Shown: positions 1 to 64,000 of the stretch, in pieces
How the letters are laid out: each line of letters opens with the position of its first letter
Position numbering within the stretch: the stretch's first letter is position 1
Source of the DNA: Petrosia ficiformis
Lineage: Eukaryota > Porifera > Demospongiae > Haplosclerida > Petrosiidae
Direction: 5' to 3'
Assembly: GCA_947044365.1 (NCBI GenBank)
Contig: OX345640.1
Span: 2,964,001 to 3,028,000, forward strand
DNA length: 64,000 bases
Program-made: the position numbers and the translations under genes
The notes under the pieces: model-generated
What the model was told of the DNA's origin: nothing
Seen by the model: only the letters and a program-made list of their open reading frames with translations
Database searches by the model: none

Positions 1-129
1 ACTTATAATATTATGTAATTACATCATTATAAGTTTTCTGTTTGTCATTAAATTTGAAGGAATGTATTCTATAATATGTACATGTAAATCATGTAATGTG
101 TTCCTAAATTCAAGACACAAGCAGTATTA

Positions 130-215
130 TTTTTTAAAAACATTTTAAAAAATGAAAGAGGATATAGGGATATCAAAACCGACAAAGCACAGGAACAAGA
201 TTGATATAATAAAAG
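130..215. repeat. Fragment of foldback repeat family C
   Basis: A stretch with ATGAAAGAGGATATAGGGAT followed by a CAAAACCGACAAAGCACAGG block resembles the arms of the foldback elements near 59.2 kb and 60.2 kb. Only one arm is visible here. The rest of 1-280 shows no gene. Confidence 0.45.
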
Positions 216-280
216 TACTAATAGCTATTAAATGAAATCAATGATATCAAACTGTCTGCATGTAAATATTAGCATTGCTA

Positions 281-505
281 ACAGAGCTTTTGATAAGTTT
301 TGAAGCACGGGCCAAATCGGTTCAAAAATGGTTAGTGTTTGCGGCATTGGGAATACATCTTGAGCAATTAACTAAAAGTTAATGCTGTTAGTGACAATAT
401 ACTCATAATTAACTGCACCACTGGTCCATTGAGAGAACTGTGCAATGCCAAATAAGAAGCTCTGTGGGCCAATGGTGTGCCATATAAGCTTATCAAAAAC
501 ACTGA
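281..505. mobile_element. MITE family A, copy 1
   Basis: About 225 bp bounded by imperfect terminal inverted repeats (CAGAGCTTTTGATAAG on the left, TATCAAAAACACTG on the right). The body has landmarks shared by all copies: CATTGGGAATACATCTTGAG, GCTGTTAGTGACAATAT and GGGCCAATGGTGTGCCATAT. At least seven copies occur in the window. No transposase is encoded, so it is non-autonomous; the superfamily is not determined. Confidence 0.75.
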
Positions 506-674
506 TTGCTAGTTTCAGTGGCAGTGCACTGAGTCAGCATGTAGAGGTTAAAGGGTTAATTTGTTTTCAACAATAAGATTAATAGTTGAAACGAAATGAC
601 AATACTACAGTATACTGCTAATTATTGTGTATACTGGCAACCTCACCCCACATGTAAACATTGAAATCGTTTAC

Positions 675-976
675 TTTTGATGTTACACTTCAAATGAGAC
701 ACACTAGCAGGGTTCATTGTATTGTAATGTAACAAAATACCCTTTAAATCGCAAATTCTCAAGCATTCAAAAGGTATCTATTATAATGCATAAAGTAAAT
801 TTTGCGAGTATTGCAATTATAAGTAAAAACTTTTTACTTATAATTGCAAAATTTACTTTATGCATTATAATAGATACCTTTTGAATGCTTGAGAATTTGC
901 GATTTAAAGGGTATTTTGTTACATTACAATACAATGAACCCTGCTAGTGTGTCTCATTTGAAGTGTAACATCAAAA
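675..976. repeat. Long foldback (inverted repeat) element
   Basis: Two arms of roughly 140-150 bp are almost perfect reverse complements around a short centre at about 825-836. The left arm begins TTTTGATGTTACACTTC and the right arm ends GAAGTGTAACATCAAAA. The left arm has an extra 9 nt (GAGTATTGC). A transcript would form a long hairpin. It lies just beyond the 3' end of ASPM. Confidence 0.85.
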
Positions 977-1328
977 GCTGCAATTATGCATGTACATGTA
1001 AGTACAAAGTTTTAACTCATAATTGCAATAATCGCAATATTAAAAGACTTAGTTGCCAACGTTTCTCCTCGTAACAGACAGCCTCAATAGTGTTTATGAT
1101 GTAATTTTGTATTCTTGAAGTATACATGTGTAAGTACATTATTGCAGATGTCAGCATAAAAATCAAATAAAAATTCATTAAGTCAAAGTCACAAGTAATG
1201 TAATGTACATGTAGATTTTCATAGTAGTCTCATTACCAATTACTAAATAGTAAATACCTTTTTTTCAACCAACAAGTTATAAACACAGATAGTTTAAGTA
1301 CAAGTATAAGTCTTATTTAAACCTTCTA

Positions 1329-1554
1329 TCAGAGTTTTGATGTTTAAAAACATGGGCCAAATTGGCTCAACAATGGTTAGTGTGTGTGCCATTGGGAATA
1401 CATCTTGAGCCAATTAACAACAGTTAATGCTGTTAGCGACAATATAATCATATTTATCTGCACCATCTGGATCAAAGAATGAACTGCGCAGTGCCAAATA
1501 AGAAGCTCTTTGGGCCAATGGTGTGTCATATGTCTCAGCTTTTCAAAAGCATTG
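1329..1554. mobile_element. MITE family A, copy 2
   Basis: Same ends and body as the copy at 281-505: an ATCAGAGTTTTGATG left end and a TTTCAAAAGCATTG right end, with the GCTGTTAGCGACAATATAAT and GGGCCAATGGTGTG landmarks between. Intergenic, downstream of ASPM. Confidence 0.75.
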
Positions 1555-1931
1555 CCTTCTATATACCTCACTAAAGATTTAAGATGGTTAAATTATGTAA
1601 AGCATGCAAGCAGTTGGTGTTCTGGAGCCTACAGATCTCAGGAAATATCCCTATAAACCTCCTCCACAAAGTATATCAGGTATACAGGCCTGACAATGGT
1701 TAACATAATTATACAGTACATAGTATGTCAGGCCCTCGTACATGTATACCTGGTGTACATGTATTACATACCAAACAAGGGGAAAGTACATTAAAAATCA
1801 AATTGGAATTCATTGTACATGTATGTACATATACATAGAACTACATGTAGATAGATTTAAATAGAGTTCATGTTACTATAAACATAGTAACATATGTACA
1901 TGTACATGTAATATGAGAACACTGAACTTCA

Positions 1932-4900
1932 TTACATAATTACCTTGTATGGATTAATTATACTGTATGTATGTAAGAGTTTACATGCCAGATACATGAT
2001 GTCTGGTTGAGTCACATAAACTTTCTGCATGAAGTCAATTAGAGACGATACAGCATCTTGTTCAATAAGTACAACATGTTGAGTTGATGGCCACTGGTGT
2101 GTGTGTGTGTGTGTGTGAGAAAGAGAAATTTTGTTAGAGTAGACATTGTAATCCACGAGTTTGCAATTCGCACTTTAAGAATTGTTACTGTAACAATATG
2201 CTGTAAAGGCATCACTACCTTCTGTCAACAGTCATTCCTATATTATTGTAGAAAATTGATTTTATTACTAGTCGGACAATCCAGAGCAATGTCTAATTGT
2301 CTATAATAATATATGACTTACTAACAGCATTGTATGGAGTCCTTGTTGAGATGGTTCATGTGCTAATTCCAAACAAACAATTCCAAACAAATTGAAGCTA
2401 TGACAAACTAAATGCAAATCCTTGTTTGGGCAACCTACATGTACATCAGAGTTTTTGATGTTTTCATGCATGGCCAAATTGGCTCAACAATGGTAAGTGT
2501 ACATGTATGTCATTAGGAACACATCTTGAGCCAATTAACAAATAATTAATGCTGTTAGTGACCATATAATCATAATTAATTGTGTTATCTGAGCTGATCA
2601 AAAACACTGATGTACATGTATATACATGCTTGTTTCCAACCTACATGTACATGTACATCCTTGTTTCCAATGACAACCTACATTGTGGTTTCCAATGACA
2701 AACTACTTTCTGGTTTCAAATGACAACCTACATTGTGGTTTCCAATGACAAACTACTTTCTGGTTTCCAATGACAACCTACATTGTGGTTTCCAATGACA
2801 ACCTACATTCTGGTTTCCTATGTTGTATATGTACATTCATATTTCCTACATTCCTACATCGCAATTCAATATAAAATTATTCTAAAAAACGTTTTGGTTG
2901 AGATATTAAGTGTTAACACAAAATTACCTTCATCACATTGAGGAGTATTTGTAGACATATTTTAACCACTTCTAGTGTGGCTCTGCTTCGGTTACTTCTA
3001 TCAATATAATCATATAACACTACTAATGCATTTCCCTCTACAATGATTGAACAACATATCTGTGATACACTAGTCATCAGTTCTGTTTAGGAAGAGAGAG
3101 AGAGAGAGAGAGAGAAATACATGTATACAGTTAGAGTTAGCAGAAAGGGTCTGAATTTCTGATACTAGATTAATTGTCAGTAACGTTATATTCATAATAT
3201 ACATGTATACATGTATACATGTATATGTACATACATGTATATTATGTAACATGTATACATGTACATTTACATAAATTACATATCAGCATATTTAATTTAT
3301 TAATAAATATACATGTATGTATTTCCAAATTTGGTACAGTATATAATTATCATGACATGTATCAAATGATCTAATAATATACATGTACATGTACATGTAT
3401 GTAATTACTAATTAGTCCATACAAACAAAACAAAAACTCATGCGTCATTTGTTGTATCCACAGATTCTGCAAAAGTGCAGTAAACAAAGTTAAGCACTAC
3501 GTATTGAAAGAGTTTCTTTACACTATTTTAAAAATACACTCTTTCATGTTTGCTAGTAGCATACTCAATTTAGTAATATACAAAACTCCACATAAACTTA
3601 CCAAAGCTTTTAAGTATATCAACTACTGTAGACAAGTAACGAGAGTGATGTAGTGCATCTAACATTGATGGTAGTCTATTCCGTAGAGTGTTACTTTCTT
3701 TGGCTGCTTTATTAGCTTGTTGGATTCTTCTTCTTGCTACTGCAACAGCTTTACTCTTGTTTCTCTTACGTGCTCTATAACCTTTCCATACAGCCTAGAA
3801 TGTACATGAAAAGATAACATGTAGTATTACATGTAAAGTCAGTCTTGCTGTACATGTACATGAAATTTTTAAGTAAGACTAATGTCTGTTCACCTTAAAA
3901 TTAGGATGTGATGACTTTATATATGTACTATAGTATATAGTTTAATGTCATAAGGTTAATACATGATTATACTGTAACTCAATAATGAAGCAATGGATTG
4001 AAATTTGACATACACAAAAACAAATGTGAAGGATAATTACAGTGTATATGAAAATGGTGAAAATAAAAAGAATTGTTGATCATTCCAAACTTTAGTTATG
4101 GAAATGTTTCTGAGGTCATGGTAAACATGAATGATCTTTAGTAATTGTACTTGTATCTTAGGAATGTTAGGCATTATAACAATATTTTAAACTAGAAAAT
4201 GTGCAGTAAATATACATGACATGTAAAGTCATGAGCATATTATTTTGTTATGAAGGTCATTCATGTTCATCATGACATCAGAAAAATGTTCATAACTTTA
4301 GTATGGAATGTCTTTTTATCCTTCCTATTCTTTATTGTATTGTGTGTATCAAATTTCAATCCATTTATTATGTTACAGTATAATTGTGTAATTAACCTTA
4401 TGACATTAAACTATACACTATAGTACATATATAATTATCTTAATTTGAGATCATCATATGAATGTGAACAGATTTTAGCTTAACTGAAATTAATTAATGA
4501 ACTTGTACTTGAATAATGTACTAAACCCAACACCTTTACTAATTTTGGATATAATGAAATGTTCTGTCACTTCTGTGAACATCATTAGCACAAATGGGAC
4601 AGTTTGAAAGTACATGTGTATTATTGGCAGTGGTGTGGAAACAGTCAGTCATGTAGGACATTGTCTGATAAATCTAGTGCATGTCCAGTAAATTGAAACT
4701 GAACAGTATACAAAGTATATGGGGAGCAGGATAGAGTGGCGAAAATGTCATGTACATGTAGTTGGCTCAATGTTTCCACACTCCTGACTATTGGTACTAA
4801 TGGACATTTGTGGCAATTCTGGAATGATATACATGTACATCAGAATTTTTGATAAGCTCATGACACACCATTGGCCCAAAGGGCTTTGTATTTGGCACTG

Positions 4901-5892
4901 CACAGTTCTCCCTTTGGGCCAGATGGCACAGTTAATTATGATTACATGTATATTGTCACTAACAGCATTTACTATTTATTAATTGCCTCAAGATGTACAT
5001 GTATTCCCAATGGCGCACACACTAACCATTGTTGAGCCAATTTGACTCATGCTTTAAAACTTATAAAAAAACTCTGACACGTACATTCAAGATGGTTGGA
5101 TGGTGCAGTAAACAGCAAAGAAATAAAAAAAGATTTTTTCAATAGGTTTAATTAAATATAACATCATATAACACCTAGTATTACACACATACCAAGTCTA
5201 GAGATTTCAAAATATGCTTTCATTAATACCAAATGTGTGACAGGAAATAATGAATTATGTTGACAAATATGTAATAAAGTATTTTCTCAGACTGGCCAAA
5301 TATACCTACTAATACTTGGAACAGTGGTGGTTATTTTACAATACAACTTTTATTGCCAATCCTATGATTGCTTTTCACAGGGTTTAATGCATGTGTATCA
5401 GAGTTTTTGATAAGCTCATATGGTGCACCATTGGCACAAAGAGCTTCTTATTTGGCACTGCATAGTTAATACATGTACAGTATTTTATTAGTTTTCAGGC
5501 ATGTCATCAGCAATAATTAACCCATCACAAATCAATCACTGAGATACCATTTATCTGATAGACTAATTTATGGACTTAAGGATAGAACTTAAAAGATTGT
5601 TTGAACCAGACTATCAACAAGAAATGTTCCATCTTTTGCTTTAATTACCCTGGCCATCTGGCACAAAGAGAGAACTGTGCAGTGCCAAATACGAAGCTTT
5701 TTGGCCCAATGGTGTGTCATATGAGCTTATTAAAAACATTGATTAATCCCCTTCTTACATAAACAATCAATTAATAACAATATCAATTTGTATATCATTA
5801 ATAATGAATTTACTTTCTTTATTACACAATACACATACATGTACCTGTATTTTGTTTGCACAGCGATTAATTCTTCTCTCATAGAAATGAGC
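1932..5892 (-). CDS. ASPM C-terminal exons (last IQ and helical-repeat region)
   Basis: Four exons. 5892-5845 (16 aa, [16 protein letters not shown]) finishes the IQ array. 3794-3602 begins [15 protein letters not shown] and leads into a helical stretch ([16 protein letters not shown]). 3082-2928 reads [18 protein letters not shown] through to LLNVMK. 2093-1932 reads [13 protein letters not shown]. These match the armadillo-like C-terminal region of ASPM proteins. The final exon reads into TAA at 1932, but AAG|GTAATT at 1944 is also a plausible donor and identical to the donor used at 2928. Vertebrate ASPM has a further C-terminal tail, so the true end could lie before position 1. Confidence 0.85.
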
Positions 5893-8800
5893 CTGAAATT
5901 CAAATGAAGAACAATCAAATATATCAGTATAATTATAATTAATGCCCATGTAGCGTACATAACTCTCATCGAGTGGGTGATTATAGTGGTGTGTGTGAAC
6001 AAAGAAATGAATACGTCAGTACAGTAATGATGCCCATGTAACATACATAACTAACTAACTCTCATTGAGTGGGTGATTATAGTGGTGTGTGTGAACAAAG
6101 AAATGAATACGTCAGTACAGTAATGATGCCCATGTAACATACATGTACATAACTAACTAACTCTCATTGAGTGGGTGATTACAGTGGTGTGTGTGAACAA
6201 AGAAATGAATGCGTCAGTACAGTAATGATGCCCGTGTACTGTAACATACATAATTAACAAAATAAACAAAATAATGATGACTAAAAAACAGAATATTCTG
6301 CTACAACAAAGCTGCTCATAGATATAGCAAGTTGTTCTTCAACAATAATATCATTGTGTGTGATTTTTTGTGCAAATTTGCTGTTTTAAATGGAGATAAC
6401 TAGAAAACAAACCGTTCTACAGCAACAAAACAGCTCATATTGAAGTTCAGTCAACTGTTTTTCTATTCAGACAGGTGGCAACAAAAGCTTATACATGTAC
6501 ATGTACATGTTGATTAACACACACAAATAAGTACAGATATACATATACATGTACATGTATGTGTAATTCATGAATTCAAGCTGAAGTGCTGGTAAATGGG
6601 AAATGAACCATGTAATTTGCATCAAACTGTTTGGTTCAAAAGTAGAAGATTAGCACAAAAGCTTACATGTAGCTCACTCTGTTACAGTACCATGCCTACT
6701 AAACTCTGTCAAATAATTGTGACCTACATGTACATGTATGTTTCAAAAAGGGACTTATTTTGCAAAATAATTTTGTTTAAACACTTACCTTCAATGGCTT
6801 ACTATTCTGCCATATTGTATAGGAGGTCAATGAAATTTGGTATTAAAGAAGGGCTATTATTAAGCTTCTTAGGTACCAAGTTTCATTGACTTACTGCACA
6901 AAATGGCAGAATGACAAACAATTGAATGTACATTTTAACTGTTTGGTGAAATTTATTTTTTGGGAGTGTCCCTTTTATAGGAATAGGTCACAATTATTAA
7001 AACATGAATTACTGTAGAGTTTACAACATAACAAACAGACTACAAACATTAATTGGAAATGTTTTATGCTCTAGTGTATCTATACTGCATCTATAATGCC
7101 AAGGGTTCTACACCACCAGAGTATTCATATTAGATGTGACTTAGTAAAATGTATTATTACAAGTAATTTTATTCACCTCTTGGTATTTTCTGAAGTAAGA
7201 TTGAATAACTATAACTGCTCGTTTCTTCTCTAGGTAGGCTTTTCTCTGTATATGGCATCGAACAGCAGCTTGAATAATACAAGCTGCTTTCTTCTGTTGT
7301 GCAATCATTCTCATAGCTTTATATCTTCTGAAATGAGATTGTATGATTATAGTGGCATTCTTCAATTGAAGATAGGTTTCTCTTTCTCTCCTTGCCATTA
7401 AAGTAGCTCTCCAATAATCTTGCAATACAGTAACGATATGCTTGAGAGCTATGTACTGTTTCCTCTTTATATGACATCGAACTATAGCCTGAATAATGAT
7501 TGCTGATTTGTGTTGATTAGCGATCTCTTTCTCAACCTGCCATCTTCGGAAATGACTTTGTAAAACTATGACAGCTTGTCTAAGATGGATATAAGACTGT
7601 TGTTGTCTTCTTGCTGATAATGTAGCTCTCCAGTGGCACTGTAGAGTTGTAGCACTTTGCTTCAAAGCTAAGTAGTGTCGTCTGTGTATATGACATCTCA
7701 CTGCAGATTGAATTGTGGTAGCAGCTCTGTGTTGTTGAGCCATCATTCTCTGTACTTGCCATCTCCTTACATTAGCTTGTATAATGATGGCTGCTTGTTT
7801 CTTGCGGATGTAAACTTCTCTTTCTTTTCTACATAACATGGTAGCTCTCCAATAGCACTGCAGTACACATACACTGTACTTTATAATGGAGTATCGTTTC
7901 ATTTCTATTCTACATCTCACTGCAGCTTGAATGATAATAGCAGCTCTGTGTTGATGAGCCATCATTTTCTCTACTTGCCATCTTCGTACGTGTGACTGTA
8001 TGGTGATAGTTGCCTGCTTAATGCACAAGAATTCCATTCTATCCTTCTTAGCTAACAAGGAAGCTCTCCAGTAACACTGTAATACATTAGTACTATACTT
8101 CAAAGCTAAATACTGCTTTCTTTGTATATAACATCTGTATATGGATTGAATTAATGTAGCTGCTTTGTGCTGACATGATATTTCTCTCTGAACTCTCCAT
8201 CTTCTCACATGAGATTGTAAAACTATACTGGCTCTTTTAAGCTGGAGGTATGCCATTCTTTCTCTTGTAGCAAGTAGTGTTGCTCTCCAGCGATACTGTA
8301 TTACCAAGGTACTTTTCTTCAAAGCTATGTATCGTTGCCTGTGTAAGTGACATCTTACTGTGGATTGAATAGTGGTAGCAGCTCTGTGTTGTTGAGCTAT
8401 CATTCTCTGTACTTGCCATCTCCTTACATTAGCTTGTATAATGATGGCTGCTTGTTTCTTACGCATGTAAACTTCTTTTTGTCTCCTACCTAATATGGTA
8501 GCTCTCCAATGGCACTGCAGTACACATACGCTATGCTTCATAATGGAGTATCGTTTCATTTCTATTCTACATCTCACTGCAGCTTGAATGATAGCAGCAG
8601 CTCTGTGTTGTTTAGCCATCATTCTCTGTACTTGCCACCTTCTAATATGAGACTGTATGACGATAGTTGCCTGTTTCATGTTAATGAAAGTCTTCCTTTC
8701 CTTCCATGCCAGTAATGTAGCTCTCCAACGATACTGCAGTAACATCACTGCATTTTTTAATGCAAGAAATCTCTTTCGTTGGACAAAGCATTTCATCGTT

Positions 8801-11800
8801 GCCTGCATAACAGTAGCTGCTTCATGCTTAGTTGCCAACATCTTCTGAACTTGCCATCTTCTAACACATGCTTGTAGTAGAACAGCTGCCCATTTCATTC
8901 TGAGGTAGTTATTTCTTTGTTGCTTAGCTAACTGAGAAGCTCTCCAGCGATATTGCATAGCAATGGCACTATAACGCAAATTTTGATATCGTTTTCTTTG
9001 AATATAACAGCGAATAGCAGCTTGAATAACGATTGCTGATTTGTGTTGATTAGCGATCTCTTTCTCAACCTGCCATCTTCGGAAATGACTTTGTAAAATT
9101 ATGACAGCTTGTCTAAGATGGATATAAGACTGTTGTTGTCTTCTTGCTGATAATGTAGCTCTCCAGTGGTACTGTAGAGTTGTAGCACTTTGCTTCAAAG
9201 CTAAGTAGTGTCGTCTGTGTATGTGACATCTCACTGCAGATTGAATAGTGATAGCAGCTTTGTGTTGTTGAGCTATCATTCTCTGTACTTGCCATCTCCT
9301 TACATTAGCTTGTATGACAATAGTTGACTGTCTTAGCTCAACATACACTTCCTTCTGTTTTCTAGCTAATAAAGTAGCTCTCCAATAATACTGCAATAAT
9401 GAGGCACTTTGTTTCAAAGTTAAATAATTCTTTCTCTGTATATGGCATCGAACAGCAGCTTGAATAATACAAGCTGCTTTCTTTTGTTGTGCAATCATTC
9501 TCATAACTTTATATCTTCTGAAATGAGATTGTATGATTATAGTGGCATTCTTCAATTGAAGATAGGTTTCTTTTTCTCTCCTTGCCATTAAAGTAGCTCT
9601 CCAATAATCTTGCAACACAGTAACGATATGCTTGAGAGCTAAGTACTGTTTCCTCTTTATATGACATCGAACTATAGCCTGAATAATGATTGCTGATTTA
9701 TGTTGATTAGCGATCTCTTTCTCAACCTGCCATCTTCGGAAATGACTTTGTAAAACTATGACAGCTTGTCTAAGATGGATATAAGACTGTTGTTGTCTTC
9801 TTGCTGATAATGTAGCTCTCCAGTAGTACTGTAGAGTTGTAGCACTTTGCTTCAAAGCTAAGTAGTGTCGTCTGTGTATGTGACATCTCACTGCAGATTG
9901 AATAGTGATAGCAGCTTTGTATTGTTGAGCTATCATTCTCTGTACTTGCCATCTCCTTACATTAGCTTGTATAATGATGGCTGCTTGTTTCTTGCGAATG
10001 TAAGCTTCTCTTTCTCTTCTACATAACATGGTAGCTCTCCAATAGCACTGCAGTACACATACACTGTGCTTTATAATGGAGTATCGTTTCATTTCTATTC
10101 TACATCTCACTGCAGCTTGAATGATAGTAGCAGCTCTGTGTTGATGAGCCATCATTTTCTCTACTTGCCATCTTCGTACGTGTGACTGTATGGTGATAGT
10201 TGCCTGCTTAATGCACAAGAATTCCATTCTATCCTTCTTAGCTAACAAGGAAGCTCTCCAGTAACACTGTAATACATTAGTACTATACTTCAAAGCTATA
10301 TACTGCTTTCTTTGTATATAACATCTGTATATGGATTGGATTAATGTAGCTGCTTTATGCTGACGAGATATTTCTCTCTGAACTCTCCATCTTCTCACAT
10401 GAGATTGTAAAACTATACTGGCTCTTTTAAGCTGGAGGTATGCCATTCTTTCTCTTGTAGCAAGTAGTGTTGCTCTCCAGCGATATTGTATTACCAAAGT
10501 ACTTTTCTTCAAAGCTATGTATCGTTGCCTGTGTAAGTGACATCTTACTGTAGATTGAATAGTGGTAGCAGCTCTGTGTTGTTGAGCTATCATTCTCTGT
10601 ACTTGCCATCTCCTTACATTAGCTTGTATAATGATGGCTGCTTGTTTCTTACGCATGTAAACTTCTTTTTGTCTCCTACCTAATATGGTAGCTCTCCAAT
10701 GGCACTGCAGCACACATACGCTATGCTTCATAATGGAGTATCGTTTCATTTCTATTCTACATCTCACTGCAGCTTGAATGATAGTAGCAGCTCTGTGTTG
10801 ATGAGCCATCATTCTCTGTACTTGCCACTTTCTAATATGAGACTGTATGATGATAGTTGCCTGTTTCATGTTAGTGAAGGCCTTCCTTTCCTTCCATGCC
10901 AGTAATGTAGCTCTCCAATGATACTGCAGTAACATCGATGCATTTTTTAATGCCAGAAATCTCTTTCGTTGGACAAAGCATTTCATCGTTGCCTGCATAA
11001 CAGTAGCTGCTTCATGCTTAGTTGCCAACATCTTCTGAATTTGCCACCTTCTCACACATGCTTGTAGTAGAACAGCTGCCCATTTCATTCTGAGGTAGTT
11101 ATTTCTTTGTTGCTTAGCTAACTGGGAAGCTCTCCAGCGATATTGCATAGCAATGGTACTATAACGCAAATTTTGATATCGTTTTCGTTGAATATAACAG
11201 CGAATAGCAGCTTGAATAACGATTGCTGATTTGTGTTGATTAGTGATCTCTTTCTCAACCTGCCACCTTCGGAAATGACTTTGTAAAACTATGACAGCTT
11301 GTCTAAGATGGATATAAGACTGTTGTTGTCTTCTTGCTGATAATGTAGCTCTCCAGTGGCACTGTAGAGTTGTAGCACTTTTCTTCAAAGCTAAGTAGTG
11401 TCGTCTGTGTATATGACATCTCACTGCAGTTTGAATAGTGGTAGCAACTTTGTGTTGTTGAGCCATCATTCTCTGTACCTGCCATCTCCTTACATTAGCT
11501 TGTATAATGATGGCTGCTTGTTTCTTGCGGATGTAAACTTCTCTTTCTCTTCTACATAACATGGTAGCTCTCCAATAGCACTGCAATACACATACACTGT
11601 GCTTTATAATGGAGTATCGTTTCATTTCTATTCTACATCTCACTGCAGCTTGAATGATAGTAGCAGCTCTGTATTGATGAGCCATCATTTTCTCTACTTG
11701 CCATCTCCGTACGTGTGACTGTATGGTGATAGTTGCCTGCTTAATGCACAAGAATTCCATTCTATCCTTCTTAGCTAACAAGGAAGCTCTCCAGTAACAC

Positions 11801-14800
11801 TGTAATACATTAGTACTATACTTCAAAGCTATATACTGCTTTCTTTGTATATAACATCTGTATATGGATTGGATTACTGTAGCTGCTTTATGCTGACGAG
11901 ATATTTCTCTCTGAACTCTCCATCTTCTCACATGAGATTGTAAAACTATACTGGCTCTTTTAAGCTGGAGGTATGCCATTCTTTCTCTTGTAGCAAGTAG
12001 TGTTGCTCTCCAGCGATATTGTATTACTAAAGTACTTCTCTTCAAAGCTATGTATCGCTGCCTGTGTAAGTGACATCTTACTGTGGATTGAATAGTGGTA
12101 GCAGCTCTGTGTTGTTGAGCTATCATTCTCTGTACTTGCCATCTTCTAATGTAAGACTGTATGGTGATAGTTGCTTCTCTTTGTTGAAGATATGCTCTCC
12201 TTTCGCTCTTAGCTCTCAAGGTTGCGTTCCAATACTTCTGAAGTACAATAGTACTCGACTTAAGAGCTATGTAACGTTTTCTCTGTTGATGGCACCGCAA
12301 TGCAGCTTGAATGATTATGGCCGATTTATTTTGTCTGGCAATGTTTTGCTGAACACGCCATCTCCTGAAATGAGATTGAATCGTAATTGCAACATGCTGC
12401 AACTTCAAATAAGACTTTCTCTCCTTTCTACCAGCTAGAATTGCCCTCCAGCGAACTTGTACGCGAATAACATTTCTTCTAATTAATAGATATCTATTTC
12501 TAGTGGAATACATTCGAAAGCAGGACTGTAAACATGTTGCTGATTTGTTCATCATTAGCAGTTGTTGCTGCACTTTACGTCTTCTGTAGTGTGACTGTAT
12601 CACAATACAGGCTTTCTTCAGCTCAAGGTAAGCATTTCTTTGTTGCTTACACACAATGAATGACCTCCAGAATCTTTGCAGCTTTATAGCATTATTTTTC
12701 ATTGCTTGATACTTGCTTCGTGTTCTGTATCCTCTAAAAGCAGCCTGGATTGTGACAACTGCTTTTTCTGTCTTGCGGATAGCTTCTTGAGCTAAGATTT
12801 GTTGCTGTCTTCTGTTAGCTCGGACTCTTCTCCAGGCTTTCTGTAGGATTACCACAGCTCTGGTCTCCTTCCTTAGAAGCAGCAACTGATGACAGAGGTA
12901 AGAGACACAAGCAATCACAACCTGAAACAAAAGAAGGGCAGAATAATAAACACAGTCTTACCACCAAATCAAAAACCAACCTTTTCATCAGGTAGCGTAT
13001 TAGACATATCTTTTGATAGAAGCATAAGAGGAACTCCTCCAAGTAAAGGTAACTGTTGAAATATAATTACAATAATTACATGTATTATTATAAAAACATG
13101 TACAGTGTACATGTACATGTACAATCTACAGTGTGTATATAATACATGAAAATTCATGTGCCTAGCATGCTAGCAATAGGCATAGAAACGATTAACAAAC
13201 AAGCACAACAAACAAATAAGCAGCTACAATGGCTTATAAAATTCATAAAACACAGCCACAAAGGGCTTAGAAAATATTAAAGCAATAACAATAACCATCA
13301 GCCACCATAGCTTAGAAAATTCGTGTAATTATTCTATCGTACCTTTTGAGCTAACAGTTTGAAGTTAGCTTTCTCATTAGCAAGTAATCTTTCTTTTTCT
13401 TTATCTCTACCAGTAGCTATTATGAAGTGAAAGATATATATGTAAATAAGGCAACTAATTAAAGTTGTCTCAAGAAATAAGAAGTCACACACGTACATGT
13501 ACATGTACTATAATTACAATGTACACTGTACATGTATGGTATGGTTGCCTCACTTGGACTGAATGATGCAATCCATCCACCATCAGATGCCTCTGTTTCT
13601 TCAAGTGGTGTGGCACGTGGAGTTGAGGGTCGTCCAGGCATCAAAGACTTAGAAATTGTTGTCTCATTGTGAATGAGGTCCAAGGGGAGGAGACCAGGTT
13701 GATAGTGATGTAGCAAATAGCACAGAATACGACCATCAGAAAATGAACTATTGAAATTATTGACCTGCAGAACATATTATAAGGTACATGTACATGTACT
13801 GTATTCCACAATGACTATACATACATACACATGTAGTATATACATGTACTGACATGTAAGATACACAGTGTTTCACATATAAATGTTGGGTTTGTACTGC
13901 CCTCATCAATCATTCATACTTTCATATCACTGCAACAGTACTACGTACAATAAGCACTCAAATTAGTAGCCTCATATCCAGACTCGTAGCAGAGAAAAAG
14001 AGTCTGTTTGCACATACACATGTACATGTATGCCTGATATTTGGCAGATCAAAATCATACGATATGATGCAATGCAATAATAATATAACCCAACACTACC
14101 TGACACATATACATGTATGAGAACTAATGAAATCATTTGTTGATAGTGTATTTGGCAATGCCCTCATTCTATCTTGGCCTAGTGCCATGGTAATGCATGA
14201 GATCTAGAGTTGGATGATATACCAGTTTTTCAATATTATATCCTACACGATTTGTTCTGAGTATTATCGACTCACATATGCACGTGCTTGTAAGTGTTAA
14301 AATGGCAACATCGATGGCAGTTAACTTGGTGCAAAAGAAGAATACCAAGAGCTCAGTTTGGCTATATTTTAGCATTAAGGCAAACTGTGACAATATTCCA
14401 ATTGCTGGTGAGGAGGAAAGCTAACCTGTTTGTAGGACATGTCACAAACCTGTGCATTGTAAGGGCAGCAACACAACTAATGTGTTTGCTCATTCTCGAG
14501 ATACACATCCTGAAATATACAATGAAGCAATGAAAACATTGAAAACAAGCAAAAAGCAGCTACTGTTTATACACTCCCATCTGAAAGTATTCAGCAGAGC
14601 AAGTGTATGTACATGTATCATCGTTGATTCTTTTCAGAGACATCTTAAACCTCACCGTGTAAACTCTCTTATCTTCCTTGCAAAGAACATGAAATATGTA
14701 TCACATAAACATTCACTTCTGTAATATGTTTAATTTTATTGTAAAAAAAAAAAATTTCTGATTTCACAACAATGAATGTACATGATACATAATAATTGTG

Positions 14801-17800
14801 ATATTTTGCAGCATGATTTATCGTGGCATGTTGTTTCAATATTCCAATCCTATATCTGTGTGGCATTCCATGAACTTGTTCTCATGCTACTGTGGTGATG
14901 CTTGGCTTCAGATTAAACTTTGTGGGTACATGTATTGATCTTGCATAATACTATTAAGAGTATTAATTTACATACATGTACATGTACATGTACATGTATA
15001 TGAACATGTACAATTGTACAATTAATTGTTATTAAAAAGGTATTCACATGTTTAAAGTTTATGTGTTAACTATTAACTGACACATTCAGACATACAATCT
15101 TTATCTATACTCTCCCACTAGGTCAATCATTATCCAATGAAGTGTCATACTACAGTACATGCATGTGTACATGTATGTTATGATTTAGTTGTATTTTTAT
15201 CTATCACAATGGCAAAATGTTCTCATACTACAATTAAATAATAGGTAATCACCCAACCCTTGTGTCAGTATATCTGTACATGTATGTGGCTATGTGTACA
15301 TGTACATCACTGTAAGAAAGAAATTGTTTGTGTGTTGTGCTGCAGTATTCATGACACTCTCAATTACTGTATGTATACACATGTAATTCAAGCCATAATT
15401 ATGTATCAAAAATTCTATTTTCTTTTATTTGTGTGTAGTTTTACATGTTAATTAGCACATGTGCAGACAGTTGAATACAGGCTCTTTTTCTCTGCCAAAC
15501 TGAAGAGTCTGGGTACAAGGCTAATGAATTGGGTGCCAATTCAAAGTGAAAGTTCTTTAGAACACAAAAATCTATAATATACAGTATACACATGTATGAT
15601 AGTGATTACTCACAGGTACTCCATATATTCTTCCAATACCTCTGCACCACTGTAATAGAAGACTAAGTTCTGAAGATTGGAAGAATATATTAGGTTCCAC
15701 AGAGGATCGACGTGGATTATAATACTGAGAGGCTATCGGATGAGTTTCTTCATGTGATAAGAGTACTATCTCTTCCTTCAAATCATTTTCACTAAGCTGT
15801 AGTTTTACCTAATAGAAAGATTAGATAAGATATTACAAAAGTACAATGTACAGTTTGTACATGTACAGTACATGTACACATGTACATTGTAATATGTACA
15901 TGTACATGTACATTGTACATGTACACGTATGTGCACATGGACAAACAAAGGCTCTTGCAATGTAAAGTGGTCCATATACATGTACATATGTACAATGTAC
16001 TTGTAATAGTATCTAATAGACAAAGCAGTACATGCACACTAAACCTTCTACATGTACATGTACATGTAAGTGATGAATACATTACATGTAATGATGTAAA
16101 TGTACACGTGTATGTTTACTCTGTATATGTACCTTGAAGTTGAATATAATGGCCCATAGTAAAGTGAGAGTTTTCTCTCGATGACCTTCAGCAATGCTTT
16201 GAGCTGTCACTCCAGCAGGTAAGGAAATACATTTAGATAAAAATTCCAAAGCCACTTCAATATTGTGAAGTTTCTACAGTGAATATATACAATAGATTGA
16301 AAGATTTCTAAGTTATACATGTAGTTTCATGTACATAATTGTACAGTATTTGTCAGTGTCACCTGCATTTTTGTGGTGGCTGGAACTCGAAGTTGTTCCG
16401 AAAGTTTCCAATTGTTAGTAAGTATCTCAATAAGTCTCCTAAAATGAAAAAGGGTATGTGTACATACATATACATGTAGAATTGTAGATAATGGACTTAC
16501 GTTAATCGTAATCCATCCTGGAGGTCTGTAGCCAGGTTGTTTACCAAATAATTGAACTCATCCAGTGGAGTCTGTAGTAAGATACATGTACATTTGTATG
16601 GAAGAAGAGTATGGCTGTAAAATTCTCAATGAATACATAGACATGTACATCATAAATGAATACATTGTACATGTACATGTACGTAATTAAAGCAGTGAAG
16701 TCCAAACCACTGCCAAATAAGTATACTGTACATGTAGTGTAGAGAAACCATACTATAAAGGTAATGTGAATAATGTTTAGTAGTAATGTACATTGTACAT
16801 GTATATCTTTTATCAATGTATAATGTACTTGTAGCAAATTAAAAATTAGTTATTTCTACAACTATTGTTATTTTACATGTATATGTACACTGGAGGTCAT
16901 CTACATATTACATACAATTACATACATGTACATGTACTAATAGAATGATTATACCTGTGCATGTGATACAGAAAAGCCAAGATGCTGCAAGTGTCGTGTG
17001 AGGTCTCCCTCTCCAGATAGAAAATTTCTTGAGAAACTCAACAGCATTTCACGACTTGACTGAAAAGAACATAGTGTACAAGTAATATTGTATACATTTG
17101 AAGATTTCAACTACATATGTGCATGTTCATTTATGGGGACATGCACTACTACACGCTCTATTGAAAATGTATGCAAAAAATTTACATAGCACAAAATTGT
17201 ACTTTTGTAAACTAGTTGGCCACAACTACATGTACAATGTACATGTATACATATATGAACTGTATATGACAAACATTTGTATCACACAAGAGAATATGTA
17301 CATGTACATGCAATATAGTCTATCTGGTAGTACTGTACAAGTGTACATTACATTGTACCTTATGCATACAATCTACATGTATCCCACATACATGAATACA
17401 TGTATGTACCTTAATGGGAGCATCCTTTACAAACAGACAAGGATCATGATCAACAAGTCGAGTTAGTTTAGCTTTATCAAGCAACAGAACAAGAAGTAGA
17501 AACTTCTTCAGAATGAATTGACACAAAGCTTCATTATAACCTGTTGATGGGTTTCAATAATAAAGTAAATTTGTACAGTACTGTACATGTGATATACATG
17601 TACATGTATGGCATTGGGTACATGACTACATGTACATGAACATGTAAGTGGTGTTCTAATCTCGGAATATTGTTAGGGAGCACCAAGTTTCTTTTACCAC
17701 AATGTAATGGTGTACATGTGTTTATGTACATGTAGCTACATGTACATCTATACTATGATGAACACTGGTGCTGTAGACTTGCATGTACATGTGTATGTGT

Positions 17801-20482
17801 GTAATTTACCCTCTCCAAATTGTCCCATCAGACAAGGATGGTAGTACTGATCATCTATTTGAGCATTAGCAAGTAAGCGAGAATTTGCATAAATACAGAG
17901 TACTTGTGATAGACTCTGTTCACTGGAAACTACTTCTATCTGTTCACCGAATAATGTCTATAGAAATGAATATCACATGATAATGAGTCACACACATATG
18001 TACATGTGCATGTAAATTTACTAATGATGCATGTACATGTAAAAGGTATTAATTTATCCCACCTCCAAGCCAAGTCTCAACCATGTGGGATTGTAACACA
18101 TTAACATTTCCATGAGCTTCTGTTTTGCACCAATATCGGAATGAGGACTATGATCAGTACGTATTGCAAGTCTTCCGGTCTCAATCTCAATCTCAAGACG
18201 ATAGACAACATGAGTGTATGGTTCAGACTGAAATAGACAACAGGTAGCCTAATAAAAGAGAAAGGAATGAATCATCACATTAGTGTTGCTACATGTACAC
18301 GTGCATGTATATACATGTACATTTGTGTAACTTCACACAAACAGATCAGTGTTGCTAACTTTCATATACATGTACACACATGTACATGTAGTTTTACATG
18401 TACACACACATGTACATATACATGTACATGTATGTACATTTTAGCTTCAGTAGTATTCAACAAGGGCAATACATGCATGTATATGTACATGTACCTTTAG
18501 GGAATTTAAAACAGTAACACTAAATACACTTTATAATGTACATGTACACACATGTTAACAGGTATAGTGATATACATGTACATGTAGTGCTAATTTGTTA
18601 TAAACTTCAACATTGAAGTACAAGTACACAATGCAGTACCTGTCTCCATCTTGACAGTAATCTCTTTCTTGAAAGATGAAATGGTACAGTGAGAGGATGA
18701 GAAGAGGAACCACCAGAAGAACCTTCATCAAGATTCAAACATTCAATTTGAGAAACTACAGAAAATTTACATTTGAGTCAAACAACTGTGTATTTGTACT
18801 TGTATACAATGTACATGTACATGTATATTTACATGTACCTGTCTTTCCTTGTGTTGACAGTGTGTTTCCATTATCATCAATTGGAGAGAGAATGAAATTT
18901 AGCCATCTCATAAATCCTGAATAAATGTACAATAATTGTTACATGTACGAACCAAGAGCAATTGAATTACATGTATAATGATGATCAATGCACTTGACTT
19001 CGACAATGTGCTACATACATGTACATGTACATGTAATACATACAAAATGTACATGTGTATGTACTGTATCAGTCTGTATGCATCATTAATATAAGGTACT
19101 CATTTGTGTACATTGTCAAATATATGTACATGTACACATGTACAACTGTGTAAAAACTGTAAAACTGTTAATGACAGTTGCATAATGTACTAAACTTTTA
19201 AGGATGCTTTACTAATGTACATGTAGTTTAGTTTTTCTGTACTCTCGTTTAGTAGATATATGTACATGTACATGTGTAGTTCCTTACCTCTCTCTTGTTT
19301 CATCATCCAGTGTTCATCATATAAATTTGTCTTTGTAATAAAAGGTAAAGGTTTCACCATTGGTTTAACAACCTCCTTCACTACAGGCTTCTTCTTAACA
19401 GGTTTTAAGACCAGCTTCTTTTGAGCAACACCTTCAATCGGTCGACGTATTTTACGTTTTTCTCCTTCGTGGCTTTTCTCATCTTTTGATTGGTTTCTTT
19501 TGATATCAACATTCTCCTTACCAGATACTTTAAGCGGTGCTGATTTTGATGATTGTTGGCGAAACTGCAAAATTTATAATACACATAATTATAATTTTTA
19601 ATATACAGTGTAAATACATGTAATTTAACATAATTACATAATAATTTATAAGGAGATCATGAGTGGCTAAATCGAGGAGCAGTTCAGCTCAATCTAGCTA
19701 CTATACTTTATGAGTTACCAGACTGCTGAATTATTGCAATTAAACAGGTATACATATACAATGACATGTCACCATTTAAACTTCCTAATAAATTTGACAC
19801 TCCCTTCTCCACTTGTAAGCTTCAGATACTTGTATATGTACAAGTAATAGCTGTTCACATTCACAATGTCCTCAAAATTATGATGTGATGACTTTATATG
19901 TAACATAGTGTACAGTTTAATGTCATAAGGTCAATACATGATTATACTGTAACTCAATAATGAAGTAAGGGATTGAAATTGGGAAGGACTATTATATGAA
20001 AATGGTGCAGGTAAAAAAAATTGTTGGACATTCCAAACTAAAATTATGAACATTTTTCTGAGGTCATGGTGAATGTGAATGACCTTTAGTACATGCAGGT
20101 ATGATATGCATGCTGTTTCGTATTGTTTCTGAATTTGAAATTGGATTCACCAAATTGTACTACTATTTTAGAAACACTAATGCAAATACTTCTCCCGACC
20201 ATGTTATTACAGCGAAACATCTCTATTGAGAACACCCTGAAATGAGGAAACCCATGTATTAAGGACAATTAAAAAATGTCCCAAACTGTGCTTTATAATA
20301 TAAATTTACCCCATGAGGACACCCCTATAATCAAGACACTTATATTCGTCCCATGGGTGTTTGAAATAGAGGGATTCCGCTATATGCTAGCTAATTAAAT
20401 GTTATATAATTATGAATAAACGTACATGTTTCTGTGACAGAGATGACTCTTTAGTTGACTTTGGTCTTGTCACTGCAGACAT
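1932..20482 (-). CDS. ASPM / abnormal spindle orthologue (whole gene)
   Basis: Spindle-pole and mitotic scaffold that binds microtubule minus ends and, through IQ motifs, calmodulin or light chains (family knowledge). The joined exons on the minus strand are 20482-20426, 19564-19288, 18916-18839, 18755-18640, 18248-18063, 17957-17810, 17540-17410, 17059-16955, 16571-16501, 16438-16363, 16273-16133, 15808-15614, 13764-13554, 13416-13343, 13052-12981, 12921-7177, 5892-5845, 3794-3602, 3082-2928 and 2093-1932. Phases agree at every junction and give about 2,746 aa. Order: short basic N-terminus, [17 protein letters not shown] block, two CH domains, IQ array, C-terminal helical repeats. The start Met at 20482 has an in-frame TGA 48 nt upstream. 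The last exon may instead splice at 1944 and continue left of the window. Confidence 0.96.
2446..2610. mobile_element. MITE family A, copy 3 (internally deleted)
   Basis: CATCAGAGTTTTTGATG left end and GATCAAAAACACTGAT right end. The middle section that carries the GCACTGCACAGTTCTC landmark in other copies is missing. It lies in an ASPM intron. Confidence 0.7.
2660..2822. repeat. 25-bp minisatellite
   Basis: About six tandem units of the type CAATGACAACCTACATTGTG plus GTTTC, alternating with a CAAACTACTTTCTGG variant. It lies in an ASPM intron. Confidence 0.8.
3893..4490. repeat. MITE family B, two copies in inverted orientation
   Basis: The arm at about 3893-4145 and the arm at about 4250-4490 are reverse complements. 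Landmarks are TTTAATGTCATAAGGTTAAT, CTGTAACTCAATAATGAAG and TGAGGTCATGGTAAACATGA. Single copies of the same element occur at 19848-20096 and 34941-35187. Non-coding; in an ASPM intron. Confidence 0.7.
4840..5077. mobile_element. MITE family A, copy 4 (opposite orientation)
   Basis: Begins CAGAATTTTTGATAAGCTCA and ends TTATAAAAAAACTCTGA. The landmarks run in reverse order to copies 1-3. Intronic in ASPM. Confidence 0.75.
5398..5744. mobile_element. MITE family A, copy 5 (interrupted or two fragments)
   Basis: 5398-5470 carries the left end (CAGAGTTTTTGATAAGCTCA) and the GCACTGCA landmark. 5649-5744 carries GAACTGTGCAGTGCCAAATA and the other end. The 180 bp between is unrelated to the family, so this is either an interrupted element or two fragments. 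Confidence 0.55.
5942..6250. repeat. Tandem repeat of roughly 90-98 bp, three units
   Basis: Three successive units share GAGTGGGTGATTATAGTGG, then TGAACAAAGAAATGAAT and CAGTACAGTAATGATGCCC. Units are almost identical. ASPM intron. Confidence 0.85.
6804..6912. repeat. Hairpin-forming inverted repeat
   Basis: Imperfect arms of about 40 bp: ATTCTGCCATATTGTAT...GTCAATGAAATTTGGTA pairs with TACCAAGTTTCATTGAC...AAATGGCAGAAT around a short loop. The size would suit a small-RNA precursor or a short foldback MITE. Intronic, flanking the IQ exon of ASPM. Confidence 0.6.
7177..12921 (-). CDS. ASPM giant IQ-repeat exon (1,915 codons)
   Basis: One uninterrupted exon, phase 0 at both ends. It starts after an acceptor ending TTTGTTTCAG and ends at GAG|GTGAAT. 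It encodes the end of CH2 ([19 protein letters not shown]) and then dozens of IQ motifs of the forms IQxxxRxxxxRxxY and LQxxWRA. The basic tandem unit is about 73 residues (219 bp, three IQ motifs). Units recur at 657 or 876 bp, and the whole pattern recurs at 2,190 bp (730 residues). A single giant IQ exon is also the layout of vertebrate ASPM. Each IQ pair can bind calmodulin or myosin light chains (family knowledge). Confidence 0.97.
12981..19564 (-). CDS. ASPM N-terminal and calponin-homology exons
   Basis: Exon 19564-19288 encodes a Lys-rich stretch ending [15 protein letters not shown], and 18916-18839 gives [12 protein letters not shown], the ASPM signature before the CH region. 18248-18063 gives [18 protein letters not shown] and [14 protein letters not shown]1 spans 17540-16133, with [44 protein letters not shown] and [17 protein letters not shown]2 spans 15808-12921, with [32 protein letters not shown] and [22 protein letters not shown] domains of ASPM act in microtubule or actin association. 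The 13554 donor (CCA A|GTGAGG) was chosen by phase and consensus. Confidence 0.93.
14208..15259. mobile_element. Degenerate hAT-like element with BED-finger remnant
   Basis: Left end GAGTTGGATGATATACCAG and right end GGTAATCACCCAACCC are degenerate inverted repeats of the GGTTGGGC type. The right portion (CACAATGGCAAAATGTTCTC, CTACAATTAAATAATAG) matches the 308-bp MITE at 22671-22978. It lies in the ASPM intron between the two CH2 exons at 13764 and 15614. Confidence 0.6.
14302..14610 (+). pseudogene. BED-type zinc finger fragment (hAT transposase-like), broken
   Basis: Reading from ATG at 14302 gives [20 protein letters not shown], a stop (TAA at 14422), then [17 protein letters not shown] and [14 protein letters not shown]. 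The W-x-x-F, C-x-x-C and H-x(4)-H spacing is that of BED fingers of hAT transposases and ZBED proteins. The internal stop and the lack of a catalytic domain indicate a dead fragment. Confidence 0.6.
19848..20096. mobile_element. MITE family B copy
   Basis: GTTCACATTCACAATGTCCT on the left and TGAGGTCATGGTGAATGTGA on the right are inverted ends. The body carries TTTAATGTCATAAGGTCAAT and CTGTAACTCAATAATGAAG. It lies in the first ASPM intron. Confidence 0.75.
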
Positions 20483-20817
20483 ATTAACTGCACCTTGTAA
20501 CTTTGACTCTCTGCTGTCTCTGGTCCACAATCAAACAACTGGATTATAAAGCACAACTGCTTCCTTCCACCCTCTAGTTACAAACTTTTAGGAAGTATAT
20601 ATATTATATATATATATGTATATAATATATATACTTCAAATAATCTTTGTTTTGAATAGAACATCCAAAATTCCAAATGCTCTTTCAAAATGTGCCCGCT
20701 TATTTTAAAAAGGATTTGATTGGTCGATTTTCTTGATTAGACCTCCGCGGCTCCGCCCATTGTTTTTATTATAATTAGAGGGGTGTGTGCTTGCTGAATG
20801 CTGAACTGAAAGAAGGG
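20483..20817. promoter_or_regulatory. Bidirectional promoter between ASPM and ATG16L1
   Basis: Only about 335 bp separate the two divergent start codons. Within it are an inverted CCAAT box (GATTGGT at 20718-20724) and a GC box (CCGCCC at 20753-20758, inside CCGCGGCTCCGCCC), plus an AT palindrome at about 20597-20632. Promoter function is inferred from position and motifs. Confidence 0.6.
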
Positions 20818-34443
<13,626 letters not shown>

Positions 34444-34604
34444 TATAGCTTTTATTAATTTATTCTCTGATAAATAATGTTTGTGTACCGAATTACTGGA
34501 ATATTGTCTAATTATCAAAACATAAAATAAAATTGAATTTTAAAATATTGTGGGTCAAATAAAATTAATATTATTAAAAGATCTATTGTGACAGTGAAAG
34601 GAAT

Positions 34605-37600
34605 ATGGAAACAGATGAAGATGATATGTTATTGGCACAACTGACAGAAGAAGAAATTGCCGAACTTTCAAGAACAATTGACCCTGATGTAAGAATTAAA
34701 AATTCCATTCCACACTATATGTAGTTCCTTGTTGAAAGAATTGTTAATGCAAAATGGCTGATACTACAGTGTGTTCTTTTTTTTCTTACAGAATGAGTTA
34801 CTACCTCCATCACAACGTATGCCATCACAGACTGAGAAGGAGGGAACAGGTCCTCTTGACAGAAAACATCTTCTTGATCATCTCAAAAAACAGGCTCAGG
34901 TCAGTAAGATTAGTATTTAATATGCATACCATAAACTAAAGGTCGTTTACATTCACTTTGTCCTCAGAAAATGCTCATAACTTTAATTTGAAATGACCAA
35001 CAATCTTTTTACCTGTACCATTTTCATATAATTATTCTTCCTGTTCTTTTTTGTTACAATCCATTGCTTCGTTATTGAGTTACAGAATAATCATGTAATA
35101 ACCTTATGACATTAAACTGTACACTATATTACATATAAATCATCACATCATAATTTTGAGGACATTGTGAATGTGAACAGACTTTAAAACAAAGATACAT
35201 ACATCAGTTTTCATACAGACACATATTTACCCAATCCTTAATATATACACATAGTTACGTACCTATACATATAGTCCTTCATAACATGAGTAAGACAGAC
35301 ACATACCCATGCAGTCCTTTATACCATGACTCAGACGGACACGTACCCATACATATAGTCGTTCATACCATGACTCAGATGAACACATACCCATGCATAC
35401 AGTCCTTCATACTGTGACTCAGACAGACACAACCCATGCAATCTTTCATACCATGACTCAGACAGACACATACACCGGCTTTCCTTCATACCATAACTCA
35501 GATGGACACATACCCATGCATACAGACTCAGTCCTTCATACGATGACTCAGACATACACATACCCCTGCAATCCTTCATACTATGCATGACTCAGACAGA
35601 CACATACATTCATATAGTCGGTCATGCCGTGACTCAGACGGACGCATACCTATGTATTTCTTCATACTATGACTCAGATAGACACATACCCATGCAATCC
35701 TTCATACCATGACTCAGACAGACACATATCCCCGCTTTCCTTCATACTATAACTAGGGATGTGCGATACAACTAAATAATAGTATTGCGTATCGCTGCCA
35801 AAAATATCACGATACGATACCGTATCACGATATTTGAAATAATACTGAAACACTTATAAAATGTAAATAAATGTCCTTATTTGGTTGTATTTGTCAAGAA
35901 ATGGTAAAAGAAATCAATGAAAGTTATATACACTAGCTTGTTATGATTGCTTTTAGGTATCAAATTAGACAAATTAGAAAAACCATGTTTACTAAACTGT
36001 CCATTCCAGTGTATCGATACACCCAAAAGCTAATATTGTATCACGATATTCAACGAAAATATCGATATTTCGATATATCGATACGTATCGCACATCACTA
36101 ACTATAACTCAGATGGACACATACCCATGCATACAGACTCAGTCCTTCATACCATGACTCAGACATACATGTACACATACCCATGCAATCCTTCATATCA
36201 TGACTTGACTAGATGGACACATGCATGCACCTAGCACTGGCTAGTAGCATCTTAGTACCTAGAATTACAGACACACACATTCCATATTATACAGAATTCA
36301 AAAGTTGGCGAGGATTATGTTCCATTCATTCCCAAATCAAAACCAGAAGATGAAGAAGAGCAAAAGGAAGAAGTAGTGAAGAAACCTAAAGATGTATTCT
36401 CTAATGAATTTGATGATATACTTAATGAATTAGATGAAGAAGACATTGCAGAACTAGCCAGTAAGTATAACTGTAAAGAATGGGAATGGATTAGGGCTGC
36501 AACGAATAGTAGTTTTTGGTATCCGGATATTCGCTTAGTTTAACGAATGAATATCCAGATATTCACTTGCTTTCAGAGAAATGCTGCCCCATAACTTGTT
36601 TCTAGTGAAATATCAAATATTAGCTCACCATTTTACTGTAACACTAGTACAGTTGAAGTTGAACCACAGAGTATATACTTTTATTTTTATTTCATATAAT
36701 ATGTATATAAGTGTAAAGCTATAATTATTTATATGTACATGTATACATGTATACATGTACATTAATTAATTGTACTCAGTCTAAAAGTATCATTCATAGG
36801 AGCTGAAGCTTGGGATCACTATTTACTCATGTACACACCAGCCTAAATTAATTACTTACTCTGTTCTTTGTTTAACAGGTGAATTGGGTATGCATGGATT
36901 ACTAAATCAAGCACAGAGTAGAGGAGATCCTGGAGCTTCTTTGAAAACAAAATGTACACCTAAACCTACTATAGGTAAGAGTACAAGAGTATATACACAC
37001 TGATAAGAATTATGAATTGTGAATATGTTAATATAACTAGTCAGGTGATAATCATCAGAGGGGCAAGCCTGAGCAAGCAAGAATTGAAATTAGTTTTCTA
37101 TTTCATAGAAAAGACACTTTCCATTACATCATTTACATGAAGAATTGCATTGAATAAATAGGAAAATACAGTAACTGTCCAACGAAGTGGCATTAAGCAA
37201 ATGGCAAGATCAGAGAACATTTGTAAACCTGGTTAGGTTGGGGCTTACTCAGGCTTGCCCGATATATCATTATATCAAACGATTGCAAAGAAGCTAAATT
37301 TTACTTAGTCATACACTGATATCAGCAGAGATTAGGGGAAGGGGTAGGAATACCCCCACCTCTCTCACCGATTGATCAGTACACATGATTCTAGACAAAC
37401 ATGATGCAATGCACATCCAAGCACTCTACTCTATCTCTTCTACTGTACTGTACTGCTTTTAATCCAACAGCACACATTTTGCTGATTATACAGTACATAC
37501 ATGTAATAGTAGATAATAATAACCACCAATGAGTAACAGTGTATCATTACTATACAGTACAAAGTAAAATATTACTGATAATACTAGACTCTTAGTACAG

Positions 37601-39821
37601 TATAGCAAAATAAGTACATTTAGTTTACTACATACAGTACAACATAGAATCATACAGATAAAAGGTTTCCTCTTTCCACATCCTCTTCATTCCTGTTCCT
37701 CCTCCTCCACATTCTCAGACTATGATTATGATCCCCCTCAATCCACTGACCTCTTGGAAGCCATCACCTCTTTGGAAGACAATGATCCTTATTTAACAGA
37801 GCTAAATTTAAACAATCATTCTCTCATCACATCTCAACATGTATTTCAAATACTTGATGCACTAAAAACTAACACATACCTGGAAACTCTGTCAATGGCT
37901 AATGTCAGTTTGGATGACAGACATACAAGTGTAAGTACTGGATAAGATATCATTCTGTACATTATGAATACACTAATACAGTTGTATTGAACTGGTAATG
38001 TACTAGTCATGATGTAATGACATACTGTATATCATAACATAACCTGTATCAGTTTGATGTATCATATTATATTACGATATATTTTTGTATATCGTGAAAA
38101 GGAATTCTACCCTCAATTCATTGATAATAGGAACCCACATCATATCATGACATAACCTGTATTATGTACATGTATGGTGTATCATATTATATTGCCGATA
38201 TGTTTTTATATCGTGGAAGGGAATTTTACCTTCAGGCAGATAATAACAACCCACAAGTATCTTTTCTATTAATGTGGTTATAAAAGTTATATAGTAAATA
38301 ATACATCACTAATATACATTACTAATATACATTACTAATATACATTACTAATATAATATACATTACTAATATACAATACTAATATACATTCAATACTAAT
38401 ATACAATACTAATATACATTCAATACTAATATACATTACTAATATACATTACTAATATACATTACTAATATACATTCATTTCTCTTTTCTCTTCAGTCTC
38501 TAGCTGAAGCTTTGAGAGAAAATGAGATGTTAAAATCACTTAATTTAGAATCAAATCGTCTCACTATTACTGGACTCAAGGTAACAAAACTCAATGGTAA
38601 CAAACAACATTATAACCACTATATATTATTGTAGTATAAATTAACACTCTATTTTTCTTGCAGGCAGTTATCAAAGCATTAGCAGACAATTCGTCTTTAA
38701 AAGAGATTAGATTGGCAAATCAGGTGAGAATTTCTATACCTCATACTGTAAAACACATTATAGCACTTTGACGCCTAACATCAAAGGTACCGACAGTTCT
38801 ATATTTTCCATATAGCACACTTTTTTTATCACATCCTGTTCTATATTTTCCGGATTTTGTTTATAACACTAGAAAACAACGTGCTTACCTTGGGTTTAGC
38901 GCAAGAACACTAAGTACTTCATTCTTCTTCTCCATTGCATCAATCCAAAGTACTATAAACCAGTTAAAGCACCGGGTTTGCTCGTGTTGTCTTGGAAAAT
39001 ATAGCACTCGCACCGGTGCTTTATCTAATACTTAGCTATAGTTTCAACATGAACAGCTGGTTACTACCACTAAATTAAATCATATTTTCTGGGTCCTCTT
39101 TTACTCCCACATGTACTTATATACTATATGTTTGGACTACCATAAATGAAGTTACAATACAAATTATTTCATAACTTAACCTCATCATTACTTGATCATT
39201 AGCTGTTACATGTGTGTGTTCATATTTATTGATTTATGCAGATGCTTGTTGCATTGGTTGTCACATACATGTACATGTATTGTTGTGTTCACATGTACAT
39301 GTAGTGTGTTCACATGTACATGTTAACATGGTACATAGATTAGATGTTAACATGTACATATTATTGTGTTCATGTGATAGATTGCTAGAGGAGGTCATCG
39401 ACTTGAAGCAGATATTGCTAAAATGCTGGAAAACAACACGACACTATTGAAATTTGGATATGCTTTCACATCAAATGGACCAAGATTTCAAGTGGAGAAA
39501 TTTTTAATGAGAAACACTGATATGGGTAAGAGTATAGAATCTTAGGCATAGGAACGAGGGGGTTCACAGTGGGCACATGCCCCCCCAAATATTGGCAAAG
39601 AATGTACAGATATTAACTTGGTACCCCCAACCCCCCCCCCCCCCCCCCCCCATTCCTGTCATCTTTCCTATACTTATGGGGTCGGTATGAGAGGTAAGTG
39701 TGGAACGCACTGGGATGTCATTTAATATGAAAAAGAGTGAGATAACAGGAAGAAATGAATATTAATTTTAATGTTTCTTTTTTCTTCAGAGCGCCAGAGG
39801 AGACAGGATTATTCAGTGTAA
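34605..39821 (+). CDS. Tropomodulin orthologue (whole gene, 9 exons)
   Basis: Caps pointed ends of actin filaments together with tropomyosin (family role). Exons: 34605-34688, 34792-34899, 36295-36460, 36879-36974, 37719-37930, 38497-38580, 38664-38723, 39381-39525 and 39790-39821. Phases match, giving about 328 aa (vertebrate TMODs about 350-360). The N-terminus has MLLAQLTEEEIAEL and NELLPPS...GPLDRKHLLDHLKKQA, the tropomyosin- and first actin-binding region. A second acidic block (LDEEDIAELASELGMHGLL) matches the second tropomyosin-binding site. A leucine-rich-repeat domain follows (LTELNLNNHSL, LKSLNLESNRLTITG), then LEADIAKMLENNTTLLKFGY and a basic end RQRRQDYSV. It starts only 161 bp after the ATG16L1 stop. 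Confidence 0.96.
34941..35187. mobile_element. MITE family B copy in tropomodulin intron 2
   Basis: AAAGGTCGTTTACATTCACT at the left and GACATTGTGAATGTGAACAG at the right, with CTTATGACATTAAACTGTAC in the body. It is absent from the duplicated intron piece at 51.6 kb. Confidence 0.75.
35262..36200. repeat. About 45-bp minisatellite interrupted by a hAT MITE
   Basis: Repeated GTCCTTCATACCATGACTCA followed by GACAGACACATACCCATGCA, with variable unit length. It lies in tropomodulin intron 2. A related stretch occurs at 51.6-51.75 kb. Confidence 0.9.
35754..36100. mobile_element. hAT MITE with 8-bp target duplication
   Basis: Ends TAGGGATGTGCGATAC and GTATCGCACATCACTA are inverted. The exact 8-bp duplication ACTATAAC flanks it at 35746-35753 and 36101-36108. 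Subterminal repeats (ATCACGATA, ATCGATA) are typical of hAT. No coding capacity. Confidence 0.9.
36492..36560. mobile_element. hAT-like end fragment
   Basis: TTAGGGCTGCAACGAATAG resembles the left end of hAT MITEs and is followed by inverted TATCCGGATATTCG-like motifs. No matching right end was found before the next exon at 36879. Confidence 0.4.
38295..38478. repeat. 13-bp tandem repeat (ACTAATATACATT)
   Basis: Some 12 units with CAATACTAATATACA variants in tropomodulin intron 5. Confidence 0.9.
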
Positions 39822-40402
39822 ACTCACTGATCTCAATTTGTACACATCTTCATTTTTTTTATTAATGAAATCACATAATTATAATTATTTCTGAAATGAC
39901 TGAAGTAACCGATTTGTTTATATAATACAATTTTTTTTAGTTTCATAGAATATCTTACTACACCATAGATAGTGTGGTGGCACCACCCCCACTTTGCATA
40001 GCACAAAGGGGTGGTACTACCCGGTACAGAACTGAATCCTGCTTGCAAACACTGTGTGGGTTAGAAGGATCAGTTAAGCCTCTTTTGTTACATGAATATC
40101 ATTGTCCTTGAAATGGATATTGATAACATGACCTAGTTGTAGAGTAATCCCACCCAGGTATAGTCATCACAGAGCAGAGGGTTGGGTCTGGCTAACCCAA
40201 GTGATCATGACTTTAATTAACCACAACATAATCATGTTAATATCATCTATTCAAAAGAACCATACACTGTGTAGGTTGGCAAACATGAATATCATTGTCC
40301 CCGAAATGGAGTAGTTCAGGTATGAATGATGATTCATAACTATTGTAACATATCTCATGTGGGTGTGACGGCGTCTAGAGACGACTAGGTGGGGTGATCG
40401 AA

Positions 40403-40999
40403 TTACGCATGAATAGTGGCAACACGCCCTCCTGGTTCTTTTCTGGAGTGCGTGAAGAGCAATTCAACAGTACTACAGTGTGGACGTGAACTCTTCGTCA
40501 GATCGCCCATTTCAATTCTTCTCGAGACTTTCATCAAGTTAGTTTGTTGATTTGTCTGTTGGTATAAAGTATATTGTCTCTGGTTACGCCCCACTACATA
40601 CTCTCTCGATCTCATAACATGAACACTAATAATAATTTTATAATTATGTATAATTATACTGCAACGTATTTGCATTATATTTTGCGCAAATTGTATGAAC
40701 CTACATCCACAAAATTATACCTTCATACCTTGTTTCACAGCTGCGAAAGTTAGCGGACCCGCCTTGATCAATTTCATTTGGGCTGCCTTTGTAAGATTGC
40801 TCGTATCGAGGACCAAAGACAGTAGTTCTGGACATCTGTCAGGTGCCTGGCATGGGATTGAAGGACTCGCGCCAATGTTCAGTGTTGCTTCAGAAATAAT
40901 GATTTCTTTCCGAATAGCACATTGCCGCCTTCTTTTGTCGTGAGGATATTGATGTTCCTGCATCCAAGTTATTCTGGCTTGCAAGACTACCCTGCACAT
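40403..40999 (-). CDS. Possible two-exon gene, function unknown
   Basis: An ATG at 40999 opens a 271-nt exon (40999-40729) ending at a GTATGA donor. It reads MCRVVLQARITWMQEHQY, contains a KRRRQCAIRKE basic patch, and ends AAQMKLIKAGPLTFAAVKQ. A second exon (40593-40403) continues in the matching phase (GRNQRQYTLYQQTNQQTN to GRVATIHA, then TAA), for about 153 aa. GC is higher than the surroundings, and an inverted CCAAT box (ATTGG) lies near 41095. The acceptor at 40594 has a poor pyrimidine tract, and I recognise no domain. It could equally be an unspliced 94-aa ORF or chance. Confidence 0.3.
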
Positions 41000-41915
41000 G
41001 CAGGTGAGAGTTTCCAGACTGTCCCGTCCTGTAAGTTATAACGTAGTACGTCGGCGATGCATGCGAGACTGCAGCTGGTCCGTACTGCAGCACCAATCAG
41101 ACCACGTGAAGCCTAACGAATGTTAATTAATTACGTCTCTCAGTATGTGTCTCTAGCAACTAAAACCCAAATAGGATGAAGCATTATGGACCATTTTGCA
41201 GGGAAAAGATTTTTATTTTGTTTCAGAATTTAATTTTGCAATTTTGGGCACGAATCTGAATTTTCCGAGTCAAATAATTATAAGTGATATTACTATTTCT
41301 ATCATGCTCTCTTTGTTAAAATATTCTGTATATATGCCAGGACTCTCATAGTGGTGATTATCCTACCACTGACGAATTGTATACAGACCAAAGTATCTCT
41401 GTCCCTTCAAGTTCTTACTGATCAAAGAAATACACTAAAGCAAAAACATAGTCAAAATTTAGAAAAACAAACAACAAAAAGCAGAAGGTAATTTAATTGT
41501 TGTGTTCTGTTTATTCTCCCTTTTTTCAGGCCAGAAACTGTGATGGCCATTACTATATTTACACTCTAGAGTGTGGGGCTGGATTTTACATGTATATGCA
41601 AGTTCATTGCTTTGGCATACTAAATATACAATAGACATTTAAAATATAGGTAACTATATAAAAAACCCTGTTTCTATGAACTATATAGCTATTAGATATA
41701 CATAATAGTTTCACACAACTGACATATCATGATATTGTGGGACTAGTGTGGTGTGTCTGTGAGTACAGTTCATTGATCCTATGCCAATCTTAATCCCAGG
41801 GTGTAAAACAGTTGATATGTTTATATTATATAGTCCACCGTCATTCCCTTTTACCTACCCACCAGGTCCCTGGATTCAATTTATAGTGCCGGGCTGTTGC
41901 CATTATTGTAGTTTC

Positions 41916-43562
41916 TAGTGTTGTTTTGGTTCTATCGGTACTAAAACTAAAAGCCACTTTTAGTACCACTTTTAAATTTCAGTTCTTGGAACTAAAACTA
42001 TTCTACAAATTATTTGAAACTTAGACCCAGAACTAAATCATAACTAAAACAATTTTTGGTTTGTGAACTAGAACTAGAACAGAACTAAAATGAAGCACCT
42101 TTGGTGTGTGGCCTCGCCACTGTAGCTTAAGGATAAGTTGCAATTGCAACAATTAAATAAATGAGATGTAAAAGAGAAAGTAACAAGCTTAAATTTGAAT
42201 TTGTTGTTTATATAAAGTTGAAAGTTGGTTGAGAAAGTTTTTTTGTGGCTAGACTGGCTAAGATTATTTCTGATAAATATAAAAACAGATGGAAGATGAC
42301 TAAGAATGATTCTCCATCAGCTATACTGCTTTGCACTAGTATAATAACTATATTACTTACAAATAACATAATATACTCTTCCAACAAATATTCATTACCC
42401 GAGGCTCATTCATTACCAAAATATCTATCAGTTACTAAAAATAATTATCCTATAATGAATTGTACATTGTTACAACTACAATGAGCAAAAACATTGAACT
42501 TACAGTTCAAATATATGTAATTTGAAAGTCAAACAAAAGTTCAATAATAGCAGAAAGGAAAGTATTGCTCTAAACTGGACCTCCACGTTTGATCTCGCGT
42601 GATCACATTGGGTGTGGCTGAGGGTGTGGGTTATTGCAAGTAAATGGCAGAAACTGGGAGATAGAATGTATGAGTCTGTAACTTGCTAAAACAATGTCTG
42701 TGGCAAATCTCTTTTCAATACGATTTTGATAAACTTCTATCTCTACTCTATCAAGTCTTTAAATCGACGCTTAAAGCATCTGGCTAAGATCTGTAGCAAT
42801 TTTAGCATTTTCCATTCTAAGTAACTTTTCATACAGTTTACTTCGTTATAAAAACAACAGAGCAATAGAAGACCATGTTTTTGAACAGATCAGAAAGTTT
42901 GGCGGCTGTAGGAGCTATGCGTTTGAAGTTATAACTGTTCAAATTAAAAAAAGTTGGGAAGGAATGAACGAATAACTTGCTAAAACAATGTCTGTGGCAA
43001 ATTTCTTTTCAATGCGATTTTGATAAACTTCTTTCTCTACTCTATCGCGTCTTTAAATCGACGATTAGATTAAAAAAGTGGGGACAGACAGAATGAATGA
43101 ATGAATGAATGACAGAATGACAACCAAAGTACTAAAGACTCGCCCACGCATAGGCGCGGCGAGCCCAATGAAAATATTAATTCAAAACTTAGAGCTAAAA
43201 AGTATACAACAGATAACGCAATACACCACATTTTTCAATTCATTGATCATTATTTAACAGCTGTACCTGCTTCGTAGAAATAAGAAGTACATTAATGTGT
43301 AGTAGTAGTTTCACTAGTTTGATCATTCAAAAGTTTAATTTCATTCATTACTTAAGAACTACTCAAAAACCAGGAACAAAATCAATAACATTTTTTCAAT
43401 TTATAACGGGAACTAAATCAGAATCAAAACTTTTCTCAAGTTTGGAACTAGAACTAAAACAGAATCAAAAGGGATTTTTCAAGTTGGTACTAAAACTATA
43501 ACAAAATCAACAGGATTTTCAAACTCTGAACTATAACAACATTTAATACTAAAACAACACTA
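41916..43562. mobile_element. 1.65-kb terminal-inverted-repeat element, non-autonomous
   Basis: The left end TAGTGTTGTTTTGGTTCT and right end ACTAAAACAACACTA are inverted, and both sub-ends are rich in AACTAAAAC motifs. A direct repeat of about 90 bp (AACTTGCTAAAACAATGTCT and following) occurs at about 42680 and 42975. No recognisable transposase. A shorter relative starts at 57564. Confidence 0.65.
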
Positions 43563-44093
43563 GTAGTCTCATGCATTCATTTGAACAGTTTCAGCCACAC
43601 ATATGGTAAAATATATGTTTACCATTATATCATGCAGTACTTATAGCTATGTTTAAATTTAATAAATTTGCCCAAATATCAGTGTGACATGAGAATTTTT
43701 TATCTGCTTATATAGAATATCTGCATCGAATGACTTAATATATGGAATGAAATATACATTGGGATAGGAATGTTGTTATCAATGATCTGCAACATGAAGT
43801 TGTCAGACAGGGAGTCAGATCTAGCCTTACTTATCTAGCCCCTCTTGCAGAGTAGGGAGCTACATGAGACTAAGATTAATGAAATCTGAATAGCGCTTCT
43901 ATAAGAATTAAGCAGACATTTTTGTTTTGCTTGTTATGTCAAGTTTAAAAGCATAGAAGTACCTGTTTCAGAAAGTAATTTACATTGTATAGTGCTAGCT
44001 TGTAAAATGTTTGGTTTGGGTATATATAAAATATTGTCTATAATAATGATAATGTGCTCTTTTATATAATCATTATTCTTTTACTTGTTAGAT

Positions 44094-47000
44094 ATGAGCA
44101 GTCAATCTGAAGATAATCTAGATCAGACTCATTATTCTGATACTGAAGCTAAAGGAGATGCAAGTGAATCCATCAAGGATGTTCATACAAAACCACAAAA
44201 CCAAAAGTCAAAATACTCCTCATCACAAACACAAACAAAAAAACGGAAGGTAAATGGAAACTTGTGTTCTCTACTATTATTGTAATTGCAATTTAATTAA
44301 AATTGAACAACTTTTGGTTAAATGGATCAATTCACATTTTAGTCTGTCATCTGTTGTTTTGATTATGGCATAAACAACAAACCCTAAACATTTTCAGGTT
44401 CTACCTCTAAACAGATATGCATATGTCAGTTTCATAAGTGTGACTGGGCATCAGGTATACATATTATATACATGTATCAATAACTTAAACATAATTGAGC
44501 TAAACAATTAACAGCATCACATCACATTCGACCTTATGATCAGGTGGTATATTTGTATAACTCTTTTATGCAGTTTCATTACAAAAAATATACAATATAT
44601 AATATATTTTCAGACCACTGGGAATGAAAGCGATAAGAAAATGAGTGAACTTCAACAAGCACCACCTTTTTTTACTCATACACTCTCAGATTCGTCTGAC
44701 TCTTCTCGTTGCACATCAGGTAAACTTTTGAAGCTGCTTTATATAATGCACTTATTTAATAATATGTTATGTTATAATGTATAAATTTGCAATCACAGCA
44801 TGAAAGGTTGTCAAATGAGGTTCAAACTAACCTCAAAGCTCTTACTAAGTGTTATATTATAATGGCATAAACGAATGTCCCAGTAGGCAGCGAGAAGAAA
44901 CTGGTTACCTTATAATTTCTAATATAGGCACCTCCCCAATATAAGCGCCCCTTTTGGTACTGCAATATTTTAGCCTGCTCTATTATTAGGTACCAGCTTT
45001 TGAATAAATTTTTGACAGCGCCTATTCTCACTTTCGATAGATGTAAACAAGTTGTTTTAAACCAGAAAAGTTGCCAATAAAGTATATACTGCATACCCAC
45101 TTGAGTTGCATTACCATGAAAGGAAAGAGTAACACACTCTATATTTGTTAGAGTACAGCCAACTCTACAGTTGGCTGTACTCTAACTTATACATACAAAT
45201 GTAGGTATAATTACATAAATAATAACTTTTATTATTTATAACCAATTGTTGGCCATGTTACAATAGAATTATAAACTAAAAGTCGTAATGCCTTACCAAA
45301 AATGTTTTAGCTATAGTTAGCTAACTAGAACAACACTTATATATATACCATGCAAATATAACCTCTCCTTCTTACAAATTGCCAAAGTACATGTATATTG
45401 AATTTGAATAGGATTACGATCTTAATGAATAGATCATACTACAGTTCAGTAATGATTTTATTATTCCTTCTTTTTAGTGACCTGTACACCTCGTGAAATA
45501 CATATACAATTTTCGGCTGGGTCGATGGTTCCTGTTAAACGAGCTTTACTATCTGTAGCTGGATTACCAGGATGTGATAAATCTACATCCTTGATGACAA
45601 TGCTTGATGGGGTAGTTCCACGTTCAAGAGAACCACCAATAGCACCTCTCGGTTTTCTGAGTGCTAATGATGGCATGCCATATTGTGAATTAACAGCAAG
45701 TGTATCCGCACAACATGAGCTACCAGTGTATTTAGAAGCTGCCAAGAATACATGTTATATACATGCAATGCAGTGCTCTATCAATAAATATTTCCACCGA
45801 CACCAGCAGCAAATAGAGAAGTTTGAAACCGCGCCCTCAAAGGTTGAACTCTTCAAGGATGAAGACTTGAATTCACATTTTAGTCTCATATATCAACGTT
45901 TGAGTGATAATCATACAAGTTCAATACAGCATCCTGAGCAGAAAGCAAATCCCAGTGGTCTTGTTGAGATCAATATATGGGATATAAGAATGAGTAGAAG
46001 TATTTATCATTTTCTACCAGCTCTTTGGGGTCATTTGGACAGAAGCTACTTATGGTTGTTCCTAGATCTTGAGTCTCTTGACCATGATGATAATACACTT
46101 CATCAGTTAGATTCCATTCCTGAAAACGAGTCCTATAAAGATAAGAAGGACAGAGAACTTATAATGAGTTACCACCCCAGTCTGTATTATTTTCTTCGCT
46201 TCATAATGTTGGTTAAGTCGCGAAAGAAAGATCGTGAAAATGTCTGTTCTCTATTTGTAATGCACGAAACAGAGAACCCTGATAAGATTAACAATGCCAT
46301 GGGTATCATAACAGATGCTGCTATGCAAATAGATGTTAAAACCCAAATAAAAGAGCCCATAACACCACTACAACGAAAAGTAAATGATGTTGAAGTTCTA
46401 AAGACAGAATTAGATTCTCTCGTGAACAAAATTCTAAATTCATCAGAAGACATTCCTCTTTCATTTGTGTTTCTTCGTAGTCTCTTTTATGAGCATAGCA
46501 GAATCTACATCACCAAAAATGAGCTACAGTCAAAGGGACATGAGCTTGATATGTCTAATGAGGAACTGAATGACTTCTGTAAGTTTTTCATGTCTTCAGG
46601 CAGTATTATCGATGTTAGCCAAATTGACAACACCTCACCATACGTTATTGTGAAACCAATGAAATTTTTAAAAGAGCTTGATAAGATTTTCTATCCTCAA
46701 TGTGACAGTGACTCACAAATTACTGGATATGGGCTTGTGACAGAAGAGAAAGCAAAAGATATGTTCGGTGAAGAATACAAATTTTTCATGAATGTTCTGG
46801 TATCGGTTGATCTGGCCGTACGCCTAACAGGAAATCAGATCAATTTTGAAGGTACCCTACTGCCTTGTAATCAAGCTTACTATTACGTGCCAGATGTTCG
46901 TGTTATGCCTCCCGACCTGACTTGTGATCCCTCGGCTCTTCATCTACTGATGGACATCAACTGTCCTCTTCGCCATCTGCAAATTTTATTTGTGAATGCT

Positions 47001-50000
47001 TATTTTGAATATAGCACGCAGCCATCAGCTCTTGTCTTGGAAAGAAATAGTCCAGTTAATGTTACCAACTTTAAAACAAAGCTATCTAATAGTGAAAGTG
47101 AGGTTGACATTCGGTTTAGATATCTCGGAAATACGATAGAAATTAATTTTCCTAAAGCTGATCCCCTTGCTGATAAAACCACCTGTGCTGATATTGTACG
47201 TGGATGTAACGAAATGATGTTGAATGATCGTTGGATGAGGACCCCGTATACTTTTGCTATGATGTGCTCTGTTGAACATAAGATTGTAACTGATCCCAAT
47301 CGTCTCCACCATGTTTGTCACATACTACCACATGATGCACACTGTAAGAGTTGTGAGCTAAATGGCAAAGCTAACAAATTTCTTGATCTGTGGAACCAAG
47401 CAACAGATGAGGTTAGTAAAATCTTTAAATTAGACCTGCTTAGCTAGATATAGTTCTTTCATTTCTTTATAGTATTCTGTTCCTCCTTGGAGAAAGTTTA
47501 AAAAAGGTGAGGAATCGCAATGATAATTTATATAATATATTACAGTATGAAGAAAGTGTTATAGATTTAGATCAGTAATAACTTATTATATCTTCCTCTA
47601 TAGTGACTTCTGTAAAAGTGACTTCATCAGAAAGCCTGACAGTTGAAGGTACAGATTGTTATAATTATTATTATGTTATTATTTTAGAGTTTTTATCTAA
47701 TAAAGGAAAAAAATCACGACAAGATAATGAAGAACTAAAAGCTTTAAGAGGTAAGTTTGATTCATAGGCAATAAACCATCACCCCATCATTTTGTAATTC
47801 ATTTATAATACAATAAGTGACAAATAATAGTGCACAATAAAGAGAGTCAAGATAATAAGGAGTTTTTATGGCCCGTAGGGCCATCCCTATAATTGCAAGT
47901 TTGTGTATGAAACAAACAATACTTTTGTTACATGGAATAGATAGAAAAACATTTATGGGCATTAATTAAAACTGTTATAACTTAAAAGACAAAATAAGGA
48001 TATCAATGAAATGTATAATTTGTATATAATTATATCTTACATCTAATCCAGAGAAAATCAGTCGCTGATATAATTCACTCAATTGTTTATCTGAAATTCA
48101 CACAATAAATGCATAAAATTAAGTAAATATAATTTGGACCAAACCTCTCCTGGTATAGCAGATTAATGAATAAGTATCATAACTGACTTCTGAGTCTGAT
48201 GATTGCATAAATGTATATTAACCACAGAAGTCATTTACTATACACTTTGATAATTGATACTGACCAATATGAACAACTAGGCATTTATTTGTTTTCTGTA
48301 GCCTTCCAGGCAGTATTAAAGCAAGTCAGGCATTTATTCAAACAAAGACATTTAGTATCTTTGTTGTTGCAGGCATCTCAATTACCCTCAGATTTTTAAA
48401 TGACATCTTAATAATAATTGTGATTCTGCAATGTAACCTCACCCACCATACAGCAGTGATTTCTACAACCATATGCCATGTCCAGATATTTAATTATTTC
48501 CACTAGCTTTTACCCCTCAACATGTTTGAGGAAATACGGTACATCGAATAAATTTACATGCAAGACTGGAAGATTTTATTCTGCAATTGCACATTTGTGA
48601 CATTTTATGTCTAAATTTGTAATACAAAAATAGCAAATCATGAAAATGTCCAGGTATACTGTATTCTGTTCACCTCTGATCATGAATTAAAAGATGAACA
48701 TTATTTATACTAGTTGTGTGATTTTCTCATAGATCAGCTTAAGAAGACACAATTACAATTGAAAACATTGGAGAAAAAGGTGAAAATGTTGGAATTAAAG
48801 AATAAGGATCTACTACAAGAGAATAGAAAAGCAAATGGTAAGTTTGCAGTAAATACTTTTTGTGGTTATTATATAAAAAATGAACATATTTGAAAAAATG
48901 GACTGTTTTGGAAGGAAGCAATTTTCAATCAAAAGTTTGCATTTAAACTGCTGTTTAGTGCTGGAAACCACTGAAATCTGGTATCTATGCCTAGTGACTG
49001 CTCTTCTTGACACCTAATTCATTGGCTTCCTATACAAATTGCTGAATAGCGAGCATTTAAATGCATACATTTGATGAATTATCATTTGATTTTTGCAAAT
49101 ATTGTCACTCAGTAATGTTGATATACAAAAGATTTCATACTATATGTTTTTGATATACAAGTGTAAACATGCTAGTAAGTGTGGTTGTATACTACAATTA
49201 TTCCACCAAATAGAATGAAATTTGTCTAAATTTCTGTGTGAGCATATTTTAATAGTATCAGCAAAATTATGGATCAAGGAATTTAAAATGCAACACAAAA
49301 TTAATTTCTTTGTGTAATTATTTCTCTCTCAACACAGAGGAACTTGCAGATACACGATCAGAACTTGAGGAATTGAAGAAAAAGTATGAGGCACTAGAAC
49401 ATGAAGCTGAAACTTTAAGAAAAGCAAAAGGTAAGGAAATGAATTAGTTACTATATAGCAAAGCTTTCTATCAGTACTTATTAGAATGAGCAAATTCAAA
49501 CCCAATTATTAATAATACAACTTTCATTAGCCATAAAACTACAGTGTATAACGAGCGCCGTCGGGACAGGACCCTCGCCTACATGGCAAAGTAATACAAA
49601 GCACTACAATTTTTTTCAAAATATAATAAAGTTTGTGTATGAAACAAACAATACTTTTGTTACATGGAAAAACATTTATGGGCATTAATTAAAACTGTTA
49701 TAACTTAAAAGACAAAATAAGGATATCAATGAAATGTATAATTTGTATATAATTATATCTTACATCTAATTCTCAAACAATGAAGAAGTTCTCAAGTCTA
49801 CCTCTAAAGTCTCCGTGTGAAAACGTATTGACTATTGAATCGCCTCTACCACGTGTTTAGTACATGACGCATGCACATACCTGTAGGTGGAGCTAGGTAG
49901 CTTTCTATCTTGCATCAATGGTGGTGTAGTAGCAACCATTACCTCGATTGTTTTTGGTTTGAAGTGTTTCTTGGCTAGCGACAGCCATGAAACAGGATCA

Positions 50001-50694
50001 CTTGTGTTTTGTGTGTCCATATTTATTCTCGTTATCGCCCTTGTTTCATCTTAAAGTTGTGAAACGGTAACTGTGAGTTATAAAAATTGTCATAACTTTA
50101 GAACCAAAAGGTTTTAGAAGAATTCCTATGTTATTTTTTTCCTTGTATAATTTCAAGTCTACCAGTACCCCATTTGAATTGTCAATGTTTTTATTTTTCC
50201 TGAAAAAGTGCTAACAGACACACAGACACACAGACACACAGACAAAACGATTACCGTACCCTTCCACCTACGCTACACGGCGAGGGTAATAATTATGTAG
50301 TTGTGTAACATACAGTTTATTGATTCTATTTAAATGTTCTTATCTATGTGTCATTTTAGATGATATATTAAAGAAATCTCCCGAAGTGGATGATGTCTTT
50401 GATTTAATTAAGGAACACTCGGCCAACTGGTATGATTCCGCTATAGCATTGAAAATCGATGTAAACACTCGTACCACTTTACAAAATGATGGAATGTTAA
50501 CAAATCATGGCAAATTGGAACGCATTCTTCAAATCTGGCGTCAGGCACAGCCATCTGATGTAACCTGGGAGAAGATCCTAGAAGTATTAGAATCAATGAA
50601 GTTAAGAAGAACAGCAGGGGAAGTGAAAAAGTTCTTGGAAAAGCCAAACGTGATTGAGAAATACAGGAAACAGCCAGACTTTGAAACTGTTTGA
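44094..50694 (+). CDS. Gene A: P-loop NTPase-like / coiled-coil / death-fold protein
   Basis: Exons 44094-44249, 44614-44719, 45478-47411, 47473-47506, 47604-47648, 47688-47750, 48733-48837, 49338-49430 and 50360-50694 join in frame to about 956 aa ending TGA at 50692. Order: Ser/Lys-rich N-terminus, NTPase-like core, short linkers, coiled coil, C-terminal death-fold. I do not recognise a named orthologue. The death-fold and NTPase layout recalls innate-immune or apoptosis switch proteins, but no NACHT or leucine-rich repeats are visible. The N-terminal start is uncertain: TTGTTAG|AT precedes the ATG and could be an acceptor of a further upstream exon. Its paralogue is gene B. Confidence 0.85.
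45147..45186. repeat. Perfect 16-bp hairpin
   Basis: GTTAGAGTACAGCCAA and TTGGCTGTACTCTAAC flank an 8-nt loop. It is in gene A intron 2. Function unknown. Confidence 0.8.
45478..47411 (+). CDS. Gene A large NTPase-like exon
   Basis: 645-codon exon. Walker A-like AGLPGCDKST at residues 115-124: the expected Gly before Lys is Asp121, while the paralogue has GCGKS. A hydrophobic strand leads to NIWDIR at 253-258, then YHFLPALWGHLDRSYLWLFL, a WD-containing block placed like a Walker B or G3 motif. Later blocks conserved with gene B include IPLSFVFLRSLFYE, FCKFFMSSGSIIDVSQID, YVIVKPMKFL, ITGYGLVTEEKAK and LTCDPSALHLL. It ends with a CxxC pair (Cys710, Cys713). The Asp in the P-loop may abolish nucleotide binding (inference). 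Confidence 0.85.
47473..49430 (+). CDS. Gene A linker and coiled-coil exons
   Basis: Five short exons. 47473-47506 (YSVPPWRKFKK) and 47604-47648 (TSVKVTSSESLTVE) have exact-length counterparts in gene B. 47688-47750, 48733-48837 (QLKKTQLQLKTLEKKVKMLE...) and 49338-49430 (SELEELKKKYEALEHEAE) form a heptad coiled coil, likely for oligomerisation. All boundaries except the first are phase 1, so exons can be skipped without frameshift. Confidence 0.85.
47895..48047. repeat. Dispersed 140-150 bp repeat, copy 1
   Basis: The segment from AAGTTTGTGTATGAAACAAA to TATATCTTACATCTAAT recurs almost unchanged at 49629-49771, in another intron of gene A. Copy 1 has a small extra block (TAGATAGAA). Confidence 0.85.
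49629..49771. repeat. Dispersed 140-150 bp repeat, copy 2
   Basis: Near-identical to 47895-48047. It sits inside a larger GC-richer insert (about 49545-50285) bounded by CGAGCGCCGTCGGGACAGG and CTACACGGCGAGGGTAATAA and containing a (CACAGACA)n run. Confidence 0.8.
50360..50694 (+). CDS. Gene A death-fold exon (C-terminus)
   Basis: Encodes about 110 residues: DDILKKSPEVDDVFDLIKE, then ANWYDSAIALKIDVNTRTTL, then GKLERILQIWRQAQPSDVTW, EKILEVLESMKLRRTAGEVK and YRKQPDF. The Trp-Tyr helix, the LxxxLxxW helix and the VTWEKILEVLES helix follow the six-helix death-domain pattern used for homotypic adaptor recruitment. It ends the protein. Confidence 0.8.
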
Positions 50695-50869
50695 CTTCTT
50701 TCAACTGAACCCATATTTTAAGAAATTAATAATTAATTTTGTAGTTTTGCTTACAGTAATTCATAACACATTACAGTTATAAAATTAAGGAGTTTTTTTG
50801 TTGCTCTATTTAATTAGTAAAGATATTGTTATTAATTTTAATGAGGGTATTACCTATACCGGGCACAAT

Positions 50870-51010
50870 GCGCAATGGGTACGTACGCATCAATTATAAC
50901 CACGCCCACCTTGATCAAATTCTATATGCGAGGGCGCGCTGGTTCGCGCGTCGCTCTGTCAATTAACGGGCGTGGCGCGTAATATTAACGCGTGCTCGAG
51001 CTCTGCTGTG
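50870..51010. other. CpG-rich patch between gene A and the pseudo-segment
   Basis: GC and CpG are far above the surroundings (GCGAGGGCGCGCTGG, CGGGCGTGGCGCG). It may be an old promoter or part of a mobile element; no gene could be attached to it. Confidence 0.4.
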
Positions 51011-51469
51011 TAGCTTATAGCCTGAAATATATCATCCCTAAGTTCTAAAACATCCTTTAAAAGGTAAACAGAGTAGATAATCAAAATAATAACTATAATA
51101 GGCTGATCTGTTTCAGGCATGATAAAGTTAGCCGAACTGGTGTAGTAATTAGGCTGAACATCCTAGTTAATTAATTGTGTACTTTGTATTATAGCCCTGT
51201 TTTTAAGGTATTTATTGAGATCCCTTTTGGCTGGTCTTTTTGTTAGGATTTGTATGTATCTTTATGTTGTATCTAGATGTATTCTTATTAGATGGAGGCC
51301 TGCTCCTTATTTTCTTCCTTATTTAAGTTCCTTGTTGTGTTGTCAGTTCACGACAATAGATATTTTAGTCAAGAAATACGGTCTTTCAAGACGCCCCTTA
51401 GTTACTACAGCTGGACACCACAAAGCAGTCATAGGGATACTTTTTTTCTCTATTTATATATCTTGTTTT

Positions 51470-51945
51470 TCTTACAAAATGAGTTACTACCTCCATCACA
51501 ATGTATGCCATCACAGACTCTGAAGATGGGAATGGGTCCTCTTGACAGAAAACATCTTCTGGATCATCTCAAAAAACAGGCTCAGGTCAGTAAGATCCTT
51601 AATATATATACACATACCCATACATATAGTCCTTCATACCATGAGTAAGACAGACACATAACCCATATAGTCATTTGACTCAGATGCACACATACCCATG
51701 CATACGGTCCTTCATACCATAACTCAGACAGACACATCCACCTGCCTCATACCACTTTACACAATGATGGACGGTTAACAAATCATGGCAAATTGGAACA
51801 CATTCTTCAAACGTGGGATCAGGCACAGTCCCCTGATGTAACCTGGGAGAAGATCTTAGAAGTATTAGAATCAATGAAGTTCATGAAAAAGTTCTTGGAA
51901 AAACCAGATGTGATAAAGAAATATCGCAAAAAGCCAGACTTTTAA
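51470..51945 (+). pseudogene. Mosaic pseudo-segment: copied tropomodulin exon 2 fused to a death-domain fragment
   Basis: 51478-51585 is a copy of tropomodulin exon 2 (NELLPPSQ...LDRKHLLDHLKKQAQ) whose acceptor AG has become AA. It continues into copied tropomodulin intron minisatellite (CATACCCATACATATAGTCC) to about 51745. The sequence then switches without a gap to the second half of a death-fold exon (51751-51945: TTLHNDGRLTNHGKLEHILQ...), which ends TAA because GAA became TAA. Inclusion of intron sequence shows DNA-level duplication, not retrocopying. Confidence 0.85.
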
Positions 51946-52450
51946 ACTGTTTAACTTCTTTCAACTGAACACGTATTATATGAAATTAATTTTGTATTGT
52001 TTTTTACAGTAATTTATAATCCACACCCGTTTGTTAATAAAAATTAATAGTTTGTTAAACCATGTACACAAGGTGCAGCTAATGTGATAATCATGAATAT
52101 ATTATAGAGAATGTTGTGGTTAGTATGGTGTACTGCTTTTTTTGTATTTGCTGTTGGAAGTGTACTAGATAACTGAGAACAATCCTCACATGTATACGAA
52201 AATGGTACACTATAATTGAACCAAGCACAGTACTTTAGTGTTTTGCTCATCATGTGCAGGTAAAAAGCAGTTACACTAGTGTGCATGTGGGTTTCTGTAA
52301 AAATTAATGGTAGAGTTCTGATTAAGGTGGTACTAGGGAGTGGGCGGATGCGACTCCAATCAGTTTCAAAATGGAATATTACATAGATCTGGTAACTTTG
52401 CTGTTGTTACTACCGAGGATGAGCAAAGGAAGTGTGATGCGTACGGATAT

Positions 52451-52525
52451 GGGATTGGTCTGATACGCTCGCGTTCGCGCGAGACTATAAATAGGTGTGG
52501 TTGTTGTAGCACTGAGTACCTCTCT
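52451..52525 (+). promoter_or_regulatory. Core promoter of gene B
   Basis: An inverted CCAAT box (ATTGG, 52454-52458), a CpG palindrome (CGCTCGCGTTCGCGCGAG) and a TATA box (TATAAATA, 52486-52493) lie in textbook order. The TATA box is 33 bp before the proposed ATG at 52526, so the 5' UTR would be very short. Confidence 0.6.
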
Positions 52526-55500
52526 ATGGCAGCAAGTCTTTCACCAACTTTAGTGAGTTTCAACGTGGTCAATAATCAATACTAGATACCTTCCCCTTAT
52601 TTCATTTAGGCATATTTAAAGTCTTTCAGCTCGAGGAAATGGCAACAAATCTGCAGGTGAGGAGATAGTGATAATGAAATGTATGCACTTAAATAGTACA
52701 GTATATGCATGGAAACAAGATGTATGGTGGAGCTTATTATTAATTTTACTCTGTAACAATGTCATTATACTTCAGTCAGTACAAAGTATCATGACATTCA
52801 AAGTAGTATTCAAAACACTAGTGAAATAGTCCAATACATGTACTAGCTTTTTGACTGGTATTAGTCACTAAGGAATAATATTCACAAAATGTAAGGAAAC
52901 AAGTAATGGTGTACCAGTAAGAGATTTTACCAATATTCTGATAAACTGATAATAATTACTTTAGATATGTTACCAATAACCTATACCAATGCGATATTAT
53001 ATATATACCTTCTGGTTTCTGATTTTTTTAACAGGTCATTTTCTTTATACTTATTAGTATCATAAAAGCATTAATGATGTTGTAATCATAGGAAATGACA
53101 TTGTTAGTACAATATTAGTTACATATTTCAAAAACAACAAATACCGATACTAGAAATAATTACCTTACTGAATTACTGATTATTGGTGCATTACCAGAAA
53201 CAAGTATCAAATATATTTGAAGAGCTTGTCTCTGTGATGAAGATTCATAATGCAGTTATTTAGTTTGGTTACTCTCGAATCAGAAAAAAACTTTATTAAA
53301 AATCAAAGTTACTCACTGTCTTCTTCAGTGTACAACAAACAAAAATGAAAATGGAACAAGATAGGGTGACAGGTGCTATGGTGATAAGTCATTATCACAG
53401 TATTGATTAGTATGTGTAAATGAGATAGACCTGAGTCTGAGGTGATGATGATCAATGTTATAATAATGTGTCATTGGATAGGTGCTAAAGTAAGTTACCT
53501 ATCTCATTTACACATAATTTACTGATTAGTACTTGTCATCTTAATTTCTTGTTGCATTTTCTTTTTTGTTTGTTGTATATACACTGAAGAAGTATAAGTA
53601 ACTGTCAAAACGTTTGAGTTTTTTTCTGATAAAGAGTAACCAAACTACATAAGTATTAAATATTATACTATTCAAACTGCAAATACTATATAGATCTATA
53701 ATTCCTAAGCCACTTCAGGAAATTAGTTCCCCCAATTTATTGCACACAATTTAGTTACATAAAAACAATTACAATTTCTCTTAGACAAATTCAATTTGTG
53801 GTAATGAAACTGATCAAGACAAGAAAATTAGTGAATTTGGACAACTATCTTTGCCATTCCCATCAATATATAATTTTGGTGGGTCAACATTCACTCCTCA
53901 ATCAGGTAAGCCTCTACTATTGAGCATTGTTATAAAATATAATTATTATGTTATATTAGAGAGTAAACACTGCAAAAATTAAATCATTAAAAATAACCTT
54001 TTTGTTGGTTAGTTGCAAGGAATAGTCAATTTAGATTGTCAATTGTCATAGAAGATGTTGTGACTACATGCATGTATGTTACTATAACATAATGTGCACC
54101 AAGTATTAGAAGGTATAAATTAAATTATGTGTTTGAGGGTTTACAAACCTTTTTGATTGCCAATGTTGGCCATATACAATTACATGTACTTTAGTATAAA
54201 TCTTTGACATGAAATATGAGTCGACAGCACCCTAAAATTATAGTGATTCAAATATAATTAGTACAAAGTATCTGTAGCAGTAGATGTATGTATTCCGAAC
54301 AACCAACTAATTGTTAAATCTTGCAACTGTACTAACCACTAAATAGTTTTTTTTTTTGCAGTGCTGTCAGACATCTATCTGAATTAGCTGTGGCATCTAT
54401 ATCATCACTAAGTGTATAGTGTGGTAAACGTATATAAAGCTATACCAGAAGCTAGAAAGCTAATGAACAAAACAATTAATATTCATTACATGGCATCCTG
54501 TTTCTATTTACAAACAACATAATGAAAAATAAATGTATAGTGCTATATTAAGATACCTATGCTGCAAAAACAGAATAATTAAAATAACTACACTGCAAAG
54601 CTAAAATTGTTAAAATAACTATTCGTTATTCGTTAGTACAGTTGCAAGGAAAAATGGAAATTGTAATTTAATTGGTCATGTAGGTTGTTATGACTGCATG
54701 GTGACATAATATGTACTTGTACCACTCATAATGTAATAATTTCAGTTCAATTACCTTATATATACTGCCTAATAGAGAAGCAGAATAAATGTTTTAATTA
54801 AATCATTGTTGGTTTTCCTAACCTTTCTTGTGCATCTAATATGAGATATTAGACATGATAATTGGTACATATATATAATTATCTTTAAGCATGCAGTCAT
54901 AACAACCTGTATGACTGACCAATTAAATATTAATTTGCATCTTTGCAACTGTGCTAGCTCATGCACTTATTATTTTAACAATTCTATTTTTTTCAGTGTA
55001 ATTTAGTGTTTAGTACAGTTGCCAATTAGTTGGAGATATGGTGCCATAGATATACTTTGTACTAATTATATTCAATTAGTTGAAGCACTATAATTTTAGG
55101 GAGATGTCTACTCATATTTCATGTCAAAACTTTTGTATAATTTATACTAAAGTACATGTAATTGTATCTGGGCATCAAAAGGATTTGTAAACCTGCAAAC
55201 ACTTGTTTTAATTCTTTCAATATTTGATGCACATTATGTTGTAGTATGTCATGCATGTATTTTCATGACAATTGATAAAAAAAATTGAGGTTCATGCTAT
55301 TCCTTGCGACTGTACTAACCAATAAAATGGTTATTTTAATGATTTAGTTTTTACAGTTTATATAATGTTCAATTCTTATCTTCTATCTACCTCCATGTAG
55401 TGACATGTAAACCTTGTGAAATACGTGACCTCTTTTTGTCTGGCTTAAAGGTTCCTATTAATCGAATTCTACTAACTGTAGCCGGTTTACCAGGATGTGG

Positions 55501-57244
55501 TAAATCAGAATCTTTGATGACAATGCTAAATGAGGTAGTTACTACTGCAAGAGAGTCATCAATGAAATCAATGGCACCTCTGAGTTTTCTAAGTGCTAGT
55601 AATGGCATGCCTTATTGTGAATTAGCAGCAGCTGTATTACCACATAAAGAGCTAATGTATTTAGAAGCAACCAAGAATACGTGTTACTTATATGCAATGG
55701 AATACTCTATCAATGAGTATTACCACGATCTCTCTCAACAGATTGAAAAGTTCGATAACTCAGGCCTAAAGGATAAATTCTTCAACGACAACGACTTGGA
55801 TTCACATTTTAAACGTATATTTCAAGATTTGAGTCATAATCATGAAATGATTTCATCCGCAGCACCCTCTCCCATTGAGTGGCAAGAAATAATTCCGAAT
55901 GGCCTTCTTTTGATCAATATTTGGGATGTAAGAATGAGTAAAAGTATTTATCATTTTCTACCAGCTCTATGGGGCCATTTGGATAGAAACTACTTATGGC
56001 TTTTCCTAGATCTTGAAAGTAAGCTCAACCAGCTGCCTTCCATTCCTGAAAATGAGTGCTTTAAAAATAGAAATGATCGAGAACTTTTAATGCGTTACCA
56101 CACCAATCTCTATTACTTTCTTCGCTATACAATGCTAGTTAAATCACACAAAGGAGATCGTGAAAATATCTGTTCTCTATTTGCAATGGGAAATCGTGAT
56201 GGTATTTGCAATGTTGAGGATGACATTAAGGATGCTGCCAAAAAAATGGGTGTTAAAAAATCCATAAGAGAGCATATCACATCACTGCAGCGAGATGTTG
56301 ATTATGTCAAAATTCTAAAGGAAGATTTAGATTCTCTTGTGAATCAAAGTCTGAAGTCATCAGAGCATATTCCTCTTTCATTTGTGTTTCTTCGTAGTCT
56401 CTTTTACGAGAATAAAAGAATATACATCACTAAAAATAAGCTGCAATCAAAGGGGCATGATCTTGGTATGTCTAATGATGACTTGAATAACTTTTGTAAG
56501 TTTTTCATGTCTTCAGGCAGTATTATCGATGTTAGCCAAATTGACAAAACCTCACCATACGTAATTGTAAAGCCAATGAAATTTTTACAGGAGCTTGATA
56601 ACATTTTCTATCCTCGATCTGACATTGACTCACAAATTACTGGGTATGGACTTGTGACGGAAGAGAAAGCCAAAGCTATTTTTGGCCACGAATATCAGTT
56701 TTTCATGGATGTCCTTGTATCAGTTGACCTGGCCATACAACTAACAGGAAGTCAGATCGATTTTGAAGGTACCCCACTACCTTGTAATCAATCTTACTAT
56801 TACATGCCAGATGTTCGTGCTATACCTCCTGACCTGACCTGCGATCCTTCAGCTCTTAATCTACTGCTAGAAAACGACTGTCCTCTTTCTCATCTACAAG
56901 TAGTTTTCACAAAACCATACTTTGCCAATGAGCAGTCATCAGTTCTTGTTTTAAAACGAAATACTCCCATCAATATTACAAACATTAGAACAACATCATT
57001 CAATAAGAGCAAGAATGACTTTCAATTGCGATATCTTGGAAATGCAATAGAGATTCGTTTGTCCAATACTGATCCACTTGCTGATGACACTACCTGTGGC
57101 GATATTTTACATGCATGTAACGAAATGATGATGAAAGATCGTTTGCTCCAAACAAAGTATGCCTTCATTGTGATGTGTACTGGTCAGAAGAATACCAATC
57201 ATCTCCACTATAAACATCACAAACTACCATTCAATGACCAGTGA
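52526..57244 (+). CDS. Gene B: NTPase-like paralogue of gene A, reading to an in-frame TGA
   Basis: Exons 52526-52552, 52630-52656, 53785-53905 and 55401 onward join in frame (MAASLSPTL-LEEMATNLQ-TNSICGNETDQ...) to about 672 aa, stopping at TGA 57242-57244. It has an intact Walker A, AGLPGCGKSES (86-96), and NIWDVR at 231-236. The rest of the core matches gene A block by block (IPLSFVFLRSLFYENKRIY, SSGSIIDVSQID, VIVKPMKFLQELD). The TGA sits exactly where gene A has Cys710. After it the frame stays open for 22 codons to a donor at 57310. The two first small exons are inferred from phase and the upstream TATA box. Confidence 0.8.
53258..53668. repeat. Foldback element in gene B intron
   Basis: The left arm AGTTTGGTTACTCTCGAATC and the right arm GATAAAGAGTAACCAAACT are inverted. 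A second inner pair (GTGTAAATGAGATAG with CTATCTCATTTACAC) lies inside. Confidence 0.75.
54000..55330. repeat. Nested foldback elements in gene B intron 3
   Basis: 54006-54335 and 55013-55320 are inverted relative to each other (GTTGCAAGGAATAG with CCTTGCGACTGTACTAACC; ATTACATGTACTTTAGTATA with TATACTAAAGTACATGTAAT). A second foldback (54630-54957: TTAATTGGTCATGTAGGTTG with GACTGACCAATTAAATATTA) sits between them. Confidence 0.7.
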
Positions 57245-57520
57245 GAAAGATGTAAGCAGAATAACAGATCTAATGAATTACTTGAATTGTGGAATAAAGC
57301 AGCACGTGAGGTTAGAGTAGTATAGAAACTTTAAATTAGACTTGAATAATAATTGTTTCTTTCATTACATAATTATAGAATAAGATTCCTAATTGGAGAT
57401 CGTTGCCGGAAGGTCAGTGATGATATGGAATGAATATATTGAATTAATAATAACTTAGTATATCCATTCTTCTAGTGACTTCTATAAGATTGTCTTCATC
57501 AGAAAATTCAGCTTTTAAAG
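57245..57520 (+). CDS. Gene B exonic sequence beyond the TGA
   Basis: The large exon continues in frame (57245-57310, RSNELLELWNKAARE) to GAG|GTTAGA. It is followed by exons 57379-57412 (NKIPNWRSLPE) and 57476-57520 (TSIRLSSSENSAFK), which have exactly the lengths (34 and 45 nt) and phases of the gene A counterparts. Preservation of splice sites and frame suggests the TGA is recent, is bypassed, or is a sequencing error. No equivalents of the next two gene A coiled-coil exons were found before 60555. Confidence 0.65.
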
Positions 57521-57563
57521 GTTTGTATGTTATACTATCATTAAGTATATTCTTATATAATTA

Positions 57564-57795
57564 TAGTGTTGTTCTAATTCTTTGGTACTGGAACTAAAAT
57601 TACTTATAGGGCTACTTTATATTTTAGTTCTAGTATAAAAACTATATAGAACTGATATATATTAGAACTAAAATTAATTTTCCTTAAATACTATAAAACT
57701 AAAATTAACATACTTTCAATACTAATACTTAATTAACACTATAGAACTAAATTATTTGAGCTAATGTACTAGAACTAACTAGAACTAAAATGGAC
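57564..57795. mobile_element. Short relative of the TAGTGTTGTT element
   Basis: Starts TAGTGTTGTTCTAATTCT and is filled with AACTAAAA motifs like the ends of 41916-43562. The right boundary is unclear. Confidence 0.5.
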
Positions 57796-57984
57796 TAGCG
57801 TTGCTAATATCATAGAAACATATCACAAATACCTATTCATATCTAGTGTTTTTATGACTACCAACACCTTCTAGATGGCCAAAGATTGTCGTTAAGGTAG
57901 AGAACGTGCGAGTGGCAAAACTGGCAAAATCTGCTTCATATTATTATTATGATTATTTTTCAGACAAATCATTTTTTTGTTTGT

Positions 57985-58280
57985 TTAACTATTACAATGA
58001 TTCTAGCACAATTCCAGTCACATTCATAGTAAAATTCTGGTCTTAAAGTAGCAAGATGATATCTTCAGATACTATGAAAGAAGACAGTCTCAACTACTAC
58101 AAAGATTTGATCTAAAATCAGACACCATTTTCATTAATCAAGCCACGTGGTATTTAATTGCGCATGCACATTTCTATACTCGAAGTGCTGGAATCATAAT
58201 AGAATTTGTGAGGAAATACATTCTTATAATAATGAATATAAAACTTTTAAGCCATTGTATAATAATATCAGAGAGTACGG
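57985..58280. repeat. Dispersed duplicate, copy 1
   Basis: CAATGATTCTAGCACAATTC, AAATTCTGGTCTTAAAGTA, GATATCTTCAGATACTATGA and AATACATTCTTATAATAATG occur in the same order at 59565-59885. No gene is recognised here. Confidence 0.8.
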
Positions 58281-59159
58281 TAGTACTCTCTATGTAGGTA
58301 TGGCCCAGAAAACAAATGGCCGCCCATACATTTCAATTGCAAATGGTAAGCTGAAATCTCTGGTAATGTATACGGATAAGTTATAATATATATAACATAC
58401 AATATATTGAGTATTTTTATAACTAACAATACCTTTTAGATGCCCAGAAATCTTCGTTAAAGTATAGAACCGGCGAGTAGCAATACTGGCAAATCTTCAT
58501 ATTCACTATTATTATTCTTCTGCTTCTTTTTCAGAAAAATAGATTTCTACGTTTCTGGAGCTATTAAAGTAGTTGTAGCACAAATACAAATATATTTTAA
58601 GTTAAATTCAGGGAAACAAATTTTGTACTGTTCTGTTTCTTGACCTAGACAACGAATACTTTCAGCCACTACAGCAACCTACTCACGATAGGACGCCATT
58701 TGTAATAAACCACACCCTTTAAAACACACCCATTAAATTTAAAAGAATTATGGATGTTGTCATGGAGATGGTGGGCTACAAGTTGTATAAAGTATTATAC
58801 ATATCATCACTTCCACAAATAGCAAAATTTATAAATCCAGATGATACTGAAACGGTCCACGTACAAATCATTAGTATAACTGAATAATGTAGAAATTTCA
58901 TCAATTATGCCACTAATTCATCATTGTATACGAAAATAATAAAAAACATTTTTAAAAATGAAAGAGTATGTAGGGATATATGTTATTATACTGAGTCATT
59001 TAAAAATAGAATCGAAACAAGAATAATATAGAAACATGTTCAGAAATGAAGGAGAATGTAGGAATTGTAATAACAAATAATTATAATATTTCAGTAAATT
59101 TTGAATACCGTCTCCTGGACACCATTCCTGCAGAAAATAGTCATCATGTATTTGATCAA

Positions 59160-59495
59160 AAATTTACCTGAATGATTTAAAAATAGAATCAAAACAAGAA
59201 TAATAAAAAAAACATTTAAAAAAATGAAAGTATGTAGTTATATCAAAACCGAAAAAGCATAGGAGGAACAAGATGGCTTTGGCAACAAAATGAAATACCA
59301 CTTCCACATAACAACCCTACATAAGTATACATAGCTAGAGTAAAGGTAAAACACAAAAAAGCGGTACTTATGTATGGTTGTTATGTGGAAGTGGTATTTC
59401 ATTTTGTTGCCAAAGCCATCTTGTTCCTGTGCTTTTTCAGTTTTGATATATATCCCTACATACTCCTTCATTTTTTAAAATGTTTTTTATTGTTC

Positions 59496-59510
<15 letters not shown>
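59160..59510. repeat. Foldback element family C
   Basis: Arms of about 110 bp (left: GGAACAAGATGGCTTTGGCA, CACTTCCACATAACAACC; right: GGTTGTTATGTGGAAGTG, TGCCAAAGCCATCTTGTTCC) surround a centre near 59320-59365. A (TTA)n run follows. Confidence 0.85.
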
Positions 59511-59535
<25 letters not shown>

Positions 59536-59564
59536 TTCCAGAAAATTTGTTTTTGTTTGTTTGT

Positions 59565-59885
59565 TGAAATATCACAATGATTCTAGCACCATTCCAGTCA
59601 CATTCATAGTAAAATTCTGGTCTTAAAGTATCGAGATGATATCTTCAGATACTATGAAAGAAGACAGTCTCAAAGATTTGATCTCAAATTGGATGCCATT
59701 TTTCTAAGTGTATTCATAAGTGTATTCATTAATCGAGCCACGCGAAATTTAACTACTCATGCGCATTTGTATCTCGGAACATGGAAGCTGAAAAGGTGGA
59801 AGTGCTTGTAATCATAATAACATTTGTGAGCAAATACATTCTTATAATAATGATTATTAATATTAAAGCCATTGTATAATAATAT
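59565..59885. repeat. Dispersed duplicate, copy 2
   Basis: Matches 57985-58280 with small indels. Both copies follow a TTTTTCAG/TTTTCCAG-GAAAAT-type junction and a TTTGTTTGTTT run. Confidence 0.8.
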
Positions 59886-60129
59886 TTTATACTATGATAA
59901 GCATTGGAATACTGAATGGATGACACAGTGACTACATTACTTCTTGTAGGACTGCAGACAGTGCTGTAAGTGAAATAGAGAATATACATCATATGTAAGT
60001 GAAAGAGAATGATAATCAATACATAAATACAAAAGACTGACCTTCATTGATGAACAAATTTTAATGCATTTATGATTTCATAATGATATATAGTATTTCT
60101 GCAATCTACAAAACCATATTCACACCATG

Positions 60130-60450
60130 CATTCAGAAAAAAACAATGAAAACAAGAATAATAAAAAACATTTTCAATAAAAGTGAAAGAAGATGTAGGG
60201 ATGTCAAAACCCAAAAAGCATGTAAACAAGGTTGGGAAGCTAACAAACAAACCCATATAACCCTACATAAGTACAGCTCTTTGTATTTTGGTTTATAGAG
60301 GTGTAAGTACTTATGTAGGGTTATATGGAAGTGGTTTGTTTAATTTTGGGTCCTATGTTAACTTCCCATCATTGTTTACATGCCTTTTTGGGTTTTGACA
60401 TCCCTACATCTTCTTTCACTTTTATTGAAAATGTTATTCTTTTAATAATA
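60130..60450. repeat. Foldback element family C, second copy
   Basis: Left arm AAGTGAAAGAAGATGTAGGG and CCATATAACCCTACATAAGT; right arm ACTTATGTAGGGTTATATGG and CCCTACATCTTCTTTCACTT. The centre is near 60285-60300. Confidence 0.85.
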
Positions 60451-60554
60451 CAACATTCATTAGCAATAAAACTACAGTGTATAATAATTATGCAGTTGTG
60501 TAATATACAGTTTATTGATTCTACTTAAATGTTCTTATGTATGTGTCATTTTAG

Positions 60555-60889
60555 ATGATATATTAAAAAAACTTCCCGAAGTGGATGATGTCTTTGATTT
60601 AATTAAGGAAAAATCGGCCAACTGGTATGATTTGGCTATAGCATTGAAAATTGATAAACACACTCGTACCACTTTACACAATGATACACGGTTCACAAAT
60701 CATGGCAAATTAGACCGCATTCTTCAAAAGTGGCATCAGGCACATCCCTCAGATGTAACCTGGAAGAAGATCCTAGAAGTATTAGAATCAATGATGTTCA
60801 GAAGAACAGCAAGGGAAGTGAATAGTGAGCATTTAAATTCAAGGAATTATATACCAATTCGTTGGCTTCCTATACAAATTGCTGAATAG
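60555..60889 (+). CDS. Death-fold exon of the gene B region, altered C-terminus
   Basis: Acceptor TCATTTTAG, phase as in gene A. It reads DDILKKLPEVDDVFDLIKEK, ANWYDLAIALKID, GKLDRILQKWHQAHPSDVTW and KKILEVLESMMFRRTAREV, then departs from gene A. The last helix is replaced by NSEHLNSRNYIPIRWLPIQI, translated from a repeat that also occurs in neighbouring non-coding sequence at 60890, 61030 and 61800. It stops at TAG 60887. Whether it is spliced to gene B, to the downstream ZU5 exons, or dead cannot be told from sequence alone. Confidence 0.6.
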
Positions 60890-61316
60890 TGAGCATTTAA
60901 ATTCAAGGAATTATATACTACTGTATACTGTACTGTTCAGCTCTGATCATGAATTAGAAGATGAAAATTGGTATCTAAAATGCCGCTCTTCTTGACACCT
61001 AATTCATTGGCTTCCTATACAAATTGCTGAATAGCGAGCATTTACATTCAATGAATTATGTCCAATGACTCCAATCATTTGATTTTTGGAAATATTGTCA
61101 CTAATGTTGAGTTAAATTTTGTAGCTAATGATAATATACAAAAGATTTCATACTATGTTTTTGATATACATGCTAGTAGGTGTGGTTGTACACTACAATT
61201 ATTCCACTGAAATTTGTCAAAATTTCTTTAATAGTATCAGCAAAATTATGGATCAAGGAATTTAAAATGCGACACAAAATTAATTTCTTTGTGTAATTAT
61301 TTCTCTCTCAACACAG

Positions 61317-61577
61317 AGAAACTTGTAGATACACAATCAGAACTTGAGGAATTAAAAAAAAAGTATGAGGCACTAGAACATGAAAATGGTAAGTATTATT
61401 CTGAGGAAGTCGATTAGTTACTATATAGCAAAGCATTTTATCACTTGGAATGAGCAAATTCAAAACCAAATTTATAGTTCATTATTAACACAACTTTCTC
61501 AGAGTTATTCAAGAAGAAAGAATCCAGAATGTCACAAGAAATAGAGTGGAAAAACAAAGAGAACAAAGAATTTTGTG
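61317..61577 (+). CDS. Coiled-coil cassette 1 (two exons)
   Basis: 61317-61388 (KLVDTQSELEELKKKYEALE) and 61503-61577 (LFKKKESRMSQEIEWKNKEN) are both phase 1-1 exons. They are near-copies of the gene A exon at 49338 and of cassette 2. The donor of the second exon, TGTG|GTTAGT, is usable. Confidence 0.65.
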
Positions 61578-61974
61578 GTTAGTCTTGTACTGTATATATA
61601 CACTTCAATATTTGATACAGACAAATACAAACAACCATAATACAGCCTAAATTCATAATGCAAATCATGAAAATGTCCATGTATACTGTATCACTGTATA
61701 CTGTACTGTTCAGCTCTGATCATGAATTAGAAGACGAAAATTGGTATCTAAAACGCCGCTCTTCTTGACACCTAATTCGTTGGCTTCCTATACAAATTGC
61801 TGAATAGTGAGCATTTAAATTCAAGGAATTATGTCCAATGACTCCAATCATTTGAATTTTGCAAATATTGTCACTGATGTCGATTTAAATTTATTAGCTA
61901 ATGATAATGTACAAAAGATTTCATACCTTGTTTTTGATATACAAGTGTAAACATGCTAGTAGGTGTGGTTGTAT

Positions 61975-62750
61975 ACGTATAGGTTATACACCGAGGTAAA
62001 GGTTTCTACTGGATTTATCAAACCGAGGGCCGAAGGCACGAGGTTTGATAAATCAATAGAAACCGTACCGAGGTGTATAACCGTCTTCTACCATGAAACG
62101 CGCGCGAAATACAGTAACTAAGCAAATCTTTGCGCGTGGCAACAGTATACATAATTTCACTTACATATGGATATAGTGTGGGTTTCTGTGGCTCTTTAGA
62201 CAAGTAACTGATCAACAGTTCAATCGCAAATGACCAAAAGAGCTCTACATGTGGCAGACTTCCGGCTCCTCCTCTAAGCTGTATATTAAGGTGTGGTCTT
62301 CCAACAGCAATCGCGGTATCGATCGATCGCGATTGCTATCAAGAAGCTAGCGCTGCAAGAACAGCCCCACCCAACTCTTTTGGAATCTCATACAAGAGGA
62401 AGCAATAGAGCTCTGAAAGACCTCAATCAAGCTTACAAACTGGTGTCAGATTTTCAAAAAGAACATGCATCACTATGAATTACAGCTAATAATTATAGCT
62501 ACAGTTGTATATAGTCATCATGATTGTTGTTTTATGTCAATTATTATAATTATTATTTATGAAGTAAATTGACAACTATGTAACTTGAATTTCATTTCAA
62601 TCACTGACGGGAAAATTTTACTGGGAGGTTTAATAACATGTTATCAAACCTCCTGGTAAAGACCGGGAGGTTTGATAACACATTTAGAAACCTCATTATA
62701 AGCAATCTGATTGGTCAATTCAATCTAGTCATGGTAGAATTACATTTATT
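61975..62750. mobile_element. GC-richer insertion with hairpin ends
   Basis: The host sequence GTGTGGTTGTATAC...ATTCCACCAAATAGAATG, intact at 49183, is split here. The insert starts with a hairpin (GGTTATACACCGAGGTA...TACCGAGGTGTATAACC) whose inner arms TGGATTTATCAAACC and GGTTTGATAAATCA flank GAGGGCCGAAGGCACGA. A second hairpin (GGAGGTTTAATAACATG, TGTTATCAAACCTCC) lies near the right end. A 61-codon plus-strand ORF at 62293-62478 (ALKDLNQAYKLVSDFQKEH) has no recognisable domain. Confidence 0.65.
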
Positions 62751-62885
62751 CCACCAAATAGAATGAAATTTCTTTAAATTTCTGTGTGAGCATATTTTAA
62801 CAGTATCAGCAAAATTATGGATCAAGGAATTTTAAATGTGACACAAAATTAATTTCTCTGTGTAATTATTTCTCTCTCAACACAG

Positions 62886-64000
62886 AGAAATGTGTAGATA
62901 CACAATTAGAACTTGAGGAATTAAAAAAAAAGTGTGAGGCACAAGAACATGAAAATGGTAAGTATTGTTCTGAGGAAGTCGATTAGTTACTATATAGCAA
63001 AGCATTTTATCACTTGGAATGAGCAAATTCAGAGCCAAATTTATAGTTTATCATTAACACAACTTTCTCAGAGATATTCAAGAAGAAAGAAATCATAATG
63101 TTACAAGAAATGGACAAACAGAACAAAAAGTTTAGACAGAGGTTGGAGTCAAAGCTGGAAAAACGAAGAGAAGTACGACAAAGTGAAGCTGAAGTTCAGT
63201 TCAACAGTCTTATTCCTAAATCAGGTTTGAAAATATTAGTGTAATAGCACCATAACAAATGTTTCTCTTTCTTTATACATCACAGATCATTACCTCAAAA
63301 ATGTCGTCGTTGCTAAGGAAACTGCATTTAATATTGTAGGAAATGGACCACAGTCACTGAACTGGGAAGAGTATGGATTAAATATTCATTTTTCACAAGA
63401 CACCATTTCTCCGTCAGATACCTGTGAAATTGTTTTAAAGGCTCTAGTTGGTGGCGAATTTACATTTCCAGAAGGAACAGAGCTTGTAAGTGCTGTATAC
63501 GCCTTTTCTTTTTCAAAGAAACTCCTTCAACCAGTGAAGTTGGAAATACAGCACTGTGTATCATTGAAGAGCAAAGAGCAGTTCAAGTATATTAGTTTTG
63601 TTGAAGCACCATCCAGATTTACAGTACCGCCATATGGGTTTCAGCAGCTAGAGGGTGGAGAGTTTTTCATGGAAAATTGTTATGGATGTATCACTTGCAC
63701 TCCACATTGTCTAATAGGTATTGTATTATACCTTTTCAATCTACCATTCAGTTTATCTCCAATCAGTACTACTGAGAGTAAGTTTTTATGCTTGTATACA
63801 TTTTTTGTAAGAAATTTTAACTTCATTATCACAATTATGGTTATTGTATCTTCTATTTCTAGACCTATCAAGTAACTTCTCTATAATATTATACCGGAAT
63901 GTAGCAGTGTTTATTACATGCCACACATGTACTTGTAGTAACTGTATTCCAACTGCATGTATACATGGTATGACTTGCAGAAAAGCCTGGGTTTTATTGA
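62886..64000 (+). CDS. Coiled-coil cassette 2 and ZU5-domain exons (gene runs off the window)
   Basis: Exons 62886-62957 (KCVDTQLELEELKKKCEAQE), 63072-63224 (IFKKKEIIMLQEMDKQNKKF...SEAEVQFNSLIPKS), 63286-63717 and 63863 to the window end join in phase 1. The 143-codon exon 63286-63717 is a ZU5 domain: WEEYGLNIHFSQDTISPSD, IVLKALVGGEFTFPEGTELV, SAVYAFSFSKKLLQPVKLEI and FVEAPSRFTVPPYGFQQLEG. ZU5 domains occur with death domains in UNC5, PIDD1 and ankyrins. The next exon (NFSIILYRNVAVFITCHTCT) is open to position 64000, so the gene continues right. It may be the 3' part of gene B or a separate third member. Confidence 0.75.

Follow-up and report, generated by a model that had tools for sequence, protein, structure and literature searches.

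A tandem array of Roco-related genes with Death-domain exons in the sponge Petrosia ficiformis

Exons of the array

The window, a stretch of 64,000 bases (G000:C5:2964001-3028000), was analyzed together with the rest of the genome (191 Mb, 29 contigs). It covers part of an array of Roco-related genes arranged in tandem, and the following exons were recognized in it.

Gene 1
44094-44249, plus: first coding exon, with the start methionine and a basic KKRK cluster at its end (GT donor, phase 0; 83%-identical copy at 80462)
44398-44454, plus: small optional exon, frame kept with or without it (AG/GT borders, phase 0-0; prediction only)
44614-44719, plus: linker exon (AG/GT, phase 0-1; 89%-identical copy at 80981)
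45478-47411, plus: Roc-COR exon, 644 residues, open (AF2, Foldseek, VIA, hhalign)
47473-47506, plus: short linker exon (AG/GT, phase 0-1)
47604-47648, plus: short linker exon (AG/GT, phase 1-1)
47688-47750, plus: linker and start of the coiled coil (AG/GT, phase 1-1)
48733-48837, plus: coiled-coil exon that differs from the repeated one (AG/GT, phase 1-1; sub-threshold matches to Pfam coiled-coil families)
49338-49430, plus: coiled-coil exon, copy 1 of the repeated exon (splice borders, copy comparison)
50360-50694, plus: terminal Death exon with stop codon (Pfam Death 20.9 bits, E 4.1e-4; a 50%-identical Death exon scores 37.6)

Between the genes
51751-51945, plus: remnant of a Death exon (copy alignment)

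Gene 2
53785-53905, plus: linker exon before Roc-COR (AG/GT, phase 0-1)
55401-57310, plus: Roc-COR exon with canonical P-loop and an in-frame TGA at 57242-57244 (ORF and splice borders; relative P0002)
57379-57412, plus: short linker exon (AG/GT, phase 0-1)
57476-57520, plus: short linker exon (AG/GT, phase 1-1)
60555-60824, plus: Death exon without its C-terminal end (Pfam Death 21.5 bits, E 2.6e-4)

Coiled-coil and ZU5 exons
61317-61388, plus: coiled-coil exon, copy 2 (splice borders, copy comparison)
61503-61577, plus: coiled-coil-like exon (AG acceptor; GT donor after 61577 by inspection)
62886-62957, plus: coiled-coil exon, copy 3 (splice borders, copy comparison)
63072-63224, plus: coiled-coil exon before ZU5 (splice prediction)
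63286-63717, plus: ZU5 exon (homologues; Pfam)

The elements listed in the original prediction were all recovered on the plus strand from open reading frames, Pfam matches, splice borders and copy alignments: a pair of paralogous large exons (45478-47411 and 55401-57310, 63.5% identical), three death-fold exons, one coiled-coil exon in three copies and a ZU5 exon. Only one death-fold exon had been taken as broken, but two are damaged, since 60555-60824 has lost the last 22 of 111 residues and 51751-51945 the first 38 of 111 plus six internal ones. The array extends beyond the window, with a third Roc-COR exon at 90920-92860 (window coordinates), its Death exon at 96180-96503 and further ZU5 exons downstream. 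In this third copy the first coding exon, linker, Roc-COR and Death exons follow each other in the same order as in gene 1.

The ten predicted exons of gene 1 are joined by nine GT-AG introns into a single open frame of 975 residues, in which the Death exon is the last. The predicted protein, of about 975 residues, would consist of a short N-terminal part with a basic cluster, Roc-COR, a coiled coil and, at its C-terminus, Death. Five of the six introns that follow the Roc-COR exon are in phase 1, and module exchange is therefore possible. The joined protein (from 44094) gave no kinase, NACHT, LRR or ankyrin match in Pfam, as had been anticipated for NACHT and LRR, and no Roc or COR match at E 0.1; a sensor domain was not found in the gene 1 model either. 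Between the Roc-COR exons of gene 1 and the third copy, both of them open, dN/dS is 0.55, which at the sequence level is moderate constraint only. The dS between these two exons is uneven, 0.199 across Roc against 0.043 across COR, which suggests gene conversion or recombination inside the exon.

In gene 2 the TGA lies close to the end of the Roc-COR exon, of which an intact open relative, 77% identical, was found on another contig (P0002). A dN/dS of 0.985 was obtained between the shortened Death exon of gene 2 and that of gene 1. Given this ratio, the TGA and the Death exon without its end, gene 2 is probably a decaying copy. The GTGAGC that follows position 60824 is a possible phase-1 donor, by inspection only. 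Imperfect palindromes, perhaps MITE-like, were noticed by eye in the gene 2 region at about 59260-59460 and 60165-60420.

The Death exons of genes 1 and 2 score below the Pfam cut-off of 22.6 bits, and the remnant gave no Pfam Death match. The Death exon of the third copy reaches 29.9 bits, and exons 50% and 35% identical, located 3' of Roc-COR exons on contig C1, reach 37.6 and 36.7 bits; the C-terminal domain of the gene 1 model was confirmed as a Death domain through these homologous exons. The structure prediction proposed for this fold was less informative: the model, made from four sequences, was poor (pLDDT 55.3), and Foldseek returned no match at E ≤0.001, with FADD or TRADD death-domain entries in six of the 12 rows. 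When the Death profile was compared with PDB sequences, FADD came first (E 0.083) and accounted for 10 of 13 rows.

The ZU5 exon of the window scores 14.8 bits against a Pfam cut-off of 21, and its closest homologues remain just below it (P0045, 20.5; P0047, 20.8). Homologues about 50% identical, P0145 and P0152, exceed it with 26.6 bits each and sustain the assignment. The exon has 214 homologues, with a precomputed Pfam ZU5 match in four of the best 120, from which 48 were aligned; the resulting profile matched none of the PDB sequences. A second ZU5 exon follows 4.4 kb after the first, and since the pair recurs 51 kb downstream (G000 C5:3027288-3082354; first exon 93% identical), a large unit containing it may be duplicated. 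UPA-like exons were seen by eye downstream of the window, with no Pfam UPA match. The HFS self-cleavage motif of PIDD1/FIIND-type proteins is expected at the end of ZU5. It was not seen at that position in the rows inspected, 25 of the 50 aligned and one of these incomplete, and an HFS triplet stands near the start of both the window ZU5 exon and the second one. Death is the last exon of gene 1 and of the third copy, so ZU5 is probably part of a neighbouring gene, though it may be fused to gene 2.

Fold and nucleotide-binding motifs of the large exon

In the original prediction the large exon was an NTPase-like element of a family without a recognized name, and its placement in a known family by a profile search was to count against that view. 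Fold and profile comparison group the exon with Roc-COR (Roco) proteins, and the claim that it has no name therefore falls. The AF2 model of the gene 1 exon (pLDDT 83.4, pTM 0.87) has the P-loop-type G-domain fold that had been foreseen, with approximate boundaries at residues 1-323 for Roc, 324-460 for COR-A and 461-644 for COR-B. Foldseek and VIA matched the model to LRRK1, LRRK2 and CtRoco, and also to Rag/Ras-like G domains. The LRRK matches extend to residues 640-644, nearly the whole exon, and the fold alignments to LRRK1, LRRK2, CtRoco and MbRoco2 have 8-16% sequence identity. Thus, two defining features of Roco proteins were found, a Ras-like Roc G-domain fold (predicted) and a COR directly after Roc.

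The database search with the large exon gave 44 matches, two of them the window's own. The two large exons of the window and 40 of these matches were aligned as a family of 42 members, leaving out the two matches that are the window's own (P0001, P0005) and two partial ones (P0015, P0042). With hhalign, this family matched a separate alignment of 12 sponge Roc-COR exons, hand-picked from retrieved loci, at E 4.4e-15, and a Pfam COR-A match was present in seven of the 42 members. The gene 1 exon alone gave no Pfam match even at E 1 and no match among PDB sequences, and the family profile retrieved no Roco chain from the PDB, only one ribosomal protein (E 0.86). The family was revealed by fold comparison and intermediate sponge exons, not by PDB sequence search. 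An annotated relative exists in Amphimedon queenslandica, the uncharacterized LOC109590928 (P0170), 32% identical. A Viral_helicase1 match of the second large exon (14.6 bits, cut-off 21) covered the P-loop part only and was rejected.

The nucleotide-binding motifs, another defining feature, are worn at G1, G3 and G4. The P-loop GxxxxGK[ST] (G1) is whole in 14 of the 37 members whose P-loop region is complete; its critical glycine is kept in gene 2 but has been replaced in both gene 1 and the third copy, while among the 40 members covering the next positions the lysine is present in 38 and the serine in all. The glycine of the switch-II motif DxxG (G3) is absent from all 42 members, among which no conserved G4 motif was found. 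As a result, the earlier term "NTPase-like" holds for the G-domain fold, predicted with good confidence, and is doubtful for the activity, because these motifs are gone in most members. For the same reason the branch is called Roco-related: judged by its motifs, it is a divergent pseudo-GTPase and not a Roco GTPase. A near-invariant histidine and two cysteines near the end of the exon (in 41, 39 and 38 of 42 members) could, speculatively, bind zinc.

Roc-COR and Death exons across the genome

Six-frame searches of the genome yielded at least 150 COR-A exons above the Pfam cut-off (the best 150 of 357 candidates, one with an internal stop), at least 103 NACHT exons (103 of 249 candidates were scored and all matched), at least 150 Death exons of the window type (best 150 of 263) and at least 150 exons of the ZU5 type (best 150 of 367; Pfam ZU5 itself found two, 2/35), all of these being lower bounds that count exons and not genes and that retained haplotypes could inflate. 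Among the best 150 COR-A exons, 146 fall within open frames of 400 residues or longer, and for 91 there is another COR-A no more than 50 kb away; some loci are LRRK-like genes with LRR and kinase. A Pfam Roc search gave 136 matches, small GTPases included, and was set aside.

COR-A and Death exons are paired genome-wide. A window-type Death exon follows within 5 kb downstream on the same strand in 22 of the best 150 COR-A exons, against a mean of 1.05 and a maximum of 5 in 2000 control shifts. With the best 150 of 1013 generic Pfam Death matches and a distance of 20 kb, 12 were downstream and seven upstream on the same strand and one on the opposite strand (no shift control). The pairing of COR-A with ZU5 within 5 kb (3/150) did not exceed that of the shift control (mean 1.8, at most 7 in 1000).

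The window branch itself has 65 matching stretches in the same genome, in agreement with the tandem, modular and expanded family with Death domains first proposed. Twenty-two of them span the full length at an identity of at least 36%; of these, 15 lie on contig C2 between 0.33 and 0.83 Mb, and two have an internal stop. Neighbours were checked for 33 of the 65 stretches (the rest being shorter or below 36% identity) and for 21 of the best 150 ZU5 places, chosen because they share a contig with, or lie near, the stretches in question. A Death exon, among the best 150 of 263, follows within 5 kb in four of the 22 full-length relatives (the three of the array and one more) and a ZU5 exon in one; members of the branch thus seem to differ in their C-terminal module.

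Other combinations were also observed. At L033 (G000 C1:60555000-60564999) a Roc-COR exon, a caspase frame (Peptidase_C14, E 4.8e-17) and a Death exon lie on one strand and are possibly one gene. A DAPK1-like frame of 1131 residues (L032:3812-7204) carries ankyrin repeats together with Roc and COR-B, both under the cut-off, and a Pfam Death match lies about 1 kb downstream. A PIDD1-like frame on the minus strand (L040:6829-9622) contains LRR and ZU5, with an adjoining Death exon.

Possible function and alternative explanations

The array is best explained, with reasonable probability, as a set of Roco-related genes in which gene 1 encodes a Roc-COR/coiled-coil/Death signalling scaffold, probably without GTP cycling and likely used in immunity or cell death. 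By analogy, its protein would act inside the cell: the COR and the coiled coil would keep it dimeric or in a larger assembly, which would cluster the Death domains and recruit Death-domain partners, e.g., caspase-linked paralogues. Since the switch-II glycine is lost and the P-loop mostly lost, the branch probably no longer cycles on GTP, and the gene 1 protein would then be either a fixed scaffold or a regulatory or decoy subunit paired with GTP-competent Roc-COR paralogues. Among the paralogues, the exon at G000 C1:10865142 has intact motifs. For the gene 1 protein, an immune or cell-death role would be the most likely use.

AP-GTPases that carry COR are described in PMC8195603 as switches of conflict and apoptosis systems; the same paper describes expansions of TRADD-N/Death in Amphimedon. 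According to PMC6337361, Roco proteins share the Roc-COR tandem, vertebrates have four of them, and the DAPK1 group is the one distinguished by a Death domain, its kinase preceding Roc-COR. Like gene 1, DAPK1 (Roco group 3) has Roc-COR followed by a C-terminal Death domain and no LRR; unlike it, gene 1 has worn Roc motifs and a coiled coil between COR and Death, and no kinase or ankyrin was found. LRRK1, LRRK2, CtRoco and MbRoco2 share with the window exon a Roc-COR-A-COR-B fold over nearly its whole length, whereas gene 1 combines pseudo-GTPase motifs with a Death output and gave no LRR or kinase. ZU5 and Death are close to each other in PIDD1 and UNC5 as they are, as exons, in the window, but here the ZU5 is probably another gene's, no LRR was found in gene 1 and HFS was not seen at the ZU5 end.

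An identity as an NLR-like STAND receptor, with the large exon as a NACHT-type ATPase with winged helix and an NLR counterpart by descent, is very improbable. A P-loop followed by helical domains, a Death partner and tandem expansion would suit it, as would the presence of Death-domain NLRs in sponges reported in PMC12909245; however, neither the window exons nor the joined gene 1 matched NACHT, COR-A was matched, and the significant fold matches are Roco entries. Two of the 42 members have a weak NPHP3_N match (best E 0.0091). NACHT/STAND identity was accordingly rejected, and the NLR idea of the original prediction stands as an analogy: sponge NLRs, as presented in PMC12909245, are also an expanded multi-domain family using Death domains, but they carry a NACHT ATPase and LRR, for both of which gene 1 gave no match. 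It is also unlikely, although much less so, that the worn Roc still binds nucleotide, with GTP or ATP binding gating the exposure of the Death domain. The retained lysine and serine, the whole P-loop in a minority that includes the gene 2 exon, and the change in DAPK1 kinase activity on GTP binding to Roc (PMC6337361) argue for such a switch; the switch-II glycine missing throughout, the lack of a conserved G4 and the replacement of the critical P-loop glycine in both gene 1 and the third copy argue against it.

A single fused gene, which would start from Roc-COR of gene 2, continue across its shortened Death exon and the coiled coils to ZU5 and encode a Roco-Death-ZU5 protein, would explain the possible donor after the shortened Death exon, as the next coiled-coil exons accept phase 1. 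Moreover, P0002-P0004 and the ZU5 P0045 each lie on a contig of 290852 bases, probably the same one, and elsewhere a Roc-COR exon of the branch has a same-strand ZU5 exon 2.8 kb downstream. The TGA inside the gene 2 Roc-COR exon, the COR-A/ZU5 pairing at control level and the ending of gene 1 and the third copy at Death, with the next listed ZU5 after the third copy about 21 kb away (in a stretch read in part), speak against this fusion, which is considered rather doubtful. That the whole array is birth-and-death debris without current function appears quite improbable. Its gene 2 TGA, Death remnant and dN/dS of 0.985 between the shortened and the gene 1 Death exon, and the internal stops in two of 22 close full-length exons, would fit; the fully open gene 1, the open third-copy exon with a ratio of 0.55 between the two, and the annotated Amphimedon relative would not.

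More tentatively, sponges might have, in addition to NLRs, a second large intracellular system for recognition or death signalling, based on the Roco switch and not on NACHT. In it, GTP-competent Roc-COR proteins carrying a Death, caspase or ankyrin module would pair through COR with pseudo-GTPases like gene 1, and tandem birth-and-death and module swapping would diversify the set. A comparable case is that of the brown-algal ROCO candidate immune receptors, also a large, exon-shuffled expansion with a proposed immune role; as given in PMC11378527, these are LRR-ROC-COR proteins with 9-47 genes per species and COR-A (PF16095) in 18 of 111, whereas in the sponge set the C-terminal module is Death or another one, and COR-A exons, counted in six frames and not as annotated genes, number at least 150. 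In titles and opening lines of abstracts of the open-licence literature, no report of a sponge Roco expansion was found. Animal ROCO domain combinations are catalogued in figures of PMC11378527, so sponge entries may be among them and parts of the present picture may be known. The superfamily is a known one, and what looks new is the combination of a Roco-related pseudo-GTPase, a coiled coil and a Death domain within an apparently very large sponge Roc-COR expansion.

Roco proteins are important in Parkinson's disease (LRRK2) and cell death. If these genes are expressed, sponges would provide natural experiments with Roc-COR modules whose catalytic motifs are lost, as well as a candidate for an early immune repertoire of animals, one missed by NACHT-based surveys. 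The branch is easily overlooked, as the Pfam results for the gene 1 Roc-COR exon and for ZU5 illustrate.

Additionally, three features were observed elsewhere in the window. An open frame of 1938 residues rich in IQ-like motifs, which we take to resemble ASPM, lies on the minus strand at 7144-12957. The stretches 21481-22167 and 23998-24705 are repetitive, minisatellite-like and open in a frame on both strands, and a tRNA-Ser (GGA) was predicted at 33303-33378 on the minus strand.
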